Positions 1 through 64,000 of a stretch of DNA of 64,000 nt are shown piece by piece (the first letter of the stretch is position 1; each line of letters opens with the position of its first letter). A program made the translations under genes and the position numbers. Origin of the DNA: Brevundimonas vesicularis NBRC 12165. Lineage in GTDB: Bacteria; Pseudomonadota; Alphaproteobacteria; Caulobacterales; Caulobacteraceae. The notes beneath the pieces are model-generated. The model had not been told where the DNA came from and searched no databases. It saw only the letters and a program-made list of their open reading frames with translations. The DNA lies in assembly GCF_001592205.1 (NCBI RefSeq), contig NZ_BCWM01000003.1, positions 62,001 through 126,000 of the forward strand, written 5' to 3'.

Positions 1-1
1 C

Positions 2-2638
2 GTCCAGGCCGCCGCCGGCTCCATCGGCCAGCCGCCGTTCCCCAACAGCGCGGCCGCCTTCCAACTGCCGGTCCAGGTCCAAGGTCGTCTCAGCGATCCC
101 AATGAGTTCGCCAACGTCGTCCTGAAGACGGATGCTCAGGGACGCGTCACCTATCTGCGTGATGTGGCGCGGATCGAACTGGGCGCCCAGGATTACGGCA
201 TCCGCGGCTTCTTCGACGGCCAGCGCGGCGTCGGCATCGCCATCGTTCAGCAGCCGGGCGCCAACGCCCTGGGCACCGCCGACCGCGTCCTGAAAGAGGT
301 CGAGGCCCTGAAGTCCGAAGTGCCCGCCGGCATGAAGGTGGACGTGCCCTACAACCCGACCGAATTCGTCGCCGCGTCGGTGGAGTCGGTTCAGCACACC
401 CTGGTCGAAGCCGTCATCCTGGTCATCATCGTCGTCATGGTCTTCCTGCAGACTTGGCGCGCGGCCATCATCCCCATCGTCGCCATTCCCGTCGCCCTGG
501 TCGGCACCTTCGCGGTGCAGCTAGCGCTGGGCTATTCGATCAACTCCCTGTCCCTGTTCGCCCTGGTCCTTGCGGTCGGCATCGTCGTGGATGACGCCAT
601 CGTCGTGGTCGAGAACGTGGAGCGGGCCATCGGTGAGGGGCTCAGTCCCAAGGAGGCCGCCTATCGATCGATGCAGGAGGTTTCCGGCGCCCTGATCGCC
701 ATCGGCCTGGTGCTGGTGTCGGTGTTCGTGCCGACGATGTTCGTGCCCGGCATTCCCGGCATCTTCTATCGCCAGTTCGCGGTCGTCATCGCCTCGGCCT
801 CGGTCATTTCGTTGTTCGTGTCCCTGACGCTGTCGCCGGCCATGGCCGCCCTGCTGCTGAAGCCGCACAAGAAGGATCACGAGCACGCTCGCAAGCCGGG
901 CGTCCTGGGCACGGTCGTCTATTACGGCGGCTGGGCCGGGCGGAAGTTCAACGAGGGTTTCGACTGGCTGTCGGATCGCTACGGACGCCTGACCGCGCGT
1001 CTGGTGCGCACGGTCGGTCTGGTGCTGATCATCTACGCCGGTCTTCTGGGCCTGACCGCCTGGCGCTTGGTCGATACCCCCTCGGGCTTTATCCCTGAAC
1101 AGGACCAAGGCTTCCTGATCGGCGTCATCCAACTGCCGGCGGGCGCGTCTCTGGATCGCACCCAGGCGGTGATGGAACGCGCCACCAAGATCATCCAGGG
1201 CACTTCCGGGGTGAACGGCACCGTGGCCTTCGCCGGTCTGGATGGTTCCAGCTTCTCGTTCGGCTCCAACGCCGCCACCATTTTCGTGCGCCTGAACGGC
1301 TTCGAGGAACGCTCCAAGGAAGAGGCCGCCACGGCCCTGGCCGGCGCCATCACCCAGGCGACCGGACAGATCGAGGACGCGCAGATCTTCGTCATCGCCC
1401 CGCCGGCGGTCCAGGGTCTGGGCACCGGCAACGGCTTCTCGATGATGATCCAGGACCGCGAAGGCGCCGGCTATCGTCCGCTGGAAGGCGCGACCTTCGC
1501 CATGATGGGCGCCGCCGCCCAGAAGCCGACCGAGGTCAGCCAGGTCTTCTCGACCTACAACACGGCCTCGCCCCGCGTGACCGCCGACGTCGATCGTGAC
1601 AAGGCGCTGATGCTGGGCGTTCAACCCAGCGCGGTCTTCGACACCCTGGGCGTCTATCTGGGTTCGTCCTACGTCAACGACTTCAACATGCTGGGCCGCA
1701 CCTTCCGGGTGACGGCGCAGGCGGAGCCGACGGCGCGCGACGACATCGCCGACATCGCCAATCTGAAGACCAAGTCGTCCACGGGCGCCATGGTGCCGAT
1801 CGGGTCGGTGGCCAATCTGGTCAACGATTCCGGACCGGCGCGGATCGTGCGCTACAACCTGTTCCCCGCGGCCGAGCTTCAGGGCAACGCCGCGGCAGGG
1901 GTCTCTTCCGGCGAGGCGCTGCAGGTCATGGAAACCATGGCCGCCCAGACCCTGCCGCAGGGCTTCTCCTACGAATGGACGGGTCTGGCCTATCAGCAGA
2001 AGGCGGCGGGTTCCGGCGCGACGGTCATCTTCCTGATGGCGGTGGTGTTCGTCTTCCTGGTGCTGGCGGCTCAGTACGAAGCGTTCACGCTTCCGCTGGC
2101 GGTCATCCTGATCGTGCCGATGTGTCTGCTGGCGGCCATAATCGGGGTGAACCTGCGTGGCCTGGACAACAACATTCTGGTCCAGATCGGGCTCGTCGTT
2201 CTGATCGCCCTGGCGGCCAAGAACGCCATCCTGATCGTCGAGTTCGCCAAACAGGCCGAGGAAGAGCAGGGCATGAACCGGTTCGAGGCTGCGGTCGCCG
2301 CCGCCAAGACCCGCCTGCGTCCGATCCTGATGACCTCCTTCGCCTTCATCCTCGGTGTCGTGCCGCTGATGCTGGCCTCGGGGCCGGGCGCCGAGATGCG
2401 TCAATCGCTGGGCACGTCCGTCTTCTCGGGCATGCTGGGCGTGACCTTCTTCGGCCTGATCTTCACCCCGGTCTTCTATGTGGTCAGCCGCTGGCTGTCC
2501 TCGAAACTGCCGCAAGGCAAGAAACCGACCCCGACGCCTGACCGTCCTTCGGACCGGCCCGTGCGTTATGACGAAACCAGCGACCTGACCGATCCGAACG
2601 CGCCTGCGCCCGCGACCGGCCGGGGAGGGGACATCTGA
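2..2638 (+). CDS. RND efflux pump permease (HAE1/AcrB type), 5' truncated
   Basis: Inner-membrane proton-driven pump of a tripartite resistance-nodulation-division exporter, which moves drugs or hydrophobic compounds from the periplasm to the outside. The frame is open at base 2, so the first 170-190 residues lie outside the window; 878 residues are visible against about 1040 for the family. The acidic pair of the fourth membrane helix (VDDAIVVVENVER) and the lysine of the tenth (AAKNAILIVEFAKQ), which form the proton relay in AcrB, are both present. The C-terminal tail is long, polar and proline-rich. The stop overlaps the ATG of the outer-membrane factor by one base (TGATG), so the two are translationally coupled. 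The adaptor gene is expected upstream. The substrate cannot be read from sequence. Confidence 0.95.
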   Translation, partial: VQAAAGSIGQPPFPNSAAAFQLPVQVQGRLSDPNEFANVVLKTDAQGRVTYLRDVARIELGAQDYGIRGFFDGQRGVGIAIVQQPGANALGTADRVLKEVEALKSEVPAGMKVDVPYNPTEFVAASVESVQHTLVEAVILVIIVVMVFLQTWRAAIIPIVAIPVALVGTFAVQLALGYSINSLSLFALVLAVGIVVDDAIVVVENVERAIGEGLSPKEAAYRSMQEVSGALIAIGLVLVSVFVPTMFVPGIPGIFYRQFAVVIASASVISLFVSLTLSPAMAALLLKPHKKDHEHARKPGVLGTVVYYGGWAGRKFNEGFDWLSDRYGRLTARLVRTVGLVLIIYAGLLGLTAWRLVDTPSGFIPEQDQGFLIGVIQLPAGASLDRTQAVMERATKIIQGTSGVNGTVAFAGLDGSSFSFGSNAATIFVRLNGFEERSKEEAATALAGAITQATGQIEDAQIFVIAPPAVQGLGTGNGFSMMIQDREGAGYRPLEGATFAMMGAAAQKPTEVSQVFSTYNTASPRVTADVDRDKALMLGVQPSAVFDTLGVYLGSSYVNDFNMLGRTFRVTAQAEPTARDDIADIANLKTKSSTGAMVPIGSVANLVNDSGPARIVRYNLFPAAELQGNAAAGVSSGEALQVMETMAAQTLPQGFSYEWTGLAYQQKAAGSGATVIFLMAVVFVFLVLAAQYEAFTLPLAVILIVPMCLLAAIIGVNLRGLDNNILVQIGLVVLIALAAKNAILIVEFAKQAEEEQGMNRFEAAVAAAKTRLRPILMTSFAFILGVVPLMLASGPGAEMRQSLGTSVFSGMLGVTFFGLIFTPVFYVVSRWLSSKLPQGKKPTPTPDRPSDRPVRYDETSDLTDPNAPAPATGRGGDI

Positions 2639-4071
2639 TGACCCGCAACAAGACCCTCAGCTTCCTGACCGCCGCAGCCTCCAGCGCCCTGCTGGCCGCC
2701 TGCGCGGTCGGGCCCAAGGCGCCGGTCGCCGACCTGCCCGTCGCCGGCACAGGCGCCTTCGTCGGCTCGGCCAGCCCCACTGTCTCGACCGCTGCGGCGC
2801 GCGACGACTGGTGGCGGCTGTACGAAGACCCCACGCTGGACGCCTTGATCCAGCAGGCCTTCGCCGAGAACAACCAGCTCGAGGCCGCCTTCGCCAATCT
2901 GCGCGCGGTCCGGGCGTCGCTGTCAGAGGCCCGCGTCGGCCGTTTCCCGACCACGACGACCAGCGCCCAGGCCCAGCGCAGCCGCGCCTCGGCCGCCACG
3001 GTCCAGGGCCTGCCCGCAGGGCAAGACGCGCCCGAAATCGACACCTATGACGTCGGCATTCAGGCGGCCTATGAGGTCGATCTGTTCGGACGGGTGGAAT
3101 CCACCATCCGCGCCGCCCGCGCCGACGCCCGCGCCGCCGAGGCCGCCCTGGCTACGGTCCAGGTGACGGTCGCGGCCGAAACGACCCGCGCCTATGCCGA
3201 CACCTGCTCGGCCAATGCGCAGATCGCGGTGGCCGAACGGACGCTGGAGCTGCAACGCAACACCGCCAACCTGACCCAGACCCTGCTCGACGGCGGGGCG
3301 GGTACGGGGCTGGACGTGGCCAGCGCCCGCGCGGCCCTCGCCCAGACGGCGGCGACCCTGCCGACCCTGCGCGCGGCCCGTAACGAGGCGCTGTTCCGCT
3401 TGGCGACCCTGACGGGCCGCACCCCGGCCGAGGCCAGCCAGGCCGCCGCCGCCTGCGTGCGTCCGCCCCAGCTCAGCCAGCCGATCCCGGTCGGCGATGG
3501 CGCGGCGCTTCTGGCCCGCCGTCCCGACGTGCGCCAGGCCGAGGCCGAACTGGCCGCCGCTGCCGCGCGCGTGAACGTGGCGACCGCCAACCTGTTTCCG
3601 CAGATCAGCCTGGGGGGCTCTTTCGGCTCCACCGCGCTGGACTCGGGTGAACTGGGCAACGACCAAAACTTCCGCTTCAGCTTCGGTCCGCTGATCAGCT
3701 GGTCCTTCCCCAACGTCTTCGCCGCCCGCGCTCAGATCAAGGCCGCCGGCGCCCGTTCGGATGCTGCGCTGGCGACCTTCGACCAGACCGTGCTGACGGC
3801 CCTGCAAGAGACGGAAACGGCCCTGTCCAACTACGCCAACGAACTGGACCGCCGTGCGGCCCTGACCGAAGCCAGGGATCAGGCCGCCCGCGCCGCCGAC
3901 TTGTCGCGTCTGCGCTTCAACGCCGGCGCCGACAGCTTCTTGCTGGTGCTCGACGCCGAACGCACCCAGGCGGCGGCCGACGCCGCCCTGGCTCAGTCCG
4001 ACGCCCTGGTCACGACCTATCAAATCGCCCTGTTCCGCGCCCTGGCCGGCGGCTGGCAAGCCGACAGCTGA
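2638..4071 (+). CDS. Outer-membrane factor lipoprotein of the RND system (NodT/OprM type)
   Basis: Outer-membrane channel that docks with the RND pump encoded just upstream and carries substrate across the outer membrane. It has 477 residues, the usual size. The N-terminus is a lipoprotein signal with lipobox LLAAC near residue 21, followed by the family-typical CAVGPKAP. The body shows two TolC-like alpha-helical repeats rich in Ala and Arg, with the conserved stretch RRPDVRQAEAELAAA near residue 300 and a second repeat starting with LFPQISLGGSFG. The start ATG overlaps the preceding stop. A strong intrinsic terminator follows 25 bases downstream, closing the operon. Confidence 0.95.
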   Translation: MTRNKTLSFLTAAASSALLAACAVGPKAPVADLPVAGTGAFVGSASPTVSTAAARDDWWRLYEDPTLDALIQQAFAENNQLEAAFANLRAVRASLSEARVGRFPTTTTSAQAQRSRASAATVQGLPAGQDAPEIDTYDVGIQAAYEVDLFGRVESTIRAARADARAAEAALATVQVTVAAETTRAYADTCSANAQIAVAERTLELQRNTANLTQTLLDGGAGTGLDVASARAALAQTAATLPTLRAARNEALFRLATLTGRTPAEASQAAAACVRPPQLSQPIPVGDGAALLARRPDVRQAEAELAAAAARVNVATANLFPQISLGGSFGSTALDSGELGNDQNFRFSFGPLISWSFPNVFAARAQIKAAGARSDAALATFDQTVLTALQETETALSNYANELDRRAALTEARDQAARAADLSRLRFNAGADSFLLVLDAERTQAAADAALAQSDALVTTYQIALFRALAGGWQADS

Positions 4072-4095
4072 TCGCGTCGCGATGCTGAAAGAAGA

Positions 4096-4126
4096 GGGCC
4101 GGGCGTTGCATCGCCCGGCCCTTTTT
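4096..4126 (+). terminator. Rho-independent terminator after the RND operon
   Basis: A perfect 10-bp GC stem (gggccgggcg at 4096-4105 pairing with 4112-4121) with a 6-base loop, followed by five T residues at 4122-4126. It lies 25 bases after the stop of the outer-membrane factor gene. Confidence 0.9.
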
Positions 4127-4157
4127 CGTTCGTCCACAGTTTGGCGACTGTCCATGT

Positions 4158-4172
4158 GTTCCGTATTTGTTC
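4158..4172 (+). promoter_or_regulatory. Candidate LexA (SOS) box, GTTC-N7-GTTC
   Basis: GTTC at 4158-4161 and GTTC at 4169-4172 are separated by exactly seven bases, matching the direct-repeat LexA operator of alphaproteobacteria (known from Caulobacter and Rhizobium). It sits 50 bases upstream of the start codon of the small gene at 4223, a good position for repression. A chance match is possible for eight fixed bases in 64 kb, but the location in a short promoter region favours a real site. Confidence 0.5.
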
Positions 4173-4222
4173 TCGTCATGCTCTAACCGTTTGCGGCGGT
4201 CGGCGGCGTGATGGAGGATCAG

Positions 4223-4426
4223 ATGAACGACGGAATCCTGGCTCATATGATGGCCGAACTGGATGCGGAACTGGCGCGGGCGGAGCCGTCCTTGCCCGCT
4301 CATCCCGAACATATGCGCCAGACCGAGATCATGCGCGCCCTGGCCTTGGGGTTGGGAAACTTTGAGCGGATGCGGGCGCACGACGTGCATCTGCTCGCCG
4401 CCAGCCTGTCGCCGCGATCGGCCTGA
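4223..4426 (+). CDS. Small hypothetical protein (67 aa), possibly SOS-controlled
   Basis: A small acidic-N-terminal, helix-rich protein with no family I recognise: MNDGILAHMMAELDAELARA followed by a second amphipathic helix (MRQTEIMRALALGLGNFERM). I place the start at the ATG at 4223 because a clean GGAGG lies at 4213-4217 with five bases of spacing; in-frame GTG and ATG codons at 4208 and 4211 lie upstream of or inside that ribosome site. It is a single gene between a terminator and a convergent small gene. The LexA-type box upstream suggests induction by DNA damage. Caulobacter is known to make small SOS-induced division inhibitors, but I see no similarity that would justify that name here. 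Confidence 0.65.
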   Translation: MNDGILAHMMAELDAELARAEPSLPAHPEHMRQTEIMRALALGLGNFERMRAHDVHLLAASLSPRSA

Positions 4427-4433
4427 TCCGGCG

Positions 4434-4610
4434 TCAGGGCTTGCGCTTGAACGTGTCGCCGATCTCGGCGGCGTCCGGACCGTCCGGTCCTGCGCTCTGG
4501 CGCTCGGCCTGACCGACCGCCTTGGTCGCCTTGTCGGAGGTCAGGGCGTCCGGCTTGCCGGCGGGATCGGCGCCGTTCTCTTCACGACCCTTGGTCTGTT
4601 CGCGGTCCAT
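4434..4610 (-). CDS. Small hydrophilic hypothetical protein (58 aa)
   Basis: Highly charged, low-complexity small protein beginning MDREQTKGREENGADPAGKP and ending GDTFKRKP, probably largely disordered, without membrane segment or cysteines. The ATG at 4610 is preceded on its own strand by a GGAGAG ribosome site five bases away. It converges on the 67-residue gene with only seven bases between the stops. Function unknown; the composition resembles small stress-associated hydrophilic proteins, but this is only a resemblance. Confidence 0.55.
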   Translation of the reverse strand: MDREQTKGREENGADPAGKPDALTSDKATKAVGQAERQSAGPDGPDAAEIGDTFKRKP

Positions 4611-4661
4611 GGTGCTCTCCGTTGCTTGGAGAGGTAGCGCGATCGGGAGCCGCGCGTTCCG

Positions 4662-5777
4662 TCAGCCGGCCGTATTGACCTTCGCCACCACCGACATGCC
4701 CGGCGCCAGACGCTCGGCGGCGGGCTGGTTCGGGTCGATGCGGATGCGGACCGGGATGCGCTGGGCCACCTTGGTGAAGTTGCCGGTGGCGTTGTCGGGA
4801 CGGATGACGCTGAACTCCGATCCGGCGGCGGGGGCGATGCGTTCGACATGGCCGCGCAGGGTCTGGCCGCCCAGGGCGTCGACGGTGATCTCGACCGGCT
4901 GGCCGACGCGGATGTTCTTCATCTGCGTCTCCTTCATATTGGCCGTGACCCAGACCACGTCCGGCACCAGACCCATCAGCTGGGTGCCCGCCGTCACATA
5001 CTGGCCCTGACGCACGCCGATCTCGCCCAGTCGGCCGGCGCGGGGGGCGACGATGCGGGTGTTGGCCAGGTCGATCTGAGCCAGACGCACGGCGGCCTGG
5101 GCGTTCTCGACGGCGGCGGCTAGGCTGTCGCGGCCGACGACGGCGGAGGTGACGCCGGTCTGGGCGATGCCCTCGGCGGCGCGGGCCTGGGCGACCTGGG
5201 CCTGGGCGCTGCGCAGGGCGGCTTCGGCGACGTCCACGTTAGCCTGGGCGACCCAGCCGCCGGCCTTGAGGGTGCGAGCTCGGTTGGCGTCGGCCTGGGC
5301 CCGCGTCAGCGTGGCTTCGGCTGCGGCGATGGAAGCGCGCTGCTGGGCCACCGATCCGCGCGCCGACGCCTGGGTCTGGGCCGAGTTGGACAGGGCCGCC
5401 TGGGCCGAGTGCAGGCTGGCCTCCGCCTGCTCCAGCCGCTGGCGATAGATGCGGTCGTCCACTTGGGCCAGCAACTGCCCCTGTTGGACGGTCTGGAAGT
5501 CCTGGACCGGCACCTGGACGACATAGCCGTTCACCTGCGGGCTGATGATCGTCACCTGGCCGCGCACATAGGCGTTGTCCGTGCGCTGTATCGCGCCCCG
5601 GAAGGGCGGCAACTGCCAGGCGTACAGCACCATCAGGACGCCCAGCAGGGCGACACCGGCGGCGATGACGGTCCACATGACGTTCTTCTTCGGCGCAGGC
5701 GCAGGTGCTGCAGCGGCGGGCGCTTGCGGGGCGGCGGGGGCGGATGAGGCGGGGGCGGGCGGGGCGGCGTCGGTCAT
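4662..5777 (-). CDS. HlyD/EmrA-type membrane fusion protein
   Basis: Periplasmic adaptor of an EmrAB-type multidrug exporter, bridging the inner-membrane MFS pump to an outer-membrane channel. I start at the ATG at 5777, giving 371 residues. A Pro/Ala-rich cytoplasmic leader of about 30 residues precedes one membrane helix (about residues 33-53). Next come the family hallmark TDNAYVRGQ, a biotinyl-lipoyl-like half (IISPQVNGYV), a long coiled-coil hairpin (about 105-225) and the second lipoyl half. It follows the pump gene on the same strand after 13 bases, so it is the last gene of a tetR-emrB-emrA order operon. Confidence 0.93.
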   Translation of the reverse strand: MTDAAPPAPASSAPAAPQAPAAAAPAPAPKKNVMWTVIAAGVALLGVLMVLYAWQLPPFRGAIQRTDNAYVRGQVTIISPQVNGYVVQVPVQDFQTVQQGQLLAQVDDRIYRQRLEQAEASLHSAQAALSNSAQTQASARGSVAQQRASIAAAEATLTRAQADANRARTLKAGGWVAQANVDVAEAALRSAQAQVAQARAAEGIAQTGVTSAVVGRDSLAAAVENAQAAVRLAQIDLANTRIVAPRAGRLGEIGVRQGQYVTAGTQLMGLVPDVVWVTANMKETQMKNIRVGQPVEITVDALGGQTLRGHVERIAPAAGSEFSVIRPDNATGNFTKVAQRIPVRIRIDPNQPAAERLAPGMSVVAKVNTAG

Positions 5778-5790
5778 TGTGGGTCTCGGT

Positions 5791-7491
5791 TCAGTCGGCG
5801 GCGGCGACGGCGGCGCTCTGGACCGCAGCGTCTGCATTGTTGTTGTTCTTGGCGTCGCGGCGCGCTTTCCAGCGCGGCCGCAGGTGGGTGACGGTCACCC
5901 AGGCGGAGCCCAGGGCCGCGATCACGGCGATGACCAGAAAGACGTCGTTGTAAGCCAGCACATTGGCCTGCTGCGTCACCTGTCGGCCCAGCAGGACGGC
6001 GCCTTCGGCGTTCGCCAGCGCGGGGTCCGTTATCGTCGAGGCATAGGCGCCCGACAGCTGGCGCAGCCGCAAGGCCACCTGCGGGTCCAACGCCGAAATC
6101 CCGGCCGCCAGCTGGCTGGAATGGTATTTCTCGCGGAGGATTTGAAGCGTCCCGGTCAGAGCCGAACCCGCCAGACCGCCGACGTTCTGAAGCACGCTGA
6201 ACATGACGATGAAGCTGATCAGGTTCTGCTTGCCCTGGGTCAGCACCTTGACGATGCCGATCATCAGCGCCGGGCCGATGAACATGGCCGAGGCGAAGGC
6301 GATCAGGGCCTGGCTGAAATACAGCTGCGCCGGGCGCGTCAGAACCGTCGAATGGCTGTCGATCCAGGCGCCGACCGCGATCAGCGCCAGGGCGATGGCG
6401 ATCGGCTTGTTCAGCTTCTCCATGTTCAGGGTGAAGGCGCTGACCAGGGTGCCGGCGATCATCGACAGCAGGATGACGACGAAGAGGCCGTGAAGCTGAT
6501 CCGGTCCCAGGCCGACGACGGTCAGGAAGCCCACCGCACCGGATGTCTGCTCCGACAGCACGATGCGGATCAGCAGGATCGCCCCGAACAGGCGCAGCAA
6601 ATCCGGTCCGGTCAGCCAGCGGGTGTTGATCAGCGGGTTCTTGCGATTGTGCTCGACCAGGAAGGCGGCGGTCAGCAGGATGACGGACCCGATCAAGGCC
6701 CAGCCGATCCAGGCGGCTTGCGTCCACCAGACGATCCGCCCCAGACCCAGGGCCGCACACAACAGGGCCACGCCTGGCGCAAACAGGGCGAAGGTCAAAA
6801 AGTCCAGCCGGTCGAACACGCGCAGCCGCTCGGACGGCGGCAGTTTGACCACCTGCACCGCGCCCCAGGCGACCAGGCACAGGCCCAGCTCGAACAGATA
6901 GAAGGCACGCCAGTCGCCCAGCTGGAGCAGGCCGGGCATGACGAGCCGCGAAATCGGCACGGCGAAACTGGCCAGGCCGATGCCGATGATCAGCCCTTTG
7001 AGTCTATGCGCCGCCGGAAAGGCCTGGATGATGTAGAGGAAGCCCAGGCTGGAAAGGCCCGCGCCCGCCATGCCGGCGATGGCCCGCACCAGCAGGGTCG
7101 ATTGATAGTTGTCGACGAACAGATGAGCGGCGCAGACCAGCACGAAGGCCCCCAGGAATATCTGGGTGAACAGGCGCAGGCCGTACTGCATCCGGAACTT
7201 GACCAGGATCAGGTTCATGCAGGCGTTGGTCATGACGAAGACGACCGGCAGCCATGCGGCCTCGGTGATCGTGATCCCCAGCGAGCCTTGCAGGTTCTGG
7301 ATGTTGGCGGTGACGGCGGCGTTGCCCAGCGATCCGACCATGGCGACCAGCAGGCCGGTCAGGGCGTACTGGATCCGCATCGGCCAGGGGTGATCGGGCG
7401 TGGCGGGCGAGCCGGGCATCATCGGCCGCTCGTGCGGCTTCAGCGTCTCGACATACTGTTCCCAGGGCAGGTGCCAGTTGTTGCGGGCCAT
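5791..7491 (-). CDS. DHA2-family MFS drug:proton antiporter (EmrB-like)
   Basis: Inner-membrane major facilitator of the 14-helix DHA2 drug-resistance family, 566 residues, expected to export hydrophobic drugs with the EmrA-type adaptor downstream. Many hydrophobic helices are evident. The N-terminal cytoplasmic extension (MARNNWHLPWEQYVETLKPH) is longer than in E. coli EmrB, and the first helix begins near residue 40. Its ATG overlaps the stop of the tetR gene by one base, so regulator and pump are translationally coupled. The C-terminus is rich in Asn and Ala. Confidence 0.92.
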   Translation of the reverse strand: MARNNWHLPWEQYVETLKPHERPMMPGSPATPDHPWPMRIQYALTGLLVAMVGSLGNAAVTANIQNLQGSLGITITEAAWLPVVFVMTNACMNLILVKFRMQYGLRLFTQIFLGAFVLVCAAHLFVDNYQSTLLVRAIAGMAGAGLSSLGFLYIIQAFPAAHRLKGLIIGIGLASFAVPISRLVMPGLLQLGDWRAFYLFELGLCLVAWGAVQVVKLPPSERLRVFDRLDFLTFALFAPGVALLCAALGLGRIVWWTQAAWIGWALIGSVILLTAAFLVEHNRKNPLINTRWLTGPDLLRLFGAILLIRIVLSEQTSGAVGFLTVVGLGPDQLHGLFVVILLSMIAGTLVSAFTLNMEKLNKPIAIALALIAVGAWIDSHSTVLTRPAQLYFSQALIAFASAMFIGPALMIGIVKVLTQGKQNLISFIVMFSVLQNVGGLAGSALTGTLQILREKYHSSQLAAGISALDPQVALRLRQLSGAYASTITDPALANAEGAVLLGRQVTQQANVLAYNDVFLVIAVIAALGSAWVTVTHLRPRWKARRDAKNNNNADAAVQSAAVAAAD

Positions 7492-8066
7492 CAGCGCGGT
7501 TCCCCGCGCGGTCTCAGCCCGTCCAGAACAATCGCGCGGGTGCGCAGCGACACGGCCTGACGCTCGGCTTCGTCTGCGCCCTGAAAACCGGCGCCCAGCA
7601 GGGTGGCGATCAGACGGATGTCCATCGGCCGCAGATCCTCCCTCACCAGGCCGGCGGCCTGGGCCCGCTTCAGCGGTGCGGCGCCCGCCTCCATCAAGCT
7701 CTGCCGCAACGGTGTAAGCGCATCTGGCGACCGCACGTTCCGCACGACGCCGGCCAGTCCCGCATTGCGCACCATGTCCTCGGCCAGCCGGTCCAGAAAC
7801 CAGAAGAAGGCCTGCGGATCATCGCCCTGATCGGCGGTGCGCCGACCCAGGTCCGCGACGTCGGCCTCCAGCACCGCCAGGGCCAATTCCGTGCGGTCGG
7901 AGAAATGCCGATACAGAGTCCCGCGCCCCACACCGGCCCGTTCGGCGATCAGATCCAGGGGCGCATCCAACCCTTGGCTGGCGAAGACCGCGCGCGCGGC
8001 CTCCAGCACCGCCGCCCGGTTCAGAGCGGCGTCCTTGCGGACAGGTTTTTCGGCAGGGCGCGTCAT
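7491..8066 (-). CDS. TetR/AcrR-family repressor of the efflux operon
   Basis: DNA-binding repressor of 191 residues. The N-terminal helix-turn-helix is clear: LDLIAERAGVGRGTLYRHF at about residues 33-51, the signature of the family. The rest is a helical ligand-binding and dimerisation domain. The ATG at 8066 is chosen over the further upstream start of the open frame because it gives the normal short arm before the helix-turn-helix. It is the first gene of the operon with the EmrB- and EmrA-like genes, and a short palindrome 17 bases before the start is the likely autoregulatory operator. Confidence 0.93.
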   Translation of the reverse strand: MTRPAEKPVRKDAALNRAAVLEAARAVFASQGLDAPLDLIAERAGVGRGTLYRHFSDRTELALAVLEADVADLGRRTADQGDDPQAFFWFLDRLAEDMVRNAGLAGVVRNVRSPDALTPLRQSLMEAGAAPLKRAQAAGLVREDLRPMDIRLIATLLGAGFQGADEAERQAVSLRTRAIVLDGLRPRGEPR

Positions 8067-8082
8067 GATGAGGCGCGTAAAT

Positions 8083-8096
8083 GGACACGACTGTCC
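8083..8096. promoter_or_regulatory. Palindromic operator candidate for the TetR repressor
   Basis: GGACA at 8083-8087 and TGTCC at 8092-8096 form an exact inverted repeat with a four-base spacer, 17-30 bases upstream of the tetR start. On the minus strand a weak promoter can be drawn around it (TTGCAA, 17 bases, ATTTAC), which would place the palindrome between the -35 and -10 elements, as expected for an autoregulating TetR protein. Confidence 0.5.
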
Positions 8097-8112
8097 GTTT
8101 TGCAAGGGGCGG

Positions 8113-8622
8113 CTAAAGCGCTTTTTCCAGCACCGCGAATTCCAGCTCGGGTCGGGGCGGATCGACGGGGAAGGGGCGGGTCTCGCCGGTTTGGGCGTAG
8201 CCGCGTCGTTCGTACCAGGCGATCAGCTCGGCCCGCCGGTGGATGACAGTCATCTCCATGCGGCGCGCGCCGAAACGCGCGATCGCCTCGCTTTCGGCGG
8301 CCGCGAGCAGACGACGGCCAAGGCCGGACGCCTGCAAGGCCGGCTCGACCGTCAGCATGCCGAGATAGGCCAGGTCGTCGCCGGCGCGGGCCACTTGGAC
8401 ACAGCCGATCAGCGCGCCCTCGCGATGGGCCAGCAGGATGACCCGGTCGGGATCGGCGATCAGGGCCGACAGCTCCGCCGCGCTGGTGCGATCATCGAAA
8501 AGCAGGTCGGCCTCATGCGTCCAGCCGGCCTTGGCGGTGTCGCCGCGATAGGCGCGCTCGATCAGCGGATGCAGCGCGGCGACATCATCGGGCGTCGCCG
8601 CGCGGATGGCGATCTCCGTCAC
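8113..8622 (-). CDS. GNAT-family N-acetyltransferase
   Basis: Acetyl-CoA-dependent acyltransferase of 169 residues with the GNAT fold. The N-terminal IRAATPDDVAAL begins the family, the central strand reads LGMLTVEPALQASGLGRRLL with the acetyl-CoA pyrophosphate loop (Q-x-x-G-x-G), and the C-terminus has the usual AWYERRGY. The start is a GTG at 8622 that overlaps the stop of the S46 peptidase gene by three bases (GTGA), so translation is coupled to it. The acceptor is unknown; coupling to a dipeptidyl peptidase could hint at an amino-acid or peptide substrate, but that is speculative. Confidence 0.9.
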   Translation of the reverse strand: MTEIAIRAATPDDVAALHPLIERAYRGDTAKAGWTHEADLLFDDRTSAAELSALIADPDRVILLAHREGALIGCVQVARAGDDLAYLGMLTVEPALQASGLGRRLLAAAESEAIARFGARRMEMTVIHRRAELIAWYERRGYAQTGETRPFPVDPPRPELEFAVLEKAL

Positions 8623-10697
8623 CGGCTGACGCCCAGCTCCGTCAGCAGATGATCCATCCCATAGACGTCGCGCAGGGCCACGGTGACGGCCTGGGTGGTG
8701 ACGATCACGCTGCGGTGGGTGTTGCGATCGTAGCCATAGGCGTTGCGCTGGGTCAGGACGGTGGAGTCGAAGTTGGCCCCGATGATCTCGCCCCGGGCGT
8801 TGACCGCGGGCGACCCGGACGAACCGCCGATGGTGTCGGTCGAGACGGCCATGTCCATCACCGCGTTCGGATCGATCCGGTCCTTGGCGGCCATCAGCTT
8901 GGGCGCGACCTTGAACGGTTCGGCGCCGGTGGCGCGGTCCCACAGGCCGGCGAAGGTGGTGAAGGTGCCGAAGCGCTGGCCCGGCACGTCGGAGCCTTCG
9001 ACCTTGCCATAGGTCAGGCGAAGAGTGCCGGTCGCGTCGGGATAGACGGCGTCGCCATATGCGGCGAAGCGGGCGGCCGCCAGCTGTTCCGACGCGCGGT
9101 CGGTCGGCGCCTTGACCTTATTCTCCCATTCGGTGCGGACGGCGCGGGCGTCGGCGTCGATCGACAGCACATACTGGATCATCGGATCGTCCGACGCCTG
9201 AACCGCCGCCAGGCCGCCGGTCCACAGGGCGCGACGCACGGCCGGATCGGCCAGCTTGGTGCCCGAGACGACGCGGGCCGACAGCGCCTCGGGGCTTTCC
9301 TTGCCCAGCAGGGTGCGAACGTAGGGGCTGTCCACCGTCAGCCATTCGCGCGTCTTGGACAGCCACCATTCCAGCCGGATCTGCTCAAGCTCGGGATAGG
9401 TCGGCCGTTCGGCGAACAGACCGGATTCGACGCCCGGCAGGCGGCTGTCGGCGAACTCGGCCAGACGCTGGTCCGACGGCTTGGCCCGCTCCTGCGCGCC
9501 GCGCACGATGGCCTTGGCCCACTGAAACAGCTGCGATCCGCCCGCGACCGAGGTGGTGCCCAGGCCCGTGCCGCCTTCCAGCAGGGCGGTCGGCGCATAG
9601 AGTTCGCGCGCGATGGGCTGGACCGCTTCCAGCGCACCCCAGGGATCGGGACCATTTCCGTTGGCGGCGGCGTAGCGCTGCATGAAGTCGACCTCGGCCG
9701 CCGCCTTGGACTGGATGAACTGGGCGTCGGTCAGGGCGTGCATCCGGCCCAGGCCGCGCTTGTAGGTGTTCTCCACGCCCACGATCGGGTCCATGGCGAT
9801 AAAGGCTTGGTCCTCGCCCTCTTCAGAATAGCGGATCAGACGACCGCGCAGCTCCGAGGCGATCAACTGATCCAGTGGCAGGACCACGTCGCGGATCGTG
9901 GCCAGCTGGTCCATCGTCAGCAGGCGCTGGGTCGCGCCGGGATTGCCAGTGATGAAGACGGCCTCGCCCTCGGTCGGCTTGTCGGCGTTCCAGGCGAAGT
10001 GGATCGGCGTCTCGACCGGCTTGCCGTCCTCGTACAGGCGGATGAAGGCCGCATCGATGGCGAAGCGCGGAAAGGAGAAGTTGTCCAGATCGCCGCCGAA
10101 GGTCGCGGCGCGGTCTTCCGGCGCCCAGGCCAGGCGCACATCGCTGTATTTGCGGTATTTGTAGAGTTTGAACTGGCCGCCCCGGTACAGGCTGACGACC
10201 TGGCAGCGAATCTTGGGATCGTTTCCGCAGGCTTCGGTCTCGATCCGCCCGGCCTCGGCCTCGCGTGCCTGGGTGAAGGCCTGGCCCTCAAGCCCTTCGC
10301 CGGCCTTGTGCATCCGCTCGGTGACGTCGGAGATGTCGGTCAGGATTTCGGCCGTGGCGCCGGGGCATTTGCGCTCTTCCTCGCGCGTCTTGGGCGTGAA
10401 GCCCGTCTCGCCGTACTGCTGTTGCGGCGTGGATAGGTTGGCGACGCAGGTGGCGACGCAGTGGTTGTTGGTCATCACCAGACCCTGGCCCGACACCACG
10501 CCCGCCGAACAGCCGCCGAACTTCACCGACGACAGCCGCACCCGATCCAGGAAGGCCTGATCGATATTCGTGCCTAGCGTCTGATTGGCGCGGGCGATGG
10601 GGAAGTTGTCGTAGGTCCACATGCCTTCCTCGGCGCTGGCCGAGGTGGCGGCGGCGAAAGCGAGAACGGCGGCGGAGGCGAGGAGAAGAGGGCGCAT
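8619..10697 (-). CDS. Secreted S46-family dipeptidyl peptidase (DPP7/DPP11 type), copy 1
   Basis: Periplasmic serine exopeptidase releasing dipeptides from peptide N-termini; 692 residues, normal for S46. A Sec signal peptide (MRPLLLASAAVLAFAAATSASA) is followed by EEGMWTYDNFP, the conserved mature start. The catalytic His is in MTNNHC (residue 79), the Asp is probably in the DNFSFPRF region, and the nucleophile is in GGSSGSP (residue 629). The position after FD downstream of the nucleophile, which from memory separates DPP7 (Gly) from DPP11 (Arg), is Ser here, so specificity is unclear. The stop overlaps the GTG of the GNAT gene. Confidence 0.94.
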   Translation of the reverse strand: MRPLLLASAAVLAFAAATSASAEEGMWTYDNFPIARANQTLGTNIDQAFLDRVRLSSVKFGGCSAGVVSGQGLVMTNNHCVATCVANLSTPQQQYGETGFTPKTREEERKCPGATAEILTDISDVTERMHKAGEGLEGQAFTQAREAEAGRIETEACGNDPKIRCQVVSLYRGGQFKLYKYRKYSDVRLAWAPEDRAATFGGDLDNFSFPRFAIDAAFIRLYEDGKPVETPIHFAWNADKPTEGEAVFITGNPGATQRLLTMDQLATIRDVVLPLDQLIASELRGRLIRYSEEGEDQAFIAMDPIVGVENTYKRGLGRMHALTDAQFIQSKAAAEVDFMQRYAAANGNGPDPWGALEAVQPIARELYAPTALLEGGTGLGTTSVAGGSQLFQWAKAIVRGAQERAKPSDQRLAEFADSRLPGVESGLFAERPTYPELEQIRLEWWLSKTREWLTVDSPYVRTLLGKESPEALSARVVSGTKLADPAVRRALWTGGLAAVQASDDPMIQYVLSIDADARAVRTEWENKVKAPTDRASEQLAAARFAAYGDAVYPDATGTLRLTYGKVEGSDVPGQRFGTFTTFAGLWDRATGAEPFKVAPKLMAAKDRIDPNAVMDMAVSTDTIGGSSGSPAVNARGEIIGANFDSTVLTQRNAYGYDRNTHRSVIVTTQAVTVALRDVYGMDHLLTELGVSR

Positions 10698-10711
10698 GGG
10701 CGGTGTCCTTT

Positions 10712-10863
10712 AAGTCTCCTCCCCGCCTTGCGGGGAGGTGGCGCGGCGCTTCTTCAGCGTCGTGACGGAGGGGCTCTTGGGCAGTTTACAGGCGATTGTG
10801 TGTTGGTGAAGAGCCCCTCCACCGCTTCGCGGTCCCCCTCCCCGCGCAGCGGGGAGGAGACTT
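10712..10863. repeat. Long imperfect inverted-repeat intergenic element
   Basis: The whole 180-base gap between the two S46 genes is an imperfect palindrome. The left arm begins aagtctcctccccgc and runs to gaggggctctt near 10774; the right arm mirrors it from aagagcccctc near 10808 to ggggaggagactt at 10863. Nested small hairpins (ccccgc/gcgggg) lie at each end. It resembles the dispersed REP/BIME-like elements common between Caulobacterales genes and may also act as a terminator or RNA-stability structure for the upstream S46 gene. It does not encode a protein. Confidence 0.75.
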
Positions 10864-10876
10864 CTTCGTTGTCGTT

Positions 10877-12970
10877 CTAGCGACGCACGCCCAGTTCGCG
10901 CAGCAGGCGCGGCTGGTTGTAGACGTTGCGCAGGGCCTCGGTGATGGCGGCGGTCGAGACCGTCACCGTGCGGTTCAGCTCGGGGTCGTAACCGAAGCTG
11001 CCGCCCAGCGAGTGGATGTTGCCGTCGAAAGCGGCGCCGATGACTTCGCCCTTGGCGTTGATCACGGGCGAGCCCGAGTTGCCGCCGATGATGTCGTTGG
11101 TCGAGACGAAGTCATAGACGGTCGACTTGTTGACCTTGCCCTCGGCCGCCAGCCAGTCCTCGGCCGCGTTGAAGGGCTCGGCGCCGGTGTTGCGCTCATA
11201 CAGGCCGCCGATCTGGGTGAAGGGTTCGACCGTCACGCCGCGATAGGTCCAGCCCTTCACCTGGCCGTAGGACAGGCGCAAGGAGAAGGTCGCGTCGGGG
11301 TACAGGTTGGTGCCGTAAACCGCGAACCGGGCCTGGGCGATCCTTTCGCCGGCGCGGCTGGTCGGGCCGGACACGGCCGATTCCCACTGGGTGCGCACGG
11401 CCTGGGCCGCATCGTCATTGGCCAGGACGAACTGGATCAGCGGATCGCCCGAGGCGGCCAGTTGCTCCGGCGTCATGGCCAAGGCTTGGGCGCGGAAGGC
11501 GGGATCGGCCAGTCGCGTGCCGTCGACCAGACGCTCCGCAATCTGCTCGGGGCTTTCCTTGCCCAGCAGCGCCTTCACATTCGCATTGTCGACCGTCAGA
11601 TATTCGCGGGTCTTGGACAGCCAGAAGTCGAGATAGATCTTCTCAAGGTCGTTCGAGATCGGCGTCTCGGTCGCCAGGCGACGGCCCAGCGCGGCGATGT
11701 CGGCGTCCGAATAGCCGGCGCGACGCTCGGCGACGGGTTTGGCGCGTTCCTTGGAGGCGCGGACGATGGCCTTGGCGTAGCTGTACAGCGACGAGCGCTG
11801 ACCGGCCGCCGATTCCAGCTGGCGATAGGGCAGATACAGGTCGCGCTGGGCGCTCGAGGCGCGTTCCAGATCGGCCCACGGATCGCCGATGCGCTGGGCC
11901 AGGGCCGGGTCGGCGGCGACGCGCTGGCGCAGCTCCTGCTCTTCGCGGCGCTTGGTGGCCATGAAGGCCGGGTCGGTCAGGGCGCCCTGCTGGCCGTAGT
12001 TGACCTTGAAGCCGTTCTCCAGGCCGAAGATCGGATCGACCGAGACGCGCTTGGCCTCTTCGCCGGTCGTCGAATATTCCAGCAGGCGACCGCGCAGTTC
12101 GGAGGTCTGGATCAGGCTGATGGGCAGTTGCTGGTCGCGCAGGGTTTCCAGCTGGGCCACGGTCAGCAGGCGCTGGGTCGAGCCGGGGTTGCCGGCGACG
12201 AAGGTGACGTCGCCTTCCTTGGGCGCATTGGCGTTCCAAGTCAGGTGGTTCGGCGTGGCGACCGGCTTGCCGTCTTCGTAGATGCGCAGGAAGCCGGCAT
12301 CCAGGGCGTAGCGCGGGAAGTTGAAGTTGTCCGGGTCGCCGCCGAAGAAGGCCGCCTGGAACTCGGGCGCAAAGACCAGGCGCACGTCGTCATACTTGCG
12401 GAACTTGTAGAGCTTGTACTGTCCGCCGCGGTAGAAGCTGATGACCTGGCAGGTCAGCTTCTGGTCGTCGCCGCAGGTCTCCTTCTGGATCTTGTCGATC
12501 TCGGCGGCGCGGGCCTGGACGAAGGCGGCGCCCTCAAGACCGGCGCCGGCGCCGACGACCCGATCGGTGACGTCAGTGATGTCCGTCAGGATTTCGGCCG
12601 TCTGGCCGGGGCACTTCTTCTCTTCCTCGCGGGTGGCGGGCATCCAACCGTTCTTGACGTAGTCGTTCTGGGCCGTGGACAGGTCCTGAACGCACGAGAC
12701 GACGCAGTGGTGGTTCGTCAGCACCAGGCCTTCGTTCGACACCAGCGAGGCCGAGCAGCCCTGCAGGCGGACAGCGGCGTTGCGCACGCGGTCCAGCCAG
12801 GCCTGGTCGATGTTGGTGCCGTACTTCTCGTTCACCGTGGCGATGGGGAAGTTGTCGAAGGTCCACATGCCCTCGTCGGCGCGCGCGGAGGTCGCGGGCG
12901 CCGACAGGACGGCGGTGGCGGCGCCGAGCGCGGCCAGCGAGGCGGTGAGACGAAGCGAGGGCAAGGACAT
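10877..12970 (-). CDS. Secreted S46-family dipeptidyl peptidase (DPP7-like), copy 2
   Basis: Second S46 peptidase, same orientation as copy 1. I start at the ATG at 12970 (697 residues) because it leads directly into a signal peptide (MSLPSLRLTASLAALGAA) that ends before RADEGMWTFDNFP. The catalytic His is in LTNHHC and the serine is in GGNSGSP. After the nucleophile the sequence reads AAFDGN; Gly after FD is, from memory, typical of DPP7 enzymes that prefer hydrophobic or uncharged P1 residues. The two copies are clearly homologous along their length but diverged, so this is an old duplication probably giving complementary specificities. Confidence 0.93.
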   Translation of the reverse strand: MSLPSLRLTASLAALGAATAVLSAPATSARADEGMWTFDNFPIATVNEKYGTNIDQAWLDRVRNAAVRLQGCSASLVSNEGLVLTNHHCVVSCVQDLSTAQNDYVKNGWMPATREEEKKCPGQTAEILTDITDVTDRVVGAGAGLEGAAFVQARAAEIDKIQKETCGDDQKLTCQVISFYRGGQYKLYKFRKYDDVRLVFAPEFQAAFFGGDPDNFNFPRYALDAGFLRIYEDGKPVATPNHLTWNANAPKEGDVTFVAGNPGSTQRLLTVAQLETLRDQQLPISLIQTSELRGRLLEYSTTGEEAKRVSVDPIFGLENGFKVNYGQQGALTDPAFMATKRREEQELRQRVAADPALAQRIGDPWADLERASSAQRDLYLPYRQLESAAGQRSSLYSYAKAIVRASKERAKPVAERRAGYSDADIAALGRRLATETPISNDLEKIYLDFWLSKTREYLTVDNANVKALLGKESPEQIAERLVDGTRLADPAFRAQALAMTPEQLAASGDPLIQFVLANDDAAQAVRTQWESAVSGPTSRAGERIAQARFAVYGTNLYPDATFSLRLSYGQVKGWTYRGVTVEPFTQIGGLYERNTGAEPFNAAEDWLAAEGKVNKSTVYDFVSTNDIIGGNSGSPVINAKGEVIGAAFDGNIHSLGGSFGYDPELNRTVTVSTAAITEALRNVYNQPRLLRELGVRR

Positions 12971-13094
12971 GAAGGCGTGTTTCCCAGAGCGTGGGACGGC
13001 CTGTCCCATCTGTTATGTTGTAACTAGCGCCGACGAAGGGTGGGCGCCAAGAGGCTGGAAGGCCCTTAATCCCCTGATTTCGAACCCGCAACGA

Positions 13095-13113
13095 TAAGGC
13101 TTCACAAGCCTTA
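13095..13113. promoter_or_regulatory. Perfect palindrome in a divergent promoter region
   Basis: TAAGGCTT-cac-AAGCCTTA, an exact 8-bp inverted repeat with a three-base centre, lies between the divergent S46 gene (start 12970) and the ABC exporter operon (start 13183). No T-run follows, and it is upstream of both genes, so an operator is more likely than a terminator. The binding protein is unknown. Confidence 0.45.
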
Positions 13114-13182
13114 CCCCGATTTAACTTGGCGGTGAGAGGGCGCACGGTCAGATAGGCGCAAGTTCGGGGGAACCATCGGTTC

Positions 13183-14349
13183 ATGTCGCTTGCATTATCA
13201 ACCCTGCTCTACGAGTGGCGCCGCTATATGGCGGCCATCGTGGCGCTGGCCTTTTCCGGTCTGCTGGTCCTTGCACAGGTCGGCATGTTCATGGGCATCG
13301 GCAAGGCCTTCACGGCCCAGATCGACCGCGCCCGCGCCGACATCATGATCCTGAGCCCCGGCGCCACGGCCCTGTTCAACGGGGGGCCGTCGGGCGTGCC
13401 GCGCCGCATCATGCCGGTGGTTTATCAGCATCCCGAGGTGATCGCCGTTGCGGACCTGGATGGGTCGGGCGGGCGTTGGCAGAACATCGTCAAGGACAAC
13501 AAGGGCGAAGCCGACAGCGCGCCGGGCGCCAAGAAGATGGAGTTTGTCAACGTCACCACCATCGACGCCTTGCCCGGCGCGGTAACGGTGCCGGTCGACT
13601 ATTCCGATGATCTGGTGGAGGCGTTGCGTCAGCCCTACGCTGTGGCGGTGGACCAGACCGCCTTGGGTCGCCTGGGCGTCAAACTGGGTGATCAGGCCTC
13701 CTACAACGGCAAGACGGTCAAGGTCGCGGCCGTGACCCAGGGCTATCCTAATATGATGCAGGCGACGGTCGTCATGTCGCGCGACACCCTGCGGATGCTG
13801 GGCGAGGCCAACACCGGCGAGCGGGTCGGCCCCCTGATGGTGCAGATCAAGAACCCTGCCCGTGCGCCCATCGTCGTCGCCCAGCTCAACGCCATCGCGA
13901 ACGGCCAGTTCAAGGCCTGGACCCGTCAGGACCTGGCCAAGGCCAATGAGGGGGCGATGATGAAGGAGAGCTTCATCGCCATCATGCTGGGCTTCTCGCT
14001 GTTCCTCGGCATTCTGATCGGGGTGGCCATCACTTGGCAGACCCTGCGCGGGGCCATCATGGCCAACATCAAGGAGTTCGCCTCGCTGCGGGCTCTGGGC
14101 GTGTCGATGGGTTCGCTGCGTCGGATCGTGCTGGAGCTCAGCTTCTGGGTCGGGATCGCGGGCGTTCTCGCGGCCTATGTCCTGACATGGCTGGTCAGCC
14201 TGCTGGCGGCCGGCACAGGCCTGACCATGTCCTTCCCCCCGACGATGGTGCTGATGGTTTCGGCCATGCTGGTGCTGATCGCCCTGGGCTCCGGCTTCCT
14301 GTCGCTGGGCGTCCTGAAGAAGAGCCAGCCTGCGGACCTGCTGCGATGA
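13183..14349 (+). CDS. ABC exporter permease (FtsX/MacB fold, DevC-like)
   Basis: Inner-membrane subunit of a three-gene ABC exporter, 388 residues. One N-terminal helix (about 15-36) is followed by a large periplasmic MacB-PCD-like domain (about 40-255), then three helices (about 265-290, 310-340, 350-375), which is the DevC/FtsX layout. The C-terminal KKSQPADLLR is the usual coupling end of this family. The ATPase gene starts four bases before its stop (ATGA) and an HlyD-type adaptor follows, so the order is permease, ATPase, adaptor. DevBCA pumps export glycolipids in cyanobacteria; the substrate here is unknown. Confidence 0.92.
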   Translation: MSLALSTLLYEWRRYMAAIVALAFSGLLVLAQVGMFMGIGKAFTAQIDRARADIMILSPGATALFNGGPSGVPRRIMPVVYQHPEVIAVADLDGSGGRWQNIVKDNKGEADSAPGAKKMEFVNVTTIDALPGAVTVPVDYSDDLVEALRQPYAVAVDQTALGRLGVKLGDQASYNGKTVKVAAVTQGYPNMMQATVVMSRDTLRMLGEANTGERVGPLMVQIKNPARAPIVVAQLNAIANGQFKAWTRQDLAKANEGAMMKESFIAIMLGFSLFLGILIGVAITWQTLRGAIMANIKEFASLRALGVSMGSLRRIVLELSFWVGIAGVLAAYVLTWLVSLLAAGTGLTMSFPPTMVLMVSAMLVLIALGSGFLSLGVLKKSQPADLLR

Positions 14350-15101
14350 ACAGTCATACGAAAGTCCAAGGCAAGCACGGCGACTTCGCCATCGAGGCCA
14401 AGGGCCTGGTCAAACGTTTCAAGACCGGCCGCAGCTGGGTCGAGGTGCTGAAGGGGGTCGATTTCGACGCGCGTCACGGCGACCTGACCATGGTCATGGG
14501 GCCGTCCGGTTCGGGCAAATCCACCCTGATCGCCAACCTGTCGGGCCTGCTTAAGCCGGAGGAGGGTCGGGTGGACATTTTGGACGTTGACGACCTGTGG
14601 AAATACGGCTCGGGCCGGATCGACAAGTTCCGCTTGGACCACTGCGGCTTCATCTTCCAAGGCTTCAACCTGTTCCCGTCGTTGACGGCGCTGCAGCAGG
14701 TCATGACGGTGCTGAAATACCAGGGCCTGTCGCCGTCCGAGGCGAAGAAGCGCGCCACCACGGCGCTGGAGGAGGTCGGCTTGGGCCATCGCCTGAACCA
14801 GCGCCCCAGCGCTCTGTCTGGCGGGGAGAAGCAGCGTGTCGCCATCGCCCGCGCCTTGGCCAAGAACCCGCAGATCCTGTTCGCCGACGAGCCGACCTCG
14901 GCCCTGGACGGCGAGAACGGTCAGGTCGTCATTCGCCTGCTGCGGCGCGCCGCCACCGAACACGGTGCCGCCGTCATCTGCGTCACCCACGACCCGCGCC
15001 TTGAGGCCTGGGCCGACCGGGTCATCCATATCGAGGACGGCAAAATCCTCGACGACCAACGCCGCACGCCCGATCCCGACGCCCAGCTGGCGTCCCACTA
15101 G
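14346..15101 (+). CDS. ABC exporter ATP-binding protein (DevA/LolD-like)
   Basis: Cytoplasmic ATPase of the exporter, 251 residues. Walker A is GPSGSGKST (near residue 55), the Q-loop is FIFQGFNLF, the signature is LSGGEKQR, Walker B is ILFADEPTSALD, and the H-loop is CVTHD, all intact. The ATG at 14346 overlaps the permease stop by four bases. A 12-residue extension precedes the first strand, and a short polar tail follows the ATPase domain. LolD-like enzymes power MacB-fold permeases, consistent with the neighbour. Confidence 0.95.
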   Translation: MNSHTKVQGKHGDFAIEAKGLVKRFKTGRSWVEVLKGVDFDARHGDLTMVMGPSGSGKSTLIANLSGLLKPEEGRVDILDVDDLWKYGSGRIDKFRLDHCGFIFQGFNLFPSLTALQQVMTVLKYQGLSPSEAKKRATTALEEVGLGHRLNQRPSALSGGEKQRVAIARALAKNPQILFADEPTSALDGENGQVVIRLLRRAATEHGAAVICVTHDPRLEAWADRVIHIEDGKILDDQRRTPDPDAQLASH

Positions 15102-15128
15102 ACCTTCTTTCCAACGGACCGCATCGTC

Positions 15129-16142
15129 ATGCCCGCCTTCCTGAAAAACAAATGGCTCTGGATCGGCCTGGTCCTGATCGTCCTGCTGGGCGTGGGCTTC
15201 GTCGCCTTCACCAAGGCCGGCGCGGCCAAGAAGGCCCAGGTCGAAAAAGAGTCGGCCCAGAAGATCGACAGCCCCTATGCCGCGATCGCCAACGGCAAGG
15301 CCGACGTCGAAGGCGGCGTGATCAAGGTCGCCGCCCGTCGCGGCGGCGACGTCCGCGAAGTCCTGGTCAACGAAGGCGACCGCGTCGTCGCTGGCCAGAT
15401 TCTGGCCCGTCAGGAAGACGACGAGACGCGTCTAGCCGCCCAGAGCGCCGCCGCCGCCGTCGCCGAGGCGCGCGCGCAACTGGGCATGTCGCGGGTCGAA
15501 TTGACCACGGCGCGCCGCGAATACGATCGTCTGTCTAAACTGGCGGCCGCCAACAACGTCGCCGCCCAGCGACTGGACCAGGCCCGCGACCAGATCGCCC
15601 AGGCCGAGGCGCGCATCGGGTCGCAGGACGCCGCCATCCAGACCGCCCAGTCGCGTCTGGCTGAGGCGCGCTACAACCAGGAACTGACCGTCATCCGCGC
15701 GCCGATGAACGGCCGCATCGCCCGCCGCTACGCCCAGCCCGGCGCCGGCGCCTCGACCCTGAACGTGACGGCCATGTTCGATCTGGAGCCGGACACCGCC
15801 CGTATCGTCCGCGCCGAGATCGTCGAGGCCGACATCCCCAACGTCGCCGTCGGCCAGGAGGTCGAACTGACCCCAGAGGGCGATCCGACGAAGATCACTG
15901 TCGGTCGTGTCTTGCGTCGCGCCGCCGTCTTCGGGGCTCGCCAGCTGCAGTCCGAGGACCCGTCGGCCCGCACGGACGAACGGGTGGTCGAGGTCGTGGT
16001 CTCCGCCGACAACACCCCGTTCCTGATCGGCCAGCGGGTGCTGGTGAAGTTCATGAAGCCGGGTCAGAAAGCCGGTGTCGCCCGACCGGTCCAGGCCGGC
16101 GTCGGCCCGGCGGCGGCCATGCGGCCCTCCGGCCAGAAGTAG
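15129..16142 (+). CDS. HlyD-family periplasmic adaptor of the ABC exporter (DevB-like)
   Basis: Membrane-anchored adaptor, 337 residues, third gene of the exporter operon. A single helix near residues 8-26 anchors it. A lipoyl-like half follows (VAARRGGDVREVLVNEGDRV), then a coiled-coil hairpin of about 75 residues and the second half with the conserved TVIRAPMNGRIARR. The beta-barrel and membrane-proximal segments complete the protein. It begins 27 bases after the ATPase gene. It would link the ABC pump to an outer-membrane channel such as a TolC homologue; none is encoded next to it. Confidence 0.92.
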   Translation: MPAFLKNKWLWIGLVLIVLLGVGFVAFTKAGAAKKAQVEKESAQKIDSPYAAIANGKADVEGGVIKVAARRGGDVREVLVNEGDRVVAGQILARQEDDETRLAAQSAAAAVAEARAQLGMSRVELTTARREYDRLSKLAAANNVAAQRLDQARDQIAQAEARIGSQDAAIQTAQSRLAEARYNQELTVIRAPMNGRIARRYAQPGAGASTLNVTAMFDLEPDTARIVRAEIVEADIPNVAVGQEVELTPEGDPTKITVGRVLRRAAVFGARQLQSEDPSARTDERVVEVVVSADNTPFLIGQRVLVKFMKPGQKAGVARPVQAGVGPAAAMRPSGQK

Positions 16143-16164
16143 GCCGTCCATCTAAGGTCGAAGG

Positions 16165-16189
16165 AAAGGGGCGCCGCGGCGCCCCTTTT
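16165..16189. terminator. Bidirectional terminator between convergent operons
   Basis: An 11-bp perfect stem (aaaggggcgcc at 16165-16175 with 16178-16188) around a two-base centre, bounded by A-run and T-run, lies between the adaptor stop at 16142 and the convergent crotonase stop at 16195. It can terminate both directions. Confidence 0.85.
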
Positions 16190-16194
16190 CAGTT

Positions 16195-16992
16195 TCAGCG
16201 GCCGGTGAAGTCGCCCGGCCGCTTTTCCAGCACGGCGGCGACCCCTTCCTGATGGTCGTCGGTCAGGTGGGCCAGAGCCTGCATCGCCGCCGACATCTCC
16301 AGCATCTGGTCGAAGGTCGTGTCTCGGCCCTGACGCAGCAGGGTCTTGGCCATGCGCAGGGCCTGGGGCGGCTGGGCCGCGACCTGGGCGGCGACAGCCA
16401 GGGCCTCGTCCATCAGGTCGTCGTGCGCGACCACGCGGTTGACCAGCCCCCATTCGGCGGCCGTCGCGGCATCGATGGAGCGGGCGGTGAACAGCAGTTC
16501 GGCGGCGCGCGCATAGCCGATGTTGCGTGGCAGCAGCCAGGACCCGCCGTCGCCCGGGATGATGCCCAGCTTCAGGAAGGGCACGCCGAAACTGGCGCGG
16601 TCCGAGGCGATACGGATATCGCCCAGCCCTGCGATGTCGCAGCCCAGCCCCATCGCCGGCCCGTTGACGGCGGCGATCAGCGGAACCTCAAGCCCATACA
16701 GCGACCGCACGATCCGATGGACGACCCGGCGATAGCGTTCGCGGATGGCGGCGCCCGAGCCCTCGAACAGGTCGCGCTTGTCCCGCATCGCCGTCAGATC
16801 GCCGCCGGCCGAGAACGCCCGGCCGGCGCCGGTCAGGACCACGCAGCGGATCGACGGATCGGCGTTGACCCGCTCGCACGCCGCCGCGACCTCGTCGCCG
16901 TCGCCCATATCGGGCAGGGCGTTCAGCCGCGCCTCGCGATCCAGTGTCCAGATCAGGATCGCGCCCCGCTTCTCTTCCGTGATCAGGCCCAT
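16195..16992 (-). CDS. Enoyl-CoA hydratase/isomerase-family (crotonase) protein
   Basis: Cytosolic acyl-CoA enzyme of 265 residues with the crotonase fold. The oxyanion-hole segments are present: RAFSAGGDL (near residue 60) and AAVNGPAMGLGCD (near 107). In classical enoyl-CoA hydratase two glutamates add water; here the first position reads GVPFLKLG instead of the usual PE, so that Glu is replaced, while the second (RAAELLFTAR) is kept. This points to a variant activity such as isomerase or hydratase with altered mechanism, as in many paralogues ending the motif IPGDGGSWLLPR. Monocistronic between two terminators. Confidence 0.88.
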   Translation of the reverse strand: MGLITEEKRGAILIWTLDREARLNALPDMGDGDEVAAACERVNADPSIRCVVLTGAGRAFSAGGDLTAMRDKRDLFEGSGAAIRERYRRVVHRIVRSLYGLEVPLIAAVNGPAMGLGCDIAGLGDIRIASDRASFGVPFLKLGIIPGDGGSWLLPRNIGYARAAELLFTARSIDAATAAEWGLVNRVVAHDDLMDEALAVAAQVAAQPPQALRMAKTLLRQGRDTTFDQMLEMSAAMQALAHLTDDHQEGVAAVLEKRPGDFTGR

Positions 16993-17056
16993 GCTTCGTC
17001 TCCGTCTTAAAGCCCGTCATCGACCGCGAACGCCGCGTCAGGCAAGTCCGGAATTG

Positions 17057-17082
17057 CAAAAGCCCCGGCGAGACCGGGGCTT
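17057..17082 (-). terminator. Intrinsic terminator of the small gene at 17109-17261
   Basis: A 9-bp stem (aagccccgg at 17060-17068 with 17074-17082) and a five-base loop. Read on the minus strand it ends in a T-run (17058-17061) and lies 26 bases after the stop of the 50-residue gene. Confidence 0.8.
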
Positions 17083-17108
17083 CTTCAGGCTGAGGGCCGA
17101 GCGGGCCG

Positions 17109-17261
17109 TCAGCGTTTCTTGATCGTATAGGGTACGAAGTTGGACGGATGGCTGACCACCCGGCCCGAGTTCGACGGCATATGCCGACTGTTGACCAGCA
17201 TCCCGCCCCAAAGGGCGAAGGACATCATGGCGTGTTGGAGGTTACGCTCCTTATCGTTCAT
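17109..17261 (-). CDS. Small hypothetical protein (50 aa)
   Basis: A 50-residue protein starting MNDKERNLQHAMMSFALWGG and ending NFVPYTIKKR. The ATG at 17261 is supported by AAAGGAG eight bases upstream; the longer open frame starting at 17309 has no such site. It has its own promoter candidate and a clear terminator, so it is likely a real monocistronic gene. It contains a short hydrophobic patch (MMSFALWGGMLV) but no full membrane helix. I recognise no family. Confidence 0.65.
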   Translation of the reverse strand: MNDKERNLQHAMMSFALWGGMLVNSRHMPSNSGRVVSHPSNFVPYTIKKR

Positions 17262-17345
17262 CTTGGCGTCTCCTTTCGCAGAACGATGAAAAGAGACGCG
17301 TCGTACCAATGGGATTCCACCGTCAGTCGTTTCGCGTCATCAGCC

Positions 17346-17373
17346 GATATAAGACAGTTTCGTGAATTTGCAA
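17346..17373 (-). promoter_or_regulatory. Sigma-70-like promoter for the 50-aa gene
   Basis: On the minus strand TTGCAA (17373-17368), a 16-base spacer and TATATC (17351-17346) make a plausible housekeeping promoter, leaving a leader of about 80 bases before the ATG at 17261. The spacing is one base short of ideal. Confidence 0.4.
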
Positions 17374-17417
17374 CTTTATTCGTCAGGAGTCGGAGTGATT
17401 TTCGCCACTGTGTCACA

Positions 17418-17639
17418 ATGAGCGCGACGACCCCGAACCGGCCCGGACCGCCAAAGGCCATCGCCACGCCCTGCGTCATGGTGTGCGCGGTCGATGGCGA
17501 GAGCGGCCTGTGCCTCGGCTGTTTTCGCACCCTGAAGGAGATCGCCGGCTGGCGGGCGCTGAGCGACGCCGAGCGCGCGATGGTCATGGCCGACCTGCCG
17601 TCGCGCCGTAGTCAGGTGGATCCGGCCAAGCTGGGCTAG
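17418..17639 (+). CDS. DUF1289 domain protein
   Basis: Small cysteine-containing protein of 73 residues with the whole DUF1289 signature: TPCVMVCAVDGESGLCLGC followed by FRTLKEIAGW and a helical end. The three or four cysteines probably bind a metal or an Fe-S cluster, but the biochemical role of the family is unsettled. The ATG at 17418 gives the compact family length; the longer open frame upstream runs antisense through the neighbouring small gene. It is divergent from that gene. Confidence 0.88.
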   Translation: MSATTPNRPGPPKAIATPCVMVCAVDGESGLCLGCFRTLKEIAGWRALSDAERAMVMADLPSRRSQVDPAKLG

Positions 17640-17714
17640 CGCGGTTAGCGGCTTAAGCTTTCGTCAGCCACGTCGTTTCACCCCATCCAAACGCCGCGCC
17701 TCTAAGACAGAGGC

Positions 17715-18230
17715 ATGGTTCGCATCGATACCCAGTCTGTCGTCGTCCTCGGCTTCGCTCTCATGGCGTCGTTCGGCACGGCTCTGACGATCCGCCATCT
17801 GGAAGGCGACGGCATGGCCCAGGCGGCGACGCCCGTGGCCGAGGCGGCGGTGGGCGCCTCCGGCACCGACGCCCAGGTGGTGAAGGGCGCGGACGGCCAC
17901 TACTGGGCCGAGGCCAATATCGACGGCAAGGCGGTGCGGGTGCTGGTGGATACGGGCGCCAGCGTGGTCGCCCTGACGCGCGCCGACGCCCTGAGACTAG
18001 GCGTCGATCCCGAACCCGAAGCCTTCACCGGCAAGGTCCAGACCGCATCGGGGGTCGTGCGTGCCGCGCCGGTTCAGCTGAAGACGATCTCGGTCGCAGG
18101 CGCGCGGGTGGACCGGGTCGAGGCCCTGGTGGTGGAGCAGGGGCTGGAATACTCCCTGCTGGGCATGAGCTATCTGGGCCGGCTTTCCGCCTTTTCCGCC
18201 ACACCGGCCGGGCTGACGTTGCGGCCCTAG
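17715..18230 (+). CDS. Retropepsin-like aspartic protease, membrane-anchored (clan AA)
   Basis: A 171-residue protein with one N-terminal membrane segment (about residues 8-26), then a periplasmic retropepsin-like domain. The catalytic motif VLVDTGASVVALT is at about 77-89, and the second conserved block LLGMSYLGRL is near 148, as in the bacterial family of TIGR02281-type aspartyl proteases. Such proteins carry one active-site Asp per chain and act as homodimers. The target is unknown. It is followed directly by a two-hairpin repeat that overlaps its stop codon. Confidence 0.88.
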   Translation: MVRIDTQSVVVLGFALMASFGTALTIRHLEGDGMAQAATPVAEAAVGASGTDAQVVKGADGHYWAEANIDGKAVRVLVDTGASVVALTRADALRLGVDPEPEAFTGKVQTASGVVRAAPVQLKTISVAGARVDRVEALVVEQGLEYSLLGMSYLGRLSAFSATPAGLTLRP

Positions 18231-18352
18231 AGCGAAATCGGTTGAGTTGGACGCAGTCCAACTCGGCTCAGATTTCGCTCCAGCATCAATCTGGAGCCTG
18301 ATTCACGGCATCAGCGGAATCGCGAAGCGATTCCTCCTCGTCCGATCAGGCT
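18230..18352. repeat. Two-hairpin intergenic repeat
   Basis: Two adjacent inverted repeats fill the gap between convergent genes. The first (18230-18280) pairs gagcgaaat with atttcgctc and, inside, gagttgga with tccaactc. The second (18294-18352) pairs gagcctgat with atcaggctc, with an inner ggaatcgc/gcgattcc. This looks like a dispersed palindromic element of the GAGCGAAATC type seen in Caulobacterales genomes, and it may serve both genes as a transcription terminator. Confidence 0.7.
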
Positions 18353-19003
18353 CTAGAGGTCGCGCATCTGGCGACGGGCTTCGCTGAAATACTGCCAGCC
18401 GGTCCACAGGGTGATGATGGCGGCGAACCAGATCAGGAAGATGGCGAAGGATTCGAACGCCGGCTGCCAGGCCAGCGGCGATCCGTCGTCGTTCTGCAGG
18501 CCCAGGGCGCCCCACAGCAGGGTCAGCTGAAGCGCGGCGAGCGCCACCATCTGCACCGTAGTCTTCCATTTGGCGGCCAGGGTGACCGGCAGTTCGATGC
18601 GGCCAGCCATCGTCTCGCGCAGGGCTGAAACCGCGAATTCCCGGAACAGGATCAGGCCGCAGGGCAGGGCGATGCCGGGCAGCGAACCCGAGGCCAGGAC
18701 GCCCAGGATGGCGCCGGTCACCAGCACCTTGTCGGCGATGGGATCGAGAATGGCGCCCCAGCGCGTGGTCGCGTTCCAGCGCCGGGCGAGGTAGCCGTCG
18801 ACCCAGTCGGTCGAGGCGGCGATGACGAAGATCCAGAAGGCCCAGACGCTGAACCGCCCCTGGGTTTCCGGCGACAGCCAGGCCTCAAGCGCGCCCGGCG
18901 CCGCCCCGGCCATCATGGCGAACATCACCACCCCGGCCGCCAGGCGCAGCCCGGTCAGGATGTTGGGGATGGGGTTGGCGCGGTGGGCGGAGGTCATTGT
19001 CAT
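18353..19003 (-). CDS. pgsA: CDP-diacylglycerol-glycerol-3-phosphate 3-phosphatidyltransferase
   Basis: Inner-membrane enzyme that makes phosphatidylglycerophosphate, the committed step to phosphatidylglycerol and cardiolipin. The CDP-alcohol phosphotransferase signature D-x2-DG-x2-AR-x8-G-x3-D-x3-D is intact, from DWVDGYLARR to ILDPIADK, near residues 65-90. There are about five to six membrane helices and 216 residues, slightly over family size. Start codons at 19003 and 18997 are both possible; the upstream end of the open frame overlaps the next gene. The C-terminal helix ends with EARRQMRDL. Confidence 0.93.
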   Translation of the reverse strand: MTMTSAHRANPIPNILTGLRLAAGVVMFAMMAGAAPGALEAWLSPETQGRFSVWAFWIFVIAASTDWVDGYLARRWNATTRWGAILDPIADKVLVTGAILGVLASGSLPGIALPCGLILFREFAVSALRETMAGRIELPVTLAAKWKTTVQMVALAALQLTLLWGALGLQNDDGSPLAWQPAFESFAIFLIWFAAIITLWTGWQYFSEARRQMRDL

Positions 19004-19041
19004 GTCCGTTGCAACGCGCCGGGTGTGGCACGGTTCGCCGC

Positions 19042-19665
19042 TCAATCCAACGGTTCGAACCGGGGCTTGTCGGTGAGGGCCGTAAGCGCGCCCTCGGCGA
19101 TGCCGAAATGCAGGCCGCTGAGCTGAAGCTCGCCCTTGGCTTCGCGCTCGGCGATCCAGGGGAAGGTGCGCAGGTTCCGGATCGACAGCCGCACGATGGC
19201 CTCTTCGGCCGCGCGCTCCAGTTGGTCGGGGGCGACGGTTTCGGCGACATGCTGGACGACGGGCGCGCCTTGGGCGATCCAGGGGGCGACGAAGTCGGCG
19301 ACGATTTCAGGGGCGCCGTTGATCATGGCGTTGACCCCGCCGCAGTGGGCGTGGCCCATGACCACGATCCGCTTGACGCCCAGCACCTTGACCCCGAACT
19401 CCAGCGCCGCCGACACGCCGTGCAGCTTGCCGTCCGGCTCGTAGGGCGGGACCAGATTGGCGACGTTGCGCACGACGAACAGCTCGCCCGGCTTGGCGTC
19501 GAAGATCAGGGCCGGATCGGCGCGGCTGTCGGAACAGGCCACGATCAGGGTGTGCGGCTTCTGGCCCTTGGTCGCCAGGGTCTCGTACTCGGCGCGGGCC
19601 GTCGGCCAGTGCTCGGCGCGGAAGCGGCGATAGCCGGCGGTCAGTTCGTCTTCGATGTCGCTCAT
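19042..19665 (-). CDS. Beta-class carbonic anhydrase
   Basis: Cytosolic zinc enzyme interconverting CO2 and bicarbonate; 207 residues. Zinc ligands are visible: C44 in ACSDSRADP with D46-R48 as the conserved dyad, and H105 and C108 in GHAHCGG. The glycine-rich loop after C108 and VVRNVANLVPPYEP are typical of the bacterial Can/CynT clade. It lies between pgsA and uvrC on the same strand with gaps of 38 and 21 bases, so cotranscription with uvrC is likely. Confidence 0.95.
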   Translation of the reverse strand: MSDIEDELTAGYRRFRAEHWPTARAEYETLATKGQKPHTLIVACSDSRADPALIFDAKPGELFVVRNVANLVPPYEPDGKLHGVSAALEFGVKVLGVKRIVVMGHAHCGGVNAMINGAPEIVADFVAPWIAQGAPVVQHVAETVAPDQLERAAEEAIVRLSIRNLRTFPWIAEREAKGELQLSGLHFGIAEGALTALTDKPRFEPLD

Positions 19666-19686
19666 GGTCGGTGTCTTAGCTCCGGC

Positions 19687-21567
19687 TCAGCTTTTACGGA
19701 AGAAGGCGTGGATGCGTTCGGCGAGGGGTTGGTTGATGCCGTCGACCTTGACCAGATCGGCCAGGGAGGCGCGGCTGACGCCCTTGGCCGAGCCGAAGGC
19801 GTGCAGCAAGGCCTTCTTGCGGCCGGGGCCGACGCCTTCGATCTCATCCAGCGGATTCTTCTTGATGTCCATCGAGCGGCGCTTGGCGTGGGCGCCGTTG
19901 GCGAAGCGGTGGGCCTCGTCGCGCAGCCGCTGCAGATAGTAGAGGGCCGGCGACTTCAGCGGCAGCATGAAGGGGGCCTTGCCGGGCATGAAGAACTTCT
20001 CCATGCCGGCGTCGCGATCCGGGCCCTTGGCCACGCCGACGACGGTGATGTCGTCCAGCCCGCCCAGATCGGCCATGACCGCCAGCACCTCGGCCAACTG
20101 TCCCGCGCCGCCGTCGATCAGCAGCAGGTCGGGGCGGACGACATCTTCGCCCTTGGCCTCGCCTTCTTCTTCATCCTTGATCAGGCGCGAGAAGCGACGA
20201 CGCATCACCTCGCGCATCATGCCGTAGTCGTCGCCGGGCGTCAGATCCTCGCCCCGGATGTTGAACTTGCGATACTGCGACTTCTGGAAGCCGTCGGGTC
20301 CGGCGACGACCATGCCGCCGACCGCATTGGTCCCTTGGATATGGGCGTTGTCATAGATCTCGATCCGCTCGGGTCGGCTCTCCAGGCCGAAGGCCTCGCA
20401 AACCTCGTCCAGAATCTTGCCCTGCGCCGAGCTTTCGGCCAGGCGGCGGCCCAGGGCCTCGCGCGCATTGGTCAGGGCGTGGTCGACCAAGGCCAGCTTC
20501 TCGCCGCGCATCGGACGGACGATCTCGACCTTGCGGTCCGCCTTCATCGAGAAGGCCTCTTCCAGCAGCTCCAGCTCGTGCGGGCGCACGTTGGACAGGA
20601 TCAGGCGCGGGATCGGCTTGTCCTCGTAGAACTGGCCCAGGAAGGCGGCCAGAATCTCAGGATCGGTGTCGGTCTTGTCCACGCGCGGGAAATAGGCGCG
20701 GCCGCCCCAGTTCTGGCCGGCGCGATAGAAGAAGACCTGGACGCAGGCCTGTCCGCCGTCGGAATGCAGAGCGAAGACGTCGCCTTCGGCCACGCTGTCG
20801 GCGCTGACCGAGTTCTCCATCGCAATGGCCGACAGGGCGCGGATGCGGTCGCGCACGCGGGCGGCCTGTTCGAAGTCCATCTCGTCGGACGCCGCCTGCA
20901 TCTCCTTGGACAGGCGGCCGATGACGGCGCGCGACTTGCCGCGCAGGAACTGTTCGGCCTCGGTGACCAGTTCGCCGTAGTCGTCCAAGCTGATCAGGCC
21001 GGTGCACGGGGCCGAGCAGCGCTTGATCTGATGCAGCATGCAGGGGCGGGTGCGGGTCTCATAGACGCTGTCGGAACAGGACCGCAGCAGGAAGGCCTTC
21101 TGCAGGGTGTTCAGCGTGCGGTTGACCGCCCAGGTCGAGGCGAAGGGGCCGAAATAGTCGCCGGGAGTCGTGTGGGCGCCGCGATGCTTCCTGACCTGGG
21201 GCGCGCGGTGATCGCGGCGGATCATCAGTTCGGCGAAGGACTTGTCGTCGCGCAGCACCACGTTGAAGCGGGGCTTCAGCTTCTTGATGAAGTTGGATTC
21301 CAGCAGCAGGGCTTCGGTCTCGGTGGCGGTGACCACCAGCTCCATCGACCGGGTCTGCGACACCATCAGGCCGATGCGCTGGGTGTGAAAACGCCCTTGC
21401 GCATACTGGATGATACGCTTCTTCAGCGACTTGGCCTTGCCGACGTACAGGCACGACCCGTCCTCGCCGTACATGCGATAGACGCCCGGCTTGTCCGGCG
21501 CCCGGCGCGCCTCGTCGGCGATCAAGGCGGCGGCTTTCAGTTGGGAATCAGGCGTCTCCTCGGTCAT
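19687..21567 (-). CDS. uvrC: UvrABC system protein C (excinuclease subunit)
   Basis: Dual-incision endonuclease of nucleotide excision repair, 626 residues. Domains in order: GIY-YIG nuclease (about 20-100, GVYRMYGEDG and CLYVGKAKSLKKR), the cysteine-containing linker (RPCMLHQIKRCSAPC), a UVR helical hairpin for UvrB contact (about 215-250), the RNase H-like C-terminal nuclease (IEIYDNAHIQGTNAVGG, later LLLIDGGAGQL) and helix-hairpin-helix DNA-binding motifs at the end. The ATG at 21567 gives MTEETPDSQL and the family length. No LexA-type box is seen just upstream. Confidence 0.97.
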   Translation of the reverse strand: MTEETPDSQLKAAALIADEARRAPDKPGVYRMYGEDGSCLYVGKAKSLKKRIIQYAQGRFHTQRIGLMVSQTRSMELVVTATETEALLLESNFIKKLKPRFNVVLRDDKSFAELMIRRDHRAPQVRKHRGAHTTPGDYFGPFASTWAVNRTLNTLQKAFLLRSCSDSVYETRTRPCMLHQIKRCSAPCTGLISLDDYGELVTEAEQFLRGKSRAVIGRLSKEMQAASDEMDFEQAARVRDRIRALSAIAMENSVSADSVAEGDVFALHSDGGQACVQVFFYRAGQNWGGRAYFPRVDKTDTDPEILAAFLGQFYEDKPIPRLILSNVRPHELELLEEAFSMKADRKVEIVRPMRGEKLALVDHALTNAREALGRRLAESSAQGKILDEVCEAFGLESRPERIEIYDNAHIQGTNAVGGMVVAGPDGFQKSQYRKFNIRGEDLTPGDDYGMMREVMRRRFSRLIKDEEEGEAKGEDVVRPDLLLIDGGAGQLAEVLAVMADLGGLDDITVVGVAKGPDRDAGMEKFFMPGKAPFMLPLKSPALYYLQRLRDEAHRFANGAHAKRRSMDIKKNPLDEIEGVGPGRKKALLHAFGSAKGVSRASLADLVKVDGINQPLAERIHAFFRKS

Positions 21568-21583
21568 CGCGCCCGATATAGGG

Positions 21584-22030
21584 TCAAGAGCGCCGGACCA
21601 GAAGGACGCCGGCCAGAACAAGCCCCACGCCGGCGACGCGGCCGATGTTCAACGGCTGGCGCGGCACGCCCAGCGCCCCGAAATGATCCAGCGCCAGGCT
21701 GAGCAGCAGCTGGCCGCCGACCATCAGGGTGATGGTCATGGCCACGCCCAGGCGCGGCACGCCCCAGGCGGCGGCGACCACGAAACAGGCGCCGTAGGCC
21801 CCGCCCAGCCAAGCGTACCAGGGCAGGGCCCGCGTCGCGGCCATGTCCGGCCGGGTGTGCAGGATGGCCGCCAATATCCCCAGCACCGTGGTGCCGACCG
21901 CAAAGGAGATGAAGGCGGCGTTGACCGGCGAGGCCACGGCGGTCGCCAGCTTGGCGTTGGTCGGGGCCTGAAGCGCGGTGGCGCCGCCGGCCAGGATGAC
22001 GACGAGGATGGCGAGCAGGGACGGGTTCAT
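21584..22030 (-). CDS. DMT-superfamily transporter (DUF606/YdcZ type)
   Basis: A 148-residue integral membrane protein with about five helices and the DUF606 pattern: an N-terminal helix leading to QAPTNAKLA, and LGGAYGACFV in the middle. Members are half-size relatives of the drug/metabolite transporters and are thought to act as dimers. The substrate is unknown. It sits 16 bases before uvrC on the same strand. Confidence 0.88.
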   Translation of the reverse strand: MNPSLLAILVVILAGGATALQAPTNAKLATAVASPVNAAFISFAVGTTVLGILAAILHTRPDMAATRALPWYAWLGGAYGACFVVAAAWGVPRLGVAMTITLMVGGQLLLSLALDHFGALGVPRQPLNIGRVAGVGLVLAGVLLVRRS

Positions 22031-22061
22031 GGCCCTTGGCTAGCATGGCGCTCGCCGATTG

Positions 22062-22925
22062 CTACCCCCGGATGAAGCGGGCGGCGCGTTCCCCTTCCGG
22101 ATCGCCGGCGACGCCGAAGTCGCGCTTGATGGTCATGTGGCTGTCGTCCGGCGCGGCGATGACCTCGGCGCGTCCCCCGACCCGGATCAAGGCCTCAGCC
22201 AGGCCGCGACTCTGTGCTGTCGAATCCTGGCGGCGGGCGACGTGGAAGATGAGGAAGGGCGGATAGACCACGCCCGGGCGGATAAGCAGAGTAGGCGACA
22301 AGGCGGCGGCCTGATCACCAAAGGCCTGATCATACGTTCGGCCCAGCCACTGATCGACCGGGCCGGTCCCGCGTGGCGCCGTGGCGTCATAGCCGGCCCC
22401 GTCCAACAGGATCACCCCCGCCAGATCCGAGGGCCTCAGCCCGACTGCGCCGAGATAGTCGGGGTCGATTCCCACCAACGCGGCCAGATGGGCCCCGGCC
22501 GAATGGCCCAGCAGATAGACCGGCCGTCCGGGCAGGCGGCGCTTCAGATCGGCGACAGCGGCGGCGACATCCAGAGCCGACTCGCGCGCGCTGACGGCGG
22601 GAGCCAGCCGATAGCTGGTCGAGGCCAGAGTAAAGCCGTGGCGCTGAGCGTAGTCAGGCAGGGCGGCGACATTGGTCCGTTCGCCCCTTGACCAGCCGCC
22701 GCCGTGCACGAACATCAGGATCGGTCCCGTCCCTCTGTCCGCATAGAGATCGTAGGCCTGAAGCGGGTCGGGACCGAAGGTGAAGGTATGGGCGGGCGCG
22801 ACAACCGGGCCGGAGGGCGCCATGCGACGCTGTCGACGATCGCTGCGGGTTTGGGCGAGGGCGTGGGCGGGGAGGGTGGCGCTGATGGCCAGGCCGATAA
22901 GGGCCAGGCGACGCGAGAGAGGCAT
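22062..22925 (-). CDS. Secreted alpha/beta hydrolase (esterase, BD-FAE-like)
   Basis: A 287-residue protein with a Sec signal peptide (MPLSRRLALIGLAISATLPA). The oxyanion-hole motif is FVHGGGWSRGE, the nucleophile elbow GHSAGAHLA, and the acid and histidine are probably in APDDSHMTIKRDFG. This combination is that of small carboxylesterases of the hormone-sensitive-lipase or feruloyl-esterase-like group. The natural ester is unknown. A kynurenine formamidase-like relative is an alternative, but those are normally cytosolic. Confidence 0.88.
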   Translation of the reverse strand: MPLSRRLALIGLAISATLPAHALAQTRSDRRQRRMAPSGPVVAPAHTFTFGPDPLQAYDLYADRGTGPILMFVHGGGWSRGERTNVAALPDYAQRHGFTLASTSYRLAPAVSARESALDVAAAVADLKRRLPGRPVYLLGHSAGAHLAALVGIDPDYLGAVGLRPSDLAGVILLDGAGYDATAPRGTGPVDQWLGRTYDQAFGDQAAALSPTLLIRPGVVYPPFLIFHVARRQDSTAQSRGLAEALIRVGGRAEVIAAPDDSHMTIKRDFGVAGDPEGERAARFIRG

Positions 22926-22985
22926 GGTGCGATCCTTCCGAACAGGCTTGACCGTTCTACAACGGAGCGAGGCGCGATTTCCGTC

Positions 22986-23456
22986 TCACCAGTCCGGCTC
23001 GGGCGGGGCGCCGTCGAAGATCTCGGCCAGACGCGCGCGACAGCCCCGATTCACGTCGTCCGGGAGGGCGGGGGGCGAGAACCAGCCGATCTCGGCGATC
23101 TCGCCGTGGCTGGTGCGCTGGCCCACATCGAAGGCGTCGATGCGGAAGACGGCGACGTGATCGCCGGGAAAGAACCGCTCGTTGGAATGGATCGAGATCA
23201 GGCGCGGCGCCCCGCGCGCGACCAGACCGGCCTCTTCGCGCAGTTCGCGCACCACGGCGGCGTGCGTCGTCTCGCCCCGATCCACCCCGCCGCCCGGCAA
23301 CCACCAGCCCTTGAGATAGGTGTGCCGCACCATCAGCACCCGCCCCTGCTCATCCACCGCCACCGCCCGCACGCCCAACGTCTTGCCCCGCGTCAGCCGC
23401 GACCAGACGAAGAAGAGGGGACGGGTGAAGGGCTCGACGTGGGTGCGCCAGGTCAT
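22986..23456 (-). CDS. NUDIX hydrolase
   Basis: A 156-residue pyrophosphohydrolase with a complete Nudix box: GGGVDRGETTHAAVVRELRE followed by EAGLV, at about residues 54-78. It hydrolyses nucleoside diphosphates linked to another group; the exact substrate cannot be told. It begins MTWRTHVEPFTRPLFFVWSR, the N-terminal extension common to this subgroup. It is the last high-GC gene before the low-GC island. Confidence 0.92.
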   Translation of the reverse strand: MTWRTHVEPFTRPLFFVWSRLTRGKTLGVRAVAVDEQGRVLMVRHTYLKGWWLPGGGVDRGETTHAAVVRELREEAGLVARGAPRLISIHSNERFFPGDHVAVFRIDAFDVGQRTSHGEIAEIGWFSPPALPDDVNRGCRARLAEIFDGAPPEPDW

Positions 23457-23502
23457 GCGGTCATTTCATTCTCTAGCCTTGGTAACGCGCCGGATGAGCA
23501 GG

Positions 23503-24651
23503 CTAGAGCAGCTTAGGCGGCCGATCGCCTGGAAACGTGTCGCCACTACCAACAGCGCTTACTCCCGTGAGGTCTGGTTCTGACGCGACGGAAGGCTTTG
23601 AGCTCGCGGCGGCAGGTCGAGACTCGAAGTCAGAACTGAATAGCGCCGTCCGTTTGGCGCCAACGAAATCCGCAAATACGCCCAAGACCGATTTGGCTTC
23701 CACGCTCAACGTGGTCAGCTCTGCCCGGGATCGTGCGTGGGCTTTCCCCTCAAGTTCCCGCGCTGCGGGAAACAGCATCTGCGAGTTTTCGTCTTTTGCG
23801 AAAAACTCAGCAATTATCTCGGCTCGAAGTCCTGCGAACATCTCGTCAATCGCGTCACCCGTCTGCCGAGCGATGACCTTTCCGTTTTTTACGCCGTTTG
23901 CGATCACGTCGAGAACCGTATTGATGCTGGACTTGACGCGGCCGTCACCCACGTCGCCATACGTTACCCCAGCATAGAGCAGCCTGTGACGACCGGTTTT
24001 TTCTTCAAAAGCCAGTCGTTCTGACGCCGCATCCAGCGCCATGCATGCCAAAGAGGCAGCGAAATATGCACCCCTTAGGGCCTGCTCTCGGTGCTGGGGC
24101 CTTGTGGCTGCTCGCTCAGCGAAAAACCGAAACGCACTTATAGCTTTATTGAATGCCGGGTAGGGCGGCAAACTAACCACAGCAGACTTGGCGTTAGCGA
24201 TTTGCTTCAACCAGTCACCATCCTGCTTATGAGACGAAAACTGCTGAATGTTAGCTATCAGTTCTTCTAAACTCAGCCGGTCCGGCTGGTTTTCAACAGG
24301 ACGTCGAATGTAAGAGGCGGGTAGCAAAGTAACTTTCTGCTGCTGAGCGAAGCGGGTGACCTTGGGGCTAGCATCAGTCGTAGCGACAAAGGCCCGATCA
24401 CATCCGAGCGCCAACTGCATCCCCCGGACCCAGAGGATGCGTTCAAACGCCTTCGGAGACTTCTTGTCTTTAACATCTACCAAACCGCGAGTGCGGGTGC
24501 CAGCACCTTGCCGCCCGTAAAGCCACACGTCGACGTCCGTGACCTCTTCATCCTCGAATTTGAGGGACACACTGCGAACGGCGATAAAGCCCTGTCGGGC
24601 AAAATACGCCCGTGCCAGTTCTTCGAGACCCGCACCTTTTGGCTGAGCCAT
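23503..24651 (-). CDS. Restriction-endonuclease-like (PD-(D/E)XK candidate) protein of a two-gene island
   Basis: A 382-residue protein with no family I can name. The N-terminal 130 residues look like a PD-(D/E)XK nuclease fold: helix ELARAYFARQGFIAVRS, an acidic strand EVTDVDVWLYG, then GLVDVKDKK, which supplies a D-x-K pair, and RGMQLALGCDRAFVATTD. The middle and C-terminal parts are helical, ending in a Pro/Ser-rich tail. Its ATG overlaps the stop of the upstream gene by one base, so the two proteins are made together. GC content is markedly lower than the flanks, a sign of recent transfer. The role could be defence or DNA processing, but this is inferred from fold and context only. Confidence 0.7.
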   Translation of the reverse strand: MAQPKGAGLEELARAYFARQGFIAVRSVSLKFEDEEVTDVDVWLYGRQGAGTRTRGLVDVKDKKSPKAFERILWVRGMQLALGCDRAFVATTDASPKVTRFAQQQKVTLLPASYIRRPVENQPDRLSLEELIANIQQFSSHKQDGDWLKQIANAKSAVVSLPPYPAFNKAISAFRFFAERAATRPQHREQALRGAYFAASLACMALDAASERLAFEEKTGRHRLLYAGVTYGDVGDGRVKSSINTVLDVIANGVKNGKVIARQTGDAIDEMFAGLRAEIIAEFFAKDENSQMLFPAARELEGKAHARSRAELTTLSVEAKSVLGVFADFVGAKRTALFSSDFESRPAAASSKPSVASEPDLTGVSAVGSGDTFPGDRPPKLL

Positions 24652-25925
24652 CAGCCTCCACTCCTTAAGCGATCAAGCGTATCGTGAATGAAGCGCTTAT
24701 CAGCAATCTCATTTCTCAAACGCACCTCTGTCCTCGCTGTGTGAGGGCCCTTGAACGCACGGGCAGGGGACCCATCCATCAGGACGGCCTCCTGCGCAGC
24801 AGCACCGCCGCGTATGATGGTCAGCGCGAGTTCGCCGACGTCCTTCTTAAGCAGGCGCATGGTGTAACGGCCATAGCTCTTTTGAGTCACTTCGACGACT
24901 TGGCGCGCTTCAAGTTCACGATAATCCTCACCGATGGCTCGGACGCCTCCTGCCCTGGCGGCCAGTTCATCACCCCTAACCAAGGCCCGGATTAGTGCCT
25001 CGGGCATGGTAATCTGACCACGCGTATAGGTGCTCCGGGACTGCCCGTAGGTGAGCGACGCAATTAGCGCCTTCGCATCGTCGATTGGATCTTCCTCAAA
25101 GGGGCGGCCATACTTCTGGAAGTCGTTTGGGGAAGCGACATAGCCAACGGACTCGGTGCTGTTGCTAACTTCCATCCGGTCAAATAGCCCGACGCTCACC
25201 AATCTATTATAGAGTTCTTTTCCGAGCATTCTCTCGACATCCGCATCATACAATGCCCCATGTCGAGTAAGCTTTTCCTGAACCTCAGTTAGGCGAACGC
25301 GCTCATCCGCTTTGAGCTGCTCCAAAACCCGATGCGCTTTTTCTGCATATTTGCCGTCACGGAATGTGTGCGAGTTGAACAGAATGCCCTGACCATGCTG
25401 CCCTTCCTCGTCGATCAGTGCAGTCTTTTTTGACAGATCGACGAGCGAGGACGCGTCAGCTTTGACCAGCTTGTGAGTATCAGAGATATACTCTTCGGCT
25501 TCGGCGCGCTTTAGTGGCCTGCCGGACACCCGCTCTGATAGGTCGATGATTGCTTGTTCGTCCGAGCTAGGATTCTGGTCGTCAAAAATCTCAGCCGTGG
25601 CCTCTAACACTGCTTGCGTAGTGGCCCCTAAAACAGCGACAGCTCCGTCTTTTGCGACGTCGATCCGGCCAGCGTCATGGAGGACTTGGAGTCCGATGAT
25701 CCGGTCGGATTTCTCAATGCCGTTCAACTTGCATGTGGTCTCAATGGTCTGCTTGCTGATGGTAAACGTCGTCTGGTCATCGGCCTGGCGCCGCAGGAGG
25801 TTGTAGAGCCTGCCAATCTTCCCGGAATGGCTGACATTCTCTAACCGAGTAGCGCCAGCGCCGGCATACCCGCTCAAATTTTTGGATTGTGCTAGAAGCC
25901 AAGCGCCCTTCGTCTTCTTCTCCAA
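24651..25925 (-). CDS. Winged-helix-like protein of unknown function, partner of the nuclease-like gene
   Basis: A 424-residue soluble, charged protein without signal or membrane segments. Residues about 33-85 (SGKIGRLYNLLRRQADDQTT onward) and about 195-250 (KAHRVLEQLKADERVRLTEV onward) each read like winged helix-turn-helix units, and the C-terminal third has more short helix-strand units. I recognise no catalytic motif. It is the first gene of the coupled pair and shares the low GC of the island. A DNA- or RNA-binding specificity subunit for the nuclease-like partner is a reasonable guess but not shown. Confidence 0.7.
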   Translation of the reverse strand: MEKKTKGAWLLAQSKNLSGYAGAGATRLENVSHSGKIGRLYNLLRRQADDQTTFTISKQTIETTCKLNGIEKSDRIIGLQVLHDAGRIDVAKDGAVAVLGATTQAVLEATAEIFDDQNPSSDEQAIIDLSERVSGRPLKRAEAEEYISDTHKLVKADASSLVDLSKKTALIDEEGQHGQGILFNSHTFRDGKYAEKAHRVLEQLKADERVRLTEVQEKLTRHGALYDADVERMLGKELYNRLVSVGLFDRMEVSNSTESVGYVASPNDFQKYGRPFEEDPIDDAKALIASLTYGQSRSTYTRGQITMPEALIRALVRGDELAARAGGVRAIGEDYRELEARQVVEVTQKSYGRYTMRLLKKDVGELALTIIRGGAAAQEAVLMDGSPARAFKGPHTARTEVRLRNEIADKRFIHDTLDRLRSGG

Positions 25926-26124
25926 AGGCCACCTCCCCGTGTGATTGTTTTTTATGCACGTAGAGGATATGAGAAGAAAAGTCAGCCCCTGGCCGGCTTT
26001 AGAAGGCGACCTCTGATGACGTCGTCCATTCGTAAGAAGCGGATTTGTCCTGGCTCTTCAACCCGTCCCCGCTTGAACCCCGCCCCATCCCGCTCTAAGC
26101 CAAGACTGACAACAGGAGCATTCC

Positions 26125-26205
26125 ATGCTGGCTCTCGGCATCATCTTCGGCTTCATCGCCGTTCTGGCGGCGTTCAACGTGTTCGAGTTCGGTCGGGTTG
26201 ACTGA
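26125..26205 (+). CDS. Tiny membrane protein (26 aa)
   Basis: A 26-codon frame encoding MLALGIIFGFIAVLAAFNVF plus EFGRVD, a single hydrophobic helix with a charged end. AGGAG lies six bases upstream of the ATG, and its stop overlaps the TTG start of the following SDR gene, so it can couple translation of that gene. It is either a real microprotein or a leader that sets SDR expression. It is too short to classify by homology. Confidence 0.5.
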   Translation: MLALGIIFGFIAVLAAFNVFEFGRVD

Positions 26206-26959
26206 GGCGGCTGCTCGCTCTGAGAGGGGCGTCGCCCTGGTCACGGGCGGGGCGCGGCGGATCGGGCGGGCGATCTGTCTGAAACTGGCCCAGGCCGGGT
26301 TCGACGTGGCGATCCATCATCATGCGTCGGGCGACGACGCCCGGACCCTGGCCGACGAGATCGCGGGCCTGGGACGACGCGCGTGCCTGTTGCAGGCGGA
26401 CCTGACGGACGAGGCCAGGGTGCGGGCGCTGATCCCCGCGGCGGTCGAGGCGCTGGGGCCGGTCAGCGTGCTGGTCAACAACGCCTCGGTGTTCGAGGAC
26501 GACCGGATCGGCGCCCTGACGCGCGACAGCTGGGACCTGCATCTCGACACCAATCTGAGGGCGCCGATCGTGCTGGCCGAGGCGTTCGCGGCGCAAGCCG
26601 TGGAGGGGGCCATCGTCAATCTGCTGGACCAGAAGGTGCTGAAGCCGGATCCGCGCTTCTTCTCCTACAGCCTGTCGCGCAACGGCCTGTGGTGGGCGAC
26701 CCAGACCCTGGCCCAGGCTTTGGCGCCGGGCATCCGTGTGAATGGGGTGGGGCCGGGGCCGACCCTGCCCTCCATCCACCAGACCCCCGAAGAGTTCGCC
26801 GCCGAGGCGCGCGCCACCCTGCTGGAAACGCCCGGCAGCCCCGAGGCGGTGGCCGAGGCGGTGCGGTGGCTGATTGACGCCCGGCTGGTCACGGGCCAGA
26901 TGATCGCCGTCGACGGGGGCCAGCACTTGGCCTGGCGCACCCCCGACATCCAGGAGTAG
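26198..26959 (+). CDS. SDR oxidoreductase, pteridine-reductase-like (FolM/PTR1-type)
   Basis: NAD(P)-dependent short-chain reductase of 253 residues, probably acting on dihydropteridines because dihydroneopterin aldolase follows after three bases. The nucleotide-binding motif is TGGARRIG: the Arg form TGxxxRxG is characteristic of pteridine reductases rather than the usual TGxxxGxG. The NNAS motif is present (VNNASVFEDD). The active site reads SYSLSRNG: the tyrosine is kept, but the catalytic Lys of YxxxK is Arg. The start is a TTG at 26198 overlapping the microprotein stop; no better start lies downstream before the first strand. Confidence 0.88.
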   Translation: MTEAAARSERGVALVTGGARRIGRAICLKLAQAGFDVAIHHHASGDDARTLADEIAGLGRRACLLQADLTDEARVRALIPAAVEALGPVSVLVNNASVFEDDRIGALTRDSWDLHLDTNLRAPIVLAEAFAAQAVEGAIVNLLDQKVLKPDPRFFSYSLSRNGLWWATQTLAQALAPGIRVNGVGPGPTLPSIHQTPEEFAAEARATLLETPGSPEAVAEAVRWLIDARLVTGQMIAVDGGQHLAWRTPDIQE

Positions 26960-26962
26960 CGC

Positions 26963-27361
26963 GTGGTTTCCTCTCCTCTGGCGACGCCGGTTCCGGCGGA
27001 CGATCCGCTGCGTTTCGAGCGGCTGAGCGTGTTCGTGCGCGGGCTGGAGGTCGAGGCCGGGATCGGGGTCTATGACCACGAGCAGGGGCGGCTGCAACGG
27101 CTGGTGATCGATGTGACGCTGGAGCTGGCGCCGCGCCCCATCGAGCGTCTGGGCGACACCATCAACTATGAGACCGTGGCCGACGCCGCGCGCGCCATCG
27201 CCGCAGAGGGGCATGTGGGGCTGGTCGAGACCTTCGCCGAACGGCTGGCGCGGGCGTGCCTGGAGGACGACCGGGTGCAGCGGGCCACGGTGCGGATCGA
27301 AAAGCCGGGCGCCCTGGCGGCGGTGGCGGCGCCAGGCTGCGAGATCGTGCTGGGGCGGTAG
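26963..27361 (+). CDS. folB: Dihydroneopterin aldolase
   Basis: Folate-pathway enzyme splitting 7,8-dihydroneopterin to 6-hydroxymethyl-dihydropterin; 132 residues with the tunnelling fold. Family features are LEVEAGIGVYDHEQGR near residue 30, DTINYETVAD near 68 and VETFAERLA near 90, where the substrate-binding Glu lies, then VRIEKPGAL with the catalytic Lys. The start is a GTG at 26963, three bases after the SDR stop, so the two form one unit. A 20-residue N-terminal extension precedes the core. Confidence 0.92.
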   Translation: MVSSPLATPVPADDPLRFERLSVFVRGLEVEAGIGVYDHEQGRLQRLVIDVTLELAPRPIERLGDTINYETVADAARAIAAEGHVGLVETFAERLARACLEDDRVQRATVRIEKPGALAAVAAPGCEIVLGR

Positions 27362-27372
27362 TCTTCAGCTTT

Positions 27373-27537
27373 CTTTCGTCATCCTCCGGCGAGCGTAGCG
27401 AGACCGGGGGACCCAGCGGCGCGCGAGAGCGCGAACCTGTCGCGAAAGCATGCGCTTTAACATCGTGCGGTGGCAAGATCGCCTTCGGCGCCGCTGGGTC
27501 CCCCGGTTCCGCTTCGCGGCCCGGAGGATGACGAAAG
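27373..27537. repeat. Long inverted-repeat element with outer arms of about 50 bases
   Basis: The left arm starts ctttcgtcatcctccgg and runs to acccagcggcgc near 27422. The right arm mirrors it from gcgccgctgggtcccccgg near 27488 to ggatgacgaaag at 27537. The arms match nearly throughout except a short central mismatch around the gcg-rich hairpin. It lies between folB and the next membrane-protein gene. It resembles the widespread GTCATCC...CCCGG palindromic repeats of alphaproteobacteria; open frames through it are not real genes. Confidence 0.75.
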
Positions 27538-27618
27538 CTAGGTTGCGTCCGAACGGCCCGACCGCCATTGTCGTCGGCAGATTCCAGCCGGGCGTCCGGC
27601 GTGACAGAAGCGTTGTTC

Positions 27619-28275
27619 ATGGCCGAACCCGGCGATCCGAAAGACCCAGCAGCGCCCCGCGATCACGACCACGATCATGACGCCGAGGTCGGCTTCGTCT
27701 CGCCTGCGTCGCTGGCGGGCCGTGCGCGTGAGCGTCAGCCGGAGCCGTTTACCGCCGAGGAGCGCGAACCAGACCTGTTCGACCCGCCCGAGCCGGGGCC
27801 TTTCGACCGGTCTGGCCCGACGACCCGGCCGACGGCGCCGTTTCCGCCCCGCTCCGAGCCGACGCCTGTCGAGGCCGAGCCGGCGCCGGGCGTGCGCGCG
27901 GTGCGCGAGCGTCTGACGGCCGAGGCCGCGCCGCGCCGTGAAGGGCCGATCATGCCGATGCGGCTGTATGCGATCTATGTGCTGATCCTATTGGCGGTGC
28001 CGACGCTGGGCGTGTCCTGCCTGGTGGCGCTGCTGGCGGTGATGCGGCGCGACGGGGCGACGGATCCGCTGGAGCACAGCCATGCCATCTATCAGCAGCG
28101 CACCATCGTGGGCGCCGTCGGGGCGGCGGTCGTCGGTGCCCTTCTGATCGTGGTCAACATCGGCGTGCTGGTGCTGTTTGCCCTAGCGATCTGGGTTCTG
28201 GCGCGCGGCGCGTTCGGGGTGCTGAAACTGAAGAGCGGGCAGGCCGTTCCTCACCCCCGCAGCCTGTTGTTCTGA
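27619..28275 (+). CDS. DUF4870-like membrane protein with long disordered N-terminus
   Basis: A 218-residue protein. The first 110 residues are Pro/Glu/Asp/Arg-rich and probably disordered, with a His-Asp cluster (DHDHDHDAE). The C-terminal half has three hydrophobic segments (about residues 120-140, 160-185 and 190-210) with HAIYQQRTIVGA between the first two, resembling the DUF4870 arrangement of the next gene. I start at the ATG at 27619; an in-frame GTG at 27601 and a TTG further upstream would extend it into the repeat. Function unknown. Confidence 0.65.
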   Translation: MAEPGDPKDPAAPRDHDHDHDAEVGFVSPASLAGRARERQPEPFTAEEREPDLFDPPEPGPFDRSGPTTRPTAPFPPRSEPTPVEAEPAPGVRAVRERLTAEAAPRREGPIMPMRLYAIYVLILLAVPTLGVSCLVALLAVMRRDGATDPLEHSHAIYQQRTIVGAVGAAVVGALLIVVNIGVLVLFALAIWVLARGAFGVLKLKSGQAVPHPRSLLF

Positions 28276-28285
28276 AGGACCGACG

Positions 28286-28669
28286 ATGACGAATGAACCC
28301 AATTTCATCGCCGGACAGCCGTCCGAGGGCAAGGTCGGGGCGCTGATCGCCTGGGCCCTGTTCATCCTGTCGATCCCCAGCGCCAATGTGCTGGTTCTGG
28401 TCGGGCTGGTGGTGTCCTATGTGACGCGCGGGACGGCGACGGGCGTGGCACGCCAGCATACCGAGGCGCAAATCCGGCTGTTCTGGTCGGTCTTCTGGTG
28501 GACCATCGCGGCTTGGGTTGGGGTGTTCGTCAGCATCCCGCTGATGGCGGTCGGCATCGGCTTCGTCACCATTTTCGTCTTCGGCTTGGCGCTGCTGGTG
28601 CTGTCGATCTGGTTCACGATCAAGAGCGTGATCGGCCTGCTGAACCTGCTGAACGACAAGCCGATCTGA
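28286..28669 (+). CDS. DUF4870-like small membrane protein
   Basis: A 127-residue integral membrane protein with three to four helices. The central ARQHTEAQIRLFW after the second helix matches the conserved H-x-x-x-Q-x-x-F-W surroundings of DUF4870/Tic20-like proteins. It begins ten bases after the previous gene, to which it looks related in its membrane part, so they are probably cotranscribed and may interact. Function unknown. Confidence 0.75.
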   Translation: MTNEPNFIAGQPSEGKVGALIAWALFILSIPSANVLVLVGLVVSYVTRGTATGVARQHTEAQIRLFWSVFWWTIAAWVGVFVSIPLMAVGIGFVTIFVFGLALLVLSIWFTIKSVIGLLNLLNDKPI

Positions 28670-28747
28670 GCGTCGATCTGACGGCCCATCCGGAACTGGC
28701 GGAACGTCCCGACGGCCTTGGCGGTTGATCTGTCAAAGGAGAACCCG

Positions 28748-29032
28748 ATGGGACAGTTCAAGGACGTCGAAGGCGATAACCGGTTCGAACAGGCGTTCGA
28801 CGACGACAAGGGCGCGGGCTTGGTCTGGGCCGACTATGCCGTGAAGGGCGATGCGCGGATCATCTTGCATGTCGAGGCCGAGCCGTCGCTGCGCGGATCA
28901 GGCGCGGCGGGGCGGTTCATGCAGTCGCTGGCCGACCATGCGCGCCAGACGGGGCTGAAGCTGTTTCCGCGCTGCAGCTACGCCGTCGCCTGGCACAAGC
29001 GGCACCCAGATTACGACGACGTGCTAGCCTAG
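28748..29032 (+). CDS. GCN5-related N-acetyltransferase, NATD1/YjdJ-like
   Basis: A 94-residue minimal acetyltransferase-fold protein. It shows the family layout: DNRFEQAFDDDKGAGLVWAD, then ILHVEAEPSLRGSGAAGRFM with the acetyl-CoA loop R-G-x-G-A-A, and a final RCSYAVAWHKRHPDY in which the cysteine and tyrosine are conserved. The ATG at 28748 is preceded by AAAGGAG at seven bases. The substrate is unknown for the family. Confidence 0.87.
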   Translation: MGQFKDVEGDNRFEQAFDDDKGAGLVWADYAVKGDARIILHVEAEPSLRGSGAAGRFMQSLADHARQTGLKLFPRCSYAVAWHKRHPDYDDVLA

Positions 29033-29038
29033 GCGATG

Positions 29039-29066
29039 CCGCCGCCCTGCGACCGCAGGGCGGCGG
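29039..29066. terminator. Hairpin between convergent genes
   Basis: A 12-bp perfect stem (ccgccgccctgc at 29039-29050 with 29055-29066) and a four-base loop lie in the 41-base gap between convergent stops. There is no clear T-run, so it is a probable but weak terminator. Confidence 0.6.
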
Positions 29067-29073
29067 ATTCGGT

Positions 29074-30060
29074 TCAGCCGCCGGCGTAACCGCCAATGAT
29101 CGGCAGGATCTCGCCGGTGATGAAGCTGGACATCTGGGGCGAGGCCAAGAAGACGTAGGCGGGCGCGATCTCCTCGGGCTGGGCCGGGCGTTTCATCACC
29201 GTGTCGGCACCAAACTTCGAGGTCGCCTCGGCATCCTTGTCGGCGGGGTTCAGCGGGGTCCAGACCGGGCCGGGCGCGACGACGTTCACGCGAATGCCGC
29301 GCGGCGCCAGATGCGTGCCCAGCGAACGCGCATAGGCGTGGATGCCGCCCTTGGTCAGCGAATAGTCCAGCAGATCCTTATTGCCCATCAGCCCGGTGAC
29401 CGAGCCGGTCATGACGATGGCGCCGCCGGCCTTCATGTGCGGAACCGCCGCCTTGGTCATGTTGAAATAGCCGTAGAGGTTGGTCTTCAGGGTGCGGTCG
29501 AAATGCTCGTACGTCAGGTCCTCGAAGGCGGGGACGTGCTCCTGGAAGGCGGCGTTCGGGACCAGGACGTCCAGCCGGCCGAAGGCGTCGAGCGTGGCCT
29601 TGACCGCCATCTCGGCGAAGGCGGGATCGGAGACATCGCCCTTCAGCACGACCGCGCGGCGACCCTCGGCCTCGACGGCGGCCTTGGTGGTTTCGGCGTC
29701 GGCGTCCTCGTCCAAATGGCAGATGACGACATCGCAGCCCTCGCGCGCAAACAGGACGGCGACCGAGCGGCCGATGCCGGAATCGGCGCCGGTGATCAGG
29801 GCGGCCAACCCGTCCAGCTTGCCCGAACCCTTCCAGAAGGGCGCATCATAGAGGGGCGCGGGATCCAGCGCGGCCTCGTCGCCGGGCTTGGTCTGATGCT
29901 GTTTCGGGAAGGGCGGTTCGGGGTAGGGGCGGGCGCCGGCCTGCATCGCGCCGGATGGTTTGTCATCGCCCGACGCCTTGTCCTTGGCGTCGATGTCGCG
30001 CTGGATAGCGCGTTCCTGATCGGCGATGTCTTCGGCGCGCGCGTGGGTCCGGTCGTCCAT
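29074..30060 (-). CDS. SDR-family oxidoreductase, YghA/general-stress type
   Basis: A 328-residue NAD(P)-dependent dehydrogenase of the long SDR group with a polar N-terminal extension of about 80 residues (PFPKQHQTKPGDEAALDP is characteristic). The cofactor motif is ITGADSGIG near residue 88, the catalytic tyrosine and lysine are in DYSLTKGG, and the end reads FITGEILPIIGGYAGG. The ATG at 30060 has AGGAGA nine bases upstream. Such proteins are commonly stress-induced; the natural substrate is not known. Confidence 0.9.
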   Translation of the reverse strand: MDDRTHARAEDIADQERAIQRDIDAKDKASGDDKPSGAMQAGARPYPEPPFPKQHQTKPGDEAALDPAPLYDAPFWKGSGKLDGLAALITGADSGIGRSVAVLFAREGCDVVICHLDEDADAETTKAAVEAEGRRAVVLKGDVSDPAFAEMAVKATLDAFGRLDVLVPNAAFQEHVPAFEDLTYEHFDRTLKTNLYGYFNMTKAAVPHMKAGGAIVMTGSVTGLMGNKDLLDYSLTKGGIHAYARSLGTHLAPRGIRVNVVAPGPVWTPLNPADKDAEATSKFGADTVMKRPAQPEEIAPAYVFLASPQMSSFITGEILPIIGGYAGG

Positions 30061-30139
30061 GGATGTCGTCTCCTGAAGATGGGGGTTTTCAGGAAAGCGG
30101 ACGGGCAGGCGGGTCGTTCCGACGGCCCAGCTTCGGTTT

Positions 30140-30457
30140 TCAGCCGACGCGGTGGACGATGGTCTTGATGGTCTCGGCCCTGGTCGGCAGATCGGCGGCG
30201 AGGCGCGAGGCGATCTCGCGCGCGCCAACCGGATAGGCGTCGCCGCCGTCCGCGATGGCCTTGGCCTTGGCGGCGGCTTCGAGCAACAGCTTTTCCAGAC
30301 CTTCGATCTCTTCCAGCGCCAGGGCATGGGCTTCGAGCTGGAGGCGTTTGACGCGATCGGCGGTGGTTTCAGGCGCTTTCATCAGGTCGTAGATCTCGGC
30401 CTCGGCCGCGACGAGCCGCAGGTCAGGCTTGGCGTCGGAACCGGTGGATTTGGCCAT
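30140..30457 (-). CDS. Hypothetical helical protein (105 aa)
   Basis: A small soluble protein, nearly all helical: AEAEIYDLMKAPETTADRVK, then LEAHALALEEIEGLEKLLLE and a further Ala-rich stretch, likely a coiled coil. It begins MAKSTGSDAKPDLR. No family recognised. It lies 79 bases upstream of the stress SDR on the same strand and may share its transcript. Confidence 0.6.
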   Translation of the reverse strand: MAKSTGSDAKPDLRLVAAEAEIYDLMKAPETTADRVKRLQLEAHALALEEIEGLEKLLLEAAAKAKAIADGGDAYPVGAREIASRLAADLPTRAETIKTIVHRVG

Positions 30458-30568
30458 GGAATCACGTCTCCCGCAAACGACAGGAGCCTAGGTTGAGGCC
30501 GATCGAGATTGACGTCGAGCGTTGCTGTAACGGTTGTGGCGGCACTGTGGCCGCCACGCATCGGTCGA

Positions 30569-32533
30569 TTACCGCTCGGGCGCGCGGGCTGGGACCATGG
30601 CAGGCGCAGCGACGGGGGCCAAGACGCCGCCGGCGACCGCACGCAGCGGCGAGCGCGGCGTGTGCAGGACGGCCGGCGAAACGCTGACGCCGTCCTGAAC
30701 CGGGGTGACCAGATAGCCCTTGGCCGCCAGCTTGTCGCCCGAGCGGACGCGCGAGGTCCAGACGGTGATCGGCGCGGCCAGCAGCAGCGGCAGGACGATC
30801 GGGGCGAACCAGGTGGCTAGGTCGGGACGAACGGCCAGCGGGATCAGGAAGCCGACGCCGGCGATCATCTGCCAGCGCATGGCGCGGAAGGCGTCCGCCC
30901 AGGCCAGGCCGTCGGCCTCGCGCTGCTGGGTCGACCAGCCGGTGTCGTGGCCCGAGACGATCTGGATGAAGGCCTTGGTGTTGGCGACCATCAGGATGGG
31001 GGCCAGGATGGCCGACAGGGCGATCTCGGCCGCCATGCCCTTGGCGATGGCGCGACGGCCGCCGAAGGCGCGCAGCTCGGCCGGACGGCTGAGGACCAGG
31101 GCGGCGCCCATGAACTTGGGCCCGATCAGCAGCACGCCGGACAGGAAGGAGGCCAGCATGAAGGGCGTGAACTGGGGGTTCAGGATGTAGAAGAAGCTGG
31201 TCCAGTCGACCGGATAGAACATCTGGATGAACAGGCCGACCATCAGCGACGCCAGCCACAGGGGCGACGACAGATAGGCCATGCAGCCCATCAGCAGCTG
31301 CAGGCGGCTCATCGGCGACAGCCCCTTGGCCGTGATCAGGCCCAGGTGCTGGAGGTTGCCCTGGAACCAGCGGTGGTCGCGGCGGATGAAGTCGGTGATT
31401 GACGGCGGGGTCTCTTCCCACGATCCGTCCAGCGAGGCGGTGACGTGGACGGCCCAGCCGGCGCGGCGCATCAGGGCGGCCTCGACGACGTCATGGCTCA
31501 TGATGTGACCGCTGAAGGGCTTCCTGCCCTTCAGGTGCGGCAGGCCGCAGCAGGCGGCGAAGGCGCGCGTGCGGATGATGGCGTTGTGGCCCCAGTAGCT
31601 GGATTCCGAACCGGTCCAGTAGGCCAGGCCGGCGGCGGCGACGCGACCGTACAGGCGCACCGAATACTGCGACACGCGCGCGAAGATGGTGCGGGCCTTA
31701 ATGATGACCGGGGCAGTCTGGATCAGGCCGACGCCGGGATTACGCTCCATGGCGTCGACCATGCGCAGCAGGGTCTCGCCGGCCATGGTGCTGTCGGCGT
31801 CCAGGACGATCATGTTTTCATAGGCGCCGCCGAAACGGCGGACCCATTCGGCCAGGTTGCCGGCCTTGCGCTCGGCATTGTCGGTGCGGCGACGGTAGAA
31901 GGCCTTGGAGTTGGCGGCCATACGGAACGCCTGGAACACCGAACGCTCGGCGGCGGCGGCGTCTTCCTTGGTCGAATCGCTGAGCACGAAGATGTCGAAG
32001 GCCGATGAGGCGCCCAGACGCGCCAGGCAGGAATCGATCTGGGACAGGCGCGCGAAGGACGAACGGGCGTCCTCGTTGTACAGCGGCATCAGCAAGGCCG
32101 TGCGGGTGCGCGGCATCGGCGGATGCGGCGAGAAGGCGAGGTCCGCCTGATCCTTGCCGCGCAGCATGACGAACAGGCCCATCAGGCCGCTGACGAACCA
32201 GCAGGAGATGGCGGTGATGAGGACCATGAACAGGCTGAAGGCCAGGATCTCGGTGCCGTCCCAACCCTTGCGGGCATAGAGGTAGAAGGGCGTGATGGCC
32301 GACAGGCCGGTTAGGACGATGGTGCCGGCCAGCAGGGCCAGGCGTCGCGTCGCGACCGTGCGCGGCGAGGTCGCGGGCGTCACGTCGGCGACGGCGTCGG
32401 GCGCGGACATGGACTGAACCGGCATGGCCAGCGGCGCCTCGTCGGGCAGCCACGACCAGCTAGGCGTTTGCGCGCCGTGGATCGTCGTCTCGATTTCAGC
32501 CTGTTCGACAGGCCGGATCGCCAGCTTGTTCAT
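30569..32533 (-). CDS. opgH: Glucans biosynthesis glucosyltransferase H
   Basis: Inner-membrane family 2 glycosyltransferase that polymerises the linear backbone of osmoregulated periplasmic glucans. With the ATG at 32533 it is 654 residues, short against E. coli OpgH (847) but usual for alphaproteobacteria. Seen: two N-terminal helices, then the catalytic domain with FVLSDSTKED, the metal-binding VLDADSTMAG, MSHDVVEAALMRRAGW and RDHRWFQGNLQH, followed by C-terminal helices. The partner opgG/opgD gene is not in the window. A good promoter sits about 85 bases upstream. Confidence 0.93.
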   Translation of the reverse strand: MNKLAIRPVEQAEIETTIHGAQTPSWSWLPDEAPLAMPVQSMSAPDAVADVTPATSPRTVATRRLALLAGTIVLTGLSAITPFYLYARKGWDGTEILAFSLFMVLITAISCWFVSGLMGLFVMLRGKDQADLAFSPHPPMPRTRTALLMPLYNEDARSSFARLSQIDSCLARLGASSAFDIFVLSDSTKEDAAAAERSVFQAFRMAANSKAFYRRRTDNAERKAGNLAEWVRRFGGAYENMIVLDADSTMAGETLLRMVDAMERNPGVGLIQTAPVIIKARTIFARVSQYSVRLYGRVAAAGLAYWTGSESSYWGHNAIIRTRAFAACCGLPHLKGRKPFSGHIMSHDVVEAALMRRAGWAVHVTASLDGSWEETPPSITDFIRRDHRWFQGNLQHLGLITAKGLSPMSRLQLLMGCMAYLSSPLWLASLMVGLFIQMFYPVDWTSFFYILNPQFTPFMLASFLSGVLLIGPKFMGAALVLSRPAELRAFGGRRAIAKGMAAEIALSAILAPILMVANTKAFIQIVSGHDTGWSTQQREADGLAWADAFRAMRWQMIAGVGFLIPLAVRPDLATWFAPIVLPLLLAAPITVWTSRVRSGDKLAAKGYLVTPVQDGVSVSPAVLHTPRSPLRAVAGGVLAPVAAPAMVPARAPER

Positions 32534-32617
32534 GCCGCTCTGGACGCCCCCGAGTGAACCGGATGTCGTCCCGAGGGCTGGGGACGACGCGGAGTGCTGC
32601 ACTGCAACACGACCTGC

Positions 32618-32646
32618 ATAATCGATCACATTCGCGCGATTTTCAA
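32618..32646 (-). promoter_or_regulatory. Sigma-70-type promoter for opgH
   Basis: On the minus strand TTGAAA (32646-32641), exactly 17 bases, then GATTAT (32623-32618), matching five and four of six consensus positions. It lies in an AT-rich stretch between the acyltransferase stop and the opgH start, so opgH probably has its own promoter. Confidence 0.55.
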
Positions 32647-32686
32647 TCACGCAATGTTGATGAAACCAAAAAATGTGGGGGTGAAG

Positions 32687-34534
32687 TCAGGCCGGGACGT
32701 CGAACGGGGCGGCAGCCGGGCGACCGTGCGGCGACTCCGTGGCGACCGACAGCAGTTTACGGTCCAGTACCCAGGCTGCAACCCCAACCCAGCAGACCAG
32801 GACAATGGCGTAGAGCCGCTCCCACCAGCCGACGTTGGCGTCATTGACCGTGCCCGGGAAGACGAGGTGCTTGGTCAGGACCGTCAGGATCGCCATGACG
32901 ACGAAGGTGACGGCGAGGAAGAGCTTCAGGCGCGGCAGGTCGCGGCGTTTGGCCAGGCCCCACAGCAGCAGCATCGGCGCCAGCTGAATGCCCAGGGCCA
33001 GGTTGATGACCATGTGGCGCGGATCGGGCCAGGGCCACAGGGTGGAGGCCGACATGCCGCCGCCGGCCAGGATGAAGACGATGGCGATGACCCAGGCCGC
33101 AACCCGCGCGCCCGTCAGGGCGTAGATGGCCAGGCCGAAGCCGATTCCCGCCAGCCCGGCCATGACGCCGGCGACGAAGACCCCGCCGTTGAAGATGATC
33201 GGCGCCTTGGCCGTCGCCCCGCCCAGTTCGCTCAGATACTGGGTCGCATTGTTGAAGCCGGGATAGGCCAGGATAGCCACGGCGACCACCGTCAGGGCCA
33301 GAAGCGGCGCGGCGACGCCGACGCCCAGCAGACGACGACGGCGGTGATAGCGAACCTGCGGCCTCAGCAGAGCCTGAAGGTCCAGCGGCCAGGGCCGGTC
33401 GTCTAAGGGCTTCAGCCCCCACAAGGGGCGAATGGCCGGGATGCGCCTCACGACCTCATAGATCGCCAGGCTGCCGACGAAGGTGATGGCGATCAGGGAC
33501 AGCAGTTCGACCGGCGCCGGCAGGTTCGCCGGGCGGATGATCCAGACGGCCGCGACCAGCACCGTCTGGTGCGCGAGATAGAGGGGGAAGGTGGCCTGGG
33601 TCAGATAGCTGAGTGCAGGGCCGCCTCGGTCGCGCAGATGGCGATAGCCGAAGCCCAGGATGGCGACGATCACCGCCCACTGGTCGATGGCGTAAACGGC
33701 GGCCTTGGGCACGCCCCAGAAGGCCCGCGCGCCGGGATGCCAGACCTGGACCATCAGGATCGGCAGGGCGACGGCCGCCAGGGTCAGGGCGATCCAGCGA
33801 TACCGCTCCATCGTGCGCCACAGGCTCTCGCGGCCGACGATGCTGAAGCCGAACAGGAAGGCGACCAGCGAAAGGGCGTGGTTGTACCAGTCATTGTGCA
33901 GGGTGTTGGTCAGGCCGAACCAGGGGAAGAGCAGCCACCGGATGGCGAACAGATAGAGGATCGGCACGATCAGCAGGCGCGGGCCTGTCAGCGCTTTTTC
34001 CAGCCCGTTCCCCAGCCGATCGACTAGGCCGGGCTGGCGCCACAGGACGACGGCGACCAGGCTGTAGACGGCGATATAGACGATGAACCACAGATGGTTG
34101 ACCGGCACGCCGTCGGCGAGGCCGCTCCAGCCGAACTCATGACCCAGCCAGGCGACGAAGCCGGCGACGCCGCCGGGCCAGCCGCCTTTGTCCATCGACT
34201 CGATCCAGGACTGGATCGGCACCAGAACCAGGGCGCCGAAGATCAGGGGCGGGACCAGCCGCTCGAACCGGGCGCGAGCGACCTCGCGCGGGGTGCGCCG
34301 GAAGGTCATGAACCGCAGCGCGGCGCCCGACACCAGAAACAGCAGGGTCAGTCGCCAGGGATTGGTGACCAGGATCGCCTCACGCATCCACTCGAAGGTG
34401 TGGGCGCTGTGGATGTGCCAGTCATAGACCCCGTAAACCAGGCCCACATGATACAGGATCAGCAGGCCGAAGGCGCCGACCCGGATCCAGTCGAGATCAT
34501 AACGGCGCTGGGTCGGGGAAGCGGACGGGTTCAC
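32687..34534 (-). CDS. Acyltransferase 3 (OpgC-like) fused to a DUF998 membrane domain
   Basis: A 615-residue polytopic protein in two parts. Residues 1 to about 385 are an acyltransferase family 3 domain: RYDLDWIRVGAFGLLILYHV at the start, ten or so helices, and LPLYLAHQ-like FPLYLAHQTVLV near the end. Residues about 410-590 match DUF998: YPGFNNATQYLSELGG, IIFNGGVF and more helices. Next to opgH this is probably an OpgC-type enzyme substituting periplasmic glucan. I use the GTG at 34534 because it places the family start right after it; an ATG at 34606 is possible. The role of the fused DUF998 part is unknown. Confidence 0.82.
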   Translation of the reverse strand: MNPSASPTQRRYDLDWIRVGAFGLLILYHVGLVYGVYDWHIHSAHTFEWMREAILVTNPWRLTLLFLVSGAALRFMTFRRTPREVARARFERLVPPLIFGALVLVPIQSWIESMDKGGWPGGVAGFVAWLGHEFGWSGLADGVPVNHLWFIVYIAVYSLVAVVLWRQPGLVDRLGNGLEKALTGPRLLIVPILYLFAIRWLLFPWFGLTNTLHNDWYNHALSLVAFLFGFSIVGRESLWRTMERYRWIALTLAAVALPILMVQVWHPGARAFWGVPKAAVYAIDQWAVIVAILGFGYRHLRDRGGPALSYLTQATFPLYLAHQTVLVAAVWIIRPANLPAPVELLSLIAITFVGSLAIYEVVRRIPAIRPLWGLKPLDDRPWPLDLQALLRPQVRYHRRRRLLGVGVAAPLLALTVVAVAILAYPGFNNATQYLSELGGATAKAPIIFNGGVFVAGVMAGLAGIGFGLAIYALTGARVAAWVIAIVFILAGGGMSASTLWPWPDPRHMVINLALGIQLAPMLLLWGLAKRRDLPRLKLFLAVTFVVMAILTVLTKHLVFPGTVNDANVGWWERLYAIVLVCWVGVAAWVLDRKLLSVATESPHGRPAAAPFDVPA

Positions 34535-34619
34535 GGCCGCGTCTATGATCCGCGTCTGCGCATCAGGCAAGACGCCGGATGGACGCGGGCGCCGCCAGCC
34601 CCGCATACCGGCGAACGGA

Positions 34620-35942
34620 CTAGACCATCTCCGTCAGGCCCAAGGCCTTAAGCGTCGCCGTGATCGAGGCGTCCTGTTCGGCGCGGTAAAGGGCCATCTC
34701 GTCTTGGACGGGGCGACCCAGCGCCTGTTCGAAATCGGCCTTGGCGGGATCGACGGCGTAGGCGGTTTCGCGGGCCTCCGAGCCCAGGTTGGACTGGAAG
34801 ATGCCGGCGGCGCTGACGGGCAGGAAGTCTTCGTAGGTGATGGGTTCGGCGACGACGTGGCCCGCCGCGATCAGGGCGTCCAGATCGGCGGTCTCGGCGC
34901 GGGCGGCGAGCCCCTCAGACGTCGCGCGATAACGGAACCAGGCCAGGTCTGCGCGGCGCAGGGCGTCCCAATCGTCGGGCAGGGCGGAGAAGTCCTTCTT
35001 CGCCAGGGCCTCGTCATACAGGGCGCGACCGGCCGGGGTCAGGGCGCAGCCGCGCTGTTCGATCTCGCCGAAGCGGGCGGTGTGGGCGCCCGCCGTGGGG
35101 CCGTCGGGGCCGGGGAAGGTGATCGCCTCCCGCAACGCCTTGAAGCTGGTCTGGCGCAGCAGGATCGGACAGGCGCGGGCGGGCGGACCCTCGATGGTTT
35201 CCTTCGGCGCGATGCCGCGTGCGGGCATGGCCGCCTGGGCCGCGTCGATATCCAGCGTGCGTGGCGTCAGGTGGTTGATGTGCGGACCCTTGAAGCTGAC
35301 CACGTCGGCGATCAGTCGGTGGGCGGCGACCAGCCGTTCGTAGGTTTCGGCGCTGACCGTCGCCTGGGCGTGCCAGCGGAAGGTCTCTAGCAGTTCGGAC
35401 ACGAAACGATCGGCCTGAGCCTCGTCCAGACCGCCGGCGGCCTGCGCCGTCTCGATCAGCTCACGCGCGCCGGGGGTGAAGATGTCGCGGCGAGCCAGGG
35501 TCTCGGCCGCCTCCGCGCGCAAGGCGTCGTCCTCGATCAACTCCAGCCGCAGCAGCGAGGTGAAGACCCGGAACGGATTGCGCGCCAAGGCCGCCGGATC
35601 GATGGGACGGAAGGCGGTCGAATGGACCGGCACCCCGGCCGGCGCCAGGTTGTAATAGCTGACCGGCTCCATCCCCATCACCGCAAAGGCGCGCGCGATC
35701 GTGGCCAGTTCATCGGCCGTGCCGACGCGGATGGCGCCGTGGCGCTCCTCTGACAGACGCGCCAGTTCGCCGGACGCCGCCAGCCGGTCCGCGCCGGCGG
35801 CATCGGCCTTCAACGTCTGCGCATTGATGTCCGCCACCAGCGTCAGCAGGTCGCCGTATTGCGGCACTTCGGCCCGGTACATGGCGGACAGGGCGGCCGA
35901 AAACCGGCTGCGGATCTCGTCAGGATGGACGAAGGCGGACAT
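34620..35942 (-). CDS. DUF1338 protein, 2-oxoadipate dioxygenase/decarboxylase-like (HglS/YdcJ)
   Basis: A 440-residue enzyme of the DUF1338 family. Characterised members (Pseudomonas HglS) are Fe(II) enzymes that convert 2-oxoadipate to D-2-hydroxyglutarate in lysine breakdown. The metal site His-His-Glu can be traced: VPVHSTAFRP, PHINHLTPRT and FGEIEQRG, with the substrate Arg beside the first His. ATG at 35942 chosen; a short extension upstream is possible. No other lysine-catabolic gene is next to it, so the physiological pathway is inferred from the family alone. Confidence 0.88.
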   Translation of the reverse strand: MSAFVHPDEIRSRFSAALSAMYRAEVPQYGDLLTLVADINAQTLKADAAGADRLAASGELARLSEERHGAIRVGTADELATIARAFAVMGMEPVSYYNLAPAGVPVHSTAFRPIDPAALARNPFRVFTSLLRLELIEDDALRAEAAETLARRDIFTPGARELIETAQAAGGLDEAQADRFVSELLETFRWHAQATVSAETYERLVAAHRLIADVVSFKGPHINHLTPRTLDIDAAQAAMPARGIAPKETIEGPPARACPILLRQTSFKALREAITFPGPDGPTAGAHTARFGEIEQRGCALTPAGRALYDEALAKKDFSALPDDWDALRRADLAWFRYRATSEGLAARAETADLDALIAAGHVVAEPITYEDFLPVSAAGIFQSNLGSEARETAYAVDPAKADFEQALGRPVQDEMALYRAEQDASITATLKALGLTEMV

Positions 35943-36013
35943 GAGCGCTCCCATTTTTCGCCGATCCATAGGCCGACTGGCCGCCGGTTGAAACCCGGCG
36001 GCCGTCGCATGGG

Positions 36014-36664
36014 TCAGGCGTCGATGCCGACCCCGATGGGGCAGACCACGCCGGTCCCGCCGATGCCGCAGTATCCAGCCGGGTTCTTGGCCAGATAGCC
36101 TTGGTGATAACCCTCGGCGTAGAAATAGTCGCCCGCCGGCTCGATCTCGGTGGTGATCGTCCCGCGCCCGGCCTGGGTCAGGGCGGCCTGATAGGCGTCG
36201 CGAGAGGCTTCGGCCTCGGCCTGCTGCTCGGCGTTCAGCGTGTAGATGGCCGAGCGATAGGTGGTGCCGATGTCGTTGCCTTGGCGCATGCCTTGGGTCG
36301 GGTCGTGGTTCTCCCAGAAGGTCTTCAGCAGTTCGGCATAGGTGATGACGCTCGGGTCGAACACGACCTTGACCACCTCGGTATGACCCGTCCGGCCGGT
36401 GCAGGTCTCTTCATAGGTCGGGTTGGGCGTAATCCCGCCGGAATAGCCGGCCGAGGTCACCCAGACGCCCGGCAACTGCCAGAAGATGCGCTCCACGCCC
36501 CAGAAACAGCCCATGCCGAAGATGGCGGTCTGGAAACCGTTGGGATAGGGCCCCTTCAGCGGGTTGCCGCTGACATAGTGGTTCACATCGGTGTCCAGCG
36601 GCTCGGCGCGGCCGGGCAGGGCCGTCTCGGGCTTGGGCATTTCGGCAGTCTTCTTGAACAGCAT
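36014..36664 (-). CDS. msrA: Peptide-methionine (S)-S-oxide reductase
   Basis: Repairs oxidised methionine in proteins; 216 residues. The catalytic motif [10 protein letters not shown] is at about residue 53, [15 protein letters not shown] and [12 protein letters not shown] follow, and a C-terminal [13 protein letters not shown] provides resolving cysteines. The ATG at 36664 is preceded by GGGAG at nine bases; a second ATG five codons earlier is less likely. An N-terminal extension of about 45 residues before the core is normal for this subgroup ([16 protein letters not shown]). Single gene. Confidence 0.94.
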
Positions 36665-36803
36665 TTGCGGCTCCCTCATCGGAAAATGACGTTGAAGTCC
36701 ATATGGGGATGCGAGAGGCGCTTGCCGAGGGGGCGAGGGTGTTCTATCAGGCCCGCCTCCCGCCGGATCGACCTCCGGCGGCGCGCAAGACGCAGCGTGA
36801 AAC

Positions 36804-36893
36804 GGACAGGTGGCGGAGTGGTCGATCGCGCACGCTTGGAAAGCGTGTGTAGGTGAAAGCCTACCGAGGGTTCGAATCCCTCTCTGTCCGCCA
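36804..36893 (+). tRNA. tRNA-Ser (anticodon GGA)
   Basis: A complete class II tRNA of 90 bases. The 7-bp acceptor (GGACAGG with TCTGTCC), the T loop GGTTCGAATCC, a long variable arm (TGTAGGTGAAAGCCTACCGA region) as in serine tRNAs, and the anticodon loop TTGGAAA with GGA at 36838-36840. The CCA end is encoded (36891-36893). It reads UCC and UCU codons. Confidence 0.97.
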
Positions 36894-37019
36894 CACACTT
36901 TCACCGAGTGGTCTCTTAGCTTGCGGCGTTCGCTGAAGTCGCGACGGGGCGCCGTTGCAAACCTGCCTGATCTAGGCAATCCACCCGTTCGTCGCATCAC
37001 TTAGCCCTTCTGATCCTGA

Positions 37020-37175
37020 ACTCCCGGGACAGCGTCGAAGGCCGCATCCCGCTGGGGCTTGGGCCGGCCGGAGGACATCGCCTCGGTCGCCGACTTCTTG
37101 GCCTCGGACATGGCGGGCTATATGTCCGGCGCGGCGCTGCTGGTCGATGGCGGCGCCTTCGCCAACTTTCAGTAG
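37020..37175 (+). pseudogene. Remnant of an SDR dehydrogenase gene (C-terminal end only)
   Basis: The frame ending at the TAG at 37173-37175 reads GLGRPEDIASVADFLASDMA and then SGAALLVDGGAFANF, which is the unmistakable C-terminus of a short-chain dehydrogenase. Upstream, the frame hits a stop at 37017 after a few residues and there is no Rossmann domain between the tRNA gene and this point. So most of the gene has been deleted. The remnant ends nine bases before lldD, suggesting it was once the first gene of an operon with it. Confidence 0.75.
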
Positions 37176-37184
37176 GGCCAGGCA

Positions 37185-38318
37185 GTGATCATTTCGTCGC
37201 CGAGCGATTATAGGGAAGCCGCGCGGCGCAAGCTGCCGCCCTTCCTGTTTCACTACATCGACGGCGGCGCCTATGCCGAGCAGACCCTGCGTCGCAACGT
37301 CGAGGACTGGCAGTCCATCGCCCTTCGCCAGCGCGTGCTGCAGGACATGACCAGTCTCAGCCTTGAGACGAAGCTGTTCGACGAGACCCTGCGCCTGCCG
37401 ATCATCCTGGGGCCCGTAGGGCTGACCGGCATGTATGCGCGCAGGGGCGAGGTCCAGGCGGCCAAGGCGGCGGCCTCGCGCGGCGTGCCGTTCACGATGT
37501 CGACCGTGTCTGTCTGCCCGATCGAGGAGGTCGCGCCGGCCATCGACCGGCCCATGTGGTTCCAGCTCTATGTACTGCGCGACCGGGGCTTCATGAAGAA
37601 TGCGCTGGAGCGGGCCAGGGCGGCAGGGGTGAAGACCCTGGTCTTCACCGTCGATATGCCGACGCCGGGCGCTCGCTATCGCGACGCCCATTCGGGCATG
37701 AGCGGGCCCAATGCCGAGATCCGCCGCATGGTCCAGGCCATGACCCATCCGGCCTGGGCCTGGGACGTCGGGGTGCGCGGCACGCCGCACGATCTGGGCA
37801 ATGTCTCGGCCTACCTGGGCAAGCCGACGGGTCTCGCCGACTATATCGGCTGGCTGGCCAACAACTTCGATCCGTCGATTTCGTGGAAGGATCTGCAATG
37901 GATCCGCGATTTCTGGGACGGGCCGATGATCATCAAGGGCATCCTGGATCCGCAGGACGCCCGCGACGCCGTCAGCTTCGGCGCAGACGGCATCGTGGTG
38001 TCGAACCACGGCGGGCGTCAGTTGGACGGGGTGCTGTCGTCTGCCTGCGCTCTGCCCGCCATCGCCGACGCGGTGAAGGGCGAGCTGAAGATCCTGGTGG
38101 ATTCCGGCATCCGTAACGGTCTGGACGTGGTTCGCGCCATCGCCTTGGGCGCCGACGCGGTCCTGCTGGGCCGGGCGTTCATCTATGCCTTGGCGGCGAA
38201 CGGTCAGGCAGGTGTCGAAAACCTGCTGGACCTGTTCGAAAAGGAAATGCGTGTCGCCATGACCCTGACCGGGGCCAAGTCGGTCGCGGGCATGACCCGG
38301 GAGATGCTGGCGATCTGA
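37185..38318 (+). CDS. lldD: FMN-dependent L-lactate dehydrogenase
   Basis: Membrane-associated flavoenzyme oxidising L-lactate to pyruvate and feeding the quinone pool; 377 residues, the normal LldD length. It begins [20 protein letters not shown] as in the family, has the flavin-binding [16 protein letters not shown] and the active-site [10 protein letters not shown] with the catalytic histidine. The start is a GTG at 37185. The usual lldP permease and lldR regulator are absent, and a truncated SDR lies directly upstream, so its promoter may have been lost or replaced. The terminator stem includes its stop codon. Confidence 0.93.
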
Positions 38319-38342
38319 CCCGCGTCAGATCGCCAGCCTTTT
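38306..38342 (+). terminator. Intrinsic terminator overlapping the lldD stop
   Basis: A perfect 14-bp stem (gctggcgatctgac at 38306-38319 with 38324-38337), a four-base loop and a T-run at 38339-38342. The last four sense codons and the TGA of lldD form the left arm. Confidence 0.88.
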
Positions 38343-38802
38343 ATCAGCGATAGGCGACAGCTGCCGAGGTCAGGCCCGCAGCTTGCTGCCGACGCGTTAG
38401 CAGGTCCGGCTAACCCTGATCGGCGCGACGCGTGACGCATGCCGTTTCTGTTGTCGGTGATGGAACGCTTAAGGCGACGATCTCCCAGCCAACCTCGGCC
38501 CCAGACATCGACGCACGAGATCACAGGCGCCGCTTCAATAGCACGGCCCGAGGGGCGGGATTGGCGCGCCCTGTAAGGTGAAGGCCAGGTTGAACTGATT
38601 AGCATCGACGGTCATTTCGAACATATTCATTTGTAAAAAATCTTCCACATATGATGAAAGCGCTTGACGGATGTGGGTGAGAGGGGGTCTCTGACACCGG
38701 CAGCGAAGAGAACATTCGCGTCGGGAAACGCTTGGATATGCCTAGGTCTGCAGCCCAAATCGAACGGAGGCCGACCTTGTCGGGGCGGGCGGGCGCGCAG
38801 TC
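38343..38802. other. Gene-free region upstream of the galactan locus
   Basis: No convincing gene. The right half is AT-richer and probably holds the promoter of the galactan genes. TGACACCGGCAGCG at 38692-38705 resembles one half of the TGACACCGGTGTCA-type operator of LacI-family sugar repressors, with a degenerate second half, about 100 bases before the GH2 start. TTGACG at 38664 could be a -35 element, but no good -10 follows at the right distance. Confidence 0.4.
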
Positions 38803-41313
38803 ATGAGGCCGTCTCGCAGAGGTCTTCTTCAGGGGTCTGGCTTGGTGGGCATCGCTCTGGCTGTGCCTGTCGCGGCGAACTCCAAGGCTAGCGTCCAACG
38901 CGGCAGGTATGCCCCTCGCAGTCGGGAGAGGCTGGCCACCGGCTGGCGTTTTCATCTTGGCCACGCCCAGGATCCAGACAAGGATTTCGGCTTCGGGCTG
39001 GATCAGCGCACCTATGCCAAAGCAGGCGGCAAGGTCGCAGCGGCCGCAGCCGCCGAGTTCGACGACAGCGGATGGTCAGCGGTTCAGCTGCCGCATGATT
39101 GGGCGGTGGATCTGCCCTTTGTCGAAAGCGTCGATGCGCGCTTGGCGCAGGCGTCCGGCATTCCGGGCGAGGCGCCGACGGACGATCCTCGCGCCGCTCA
39201 TGGGTTCAAGCCGCTGGGCCGGGAGTTTCCCGCGACCAGCGTCGGCTGGTATCGCCGCGCGTTGGACATCCCGGCTTCGGCGGCCGGCAAGCGGCTGTGG
39301 CTGGAGTTCGACGGCGCCTTTCGCGAGAGCCTGGTCCTGATCAACGGCTTCATCGCCCACGAGCATGAAGGCGGCTATTCGCCGTTTCGCGTCGACATCA
39401 CGGACCTGATCGCGGTCGGGGAGCCGAACACCCTGGTCGTGCGGGTGGACGCCAGCCTGGGCGAGGGTTGGTTCTACGAGGGCGCCGGTCTCTATCGGCA
39501 TGTCTGGCTGGTGACGACAGACCCCGTCCACGTGCCACAGTGGGGCGCAGTTGTGCGCGCCAGCCCCGCAGGCGACGGCGCGACGGCCGAGATCGAGCTG
39601 GATCTCGTCAACGACGGCGACGACGCAGCGGCCTGCGAGATCGCGTTTCGAGTCATCGATCCCGAGGGTGTTCCGGTCGCCGCAGGTCAGGCGGCGACGA
39701 CTCTGGCGGCGACGACTCTGGCGCCGCACAGCCGGGGGCAGGTCTCGACGGCGCTGTCGTGGGATCGTGCGGCGCTGTGGTCCATTGAGACGCCGCGTCT
39801 TTACACCCTGGTCGCCGAGGTCGTCGTTGCGGGCCGCCTGACGGATCGATTCGAGCAGCTATTCGGCGTGCGCACGGCGGTGTTCGACGCCGCGCGCGGA
39901 TTCCTGCTGAACGGCCGGCCGGTCAAGCTGAAGGGCGCCTGCTGCCATCAGGATCATGCCGGTGTCGGCGCGGCGGTGCCCGATCGACTTCAGGCGTGGC
40001 GGATCGAACAGTTGAAGGAGATGGGCTGCAACGCCTATCGCGCCTCGCACAATCCGCCGACGCCCGAACTGCTGGACGCCTGCGACCGGCTGGGCATGGT
40101 CGTCATCGACGAGACGCGGCGGATGGCGACCGACGTCGCGGCCATGGGCGAGTTGGAGGCTTTGGTTCGGCGTGATCGCAACCGCCCCAGCGTCATCGCC
40201 TGGTCCATCGGCAACGAAGAGCAGACCATTCAGAGCAATGCGCGCGGCGCCCGCATCGCCCGCGTGCAAAAGCGCCTGATCAACCGCCTCGATCCGACGC
40301 GGCCCGTGACGGCGGCCCTGGACAGCGGCTTCGGCGAGGGCGTGTCCCAGGTCGTGGACATCCTGGGCTTCAACTACCGCACCGATCAGATGGAAGCCTA
40401 CCACGCGCGGTTTCCCAATCAGCCGATCCTAGGCAGCGAGACCGGCAGCACGGTGTCCACGCGCGGCGAATATTTCAACGACCCGGCCCGTCACATCGTG
40501 CGCGCCTACGACATTGAGCATCCCTGGTGGGCCTCGACGGCCGAGGCCTGGTGGACGCTGGCGGCCGAGCGACCCTATATCGCCGGCGGCTTTATCTGGA
40601 CCGGTTTCGACTATCGCGGCGAGCCGACGCCTTTCGGACGTTGGCCCAGCGTCGCGTCCTTCTTCGGCGCGATGGATTCCTGCGGCTTTCCCAAGGACAA
40701 TTATTGGTACTATCGCGCCTGGTGGCGTCCTGAGCCGCTGGTGCATCTGTTTCCCCACTGGACGTGGCCGGGCCGCGAGGGTCAGCCGATCCCGGTCTGG
40801 GTCCACGCCAATGTCGATCGGGTCGAGCTGTTCGTGAACGGCCGTTCGCAGGGCGCCAAGGACGTCGTGCCGAACCGACATCTGGAATGGACAGTCCCCT
40901 ATGAGCCGGGGGTGATCGAAGCGCGCGGCTGGAACAATGGCAGGGCGTTGCCGCCGGTACGCCGCGAAACCGCAGGCGCGCCCGCCGTCGTCGAACTGAC
41001 GGCAGACCGGACCCGGCTGAACGCCGACGGTCAGGACGTGGCCATGCTGAAGGCGCGTATTCTGGACGCCAGGGGACGCGAGGCGCCGGCGGCCAACGAC
41101 CTGCTGACCTTCGACGTCCAGGGCGTCGGCCGGATCATCGGCGTGGGCAACGGCGATCCCAACAGCCACGAGCCGGACAGGACCGGCCGACGGCGGGCCT
41201 TCAACGGTCTGGCCCAGGCTATCCTTCAGACGACGACCGATCGCGGCGCAATCACGGTGACCGCCTCGGCGCCCGGCCTGCGATCCGGAGCGGTGCGTCT
41301 GCGGACGACCTGA
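38803..41313 (+). CDS. Glycoside hydrolase family 2 beta-galactosidase (GalA-like), Tat-exported
   Basis: An 836-residue periplasmic beta-galactosidase. The N-terminus has a twin-arginine signal (RRGLLQGSG followed by a hydrophobic core). Domains in order: sugar-binding jelly roll (about 40-240), immunoglobulin-like domain, TIM barrel (about 350-620) and C-terminal beta domains. The acid/base Glu is in WSIGNEEQ and the nucleophile Glu in GSETGSTVS. With the GH53 enzyme and receptor downstream it should cleave galacto-oligosaccharides from beta-1,4-galactan. The ATG at 38803 follows a weak ribosome site. Confidence 0.93.
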   Translation: MRPSRRGLLQGSGLVGIALAVPVAANSKASVQRGRYAPRSRERLATGWRFHLGHAQDPDKDFGFGLDQRTYAKAGGKVAAAAAAEFDDSGWSAVQLPHDWAVDLPFVESVDARLAQASGIPGEAPTDDPRAAHGFKPLGREFPATSVGWYRRALDIPASAAGKRLWLEFDGAFRESLVLINGFIAHEHEGGYSPFRVDITDLIAVGEPNTLVVRVDASLGEGWFYEGAGLYRHVWLVTTDPVHVPQWGAVVRASPAGDGATAEIELDLVNDGDDAAACEIAFRVIDPEGVPVAAGQAATTLAATTLAPHSRGQVSTALSWDRAALWSIETPRLYTLVAEVVVAGRLTDRFEQLFGVRTAVFDAARGFLLNGRPVKLKGACCHQDHAGVGAAVPDRLQAWRIEQLKEMGCNAYRASHNPPTPELLDACDRLGMVVIDETRRMATDVAAMGELEALVRRDRNRPSVIAWSIGNEEQTIQSNARGARIARVQKRLINRLDPTRPVTAALDSGFGEGVSQVVDILGFNYRTDQMEAYHARFPNQPILGSETGSTVSTRGEYFNDPARHIVRAYDIEHPWWASTAEAWWTLAAERPYIAGGFIWTGFDYRGEPTPFGRWPSVASFFGAMDSCGFPKDNYWYYRAWWRPEPLVHLFPHWTWPGREGQPIPVWVHANVDRVELFVNGRSQGAKDVVPNRHLEWTVPYEPGVIEARGWNNGRALPPVRRETAGAPAVVELTADRTRLNADGQDVAMLKARILDARGREAPAANDLLTFDVQGVGRIIGVGNGDPNSHEPDRTGRRRAFNGLAQAILQTTTDRGAITVTASAPGLRSGAVRLRTT

Positions 41314-41380
41314 GACGTCGAAACCAAACACAACACGAGGGGCGCTCGCACACGAGGCGGCGTGAAGAGGGAGAGACAAG

Positions 41381-44104
41381 ATGAGGGTCAACAAATACAG
41401 GCTGCTGGCCGCGACGGGTTTGGTGACGGCATTGATGGCGACACCGGGTTTTGCCCTGGCGCAATCGACCCCGCAGAGCACGACGGCTGATCAGAGCGCT
41501 GATCAGGACGCGACAGAGGTCGGCGAGGTCGTGGTGACCGGTATTCGGGCGGCGCTGCGCAACGCCCTGGCCGGCAAGCAAGCCGCAAGCAATGTGGTTG
41601 AGGTGCTGTCGTCCGACGACATCGGCGCCTTGCCCGAGGCCTCGATCGCCGAATCTCTTGCCCGCCTGCCGGGCCTGACGTCGAACCGCGACCGTGGCAA
41701 CGGCACCCAGATCTCGATCCGAGGCATGGGGCCGAACCTGGTCAACACCTTGTTGAACGGGCGCGAACTGGTCTCGGCCGAGGCCAGCCGCAACATCCGT
41801 TACGAACAGTATCCGGCCGAACTGATCAACGGCGCCTATGTCTACAAGTCGCCCACTGCGGCCCAGGTCGAGGGCGCCATCGCCGGTCAGGTGGACCTGC
41901 GCACGGTCAAGCCGCTGGACTTCTCAACGCGCCGCATCGTCGCCAATGTGCGCGGCGTCTACAGCGATCTGGCCGAGGATATCCCCGATGCCGATCCCGC
42001 CGGCTATATCGTGTCTTTCTCCTATCTGGACCAGTTTCTGGACGGCAAGCTGGGGGTGGCCCTGGGCTATTCCGGGCGGCGTCAGGCTGTCGCCACGGCG
42101 CGAACCAACATCTTCCGTTACACCAACAGTTTCGCGGACCTGAACGGCGACGGTCAGGGCAACGACGAAATCCCCTTCGGCTATGAGGCTCTGGTGCGGG
42201 GAGGCGAGGATAATCGCGACGGCGCCTTGGCCACCGTTCAGTACAAGCCGAATGACCAAGTGTCGCTTACCGCCGATCTGTTCTACTCCAAGGTCGCCTA
42301 TGACGAGACCCAGCGCGGCTTTCGCCTGGAAGACTTGCCGTTCGGCAACAGCTTCACGAACGCCACGGTCCAGAACGGCGGCGTGACGGGGATCACGGCG
42401 ACAAAACAGGCGGACTTCGGTCTTCAGTTGCGCAACGTCAACGAGCTGTTCAACTTCACGGACGAGCTGTGGGCAGGCGGCGTGAACGGGGTCTGGCGCG
42501 GCGATCGCTGGAAAGCGACGGGTGATGTCGCCTATTCGACGACCAAGCGCGACCAACGCTTCATCACCGTGCGCACCGAGGTTCACGACGTCATCGGCGG
42601 CGTGCCGGTCGAACGGAATTCCGGCGTGACTAGCACCTTCAACTCGCGGCCGGGACATGCCGCCGACTTCGCCTTCAACGTTGACCTGACCGATCCGTCG
42701 ATCAATCGGATCACCGAGTTCCAGATTCCGGAAGGCGGCGGCGGCGCGCCAATCATCAACGACGAACTGTTCAGCGCCAACGGCGACTTCGAACATGATC
42801 TGGACGGATTCTTCACCAGCGTGCAGTTCGGCGGACGCCTGACCGATCGGTCCAAGGACTTCACACAGCGCACACAGTTCGGCTTCGTCAACCCGGCGAA
42901 CCGCACGCAGATTCCAGCCAACCTGCTGAATGCGCCGGTGGTTTTTCCCGGCGACTTCTCGAACGTGCCCCGCACGCTGTCTTTCGACATTCTGGGCGTG
43001 ATCGACGCCTATTTCGGCGACATCAATCCGACGACGTCGGACTTCGACCGTCGGTCCAGCTGGGAAGTGTCGGAAAAGACCCAGGCCGCCTATGCCAACA
43101 TCGATTTCGAAACGACCCTTCTGGGGCGTGAACTGACCGGCAATCTGGGCGTTCGGGTGGTGCATACCGAAACCACATCGGACAGCACCCGCGTCGACCA
43201 GGGCGCGCAGACCGGCGGGGCGGTGGTGCTGACGCCCGTCAGCTTCACCAACGAATTCACCGACACTCTGCCCACGCTGAATCTGACGTGGAAGGTGGGC
43301 GAGGGCCAGCAGGTGCGCTTTGCGGCGTCCAAGGCCATCTCACGCCCGGCGCTGGACGATCTGAACGCCGGTTTCGGCGTGTTCGTGTTCGGCGCGCCCC
43401 AAGCCTTCGGCGGCAATCCGGCGCTGGAGCCGTTCCGCGCCAACCAGTTCGACCTGACCTACGAACACTATTTCGGGGCGGACACGGCCTTCACCATCTC
43501 GGCCTTCTACAAGGATCTGGAGACCTACATCGTCCCTCAGATCACCGACATCGTCGTCAATGTGAACGGCACTCCGACGACCGGAACCTTCCGTCAGCCG
43601 GTTAACGGCGAGGGCGGATACATCCAGGGCTTTGAGGTTCTGTACCAGCAGGCCTTCACCTTCCTGCCGGCGCCGTTCGATGGATTGGGCGTCTATGCCA
43701 ACTATTCGTACACCGACAGCGACATCAGCGTCGCCGAGAACGACAACAGCATCGGCAACATTCCTCTGCCGGGCCTGTCCGAACACGTCGCCAACCTGTC
43801 GTTCTATTACTACAAGAACGGCTTCGAGGCGCGGATCGCAGGCCGCTATCGTAGCGAGTTCGCGACCGAGCTGGGCGACACCGACCGCATTTTGTTCACC
43901 GCGCCCGAGACGGTGGTCGATTTCCAGACCTCCTACGCCTTCCCTGAGGGCTCTCGGATGTCGGGCGTCGAACTCCTGTTCCAGGCCAATAACCTGACCG
44001 ACGAGCCGTTCGAGACCTACTACGGCGATACGGCGCGTCAGGGCCGATACGAGAGCTTCGGCCGTCGCTTCTTCCTAGGCGCGACCTACCGCTTCGGCGG
44101 GTGA
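41381..44104 (+). CDS. TonB-dependent receptor, galacto-oligosaccharide uptake (inferred)
   Basis: A 907-residue outer-membrane beta-barrel with signal peptide (KYRLLAATGLVTALMATPGF region), a plug domain and a 22-strand barrel ending in FFLGATYRFGG, the terminal aromatic insertion signal. The segment EVVVTGIRAALRNALAGKQA is the typical TonB-box-adjacent start of the Caulobacter/Xanthomonas carbohydrate receptors. GGGAGAG lies six bases before the ATG. Placed between GH2 and GH53 genes, it most likely imports galactan fragments; specificity rests on context. Confidence 0.92.
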   Translation: MRVNKYRLLAATGLVTALMATPGFALAQSTPQSTTADQSADQDATEVGEVVVTGIRAALRNALAGKQAASNVVEVLSSDDIGALPEASIAESLARLPGLTSNRDRGNGTQISIRGMGPNLVNTLLNGRELVSAEASRNIRYEQYPAELINGAYVYKSPTAAQVEGAIAGQVDLRTVKPLDFSTRRIVANVRGVYSDLAEDIPDADPAGYIVSFSYLDQFLDGKLGVALGYSGRRQAVATARTNIFRYTNSFADLNGDGQGNDEIPFGYEALVRGGEDNRDGALATVQYKPNDQVSLTADLFYSKVAYDETQRGFRLEDLPFGNSFTNATVQNGGVTGITATKQADFGLQLRNVNELFNFTDELWAGGVNGVWRGDRWKATGDVAYSTTKRDQRFITVRTEVHDVIGGVPVERNSGVTSTFNSRPGHAADFAFNVDLTDPSINRITEFQIPEGGGGAPIINDELFSANGDFEHDLDGFFTSVQFGGRLTDRSKDFTQRTQFGFVNPANRTQIPANLLNAPVVFPGDFSNVPRTLSFDILGVIDAYFGDINPTTSDFDRRSSWEVSEKTQAAYANIDFETTLLGRELTGNLGVRVVHTETTSDSTRVDQGAQTGGAVVLTPVSFTNEFTDTLPTLNLTWKVGEGQQVRFAASKAISRPALDDLNAGFGVFVFGAPQAFGGNPALEPFRANQFDLTYEHYFGADTAFTISAFYKDLETYIVPQITDIVVNVNGTPTTGTFRQPVNGEGGYIQGFEVLYQQAFTFLPAPFDGLGVYANYSYTDSDISVAENDNSIGNIPLPGLSEHVANLSFYYYKNGFEARIAGRYRSEFATELGDTDRILFTAPETVVDFQTSYAFPEGSRMSGVELLFQANNLTDEPFETYYGDTARQGRYESFGRRFFLGATYRFGG

Positions 44105-44174
44105 TCCATCCTTGCCAGTGCCGGATCGATCTCGCGTCGATCCCGGCCGTCCCTCCGATCTCAGAGTTTCGTCC

Positions 44175-45617
44175 ATGCCGATCTTCAACCGCCTCATGTC
44201 CACGATCTGCGGGGCGTCGATCCTGGCGGCGTCAGGCGTCTTCGCGCCCGTCCAGGCCCAGCCGCGGTTGGAGGCGCCGCCCGCCTTCTATTTCGGGGCC
44301 GACTTGTCCTATGTGAACGAGATGGAGGACTGCGGGGCCGTCTACCGCGTCGGCGGCGAGGCGCGCGATCCCTATCGGATCTTCGCCGATGCGGGGACCA
44401 ATCTGGTTCGCGTGCGCCTGTGGAACGACGCGGAATGGACCCGCTACAGCGATCTGGATGATGTTCGCGAGACGATCCGGCGCGCCAAAGAGGCGGGCAT
44501 GCAGGTTCTGCTCGATTTCCACTATTCAGACGACTGGGCCGATGGCGACAAGCAGATCGTGCCCAAGGCGTGGCGATCGATACGGGACGATGTGCCCGCC
44601 CTGTCCAAGGCGCTGTACGACTATACGTTCGAGACGTTGAAGGCGCTGGACGCAGACGGCCTGATGCCCGAGGTCGTGCAGGTCGGCAATGAGACCAATC
44701 CCGAGGTCATGGGCGAGGCGGATTGGAAGACTACGCGCTCCGGCATCAACTGGAGCCGCAACGCCGCCCTGCTGAACGCCGGCATCAAGGCCGTTCACGA
44801 TGCCGGTGCGACCAGTGCAATCAAGCCGCGCGTGATGCTTCACATCGCTCAGCCGGAGAACGTGGAGCCTTGGTTTGCGGACGCCGCGCGATCGGGCGTG
44901 ACCGGCTATGACCTGATCGGCATCAGCTACTATCGCAAATGGTCCACCCAGGACCTGGACAGGCTGGGCGGCACGATCAACCGTCTGCGGCATCGCTATG
45001 CCGCCGATGTGGTCGTGGTGGAGACCTCCTATCCGTTCACTAACGACGGCGCTGACGCCTCGCCCAATCTGCTGGGGCCCGACACCCTGTTGCCCGCCTA
45101 TCCCGCCACGCAGGAGGGGCAGCTGAAATATATGAAGGACATCACCCAGACCGTCATTTCAAACGGCGGCAAGGGCGTGGTCTATTGGGAACCCGCCTGG
45201 GTCTCCACCTCCTGCTCGACACGGTGGGGTGTGGGATCGAACTGGGAGAACGCGACCTTCTTCGACTGGCGCGACCGCAACAATCTGACCTTGGCGGCGG
45301 GCTATACGCGCGAAGACTATGTTCAGCCGGCGCCGCTGACCTTCACCATTCGTCGGCCCGCCGGCCAGACGGGCCCCCTTTGGCTGTGGGGCGACTTTCT
45401 GGGATCGCGTGAGATCGCCATCCGGCTGGTCCCGTCCTCGGATGATCCCTCGGTCCTGACCTATACGACCACCGTCAAGCCGGGGCAGACGATCCGCTAT
45501 CAGCTCTATGACAGGCTGCCCATCGGCACGGGGCTGATCGACGCGCCCGGTGGCTTCGCCAGCGCCCAGGTCTCGCAGACCGGCCTGCAAGTTCCCATCG
45601 TCCTTCCGGCGGATTGA
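44175..45617 (+). CDS. Arabinogalactan endo-beta-1,4-galactanase (GH53)
   Basis: Secreted endo-acting enzyme that cuts beta-1,4-galactan of pectin side chains; 480 residues. The signal peptide ends at APVQAQ. The GH53 TIM barrel covers about residues 30-365: FGADLSYVNEMEDCG, VRLWNDAE, LLDFHYSDDWADG. The acid/base Glu is in QVGNETNPEV and the nucleophile Glu in VVVETSYPF. The C-terminal 95 residues form an extra beta-rich module of a type I do not recognise, perhaps a carbohydrate-binding domain. It starts 70 bases after the receptor gene. Confidence 0.93.
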   Translation: MPIFNRLMSTICGASILAASGVFAPVQAQPRLEAPPAFYFGADLSYVNEMEDCGAVYRVGGEARDPYRIFADAGTNLVRVRLWNDAEWTRYSDLDDVRETIRRAKEAGMQVLLDFHYSDDWADGDKQIVPKAWRSIRDDVPALSKALYDYTFETLKALDADGLMPEVVQVGNETNPEVMGEADWKTTRSGINWSRNAALLNAGIKAVHDAGATSAIKPRVMLHIAQPENVEPWFADAARSGVTGYDLIGISYYRKWSTQDLDRLGGTINRLRHRYAADVVVVETSYPFTNDGADASPNLLGPDTLLPAYPATQEGQLKYMKDITQTVISNGGKGVVYWEPAWVSTSCSTRWGVGSNWENATFFDWRDRNNLTLAAGYTREDYVQPAPLTFTIRRPAGQTGPLWLWGDFLGSREIAIRLVPSSDDPSVLTYTTTVKPGQTIRYQLYDRLPIGTGLIDAPGGFASAQVSQTGLQVPIVLPAD

Positions 45618-45668
45618 GGGCGGGAGTGAACGGCGCCTGGGGGACAACCCGAGCCGTCGGTTCTAGAG

Positions 45669-46760
45669 CTACGCCGCCAGCATCGAGGCCGGCGACGCCA
45701 GCCACTCCAACTCGTCGCCGTAGGGATGGCAGTGCGCTAGGACGCGGGTTTCGCCGGTGGGCCAAGCTGTCAGGCGCAGTTCGACGTGGCTGCGGTCGCG
45801 GGTCCATTCGAAGCTGATCCAGAGCAGCGGGTGGTCGGCGTCGGCGCGGCGGCCTGCGGTCGAGAGCAGCGCTACGATCTGGCGACGGTCGTCGTCGCTG
45901 AGATATTGCAGCACCATGGTGTGCATGACTACGCGGCAGCGCCCGGCCGGCTGCGGCTCGGCCAGACGGTCGGTCAGCCAGGTCACGGCGTCGCCCTGAT
46001 CGATGCGCGGCGGATGATCGGCGGCGATGCGTAGGGCGTTCTCGAGGCGTTGGGTGCGCGCCGGTTGGTCAGCCCAAGCGAAGGCCAGCAGTCGTTCGCG
46101 ATGCGCCGGGTCTGCGGCGTTCAGCGGATTCAGATCGACGCCGCGCGCCGCCGCGATTGAGACCGGGCCGACCCTCGGCGAGGCGCCCTGCCACAGGGGT
46201 TCGATCTGCACGTCCGAGAAGGGATCGCCGGCTGACGCCGCCCCCAGAGCGTAGGCGTAGCGATCCAAGTTCAGGTTCAGGCCGCAGCTGGACCCGAGCT
46301 CAAGCAGCTCGAAAGGCATGGCGCGATCCAGAGGGGCGGCCATCAGCGCGCTCATCAGCGCGGCGGCGCGCGCCACCTCGTTCGTTTGCGGCGGATGCAG
46401 GATCCAGTCGGCGATGTATCGATCGTTCCGGGCCAGGGCGTCGGCCACGGCCGCGTCGAAGTCGGTGTGTTCGCGACGATAAAGGCTGGTCAGGGCGTAG
46501 GACCGGCCCGCACGCGCCAAGGCGTGCAAGGCGCCGTTCAAGCGCAGGGCCAGGGCAGCCGCAGCCTGATCTCCCGGCCAGTCATACAGCCGTGCGGCGG
46601 TGAGCGGCGCATGCGACAGCTGCCGGCTTGCGGCTTCGAGAACGCGGGCGACGAAGGGCGACCCCATTGCGCGGCAGCGGTCGGCCTGGGCCGCGAGTTC
46701 CTGGGTGAAACGGTCGGCGACGGGGCAGATCATCCAGTCACCAATCGCATCGTCGCGCAT
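45669..46760 (-). CDS. DUF2332 family protein
   Basis: A 363-residue cytosolic protein of the DUF2332 family, recognised from [39 protein letters not shown] and the C-terminal [20 protein letters not shown]. The [10 protein letters not shown] stretch resembles the glycine-rich loop of class I methyltransferases, so an AdoMet-dependent role is possible, though no function is established for the family. The ATG at 46760 is used; a second at 46733 is also possible. Convergent with the GH53 gene. Confidence 0.87.
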
Positions 46761-47103
46761 TCCGAATAAAACGAACTGTTACTTGTGTGTCCCCGGCCTG
46801 AAGAAGTATTCACCCGGGGGTTGCGACCCGGCGTTGCTTGAAGCGCGGACGGGAAGGGTGACTTACCTATGATCACCTCGCTTAACAGCGCATGAATCTC
46901 GCGAAGTTCAGGTCCGGTCGATGTAAGCGCCCGGGCATCGGCAGCTTAACTATCTTTTTAGTCGTTCCGTCATAGGGGTGGATAGTCACCTGAAAAACAG
47001 GGTGTTTTGCGTAGCTCGAACCGAAACCGGGCTGTGCGCAGTGGCGTCAGCTGAGTAATCGGTTGCCCCTAGGTAAGTACAAGTGCGTAACGGGGGCGAG
47101 CTC
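46761..47103. other. Intergenic region with a CtrA-like half-matched box
   Basis: No gene seen. It separates the divergent DUF2332 and chemoreceptor genes. TTAA at 46946-46949, seven bases, then TTTA at 46957-46960 differs by one base from the CtrA box TTAA-N7-TTAA. It lies about 145 bases upstream of the chemoreceptor start, and cell-cycle control by CtrA is known for motility genes of Caulobacterales. A short hairpin around 46815 (cccgg with loop) is also present. Confidence 0.35.
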
Positions 47104-48996
47104 ATGATGTCGAAGATGCGAATTCCGAGAAAGTTGCGGCTTTCCTTCATCCTGATCTGCGTCTCGGCGGCGATCATGATGGCGGTCTTTTTCGCGACGA
47201 TCATGATGATCCGCGCGTCCATCGAGAGCAACAATCTCAGCCGCACGATCGAGGCACAGGCGATGTCGCTGGAAACCGCGATCCTGCGTCAGAACAGCCA
47301 GTTCCGGGGCTTTCTGGTCACCGGCGACGAGACCTATCTGAAATCCTACTACGAAGGGCGCGACGAGTTCGACAAGGTCGTTGTCGAGCTGAAGGGACAG
47401 CTGGGCAACGCCGAAAAACAGGCGCTGCTCGAAAAATCGCGCCTGGCCACCTTGGCCTGGAGGGCCGAATGGGGCGATCGCATGATCGCCGAAGTCCGCG
47501 CCGGCAAGCGTGAGCAGGCCCAGCAAGAGGTGCGCGACGCGGGCAAGAAGGTTCTGGTCAGCGACGCCGTCCTGCCTCTGCGCGATCTGCGCGAGGCCGA
47601 AGCCGCGGTCACCGAGAAAAATCTGGAACGTCAGCAGGCTGCGATCGTCACCGCGATCATCGCCCTGATTGTCGGCGGCATCGCCCTGATTACGATCGCC
47701 ATGGTGCTGTCGGCCATGCTCAGCCGCATGATCGCGCGCCCGATCACGGTTCTGACCGAGGCCATGGGCCAACTGGCAAAGGGCGACAACGATATCGTCG
47801 TCGACGCCAGCCACGCCGACGAATTGGGCGACATGGCGCGCGCGGTTCTGGTGTTCCGCGACACGTCCGTGGCCAAGGCCGAGGCCGAACGGGCCAAGGC
47901 GGCCGCCGACCTGGCCAAGGACGCCGCCGAGCGCGAGAAGGTCGTCGCCGACGCCGCGCAACGTCACGTCGTCGAGGCGTTGGACACGGCGCTGGAGGCT
48001 CTGGCCGCCGGCGACCTGACCCACACCATTCGCACGCCGTTCGCCCCGGAGTATGAGCGTCTGCGCACAGCCTTCAACGTGGCGGTGCAGGGTCTGGAAG
48101 AGAGCCTAGCCAGCGTCGCCGGGTCGGCCCAGAGCGTGCGGCTGGGCGCCACTCAGATCTGCTCCGCGTCCGAAACCCTGTCGTTGCGAACCGAACAGCA
48201 GGCGTCCAGCCTGCAGCAAACCACCACCGCCACCAACCACGTCACCGACATGGTCGGCGACACGGCGCGCAGCGCGGCCAACGCCCGCAACGCCATCACC
48301 CTGGCCAATGGCGACGCCGCGGACGGTCGCGTGATCGTTGAAGAAGCGATCGTCGCCATGGACGCCATCAAGGCCGGATCTCAGGAGATCGGCGAGATCA
48401 TCAACATGATCGACGCCATCGCCTTGCAGACCAATCTTCTGGCCTTGAACGCCGGCGTCGAGGCCGCGAGAGCGGGCGATGCCGGACGCGGTTTCGCCGT
48501 TGTCGCCGGCGAGGTGCGCGAACTGGCCAAGCGCACCGTCGACGCCGCCAAAGACATCAAGCAACTGATCAGCAAGTCGTCGGACGAGGTTCGGCTGGGC
48601 GTCGATCGGGTCGGCGAAACGAGCGAGATGCTGGCGCGGGTCGTGTCCAAGATCGGCGACGCCAACACCCTAATTGTGGACATCGCGCAAGGGGCGCAGG
48701 TCCAGTCCGAGAACCTGAAGCAGGTCAACAGCGCCGTCGGCAGCATGGACCGCATGACCCAGCAGAACGCCGCCATGGCGGAAGAGGCGACGGCGGCCGC
48801 GCGCATCCTGGCGACCGAAGCCGACGAGCTGGCGACCTTGGTTTCCAGGTTCCGGCTGAATACGACGACCCCGGCCGCGCCGGCGCCTCGCCGAGACACC
48901 GCGTCCGCGCCGCGACCGGCGCCTAAGAGCGTCCGCACGGTTGGTGCGCTCGCGCTGTCCAGCGAAGCAGCCGATGACGACTGGAACGAGTTCTAA
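47104..48996 (+). CDS. Methyl-accepting chemotaxis protein with CHASE3 sensor
   Basis: A 630-residue inner-membrane chemoreceptor. Order: first membrane helix (about 13-36), periplasmic CHASE3 domain (about 38-180; FRGFLVTGDETYLKSYYEG is the diagnostic stretch), second helix (about 184-210), HAMP, a second HAMP-like linker, and the signalling hairpin with NLLALNAGVEAARAGDAGRG at its tip. The C-terminus DDDWNEF is a pentapeptide-like tether for CheR/CheB. GGGGG precedes the ATG at 47104. The ligand is unknown. Confidence 0.94.
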   Translation: MMSKMRIPRKLRLSFILICVSAAIMMAVFFATIMMIRASIESNNLSRTIEAQAMSLETAILRQNSQFRGFLVTGDETYLKSYYEGRDEFDKVVVELKGQLGNAEKQALLEKSRLATLAWRAEWGDRMIAEVRAGKREQAQQEVRDAGKKVLVSDAVLPLRDLREAEAAVTEKNLERQQAAIVTAIIALIVGGIALITIAMVLSAMLSRMIARPITVLTEAMGQLAKGDNDIVVDASHADELGDMARAVLVFRDTSVAKAEAERAKAAADLAKDAAEREKVVADAAQRHVVEALDTALEALAAGDLTHTIRTPFAPEYERLRTAFNVAVQGLEESLASVAGSAQSVRLGATQICSASETLSLRTEQQASSLQQTTTATNHVTDMVGDTARSAANARNAITLANGDAADGRVIVEEAIVAMDAIKAGSQEIGEIINMIDAIALQTNLLALNAGVEAARAGDAGRGFAVVAGEVRELAKRTVDAAKDIKQLISKSSDEVRLGVDRVGETSEMLARVVSKIGDANTLIVDIAQGAQVQSENLKQVNSAVGSMDRMTQQNAAMAEEATAAARILATEADELATLVSRFRLNTTTPAAPAPRRDTASAPRPAPKSVRTVGALALSSEAADDDWNEF

Positions 48997-49212
48997 GATA
49001 TCAATCTAGTTGAGTGGTAAAGAAACCGGCGCAACAATCCGAACTTCGTAAGCGCCGTTATGTCAGTATTAATTCGTAGTCTGGCATTATAAATTATCAA
49101 ACACATCCGTGTTTTATTGATAACAGCCATGCAAGAAACTGCATGGAAGAATTTCCGAACGAAAATCAGTTGTCCAGTCTCTGCACTGAAAGACAACGCC
49201 TTGGAGGCTTCC

Positions 49213-51702
49213 TTGAAATCCCTGTACCTCACGGCTGCGTTTGCGCCGCTTATCCTCGCCATGCCTGCTCATGCGCAGACGCAGCCTGCGCCGCAGCGCC
49301 AGACAGCCTGGGAGGCCAGCCGGACGCGGGCCAGTGACGACGTGATCGTGACGGGCGTGGCCAAGGCGCGCGACAGGCTGGACAGCGCGACCTCGACCAG
49401 CTCGATCAACGATGTCGAGATCGCCAAGATCGGCGCCTATTCCATCAACGACCTGTTCCGCACCATCCCCGGCATTCGCGCCGAGGCCAGCACGGGCGAG
49501 ACCAACGGCAACTATACGATCCGCGGCCTGCCGATGGTCAGCACCGGCGCGAAGTATCTGCAGTTCCAGGAAGACGGTCTGCCGGTCCTGGAGTTCGGCG
49601 ACATCCTGGCGCTGACGTCCGACTATTTCATGCGCTACGACTTCAACGTCGGCCAGATCGAGTCCATCCGCGGCGGGTCGTCCTCGACCTTCGCATCGAA
49701 CGCGCCGGGCGGCGTGATCAACCTGATCTCGCAGACGGGTGAGGTCGAAGGCGGCTCGGTCCAGGTGTCTTCGGGCCTGGATTACGACACCTATCGCGGC
49801 GACTTCAGCTATGGCGGTCACCTGAGCGACACCGTGCGCTTCCACGTCGGCGGCTTCTATCGCGAAGGTGAAGGCCCGCGCGACGCCGGCTTCACGGGCA
49901 ACAAGGGCGGCCAGATCAAGGCCAACATCACCAAGACCTTCGACGGCGGCTTCGTGCGTCTGTACGGCAAGATCCTGGATGAAACCGTCATCGCCTATGG
50001 GCCGACGCCTCTGCTGGTGTCCGGCACGAACGACGATCCCAACTACAGCGACGTTCCGAACTTCTCGATGACGCGCGACACCCTGACGTCGCGAAATACC
50101 ACGGTCTTCCCGTTGCTGGACGGCGACAACAACCTGAAGCGCGTCAATCTGCAGGACGGCAATCAGGTTCAGGTGCGCGCGCTGGGCTTCCAGACCCGCT
50201 TCAACCTGCACGGCTGGACGATTTCCGAGCACATGCGCTACGCGCAGCAATCGGGCGATCAGTCCTTCAACTACCCGCTGGCCGTTGTGCCGGCGGCCCA
50301 GGCGCCGCTGGCGTTCGGTCGTCGTCCCGGAACCCTGGCCTATGCGACGGGACCGCGCGCCGGTCAGGCGATCACTAGCCCGACGACCCTGAACGGCAAC
50401 GGCCTGCTGGCCTATTCGACCCTGGTCCACACCGATATCGACAGCCTGGACAACTTCACCAACGATCTACGCGCCAACCGCGTCTGGAAGATCGGCGGCG
50501 GCGACCTGACGACCACCGTTGGCGTCTATTCGGCACAGCAGGATCTGAAGTTCGATCGCCAATATATCCCCTTCCTTCAGGACGTGGTGGGCGGTGGAAA
50601 CTCGGCCCTGGTCGACATCTTCAATACGAACGGCACGCCCCGCACGCAGGACGGCGTCGTCAACTTCTTCGGTCCCTCGGGCGCCGGGTCCAACTCGCGC
50701 ACCGATGTGACCTACAAGGTGCTGGCGCCCTACGCCTCGCTGAACTACCGGCTAGGCAAGCTGGCGCTGGGCGGATCGATCCGCTTCGACAGCGGCGACG
50801 TCAGCGGCCGCACGATCGCCAACGGCCTGACCGACGTTCGCACCATCGACGTGGACAACGACGGCGTCATCTCTGAAGCCGAGCGCACCTTCGCCTTTGC
50901 GCCGGCGGCCAGCGCCACCCCGGTCGACTACGACTACGACTATGTGTCGTATTCGCTCAGCGCCAACTACCGCGTCTCGGACAGCTTCTCGACCTTCGCC
51001 CGTTACAGCGAGGGCGCGCGTGCCGCAGCGGACAAGATCCTGCGTTCGCCGGCCATCAGCAATGTCGACGGCGACCTGCTGCAGGCCGACGCGGCCTATG
51101 ATCCGGTGAACCAGGCCGAAATCGGCATGAAGTATCGCGCCAACGGCCTGTTCGCCAACGTCACGGGCTTCTGGGCCGAGGTCAGCGAGACCAACCAGCA
51201 GATCCGCGCGGATGCCGGCGGCGTCACCCGTCTGGTGCTGGTCCAGCGCAGCTACGAGGCCAAGGGCGCCGAGTTCGAGGCCGGCGTGCGTCACGGTCCG
51301 TTCAGCCTGACCGGCAGCGCCACCGTCACCAGCGCCGAGATCACCAAGGCCGAGGACGCGGCCCTGGTCGGCAACTCGCCGCGCCGTCAGGCCGACCTGA
51401 TCTTCCAGGTCATGCCGCAGTACGAGACGGACCTGTTCACGGTCGGCGCCAGCGTTGTCGGCACGACCGAGAGCTATACGCAGGACGTCAACCAGCTGAA
51501 GATGCCTGGCTACGCAACCGTCAACGCCTTCGTCCAAGTGCGCCCCATCGACCGCGTCGTACTGTCAGTGACCGCAAACAACCTGTTCGACGAAACCGCC
51601 CTGACGGAGGTATCGGCCGACACGCTGCCCGCCAGCGGCGTTGTGCTGGCCCAGGCCCTGCCTGGCCGCACCATCACCGCAGCCGTGCGCTTCTACTTCT
51701 GA
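49213..51702 (+). CDS. TonB-dependent receptor (second in window)
   Basis: An 829-residue outer-membrane receptor. I place the start at the TTG at 49213 because GGAGG lies at 49203-49207 with five-base spacing and the product then begins with a clean signal peptide (MKSLYLTAAFAPLILAMPAH, cleaved at AHAQ); an ATG at 49129 would put 28 extra non-signal residues in front. The plug has DDVIVTGVAKARDRL and IRGLPM, and the barrel ends with ITAAVRFYF. No neighbouring gene reveals the ligand; the short plug-barrel layout would fit a siderophore or peptide. Confidence 0.9.
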   Translation: MKSLYLTAAFAPLILAMPAHAQTQPAPQRQTAWEASRTRASDDVIVTGVAKARDRLDSATSTSSINDVEIAKIGAYSINDLFRTIPGIRAEASTGETNGNYTIRGLPMVSTGAKYLQFQEDGLPVLEFGDILALTSDYFMRYDFNVGQIESIRGGSSSTFASNAPGGVINLISQTGEVEGGSVQVSSGLDYDTYRGDFSYGGHLSDTVRFHVGGFYREGEGPRDAGFTGNKGGQIKANITKTFDGGFVRLYGKILDETVIAYGPTPLLVSGTNDDPNYSDVPNFSMTRDTLTSRNTTVFPLLDGDNNLKRVNLQDGNQVQVRALGFQTRFNLHGWTISEHMRYAQQSGDQSFNYPLAVVPAAQAPLAFGRRPGTLAYATGPRAGQAITSPTTLNGNGLLAYSTLVHTDIDSLDNFTNDLRANRVWKIGGGDLTTTVGVYSAQQDLKFDRQYIPFLQDVVGGGNSALVDIFNTNGTPRTQDGVVNFFGPSGAGSNSRTDVTYKVLAPYASLNYRLGKLALGGSIRFDSGDVSGRTIANGLTDVRTIDVDNDGVISEAERTFAFAPAASATPVDYDYDYVSYSLSANYRVSDSFSTFARYSEGARAAADKILRSPAISNVDGDLLQADAAYDPVNQAEIGMKYRANGLFANVTGFWAEVSETNQQIRADAGGVTRLVLVQRSYEAKGAEFEAGVRHGPFSLTGSATVTSAEITKAEDAALVGNSPRRQADLIFQVMPQYETDLFTVGASVVGTTESYTQDVNQLKMPGYATVNAFVQVRPIDRVVLSVTANNLFDETALTEVSADTLPASGVVLAQALPGRTITAAVRFYF

Positions 51703-51708
51703 TCGAGA

Positions 51709-51741
51709 CCAGGCCTCCGGGCGCATCGCCCGGAGGCCTGG
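51709..51741 (+). terminator. Hairpin after the second TonB receptor
   Basis: A perfect 15-bp stem (ccaggcctccgggcg at 51709-51723 with 51727-51741) and a three-base loop, six bases after the stop. There is no T-run, so termination efficiency is uncertain. Confidence 0.65.
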
Positions 51742-51905
51742 ATCGGCGCCGCTATAGGCGCTGCTGTTGGAGCGACGACGGTTTCATTCCAGCGCACACG
51801 CCGCGGCCTGATGCGGAAACAAGTTTGCATTAGACCGACGGCGCCGCCAGCAACTCTTTGTGCGTGCCGCATTTGCGGAAAGCGAGAGTGGGTGACTGAT
51901 GAACG

Positions 51906-53297
51906 TCAGGCCACGATCCCTTCGTTACGAGCTTGAAAAACAAGTCGCCCCACGAGGCCGCTTCGCGTTCCATTACGGTTGCGCAGTTCGAAGTCGCAGC
52001 CTTGAGCTTTGGCGAGTGAGGCAACGATGGCGAGGCCTAGGCCTGACCCTGGAGTGTCTGTCGTGCTGGCGCGGAAGAAGCGGTCGGCGAGGTGGGGAAG
52101 AGCGGTTTCTGAGACCCCTTCGCCATGGTCCCAAACGCTGACCGAGCCGGCGGCGCGCACATGTACGAAAACGGGCGCGGCGCCGTGGTGAAAGGCGTTG
52201 TCGATTAGGTTGAGGATCTGCTCGGTGATAAAATCCTCCGCGCCAAGGACGATGACCGGTTCGGCTGCAAGGCGCAGGCGCAGTGCGCCGTCGGGAAAGT
52301 CGCGCCGGGCGCGAACGGCCTGACATGCGCGACGCGCGGCGCGGCCGAGGTCGGCCGACGAACCAATGCGAGCCGCTTCCGCTCGCGCCGTCGACAGCAA
52401 CTGTTCAACGAGGCGCGTCATACGATTGGCGGCGTCGCGGGAGTCGTCGATCAATCGTTGTTGCTGGGGCGTCCAGGAGCGATGCGAGTCCGCAAGAAGC
52501 GCAATATTAGCGGAGACGATCGAGAGCGGTGTGCGCAACTGATGCGACGCATCCGCCGCGAATCGATGAACACCGGCGGTGGATGTCTCAACCCGAGTGA
52601 GAAGATGATTAAAGGCCGTAAGGACGGGCCAGAACTCGCGCGGAGCCAAGTCAATGTCGGCCGGTGCGAAGGCCGCTGAAATGCCTGGGCGACGAGCCAG
52701 ATCTTGGATGAGGCTCTTGAGCGAAATCAGGCCCCATTGCAGCGCTGGCCAGATCAGAATGGCCGCGAGGACCACTAGGAGAGCTGGCGGGAGTAGAAGG
52801 CTGCGATAAAGTTCGCGCAAGCTGGCGCTGCGAGAATCCAGGCTTTGAGCTACGGAAACGCGAATGGGCGCGGCATGGCCCGGGATGTCGAGCGTCTGCT
52901 GAACCATGCGAACGGGGACCCCCCTCACGGACAGGTCGGCGAAGACCGGTTCCTCCTGCTGGGCCTGAGCCAGGTTTGGCAAATCTTTGTAGCCGGTGAC
53001 CAACTGATCGCCGTCGCGGACGCTATAAAAGACAGCGTCGCGTTCAGGGCCGTCCAAAAGAGCGAGCGTCCATGGTGCGACATCAACGGTGATGCGTCCG
53101 TGTTCGACCGACGCTGTCGCTCTTATGGTTTGAAGCGCGCCAGCCAGCAGGCGGTCCGAGTTGTCTGCTACGATGCGTTGGGCCGTCCAGGCGCCGACAA
53201 CCAGCACGACGATGGCCAAGATCGCCAACGGAATGACCTGCGCGATCAACAGCCTTAAGACCAAACTATGGGACGACTTGGACCCGGCGCTGTTCAT
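51906..53297 (-). CDS. Sensor histidine kinase (TctE-like)
   Basis: A 463-residue membrane sensor kinase. Two membrane helices (about 14-37 and 165-185) flank a periplasmic sensor of about 125 residues of the 2CSK/TctE type. The phospho-acceptor is in FAADASHQLRTPLSIV. ATP-binding boxes are QILNLIDNAFHHG, VWDHGEGVSE and GSGLGLAIV. The start overlaps the response-regulator stop by four bases (ATGA). Lower-GC codon use than the window average in places. TctE-type kinases often sense small carboxylates with a periplasmic binding protein; one is encoded divergently here. Confidence 0.93.
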   Translation of the reverse strand: MNSAGSKSSHSLVLRLLIAQVIPLAILAIVVLVVGAWTAQRIVADNSDRLLAGALQTIRATASVEHGRITVDVAPWTLALLDGPERDAVFYSVRDGDQLVTGYKDLPNLAQAQQEEPVFADLSVRGVPVRMVQQTLDIPGHAAPIRVSVAQSLDSRSASLRELYRSLLLPPALLVVLAAILIWPALQWGLISLKSLIQDLARRPGISAAFAPADIDLAPREFWPVLTAFNHLLTRVETSTAGVHRFAADASHQLRTPLSIVSANIALLADSHRSWTPQQQRLIDDSRDAANRMTRLVEQLLSTARAEAARIGSSADLGRAARRACQAVRARRDFPDGALRLRLAAEPVIVLGAEDFITEQILNLIDNAFHHGAAPVFVHVRAAGSVSVWDHGEGVSETALPHLADRFFRASTTDTPGSGLGLAIVASLAKAQGCDFELRNRNGTRSGLVGRLVFQARNEGIVA

Positions 53298-53956
53298 GGA
53301 TCGAGGCGATACCCACGTCCCCTGATGTTCGTCACGGCAGGGCCATCAGGCTGAAGCTTGCGCCGAAGTCGGCCCACATGGATTTCCAAGGCGTTTATGG
53401 AGGGGGCTTCATCCTGAGGGAAGACCTCGGCCGCCAGAAGGTCGCGATCCACCACCTGCCCAGGTCGGGAAGCCAGCACGCGCAGGGCCGCCCATTCGCG
53501 GGGACGGAGAGCCAGGTTGCGATCGTTGACCGAAACGCGTCCCGTTCCCCAATCGCAGAAGAGGGTGCCGACGACGATCGCGCCTGCAGCCAGTCCTTGG
53601 CGTCGTCGCACGATGGCGCGAAGTCGCGCCGCCAACTCGACGGGCGCGAAGGGTTTGACCAGATAGTCGTCGGCTCCCAGGTCCAGCCCGGCGACGCGAT
53701 CGCCCAAGGCGTCGCGGGCCGTAAGCATCAGCACCGGCGTTGAAGACCCTCGGCGACGAAGGGCCGCAAGAACCGCAAAGCCGTCGATGTCGGGCAGGCC
53801 TATATCCAAGACGGCGGCGTCGAAACCGCCGTCGCGCTCCATCTCTAACGCCTGCTCGCCGCTGTGAGTACAGGTCGCCCGAAAACCCCTCTCGATGAGG
53901 CTGGTCTCCAACGAATGGCGAAGCGCCTTGTCATCTTCGACGACGAGTATTCTCAT
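53294..53956 (-). CDS. OmpR-family response regulator (TctD/QseB-like)
   Basis: A 220-residue DNA-binding regulator. The receiver domain carries EDDKALRHSL with the acidic pocket, the phosphorylated Asp in AVLDIGLPDIDGF, and the conserved Lys in DDYLVKPFAPVELAA. The C-terminal winged helix ends with NIRGRGYRLDP. It is the first gene of the operon with the kinase (four-base overlap) and is divergent from the binding-protein gene, which it probably controls. Confidence 0.94.
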   Translation of the reverse strand: MRILVVEDDKALRHSLETSLIERGFRATCTHSGEQALEMERDGGFDAAVLDIGLPDIDGFAVLAALRRRGSSTPVLMLTARDALGDRVAGLDLGADDYLVKPFAPVELAARLRAIVRRRQGLAAGAIVVGTLFCDWGTGRVSVNDRNLALRPREWAALRVLASRPGQVVDRDLLAAEVFPQDEAPSINALEIHVGRLRRKLQPDGPAVTNIRGRGYRLDP

Positions 53957-53970
53957 GGCGACGAGAGGGG

Positions 53971-55125
53971 ATGAAGGGTCATGTGCGACACCATAGCTCG
54001 AAAGCTCGTAGGTTGAAGCCGGGTCGCCGACATCTGCTCCAGGCGCTGGCGGGCGGCTTGGCGGCCGGCGGCGGGGGATTGATCGCAGCCTGTTCGTTGG
54101 AGCCGCAAGGCGTGGGCACGGCGGAGCGGGTCCGTTGGATGGCGCGCCGCGAAGGCGCGCTGCAAATTCTCACCAACACGAGCCTGATGGGGCCAGTCGT
54201 GGATGCGTTTCGTCTGCGTTGGCCGCAGATCGCCGTGCATCTTCTAGACGTCAATTCCACTCAGATCGCCGAGCAGGTGAGAGCATTGGCGGATGCCGGG
54301 CGGAAGGGGCCGGATCTGGTCTGGAGCTCGGCGATGGATGTTCAGGTCAAGCTCATCAACGATGGCTATGCCCAAATCTACAAGTCGCCGCATCGGACCG
54401 CCATGCCGGATGGCTCGGTCTGGCGCGACCAAGGTTACGGGCTGACAGCGGAGCCGATCGTATTCGCCTATAATCGCGTGAAGATGTCAGAGGATGTCGT
54501 GCCACGCAGCCATGCCGATTTGCTTCGTCTGCTGAAAGCGCGCCCCGACGTATTGGATGGCCGCATCACGATATATGACGCAGAGCGGAGCGGCGTCGCC
54601 TTGATGCAGTTGTCGGCGGACGTTCAAATCTATCCCGATGCCTGGCCGCTGATGGAGGCGTTGGGTGCATCGCGACCGAGACTCGACACCTCGGGCAAAC
54701 GGATGATGAGTCAGATCGCGGACGGCCGGATGGCCTTCGCTTACAACATGAACCAGTCCTATGGCGCGTCTTGGGCGGTCGGAGCGCCGCAGATCGGACT
54801 GATTACGCCTACGGATTATCATCTTTCCGTATCTCGGGTGGCCTTCATTCCGCGCAACGCGGGCCACCCAAACGCGGCGAGACTGTTTCTAGACTTCCTG
54901 TTGTCGCGCGAAGGACAAAGGGTCATAGGCGCGCTGGGCATTCGGCCGGTGCGCAACGATGTTGATACACCTTTGCGAGCAGCCGCGCCCGGCGCGCGTC
55001 CGATAAGGGTGGGGCCCGCCTTGCTGGCTAATCTGGATCAAGCGCGCCGTGCGCGCCTTCTTAGCCAGTGGGATGACGCCATGCAGGTGGCGACAAGGGC
55101 GCCGTCGGACATCTCCGCGCCTTAA
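53971..55125 (+). CDS. Tat-type lipoprotein, extracellular solute-binding (Fe3+/AfuA-like fold)
   Basis: Periplasmic binding protein of about 384 residues. A twin-arginine stretch (GRRHLLQALAG) and lipobox LIAAC suggest a Tat-exported lipoprotein. The mature part has the ABC-type iron/phosphonate binder layout: GPDLVWSSAMDVQVKLINDG is typical, then GYGLTAEPIVFAYNR. The start is uncertain: ATG 53971, GTG 53983 or TTG 54013 are in frame, and the last gives the neatest signal and leaves room for a divergent promoter. No permease or ATPase is adjacent, so it probably serves the TctE-like kinase as a ligand presenter. Confidence 0.85.
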   Translation: MKGHVRHHSSKARRLKPGRRHLLQALAGGLAAGGGGLIAACSLEPQGVGTAERVRWMARREGALQILTNTSLMGPVVDAFRLRWPQIAVHLLDVNSTQIAEQVRALADAGRKGPDLVWSSAMDVQVKLINDGYAQIYKSPHRTAMPDGSVWRDQGYGLTAEPIVFAYNRVKMSEDVVPRSHADLLRLLKARPDVLDGRITIYDAERSGVALMQLSADVQIYPDAWPLMEALGASRPRLDTSGKRMMSQIADGRMAFAYNMNQSYGASWAVGAPQIGLITPTDYHLSVSRVAFIPRNAGHPNAARLFLDFLLSREGQRVIGALGIRPVRNDVDTPLRAAAPGARPIRVGPALLANLDQARRARLLSQWDDAMQVATRAPSDISAP

Positions 55126-55269
55126 CGGTTCCTGTGGATAACTACAAAAAACCTAAGTCGGCTTTTGCTGTCACGATCCTGTCACGAGATCGACATGCCT
55201 GTGGGCGGCGCAACTCACGGGATGCAGCCGATTTGAGGTCGAAGACTAAATCACGATATTTTGGGCCAT

Positions 55270-55289
55270 ATTGGGAAAATTATTCCAAT
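55270..55289. promoter_or_regulatory. Imperfect palindrome upstream of the riboswitch promoter
   Basis: ATTGGGAAAATTATTCCAAT is an imperfect inverted repeat (arms ATTGG and CCAAT exact), ending ten bases before the -35 element of the riboswitch transcript. The position suits an activator or upstream repressor site. Confidence 0.4.
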
Positions 55290-55299
55290 ACGAGGTGAT

Positions 55300-55328
55300 T
55301 TGACAGAGGTTTATGGGGCAGATCTTAC
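55300..55328 (+). promoter_or_regulatory. Promoter of the glycine riboswitch transcript
   Basis: A consensus -35 TTGACA at 55300-55305, exactly 17 bases, then TCTTAC at 55323-55328 as a weak -10. Transcription would start near 55335, just at the first base pair of the aptamer, which strongly supports the assignment. Confidence 0.65.
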
Positions 55329-55336
55329 TCCTATCT

Positions 55337-55512
55337 GCAAGGCGGGAGAGTTCGGCGCAAGCCGACGCCGAAGGCGCAACCGCCCCGGAAACGCTCAGGC
55401 AAACGGACCGCCTTGCTGATGAAACGCTGGAGAGCAGGTCGGTCCGGGGGACGCGGCCTCGCCGAAGGAGAAAGGGCGTCCGCGCCCGAAACTCTCAGGC
55501 CCGATGACAGCG
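55337..55512 (+). promoter_or_regulatory. Tandem glycine riboswitch (two aptamers)
   Basis: Two consecutive glycine aptamers. Aptamer 1 (55337-55416): closing stem GCAAGGC with GCCTTGC, core GGGAGAG, GCCGAAGGCGCAA and CGGAAACGCTCAGGCAAA, then GGACC. Aptamer 2 (55425-55512): closing stem CGCTG with CAGCG, core GAGAG, GCCGAAGGAGAAA and CGAAACTCTCAGGC. The linker is eight bases, as in the cooperative tandem class. Downstream, a stem at 55550-55571 (gacacccct with aggggcgtc, one mismatch) followed by gtttc, or an alternative pairing of gaaacg (55518-55523) with cgtttc (55571-55576), could be the expression platform. Whether glycine turns the gene on or off cannot be decided by eye. Confidence 0.92.
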
Positions 55513-55593
55513 GGGGCGAAACGGCGCCGTCAGAGCGTCGCTCGCAGCAGACACCCCTGGGGAGGGGCGTCGTTTCAAATGAGGAGTCTCGCC

Positions 55594-58305
55594 TTGTCTC
55601 GTTTTGCTCGTTCCTTGACCAGTTGCGCCAGCTTGGTCGCACTGATGGCTTGCGCCGGCACCGCCGGCGCCGCCGTCGCGCAGGAGGCTGATCAAAAGCC
55701 CACCGAAGCCGCCGCCTCTGTCGATGATATCGTCGTCACCGCCTCGCGCATCGACCGCGCCGGCTTTCAGGCCCCCACGCCGACAATTCGGCTGACCGCC
55801 GAAGATCTGTCCGTCGGCGCCCGCCCGAACATCGCGGCGGCGCTGAATGACATGCCCCAGTTCAAGGCGACCAGTTCGCCTCAGACAACCGGCACGAACA
55901 CCGGCGCGGGCAACGCCCCGGTCGATCTGCGCGGTCTCGGGATCAGCCGAACCCTGGTTCTCATCGACGGGCGTCGCGTGTCCAGCGAGAACGACCTGAA
56001 CAGCGTGCCGACGGTCCTGGTCAAGAGCATCGACGTGGTGACGGGCGGCGCCTCGGCGGCCTGGGGGTCGGGCGCGGTCGCGGGCGTGGTCAACATCGGG
56101 ATAGACCGCACCTTCTCGGGCGGCAAGCTGGGCGCTGAATACGGCATCTCGTCCTTCGACGATGCGGAGCAAAAGCGTTTCGAGGGCGCCTGGGGAACCG
56201 GGTTCGCCGGCGATCGCGGCCACTTCGTGATCGGCGGCGAATACTTGGACAATGCGGGCGTCGTGCCGAAGGTTTCGCGCCCTGCGATCGGGCGCTGGGC
56301 CCAGGTTTCGGACGCGCCGGGCAGGTTCGTCACCATGCCGAACGTCGGCTTCGCCAACGCCGCCTATGGGGGGCTGATCATGTCCGGGGTCAACGCCGGG
56401 AAGGTGTTCAATCCTGACGGCACGCTGCGTCCCTTCAACTATGGAACGGTTTATGGGACGAACACCGTTGGCGGCGAAGGACCGTCCAACGACGACCTCA
56501 GCCCGCTGGTCACGCCCCAGCAACGCTACGTCGCCTTGGCCAGCGTGACTTACGATCTCTCGGATGCGATCCGTCTGACAGCCGATGTTCGCCATTCGCG
56601 GATGTGGAACGACTACGTCTGGTTCGGGGACCACAACCGCGGCAACCTGACCATCAAAAGCGACAACGCCTTCCTGTCGACGGCGATCAAACAGCAGATG
56701 GCCGCCGCTGGTCAGACGACCTTCACAATGGGCCGCTTCAACTCCGACCTGTCTTATTCGCGCATTGATTTTGAGCGTGTGACGACCCAGGCGACCTTGG
56801 CTCTGGACGGTCGTTTCGGCGACAAGTGGCGCTGGGGCGCCTATTACAGTCATGGCGAATACGAGAACAATATCGATACGCCAGGCTTCCTGCTGGCGAC
56901 GCCCTACTCGCAGGCGGTGGATTCGGTCATCGATCCGGTCACTAACAAGGCCGTCTGCCGGGTCACGCTCACCAACGCCAACTCCGGCTGCGTGCCGATC
57001 AATCTGTTCGGTATGGGCGCACCGTCGCAGGCGGCGATCGATTATGTCACCGGCACGCCGCAACTGCGCGCCACGACCAAGCTGGACGTCGGTGGGATCA
57101 GCCTGCGCGGCGAACCTTTCTCCCTGCCTGCCGGTGATGTGTCCATCGCCGTGGGGGTTGAAGCCCGTAAGGAGCAGACCGATCAGCGCGTTGGCGATCT
57201 GGACGCCGCCAAGGCGTTCCAGACGTTCAACTTCTCGGCCATGTCGGGGGAGTTCTCGGTCAAAGAAGCCTTCGCCGAAGTCTTGATTCCTGTCGTTCGA
57301 GACGTGCCGGTCTTCAACAATCTGGAGTTCAACGCGGCCGCTCGTATTTCGGACTATGATACCACGGGGTCGATCTGGTCCTGGAAGGTCGGGGCGACCA
57401 ACGAATTCTTCAGTGGGTTCCGCGGACGGGTTACGCAGTCACGCGATATCCGCTCGCCCAACCTCAGCGAACTCTACACCACGACGACAACCGGATGGAA
57501 CACCATAAACGATCCATTCAAGAGCCAGAGCGTCTATGCCTTGAACAACGGTGGCGGGAATGCGAACCTGACGCCTGAAACGGCGGATACCTTGACGCTC
57601 GGGTTCATCTATTCGCCGCCGTCGATACCCAATCTGAACCTGTCGATCGACTATTACGACATCAAGATCGACAATGTGATCGGGACGATCTCGCCTCAGG
57701 ACTTGGTCAATCGTTGCTTCAAGGGTAATGCGGCCCTGTGCGCCTTTGTGGACCGTGACGCCAACGGCAATCTGGTTCGGACGCGCTCGACCTATGTCAA
57801 TCTGGCTGAATACCACACCGACGGGGTCGATGCGGAACTGTCTTACTCGTCGCCGGCCGATCTATGGATGCCGGGCGCCAAGGGCCGGGTGCGGCTGCGT
57901 GTGGTGGGCACCTGGGTCAACAGCCTGACGACCAACGACGGCGTTGTTGAAGTCGATTACATGAAGTCGCAGGGCTATGCCTTCGGCCTGGGCGTTCCTG
58001 ATTTTCGCCTGAACGCCAATCTCGGTTGGCAGGGCGACGTGTTCGGTGCCAGCGTGCGGGCGCGTTATATCTCGCAAGGGCTGTATAATCGCACGGTCAA
58101 TATCTCGAACAACGACATCCCGGCCTACATCTATGTGGATCTGGGGCTGACCGCCGAACTGGATCACTACGGCGCCAAGGGGGTGGAGCTGTACGCCAAC
58201 GCCACCAACCTGTTCGACAAGGCCCCGCCGAACGGATCGCTCTACTCGCCCTACTACGACGTGATCGGCCGTTACGTCACCGTTGGCGCGCGCTACCGCT
58301 TCTGA
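55594..58305 (+). CDS. TonB-dependent receptor under glycine riboswitch control
   Basis: An outer-membrane receptor of 903 residues. The start is placed at the TTG at 55594 because GAGGAG lies at 55581-55586 with seven-base spacing and the product opens with a compact signal peptide (MSRFARSLTSCASLVALMAC, cleavage near AVAQE); an ATG at 55579 overlaps that ribosome site. The plug begins DDIVVTASRIDRAGFQAPTP, contains LRGLGISRTLVLIDGRRV and GGASAAWGSGAVAGVVNI, and the barrel ends RYVTVGARYRF. This plug type is common among Caulobacterales/Sphingomonad receptors paired with peptidases. Ligand inferred to be a glycine-containing peptide. Confidence 0.93.
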   Translation: MSRFARSLTSCASLVALMACAGTAGAAVAQEADQKPTEAAASVDDIVVTASRIDRAGFQAPTPTIRLTAEDLSVGARPNIAAALNDMPQFKATSSPQTTGTNTGAGNAPVDLRGLGISRTLVLIDGRRVSSENDLNSVPTVLVKSIDVVTGGASAAWGSGAVAGVVNIGIDRTFSGGKLGAEYGISSFDDAEQKRFEGAWGTGFAGDRGHFVIGGEYLDNAGVVPKVSRPAIGRWAQVSDAPGRFVTMPNVGFANAAYGGLIMSGVNAGKVFNPDGTLRPFNYGTVYGTNTVGGEGPSNDDLSPLVTPQQRYVALASVTYDLSDAIRLTADVRHSRMWNDYVWFGDHNRGNLTIKSDNAFLSTAIKQQMAAAGQTTFTMGRFNSDLSYSRIDFERVTTQATLALDGRFGDKWRWGAYYSHGEYENNIDTPGFLLATPYSQAVDSVIDPVTNKAVCRVTLTNANSGCVPINLFGMGAPSQAAIDYVTGTPQLRATTKLDVGGISLRGEPFSLPAGDVSIAVGVEARKEQTDQRVGDLDAAKAFQTFNFSAMSGEFSVKEAFAEVLIPVVRDVPVFNNLEFNAAARISDYDTTGSIWSWKVGATNEFFSGFRGRVTQSRDIRSPNLSELYTTTTTGWNTINDPFKSQSVYALNNGGGNANLTPETADTLTLGFIYSPPSIPNLNLSIDYYDIKIDNVIGTISPQDLVNRCFKGNAALCAFVDRDANGNLVRTRSTYVNLAEYHTDGVDAELSYSSPADLWMPGAKGRVRLRVVGTWVNSLTTNDGVVEVDYMKSQGYAFGLGVPDFRLNANLGWQGDVFGASVRARYISQGLYNRTVNISNNDIPAYIYVDLGLTAELDHYGAKGVELYANATNLFDKAPPNGSLYSPYYDVIGRYVTVGARYRF

Positions 58306-58315
58306 GGTCGTGCGC

Positions 58316-58355
58316 CGGGTCGCCGGCCTCGTTCTCCCCGAGGTCCGGCGACCCG
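58316..58355 (+). terminator. Hairpin between the receptor and S9 peptidase genes
   Basis: An 11-bp stem (cgggtcgccgg at 58316-58326 with 58345-58355) enclosing a second small hairpin, followed by the pyrimidine-rich ttccttct. It lies in the 85-base gap between two genes in the same direction and may lower expression of the peptidase relative to the receptor. Confidence 0.55.
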
Positions 58356-58390
58356 TTCCTTCTCCTTCCTGTTCAGACTGGCGGTCGTCG

Positions 58391-60337
58391 ATGCCTCGTT
58401 TCCCCCTGGCGCTTGTTCTCTCACTCTCCACCGTCGCTGCGGCTCCGCTCGCCTGGGCCGAGGCGCCCAAGCCCGCCGCTGTCGTCGCCGACGGCCTGCC
58501 GGCGGTTCCGGACGCTCTGGTCGCGGCGACCCAGCCCTATCTGCAGTCGCGGCGCGCCGCCTTCCTGGGGTGGAATGCGGCGGATCGGTCCATGCTGATC
58601 AAGACGCGCTTCGGCGCGACAGACCAGTTGCACACGGTCTCGGCGCCGGGGGCCGCCCGCACCCAGATCAGCTTCGAGAGCGAGCCGATCCTGACTGGCG
58701 CGCCGTCGCCGGATGGGCGCACGCTGGTGGTGCAGAAGGACAGCGGCGGCGACGAATTCTATCAACTCTATACGCTGAAGGACGGGCGACTGACGCGCCT
58801 GACAGACGGGCGCAGCCGCAACTGGTTCGGGGCCTGGAGCCCGGACGGTCGCTTGATCGGTTATGCCTCGTCACGGCGCAACGGGGCGGACATGGATCTT
58901 TACGTCGTCGATCCGTCGAACCCCTCCAGCGAACGCCTGGTCGCCCAGGTGTCCGGCGGAGGCTGGAACATAGCCGACTTCTCCAAGGACGGACGAAAGG
59001 CGCTGGTTCTCAACCGGATGTCCGTGAACAACGCCGTCGTCTATGAGTTGGACCTGGCCAGCGGTCGAATGACGGCTTTGACGGATCCCGCTGCCCAGGT
59101 GTCCTACGTCGGTCCGCAGTATGCCGCGGATGGCACGGTATGGGCGACGTCCAACAAGCAGTCTGACTTCCTTCGCCTGGGACGTATCGGCAAGGACGGA
59201 TTTGTCCCGGTCAGCCATGAACCGCGCTGGGATGTGAGTGACTACGCCCTGGCCCCGGATGGCAGTTTCGTCGTCTATGCGATCAACGATGCCGGGGTGT
59301 CGCGCGTACGGGTACTGGATACGGCGTCGGGCGTCGTTCGCCCGGTGGACGGTCTGCCGGAAGGCGTCATCCCTTACAGCATCGGTTCGGCCATACAGGT
59401 TTCGCCGTGGGGCGCGATCGGTCTCAGTCTTTCGTCGGCTCGGATATCGGGCGACGCCTTCTCGATCGATCCCAACACCCTGGCGGTCACTCGCTGGACC
59501 GCCAGCGAGACCGGCGGACTGGACTCCGCCATCAACGTAGAGCCGCAGTTGGTCGAGGTGCAAAGCTTCGACGGCGAGACGGTTTCCGGCTTCCTCTATC
59601 GCCCTGATCCGGCGCGTTTCCCCGGAAAGCGACCGGTGATCGTCGATATCCATGGCGGCCCCGAAGGTCAGACCCGGCCCGACTTCCTCGGGCCGCAGAA
59701 CTATCTGCTCAATGAACTCGGCGTGGCCCTGTTCTTTCCCAATGTGAGGGGATCGTCAGGCTACGGCGCCCGTTTCGTCAATCTCGACAACGGGCCGTTC
59801 CAGCGTGAGAACTCCGTGCGGGACATCGGCGCCTTCCTTGATCAGTTGCAGGCCGATCCCGGATTGGATGCGTCGCGTTTCGCCGTCACCGGCGTCTCCT
59901 ACGGCGGCTATATGTGCTATGCTACAGCGGTACATTACAGTGACCGACTGAAGGGGGCGAACTGCTACGTCGCCATCTCCAACTTCGTCACCTTCCTGGA
60001 GAATACGCAGTCGTATCGCCGCGACCTGCGACGCGTCGAATACGGCGACGAGCGCGATCCGGCGCAGCGCGCCCAACTCCAAGCCATCTCGCCCCTCACC
60101 AGCGTGGACAAGATCAAAATACCCCTGCTGGTCGCGACCGGTGGCAACGACCCGCGCGTGCCGGCGTCAGAGGCCGATCAGATTGTCTCGGCCGTCCGGG
60201 CCAACGGCGGCACGGCATGGCATCTGCTGGCCCAGAACGAAGGACATGGCTTCCACAAAAAGGAGAACGAGGACTACTATTTCTGGACCAGCCTCCTGTT
60301 CTGGAAACGGACCCTTCTTGACGACGTGGCGCATTAG
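58391..60337 (+). CDS. Secreted S9-family prolyl oligopeptidase-type peptidase
   Basis: A 648-residue serine peptidase with a Sec signal peptide (PRFPLALVLSLSTVAAAPLA, cleavage near AWAEA). The N-terminal two thirds are a beta-propeller with repeated SPDGR motifs (TGAPSPDGRTL, GAWSPDGRLIG). The C-terminal alpha/beta-hydrolase domain has the nucleophile in GVSYGGYM, the Asp in GGNDPRVP and the His in NEGHGFHKKEN. The ATG at 58391 is used. It should cut peptides in the periplasm after import by the receptor encoded upstream, so the pair and the glycine riboswitch form one peptide-uptake unit. Confidence 0.93.
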   Translation: MPRFPLALVLSLSTVAAAPLAWAEAPKPAAVVADGLPAVPDALVAATQPYLQSRRAAFLGWNAADRSMLIKTRFGATDQLHTVSAPGAARTQISFESEPILTGAPSPDGRTLVVQKDSGGDEFYQLYTLKDGRLTRLTDGRSRNWFGAWSPDGRLIGYASSRRNGADMDLYVVDPSNPSSERLVAQVSGGGWNIADFSKDGRKALVLNRMSVNNAVVYELDLASGRMTALTDPAAQVSYVGPQYAADGTVWATSNKQSDFLRLGRIGKDGFVPVSHEPRWDVSDYALAPDGSFVVYAINDAGVSRVRVLDTASGVVRPVDGLPEGVIPYSIGSAIQVSPWGAIGLSLSSARISGDAFSIDPNTLAVTRWTASETGGLDSAINVEPQLVEVQSFDGETVSGFLYRPDPARFPGKRPVIVDIHGGPEGQTRPDFLGPQNYLLNELGVALFFPNVRGSSGYGARFVNLDNGPFQRENSVRDIGAFLDQLQADPGLDASRFAVTGVSYGGYMCYATAVHYSDRLKGANCYVAISNFVTFLENTQSYRRDLRRVEYGDERDPAQRAQLQAISPLTSVDKIKIPLLVATGGNDPRVPASEADQIVSAVRANGGTAWHLLAQNEGHGFHKKENEDYYFWTSLLFWKRTLLDDVAH

Positions 60338-60653
60338 GTCCTGACCGGCGCATGAGCGTCGAAACAGCCGTCCAGGAGCGTGGTTCTTGCCGCGCTCCTG
60401 GCTAGGGGCAGTTTGGCGCAGACCCGAACGTCGGCCTGCACCGATCATCATGGGACACTGAGAGTCTGGATTGAAAATGTTGTCTAAAGAGGCGGCGCCA
60501 AGTGGCAGATTTCGATGCCTCCGATCCTGCCCTCCACATTGGCGCCGCACTTCTAGTACGGACAGACGACGGAAGCGGGCGAAAGCGCATGAAACCCATT
60601 CAGCCCTGTTTTAATGCAGAGCATCGCGAGCTTTGCCGCTCGTCTAGGAAGGC
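60338..60653. other. Gene-free convergent region with inverted repeats
   Basis: No believable gene. A 9-bp stem at 60372-60401 (ccaggagcg with cgctcctgg) after the S9 gene may be its terminator, though without a T-run. A wider inverted repeat, gcggcgccaa at 60492-60501 and ttggcgccgc at 60539-60548, could be an operator or a terminator for the convergent regulator gene. Confidence 0.45.
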
Positions 60654-61751
60654 CTATCTCCATAGGGCTTCAGCCAAATCGTCCCAGCGTTTGACGTCCA
60701 TCACGCGGTAGATTTCGGCGAGGTGCTTCTTCGTCGCTTCTTTGCTGATGTCGAGCGCGTCCGACACCGCGTCTCTCGCGCCGCCGGCGGCAGCAAAGAG
60801 AAGCATTTCGCTGCGTAGGGGCGAAAGGCGTTTGGCCAGAACCGGGTCAATAAGGGCGATCTCCGAAGGCGTTTCGTAGTTGAGCGTCGCCAACACTTGA
60901 TCCTGGGACTCGCGAGAACGCAGCAGGGTCGCTTTGACGCTCAGACGGCCCGCCGGAACATCGATGCAGGCGGCGGCCTCGCCGGATTCCACAAGAGGCT
61001 GGTACAGGCTCGTCAAAAATCGGGGCGCGCTTTCCAACCGTCCGCCCAGATCCAATCCTTGCCCCACCATGTTGCTGTCACGCAGCATGGTTTCGGCCGT
61101 ATCAGACATCGCACAGATGAGCCCGGTCGCAGGATCGAACAGCAGATGACCCGAGTTTGCGATCTGGCTGCGCCATTGCGCTCGGCCTGAAGTTCCAGCC
61201 CGTCGAAGAAACGGCTCAAACGCCGCAAGCGCCGCAACCTGGTCGTCATTGAAGGCCGGATTGTCGCCACGGAACAGCAGCAGCACCGCTTGACCGCCGC
61301 ATGGATCATCTATTCGCAGATCAAGGCAGTGGTGATGACCGGAAGGCCGCACCAGAAGATTGTAGGTATTGGACCTGAAATAGGACGCTGGCGGCGTCAG
61401 CAGATGACCGCAGCTTCGCCCACGCGCCTGGGCCAGGGCGAAGACGTTGATTTCGCCTTCCCCGACAAACAGCCGCTCGAACTCGTTCACGAACAGGAAC
61501 CGCGCCTCCTCGGGTGAATCCTCGTGAAAGAAGCCGAGCGGCATGGCGTTCTCGTCCAGCCAGAACAGCGACGCCGCTTCGGCGCCCACGATTTCGCGCG
61601 CCAAGCGACACACCCGAGGCGCGATGGCGGCCAGGCCGATACCCGGCCGGCAAAGCATCCGCAGTTCCAACCATTCCCGGCGCAACGATCGTCGGTGCGT
61701 ATGACGCAAAAGGGGCTGCTCCACCTGATGATTGGCCGCCAGAGTAAACAT
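60654..61751 (-). CDS. LuxR-type transcriptional regulator with N-terminal GAF-like domain
   Basis: A 365-residue regulator. The C-terminal 65 residues form a LuxR/GerE-type helix-turn-helix: SPLRSEMLLFAAAGGARDAV, then ISKEATKKHLAEIYRVMDV. The N-terminal 180 residues resemble a GAF-type sensor (GEGEINVFALAQARG, LVRPSGHHHCLDLRIDDPCGG), with a PAS-like stretch after it (LLFDPATGLICAMSDTAE). The start is the ATG at 61751; the open frame upstream runs into the preceding gene. It may regulate the surface-protein genes to its right, but this is inference from proximity. Confidence 0.82.
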   Translation of the reverse strand: MFTLAANHQVEQPLLRHTHRRSLRREWLELRMLCRPGIGLAAIAPRVCRLAREIVGAEAASLFWLDENAMPLGFFHEDSPEEARFLFVNEFERLFVGEGEINVFALAQARGRSCGHLLTPPASYFRSNTYNLLVRPSGHHHCLDLRIDDPCGGQAVLLLFRGDNPAFNDDQVAALAAFEPFLRRAGTSGRAQWRSQIANSGHLLFDPATGLICAMSDTAETMLRDSNMVGQGLDLGGRLESAPRFLTSLYQPLVESGEAAACIDVPAGRLSVKATLLRSRESQDQVLATLNYETPSEIALIDPVLAKRLSPLRSEMLLFAAAGGARDAVSDALDISKEATKKHLAEIYRVMDVKRWDDLAEALWR

Positions 61752-61843
61752 GCATCGCTTCACGGGGAAATGAGGATAACGGCGTTCATCGACAGAACCG
61801 CGTCCCGGGTTGGCGTCGCCAAGGTGTTGGCGCTTCCGGGGTT

Positions 61844-62842
61844 TCAGCGCATCGGACTGACGCCGGCCGGGCCGGTCACAGTGATCCGTAGGTCGCGAAA
61901 ACACGACTGAAAGGTATTGGCGCCCGAGGTCAGCATTTGGGGGGACGTGTGGTTCTGCCACATGGCCCGATCGATCACGATGTCGTCGCCGTCCCAGCGC
62001 GCATCATATCGGCCATAGAGGTAGCGTCCTCCGGCGCTGCCGTTCGCACTGCCGTCGCCGGTGTCGCTGCGACAGAATCCGACGGAAAAAGCGCTGCCTT
62101 CGAAACCCGGTTTCAGGAAGTTCAGGATGATACGGTCGCTGAAACCGCGTTTCACGGAATCGCCGGAATCGGTTCCGACGAATCTGAGTCCCCCGTCTCT
62201 GACTTGCATCTCGAGCGAGGTGTCGCTCTGCCAGCGAATGCTGGCGGGCGGAATCTGATCGAAACCTAGCGTCTGCTCTTCCCGCGTCGCGTAGAAACGT
62301 CCGGTTGCGGCTGTCTGAACAAGCCGACCATCGGCGCGCCGGACAATCAGGCTGACCCCGCTTCGGTCCGTTTCTCCACTCAGTCCACGCGGAAGATAGG
62401 CGATGATCCTTCCGTCGCTCCAGTTATCGACCCTCAACTCCGGCCGTGTATTAAAGGGTCCGCCCAGATAGACACCGCCCGGCGCATCGCCGAAGCCGGC
62501 GCCGGTGATGACATAGGCGGAAGGCGTTTCCTGCGTCCCCGGCGTGAACGTCGTCCGCTCGATCGCGCGCCCATTGATCCCGGCGATGCAGTCCGAACAG
62601 TCGATGGGTCGCGCCACGGCGCGCAGGGCCGCCTGCGCCGCCGCGGCCTCGTCGCGCAAAACCTGACGACCGTCCTGGGCGCCGGGGCGTCGCAAGGTGA
62701 TCGGCGCCGGTGCGACGACCTGGATCGCCGCTCTGTCCGCCATGGCCGGCCGCGAGGGAAGGCGAGCCTGGGCTTGCACGTCGGGCGCAAGGACGAGCGC
62801 GACGAAGGCCAGGAGGAAGGACTTTTGAACGGTCATGGGCAT
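61844..62842 (-). CDS. Secreted protein with IPT/TIG-like region, function unknown
   Basis: A 332-residue exported protein: signal peptide MPMTVQKSFLLAFVALVLAP cleaved near VQAQ. A conserved-looking DCSDCIAGINGRAI with a cysteine pair is followed by a probable Ig-like IPT/TIG fold (YVITGAGFGDAPGGVYLGG and NWSDGRIIAYLP). The C-terminal half is beta-rich with CRSDTGDGSANGSAGGRY and a last cysteine in FQSCFRDLRI. No enzyme motif. It carries the shared GGGGAATNTTTCGGC promoter-like motif on its own strand, 80 bases upstream. Confidence 0.75.
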   Translation of the reverse strand: MPMTVQKSFLLAFVALVLAPDVQAQARLPSRPAMADRAAIQVVAPAPITLRRPGAQDGRQVLRDEAAAAQAALRAVARPIDCSDCIAGINGRAIERTTFTPGTQETPSAYVITGAGFGDAPGGVYLGGPFNTRPELRVDNWSDGRIIAYLPRGLSGETDRSGVSLIVRRADGRLVQTAATGRFYATREEQTLGFDQIPPASIRWQSDTSLEMQVRDGGLRFVGTDSGDSVKRGFSDRIILNFLKPGFEGSAFSVGFCRSDTGDGSANGSAGGRYLYGRYDARWDGDDIVIDRAMWQNHTSPQMLTSGANTFQSCFRDLRITVTGPAGVSPMR

Positions 62843-62899
62843 GGCCTAAGTCTGGGGGCGTCTCAGCGCCGTCGCCGAGATCGAGCACTCATGTCAGCC

Positions 62900-62935
62900 A
62901 CGGCTAGCAAGGCGCGTTGAGCCGAAACATTCCCC
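62900..62935 (-). promoter_or_regulatory. Shared bipartite motif, leftward copy
   Basis: On the minus strand GGGGAATGTTTCGGC (62935-62921), fourteen bases, then TAGCCGT (62906-62900). The same two-part arrangement occurs before the two rightward genes. It lies 58-93 bases upstream of the TIG-like gene. It looks like an alternative-sigma (ECF-type) promoter or an activator site plus -10 element. Confidence 0.6.
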
Positions 62936-62940
62936 GCCGG

Positions 62941-62976
62941 GGGGAATGTTTCGGCGACGGCGCCGCTCCTACCCTG
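62941..62976 (+). promoter_or_regulatory. Shared bipartite motif, rightward copy for the DUF3617 gene
   Basis: GGGGAATGTTTCGGC at 62941-62955, fourteen bases, then TACCCTG at 62970-62976. Together with the leftward copy it makes a perfect 15-bp palindrome with a five-base centre (62921-62955), serving divergent genes. Confidence 0.6.
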
Positions 62977-63026
62977 ATGCGCGGGTCCGCACCGTTACGG
63001 CCCGCGAAACCGAAGGAAGCAGGGCT

Positions 63027-63539
63027 ATGAAAGCGACGATCGGGAACACCAATATGACATGGATCGGTGCTGCGTTCGGCGTGGCGGCGACCCTTCTGAT
63101 CACAGGCTGCGACGCCCAATCGAACGCGACGGACCGAGCCGCCAACAATGCCTCTGCTTCGGCGCCCAGCCGCTCGGCGACGGCGGCCCGTCGCCTGAAC
63201 GACGGCCTGTGGGAAACGGTTACGACCGTGAACGGTCACGCCATGCCCCCCGCGCGCAACTGCATCACCAAGGCGACAGCCGACGAGGTCAATGGCGATG
63301 ACGCCTCCGTCCGCCGCGGCCTAGCCCAGGCCAACCCTGCTCCAAGATGCGAAGTGCAAAACGTGGAGATCAAAGGGTCTCAGATCGCTTTCGACACGAT
63401 CTGCGACGGTCAGACCGTTCACTCCGTCATCACCTACGATGGAGATCGCTACGCCGGCGAGATGACGGCCGCTGGCATGGGCGTCATGGCGTTAAGCGCG
63501 CATCGTGTTGGCGCATGCCCGGCCCGGCAGGGCGGCTGA
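63027..63539 (+). CDS. DUF3617 lipoprotein
   Basis: A 170-residue periplasmic lipoprotein: signal with lipobox LITGC (cysteine near residue 28), an Ala/Ser-rich linker, then a DUF3617 domain with LNDGLWETVTTVNGHAMPP, conserved cysteines (RNCITKAT, PRCEVQNVEI, DTICDGQTV, GACP) that probably pair, and a beta-rich core. The ATG at 63027 has AAGGAAG twelve bases and AGGG five bases upstream. The function of the family is unknown; members are found in many proteobacterial envelopes. Confidence 0.85.
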   Translation: MKATIGNTNMTWIGAAFGVAATLLITGCDAQSNATDRAANNASASAPSRSATAARRLNDGLWETVTTVNGHAMPPARNCITKATADEVNGDDASVRRGLAQANPAPRCEVQNVEIKGSQIAFDTICDGQTVHSVITYDGDRYAGEMTAAGMGVMALSAHRVGACPARQGG

Positions 63540-63554
63540 ACCCATCCCTTCGAG

Positions 63555-63590
63555 GGGGAATATTTCGGCTGGCGGCCGATTGGTAAGCGT
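63555..63590 (+). promoter_or_regulatory. Shared bipartite motif, copy before the adhesin gene
   Basis: GGGGAATATTTCGGC at 63555-63569 (one base different from the other copies), fourteen bases, then TAAGCGT at 63584-63590. It lies about 95 bases before the adhesin start codon. Confidence 0.6.
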
Positions 63591-63682
63591 CCCGTCCTGA
63601 TCGACACGAGGCGCGTCTCCTTCCCTTCGGTTGAAGCTGGAGACGCCTCGTCGTGTGGTCGTGCAGCAGCCCGGAGATCCCG

Positions 63683-64000
63683 ATGAAAGCCCAATCCTTA
63701 ACCCTCGCCCTTGGCCTTTGCGCCGCTCTCGCCTTCGGCGCTCCTGCTTTCGCCCAGGTCGCGCTAGGCGGTGGTTCGGCGGTCCATCCCACCGATACAG
63801 CGGTCGGCCGCACGGCTGAGGCGACGGGCGGCGGCGCGACCGCCGTGGGCGACGCCGCCAAGGCGAAAGGAGACAGCTCGACCGCCCTCGGCGCCGACTC
63901 TCAAGCCGCTGGCGAAAGATCCACCGCCGTAGGTCAGAACGCCCAGGCCACCGACGCCTTGGGTACCGCCTTGGGGCAGGGCTCGGCCGCCAGCGGCGCG
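63683..64000 (+). CDS. YadA-like trimeric autotransporter adhesin, 3' truncated by window edge
   Basis: The first 106 residues of a surface adhesin. A signal peptide (MKAQSLTLALGLCAALAFGA, cleavage at AFAQ) is followed by repeats of the YadA/Hia head type: TAVGDAAKAKGDSSTALGAD, then AAGERSTAVGQNAQATD and GTALGQGSAASGA, with a period of about 14 residues. Such heads fold into trimeric left-handed beta-rolls that bind surfaces or host matrix. GGAG precedes the ATG by eight bases. Length, stalk and membrane anchor lie beyond the window. Confidence 0.88.
   Translation, partial: MKAQSLTLALGLCAALAFGAPAFAQVALGGGSAVHPTDTAVGRTAEATGGGATAVGDAAKAKGDSSTALGADSQAAGERSTAVGQNAQATDALGTALGQGSAASGA

Follow-up and report, generated by a model that had tools for sequence, protein, structure and literature searches.

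The known roles of glycine riboswitches lie in regulating the breakdown of glycine and the symport of amino acids. Why, then, would a tandem glycine riboswitch stand before the gene for a TonB-dependent receptor (TBDT1) and a secreted S9 peptidase in Brevundimonas vesicularis, which has a tandem of the usual kind before gcvT as well? We examined this arrangement in the window, the whole stretch of 64,000 nucleotides that was analysed, and at related loci in other genomes. The features of the locus are collected in Table 1.

Table 1. Features at and around the TBDT1 locus, with positions counted from the first nucleotide of the window.
Feature	Position	Strand	Evidence or remark
Sensor histidine kinase	51906..53297	-	Pfam 2CSK_N, HisKA, HATPase_c
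OmpR-type response regulator	53294..53956	-	Pfam Response_reg, Trans_reg_C; conserved with TBDT1
Periplasmic solute-binding protein	53971..55125	+	SBP_bac_8; conserved beside TBDT1
Inverted-repeat box GGAAAATTATTCC, candidate operator	55274..55286	+	Upstream of -35
-35 element TTGACA	55300..55305	+	TTTGACA in 10/10 genus leaders
-10-like element TCTTAC	55323..55328	+	Conserved across 10 genus leaders
Glycine aptamer 1	55333..55420	+	RF00504 71.2 bits, E 7.2e-13; P1 and P2 covarying
Glycine aptamer 2	55417..55520	+	RF00504 58.3 bits (own-genome search)
Linker with predicted hairpins, presumed expression platform	55521..55593	+	Alignment, folds
Shine-Dalgarno GAGGAG	55581-55586	+	In linker before TBDT1
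TonB-dependent receptor TBDT1	55594..58305	+	Plug PF07715 and TonB_dep_Rec_b-barrel PF00593, above cut-off
Strong intergenic hairpin, weak T-rich tail	58317..58354	+	Read by eye from sequence
Secreted S9 serine peptidase, signal-peptide-like N-terminus	58391..60337	+	Peptidase_S9 PF00326 101.5 bits

The original prediction of a tandem glycine riboswitch was borne out by the Rfam model RF00504, which gave 71.2 and 58.3 bits against a gathering score of 32, and by covariation. The two aptamers overlap by 4 nt; rescanned from 55421, aptamer 2 scored 50.3 bits with the same model. A motif scan found the cores GCCGAAGG and CTCAGGC twice each in the leader. The fold of the whole leader was not unusual (z -1.45) and the aptamers were not visible in it, and since this fold was uninformative the aptamer evidence used here is comparative. 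In line with the prediction, the aptamers are kept at the same locus in close relatives and are absent only outside these groups: the tandem is carried by 24/24 Caulobacteraceae TBDT1 orthologues found (at least 69% identity), drawn from three genera. Their cores are invariant, and each leader has two standard core pairs. In a family draw, the tandem was immediately upstream in all 23 orthologues at 69% identity or more, and a survey of the genus found a TBDT1 orthologue in 10 of 131 genomes and a second tandem locus in exactly these 10. The one other genome with four matches was considered as a further receptor locus and discarded, as all four belong to gcvT, present there on two contigs. Across the aligned leaders 94.8% of cells are paired and 9 of 42 pairs show two-sided change, a level matched in 0 of 500 shuffles, and controls with a slid pairing scored lower. 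By covariance model and covariation, the predicted tandem before TBDT1 is a genuine glycine riboswitch, and RNA comprising 55333-55520 would be expected to bind glycine.

The prediction had also placed a TTGACA promoter such that its start falls on the first stem, and this agrees with a predicted transcript start at ~55334-55336, at the foot of stem P1. TTTGACA and ATYTTACT occur at matching positions in an alignment of 10/10 genus leaders, and the -35/-10 spacer is 17. The -10-like TCTTAC is weak (3/6 versus TATAAT), and a generic sigma-70 scan listed no plus-strand promoter. Similar inverted-repeat boxes, read by eye, are found at the equivalent position in several TBDT1 leaders. The tandem, with its short linker, is located between this conserved putative promoter and the TBDT1 start codon. 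No U-tract terminator was found in the linker, and the terminator scan listed no plus-strand intrinsic terminator. Were a second promoter within the leader to drive TBDT1, the riboswitch would be bypassed; such a promoter could sit in a place like the long A+T-rich stretch, seen by eye, 3' of aptamer 2 in the leaders of another receptor, TBDT2 (see below). In the 18 TBDT1 leaders measured, however, merely ~70-150 nt separate aptamer 2 from the start codon and the conserved promoter lies upstream of aptamer 1, and we consider a bypass of this kind improbable.

The next genes are, as had been predicted, a TonB receptor and then an S9 peptidase, with Pfam matches to Plug/beta-barrel and Peptidase_S9. 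We corrected the start of TBDT1 to the TTG at 55594, which aligns with ATG in three relatives. Compared with solved receptors, TBDT1 matches in the plug region alone, and its NCBIfam matches to hemin/siderophore receptors are all far below cut-off. The peptidase has a GxSxG motif from nt 59891, an Asp motif at 60140 and a His motif at 60236 (beginning at residues 501, 584 and 616), which we take to be catalytic, and its closest solved chain is 5l8s, an amino acyl peptidase. Its identification as a lasso-peptide isopeptidase was rejected (NCBIfam NF033523, 37.1 bits versus a cut-off of 400). Hairpins are present in most of the TBDT1-S9 gaps folded in relatives, and the one at 58317-58354 is possibly an attenuator or mRNA stabiliser. 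This strong hairpin between the two genes counts against their co-transcription; even so, the S9 peptidase that follows is probably under riboswitch control too.

Outside the Caulobacteraceae, a motif scan that extended no more than 900 bp upstream from each match found both aptamer cores at none of 40 receptor relatives, 8 of which, at 38-50% identity, may not be orthologues; 31 of the 34 genomes holding these relatives do have glycine riboswitches. Receptor and S9 genes of Sphingomonas, Novosphingobium, Stenotrophomonas, Luteimonas and others are adjacent in 22/40 loci, with receptors 59-67% and S9 peptidases 63-74% (one piece 83%) identical. Upstream of these pairs we found no aptamer cores, and within the flanks examined no histidine kinase, response regulator or solute-binding protein genes. 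An M19 gene lies near TBDT1 in four Luteimonas loci. As these 40 relatives are without the switch, the receptor-peptidase pair appears to work without it, and the comparison indicates that the receptor-peptidase pair is the older of the two and that in Caulobacteraceae the tandem was acquired later and then kept. A gcvT-like origin is plausible, because in 6/6 genomes compared aptamer 1 of TBDT1 shares 75-81% identity with that of the same-genome gcvT leader. The same likeness would fit a surplus copy of the gcvT leader retained by neutral drift. We regard this as extremely unlikely, given retention in 24/24 orthologues from three genera, where the cores are invariant and compensatory changes occur, and given that four other receptors also have tandems.

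The TBDT1 tandem resembles the gcvT tandem in its RF00504 match, tandem layout, P1b (CGCUG/CAGCG) and better conserved aptamer 1, and differs from it in its target, an outer-membrane receptor with a secreted peptidase in place of glycine cleavage. Conservation of aptamer 1 versus aptamer 2 is 0.842 versus 0.788 at TBDT1, with aptamer 1 higher in 248/276 pairs, and 0.842 versus 0.730 in 11 gcvT leaders. Because aptamer 1 is the better conserved and the leader resembles that of gcvT, we lean towards glycine activating rather than repressing the TBDT1 operon. Were the switch instead of the OFF type, high cytoplasmic glycine would repress TBDT1 and S9 and import would stop, as at sodium:amino-acid symporters, before which a glycine riboswitch was reportedly described (Khani 2018). 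Consistent with repression, the target is an uptake function, and Crum et al. 2019 (PMC6944388) describe glycine riboswitches before sodium:amino-acid symporters and uptake genes downregulated by glycine. Folding favoured neither direction and so leaves room for repression: the accessibility of the ribosome site did not differ, at 0.46 with P1b forced versus 0.48 with P1b free, and was higher when free in 11/18 (p 0.28). The two systems share an uptake gene under glycine sensing, but the symporter is an amino-acid carrier whereas TBDT1 is a TonB-dependent receptor with a hydrolase, and its conservation pattern is gcv-like. According to the same paper (PMC6944388), aptamer-1 conservation goes with gcv contexts and aptamer-2 conservation with transporters; a counter-example is one Stenotrophomonas gcvP leader, its context assigned by eye, in which aptamer 2 scored 64.5 and aptamer 1 47.1 bits. 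The conserved aptamer 1 and the closeness to the same-genome gcvT leader are of the gcv (ON) kind, leaving repression, in our judgement, as a credible minority reading.

The glycine tandem is not confined to TBDT1; the original prediction had noticed neither its recurrence before other receptors nor the sensor genes linked to the locus. Four further receptors, TBDT2 to TBDT5, are preceded by glycine tandems as well; they are distantly related, with only 22-32% local identity among the five. The gene next to the receptor encodes an M19 dipeptidase in 11/19 TBDT2 loci, an S45 penicillin amidase in 2/2 TBDT3 loci and a tricorn protease (tricorn-type S41) at TBDT4, while TBDT5 is followed by the gcvT tandem and gcvT. 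In 23/23 leaders of TBDT2 and TBDT3 aptamer 1 is of a variant type, GCUGAAGG/CUCAAGC, with a compensated change from C-G to U-A fixed in P3; the variant is found in 0/24 TBDT1, 0/16 gcvT and 0/2 sdaA leaders. This variant might reflect a shifted ligand or affinity. Since it is common to TBDT2 and TBDT3, we rejected the view that the five receptors represent five independent recruitments. The TBDT2/TBDT3 leaders had also been considered as singlets, which was dismissed after the sequence and further scans showed two aptamers. Motif scans found seven close TBDT2 relatives without the switch.

On the other side of TBDT1, a 2CSK_N histidine kinase lies beside the receptor in 19/19 named Caulobacteraceae loci. 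The response regulator is weakly TctD/PmrA-like (NCBIfam matches below cut-off). No ABC permease was found among six neighbouring genes by Pfam scan, and the solute-binding protein is probably the sensor partner of the 2CSK_N kinase. Its closest solved chains are 3c9h, an ABC binding protein of unspecified ligand, and 7f6s, which carries an iron-binding label; after the one unspecified chain, the solved relatives listed are mostly labelled iron-binding, and such labels fit a metal ligand better than a peptide. These labels, together with NCBIfam matches far below cut-off (TBDT1 with hemin/siderophore receptors, S9 with lasso-peptide isopeptidase), would fit glycine acting as a general signal of nitrogen or one-carbon status, with a siderophore, metal complex or antibiotic-like peptide as the cargo processed by the hydrolases. 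The four partner hydrolases (S9, M19, S45 and tricorn-type S41) nevertheless come from peptide- or amide-bond families, and we think a status signal of this kind unlikely.

The best explanation, in which we have moderate confidence, is that the tandem controls TBDT1 and probably S9, and that peptide acquisition by receptor and S9 is linked to cytoplasmic glycine. TBDT1 would carry peptides or peptide-like amides into the periplasm, a cargo suggested by the hydrolase partners; the glycine-rich, for example collagen-like, cargo of the original prediction is more speculative. S9 would cut the imported peptides, with glycine among the products reaching the cytoplasm, where the leader RNA would read its level and set TBDT1 translation. 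The binding protein and two-component system would probably set transcription at the same promoter. If glycine activates, as at gcvT, peptide acquisition would join the glycine-catabolic programme.

Riboswitch control of an outer-membrane receptor has a precedent, as BtuB is a TonB-dependent receptor with a cobalamin riboswitch. A table in PMC5756330 likewise lists a cobalamin riboswitch before a TonB-dependent receptor. TBDT1 is similar in having a riboswitch in the receptor leader, but the cobalamin system senses cobalamin whereas at TBDT1 an amino-acid sensor would respond to something released when the presumed cargo is broken down. That the glycine class has moved to other genes is shown by its occurrence before sdaA, malate synthase (glcB, PMC5069720) and further non-gcv targets; unlike TBDT1, those targets encode enzymes that act in central amino-acid or glyoxylate metabolism. 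The combination had been called undescribed, and in the main texts of the open-licence literature searched no description of a link between a glycine riboswitch and a TonB-dependent receptor was found. Lists in paper supplements, for example that of PMC3766115, which covers four Caulobacterales genomes, could already include such a case. At TBDT1 an established riboswitch class stands in a new regulatory setting.

Five distantly related receptors have the switch and four of them adjoin different peptide- or amide-cutting enzymes. The cargo of TonB-dependent receptors is mostly unknown, and such pairings would, if the reading is true, offer clues to their substrates. A more far-reaching proposal, which we advance tentatively and with some doubt, is that cells use cytoplasmic glycine to gauge the availability of peptides. 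In Caulobacteraceae, and in a single genome from a different alphaproteobacterial family, outer-membrane receptors together with amide-bond hydrolases of their own would more than once have come under glycine-activated tandems, forming a peptide-scavenging regulon in which TBDT1 answers to two signals (a periplasmic binding protein with its kinase outside, the riboswitch inside) and TBDT2/TBDT3 form a branch with an aptamer 1 of its own. The leaders are found in culturable Caulobacter and Brevundimonas species. Most likely the glycine regulon extends to outer-membrane peptide acquisition, which would tie an intracellular metabolite sensor directly to entry at the outer membrane. Overall, as TBDT1 and several other receptors have the switch, intracellular glycine probably helps control uptake in Brevundimonas and its relatives.

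The original prediction of a tandem glycine riboswitch ahead of TBDT1, the TonB-dependent receptor gene of the window, was borne out by two matches to the Rfam model RF00504 at 55333-55520, both above the gathering score of 32. Some RF00504 scans did not list the second aptamer, apparently owing to its 4-nt overlap with the first; it scores 50.3 bits when the scan begins at 55421. The prediction had also placed a promoter ahead of the aptamers, and the sequence agrees: TTGACA lies upstream, and the putative elements TTTGACA and ATYTTACT are kept in 10 of 10 leaders of the genus. A generic sigma-70 scan of the leader listed no plus-strand promoter. The gene order held as well, with Plug and barrel domains in the receptor followed by a Peptidase_S9 domain in the product of the next gene (S9). 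The S9 protein carries Ser, Asp and His motifs, its N-terminus looks by eye like a signal peptide, and the nearest solved relative is an amino acyl peptidase (5l8s). The TTG start of TBDT1 aligns with ATG in three relatives. S9 begins 85 nt downstream of TBDT1, behind a hairpin, and its expression may differ from that of the receptor. Elsewhere in this genome, gcvT and gcvP genes are preceded by another tandem glycine riboswitch, of the ordinary kind. An Rfam scan also placed a tRNA gene at window 36804-36890 (+).

Features of the TBDT1 leader and the TBDT1-S9 interval (window coordinates)
Feature	Position	Strand	Remarks
Candidate operator (inverted-repeat box)	55274-55286	+	GGAAAATTATTCC, GCAATAAAATTGC and similar; ~13 nt upstream of -35; by eye
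-35 element	55300-55305	+	TTGACA; 17-nt spacer to -10
-10 element	55323-55328	+	TCTTAC; poor vs sigma-70 consensus
Glycine aptamer 1	55333-55420	+	RF00504, 71.2 bits
Glycine aptamer 2	55417-55520	+	RF00504, 58.3 bits (own-genome search)
TBDT1 start codon	55594	+	TTG, preceded by GAGGAG
Strong hairpin	58317-58354	+	between TBDT1 and S9

To place this arrangement among relatives, we compared the same locus across the genus Brevundimonas and the family Caulobacteraceae, as the original prediction had suggested, and saw the aptamers at all 24 TBDT1 orthologues found in the family (at least 69% identity). Within the genus, 128 of 131 genomes have a glycine riboswitch, and the 10 with a TBDT1 orthologue (at least 74% identity) are the ones with an additional tandem locus. 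Five more carry TBDT1 relatives at 37-41% identity (E 1e-120 or better). An eleventh genome with four matches, G106, was rejected as a receptor locus: it has gcvT on two contigs (C134 and C89; loci L097 and L098), ~95% and 87% identical to the gcvT of the window genome, and is possibly a mixed assembly. In the family draw of 299 genomes (RF00504 match in 289), 25 have a TBDT1 relative at E 1e-200 or better. The tandem lies directly upstream in all 23 of these at 69% identity or more, to which G054, from outside the draw, adds the twenty-fourth; the remaining two (G264, G310) are at 51% identity and are without cores upstream. Named records of tandem TBDT1 loci, which overlap largely with the 24 and are not added to that count, come from Brevundimonas (including B. 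intermedia, B. nasdae, B. bullata, B. mediterranea and B. aurantiaca), Caulobacter (among them C. vibrioides, C. radicis, C. zeae and C. endophyticus) and Phenylobacterium (sp. J426 among others); a taxonomy look-up placed Brevundimonas and Phenylobacterium in Caulobacteraceae.

The aligned TBDT1 leaders (24 tandems, 42 pairs) show 94.8% paired cells, against at most 40.7% in a slid-partner control. Both sides change in nine of the 42 pairs, six of which lie in aptamer 1 (helices P1 and P2), although these counts are inflated by the relatedness of the sequences. The covariation score was 0.124 vs 0.072 in shuffles, none of 500 reaching the observed value. The main P3 helices are nearly invariant (15 of 16 pairs never vary) and are neutral on pairing.

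A wider search for relatives of the receptor gave 59 loci, 19 from Caulobacteraceae and 40 from others (Sphingomonas, Novosphingobium, Stenotrophomonas, Luteimonas, Pseudoxanthomonas, Rudaea and more, including one unplaced alphaproteobacterial MAG). Both cores occur twice each upstream in 19/19 family loci. A motif scan of up to 900 bp showed both cores in 0/40 of the others, and one of the two motifs in nine of these, although 31 of the 34 genomes holding these 40 loci have a glycine riboswitch somewhere. At 22 of the 40 loci the gene after the receptor encodes an S9 peptidase, and thus the receptor-S9 pair predates the switch. Genes for a kinase, a regulator and a binding protein stand beside TBDT1 in all 19 family loci, in rearranged order in two from Phenylobacterium; the flanks fetched for the other 40 showed none of them. 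It therefore seems that riboswitch and two-component system were added to the receptor-S9 pair in one and the same lineage. The inverted-repeat box upstream of the promoter may be where the linked response regulator binds; similar boxes were seen by eye at the same place in other TBDT1 leaders. Another TonB-dependent receptor, of siderophore type by a below-cut-off NCBIfam match, lies beyond the kinase gene (49117-51702) and might be controlled by the two-component system as well.

Tandems also precede other receptors. We read 53 riboswitch loci from 37 genomes (those of the family draw with at least three RF00504 matches, plus G106; their other loci, presumed gcvT, were left out): 16 gcvT, 2 sdaA (one with glyA), 14 TBDT1, 19 TBDT2 and 2 TBDT3, a count that loci with a sole riboswitch before a receptor would escape, as genomes were picked by match number. 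One locus counted as gcvT (L094, G234) includes a fifth receptor, TBDT5, which has a tandem of its own: over 1651-6604 the order is tandem riboswitch, TBDT5, tandem riboswitch (that of gcvT), gcvT, and the receptor directly adjoins a glycine-cleavage gene. At the gcvT locus of G191 there is a third, stray aptamer (39.5 bits). By Pfam, an M19 dipeptidase gene follows TBDT2 in 11 of 19 loci and a penicillin-amidase family gene follows TBDT3 in both. TBDT2 occurs in 59 of 299 family genomes. At 75% identity or more (26 genomes) the switch is present in 21, the 19 plus G211 and G321, and absent by motif scan in four (L190, L191, L192, L196; 75-88% identity); in the last, L195, a contig end cuts the upstream region. 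The switch may have been lost at those four loci, or gained late in other TBDT2 loci. From the 33 genomes with 74% identity or less, two loci were read (L197, L198); both are without it, as is the upstream region of a second G163 copy (L199, 61%).

In a draw from the class (387 genomes, RF00504 match in 243), 16 genomes besides that of the window have at least three matches, and 20 loci were read from nine of them; the other seven share genera with the nine. Nine are gcvT and four sdaA loci, and by eye four are D-amino-acid dehydrogenase-like, one glutamine-synthetase-like and one malate-synthase-like; the twentieth is a further receptor, TBDT4, followed by a tricorn protease (L213/L222). The D-amino-acid dehydrogenase-like genes (L208, L209, L216, L221; four alphaproteobacterial genomes, by eye) follow one or two listed aptamers, and in L202 (G419) a tandem precedes glutamine-synthetase-like and aldehyde-dehydrogenase-like genes, again by eye.

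TBDT1-TBDT5 align pairwise only locally, at 22-32% identity. In TBDT2 and TBDT3 leaders, GCUGAAGG...CUCAAGC replaces GCCGAAGG...CUCAGGC in aptamer 1, which turns a C-G pair of P3 into U-A by compensated exchange. This variant is found in 21/21 TBDT2 and 2/2 TBDT3 leaders (23/23, including L162, L085, L099 and L100) and in 0/42 other loci (0/24 TBDT1, 0/16 gcvT, 0/2 sdaA). Aptamer 2 of these leaders is standard (49.6 bits alone in L099), and the leaders of TBDT1, TBDT4 and TBDT5 show the standard form instead of the variant. Because the variant is common to both, the TBDT2 and TBDT3 switches probably derive from a single source; the receptors should not be taken as five independent recruitments. 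An altered ligand or affinity is possible. The variant strengthens novelty, and the non-independence of TBDT2 and TBDT3 weakens recurrence by about as much.

Hairpins are predicted 3' of aptamer 2, and a scan of the TBDT1 leader listed no plus-strand intrinsic terminator, which makes translational or Rho-type control most likely. Modeled accessibility of the ribosome site did not differ with P1b forced vs free (0.46 vs 0.48, p 0.28; 18 leaders). Crum et al. (PMC6944388) report that conservation favors aptamer 1 where the switch precedes gcv genes and aptamer 2 where it precedes transporters, and that this context predicts whether glycine activates (ON) or represses (OFF). Conservation in TBDT1 leaders is 0.842 for aptamer 1 vs 0.788 for aptamer 2, and the family's gcvT leaders (n=11) likewise conserve aptamer 1 (0.842 vs 0.730); within a genome, gcvT and TBDT1 aptamer 1 are 75-81% identical (6 genomes compared). 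The direction rule is not clean, since in one gcvP leader, from Stenotrophomonas, aptamer 2 is the stronger of the two. On balance, and by analogy only, we lean modestly towards an ON switch at TBDT1.

The partner enzymes (S9, M19, S45 and tricorn-type S41) come from families whose members cleave peptide or amide bonds. Four Luteimonas loci (L133, L142, L154, L161) have M19 genes near TBDT1, without a riboswitch and 35-38% identical to the TBDT2 partner, and these link the S9 and M19 partner types. Enzyme families and Luteimonas loci together support a peptide or amide cargo, with no particular pointer to glycine-rich or collagen-like substrates. A metal-related alternative is possible: although the binding protein has an ABC binding protein of unspecified ligand as its best solved relative, most others are labelled iron-binding.

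The combination of receptor and glycine riboswitch had been predicted to be undescribed, and within the portion of the open-licence literature consulted we found no paper linking the two. A survey covering four Caulobacterales genomes (PMC3766115, main text) gives glycine metabolism, glycine transporters and serine metabolism as regulated categories, and 'TonB' is absent from that main text. The riboswitch belongs to an established class; the novelty lies in the genes it is placed to regulate, in its occurrence at several receptors and in a receptor-specific aptamer variant.
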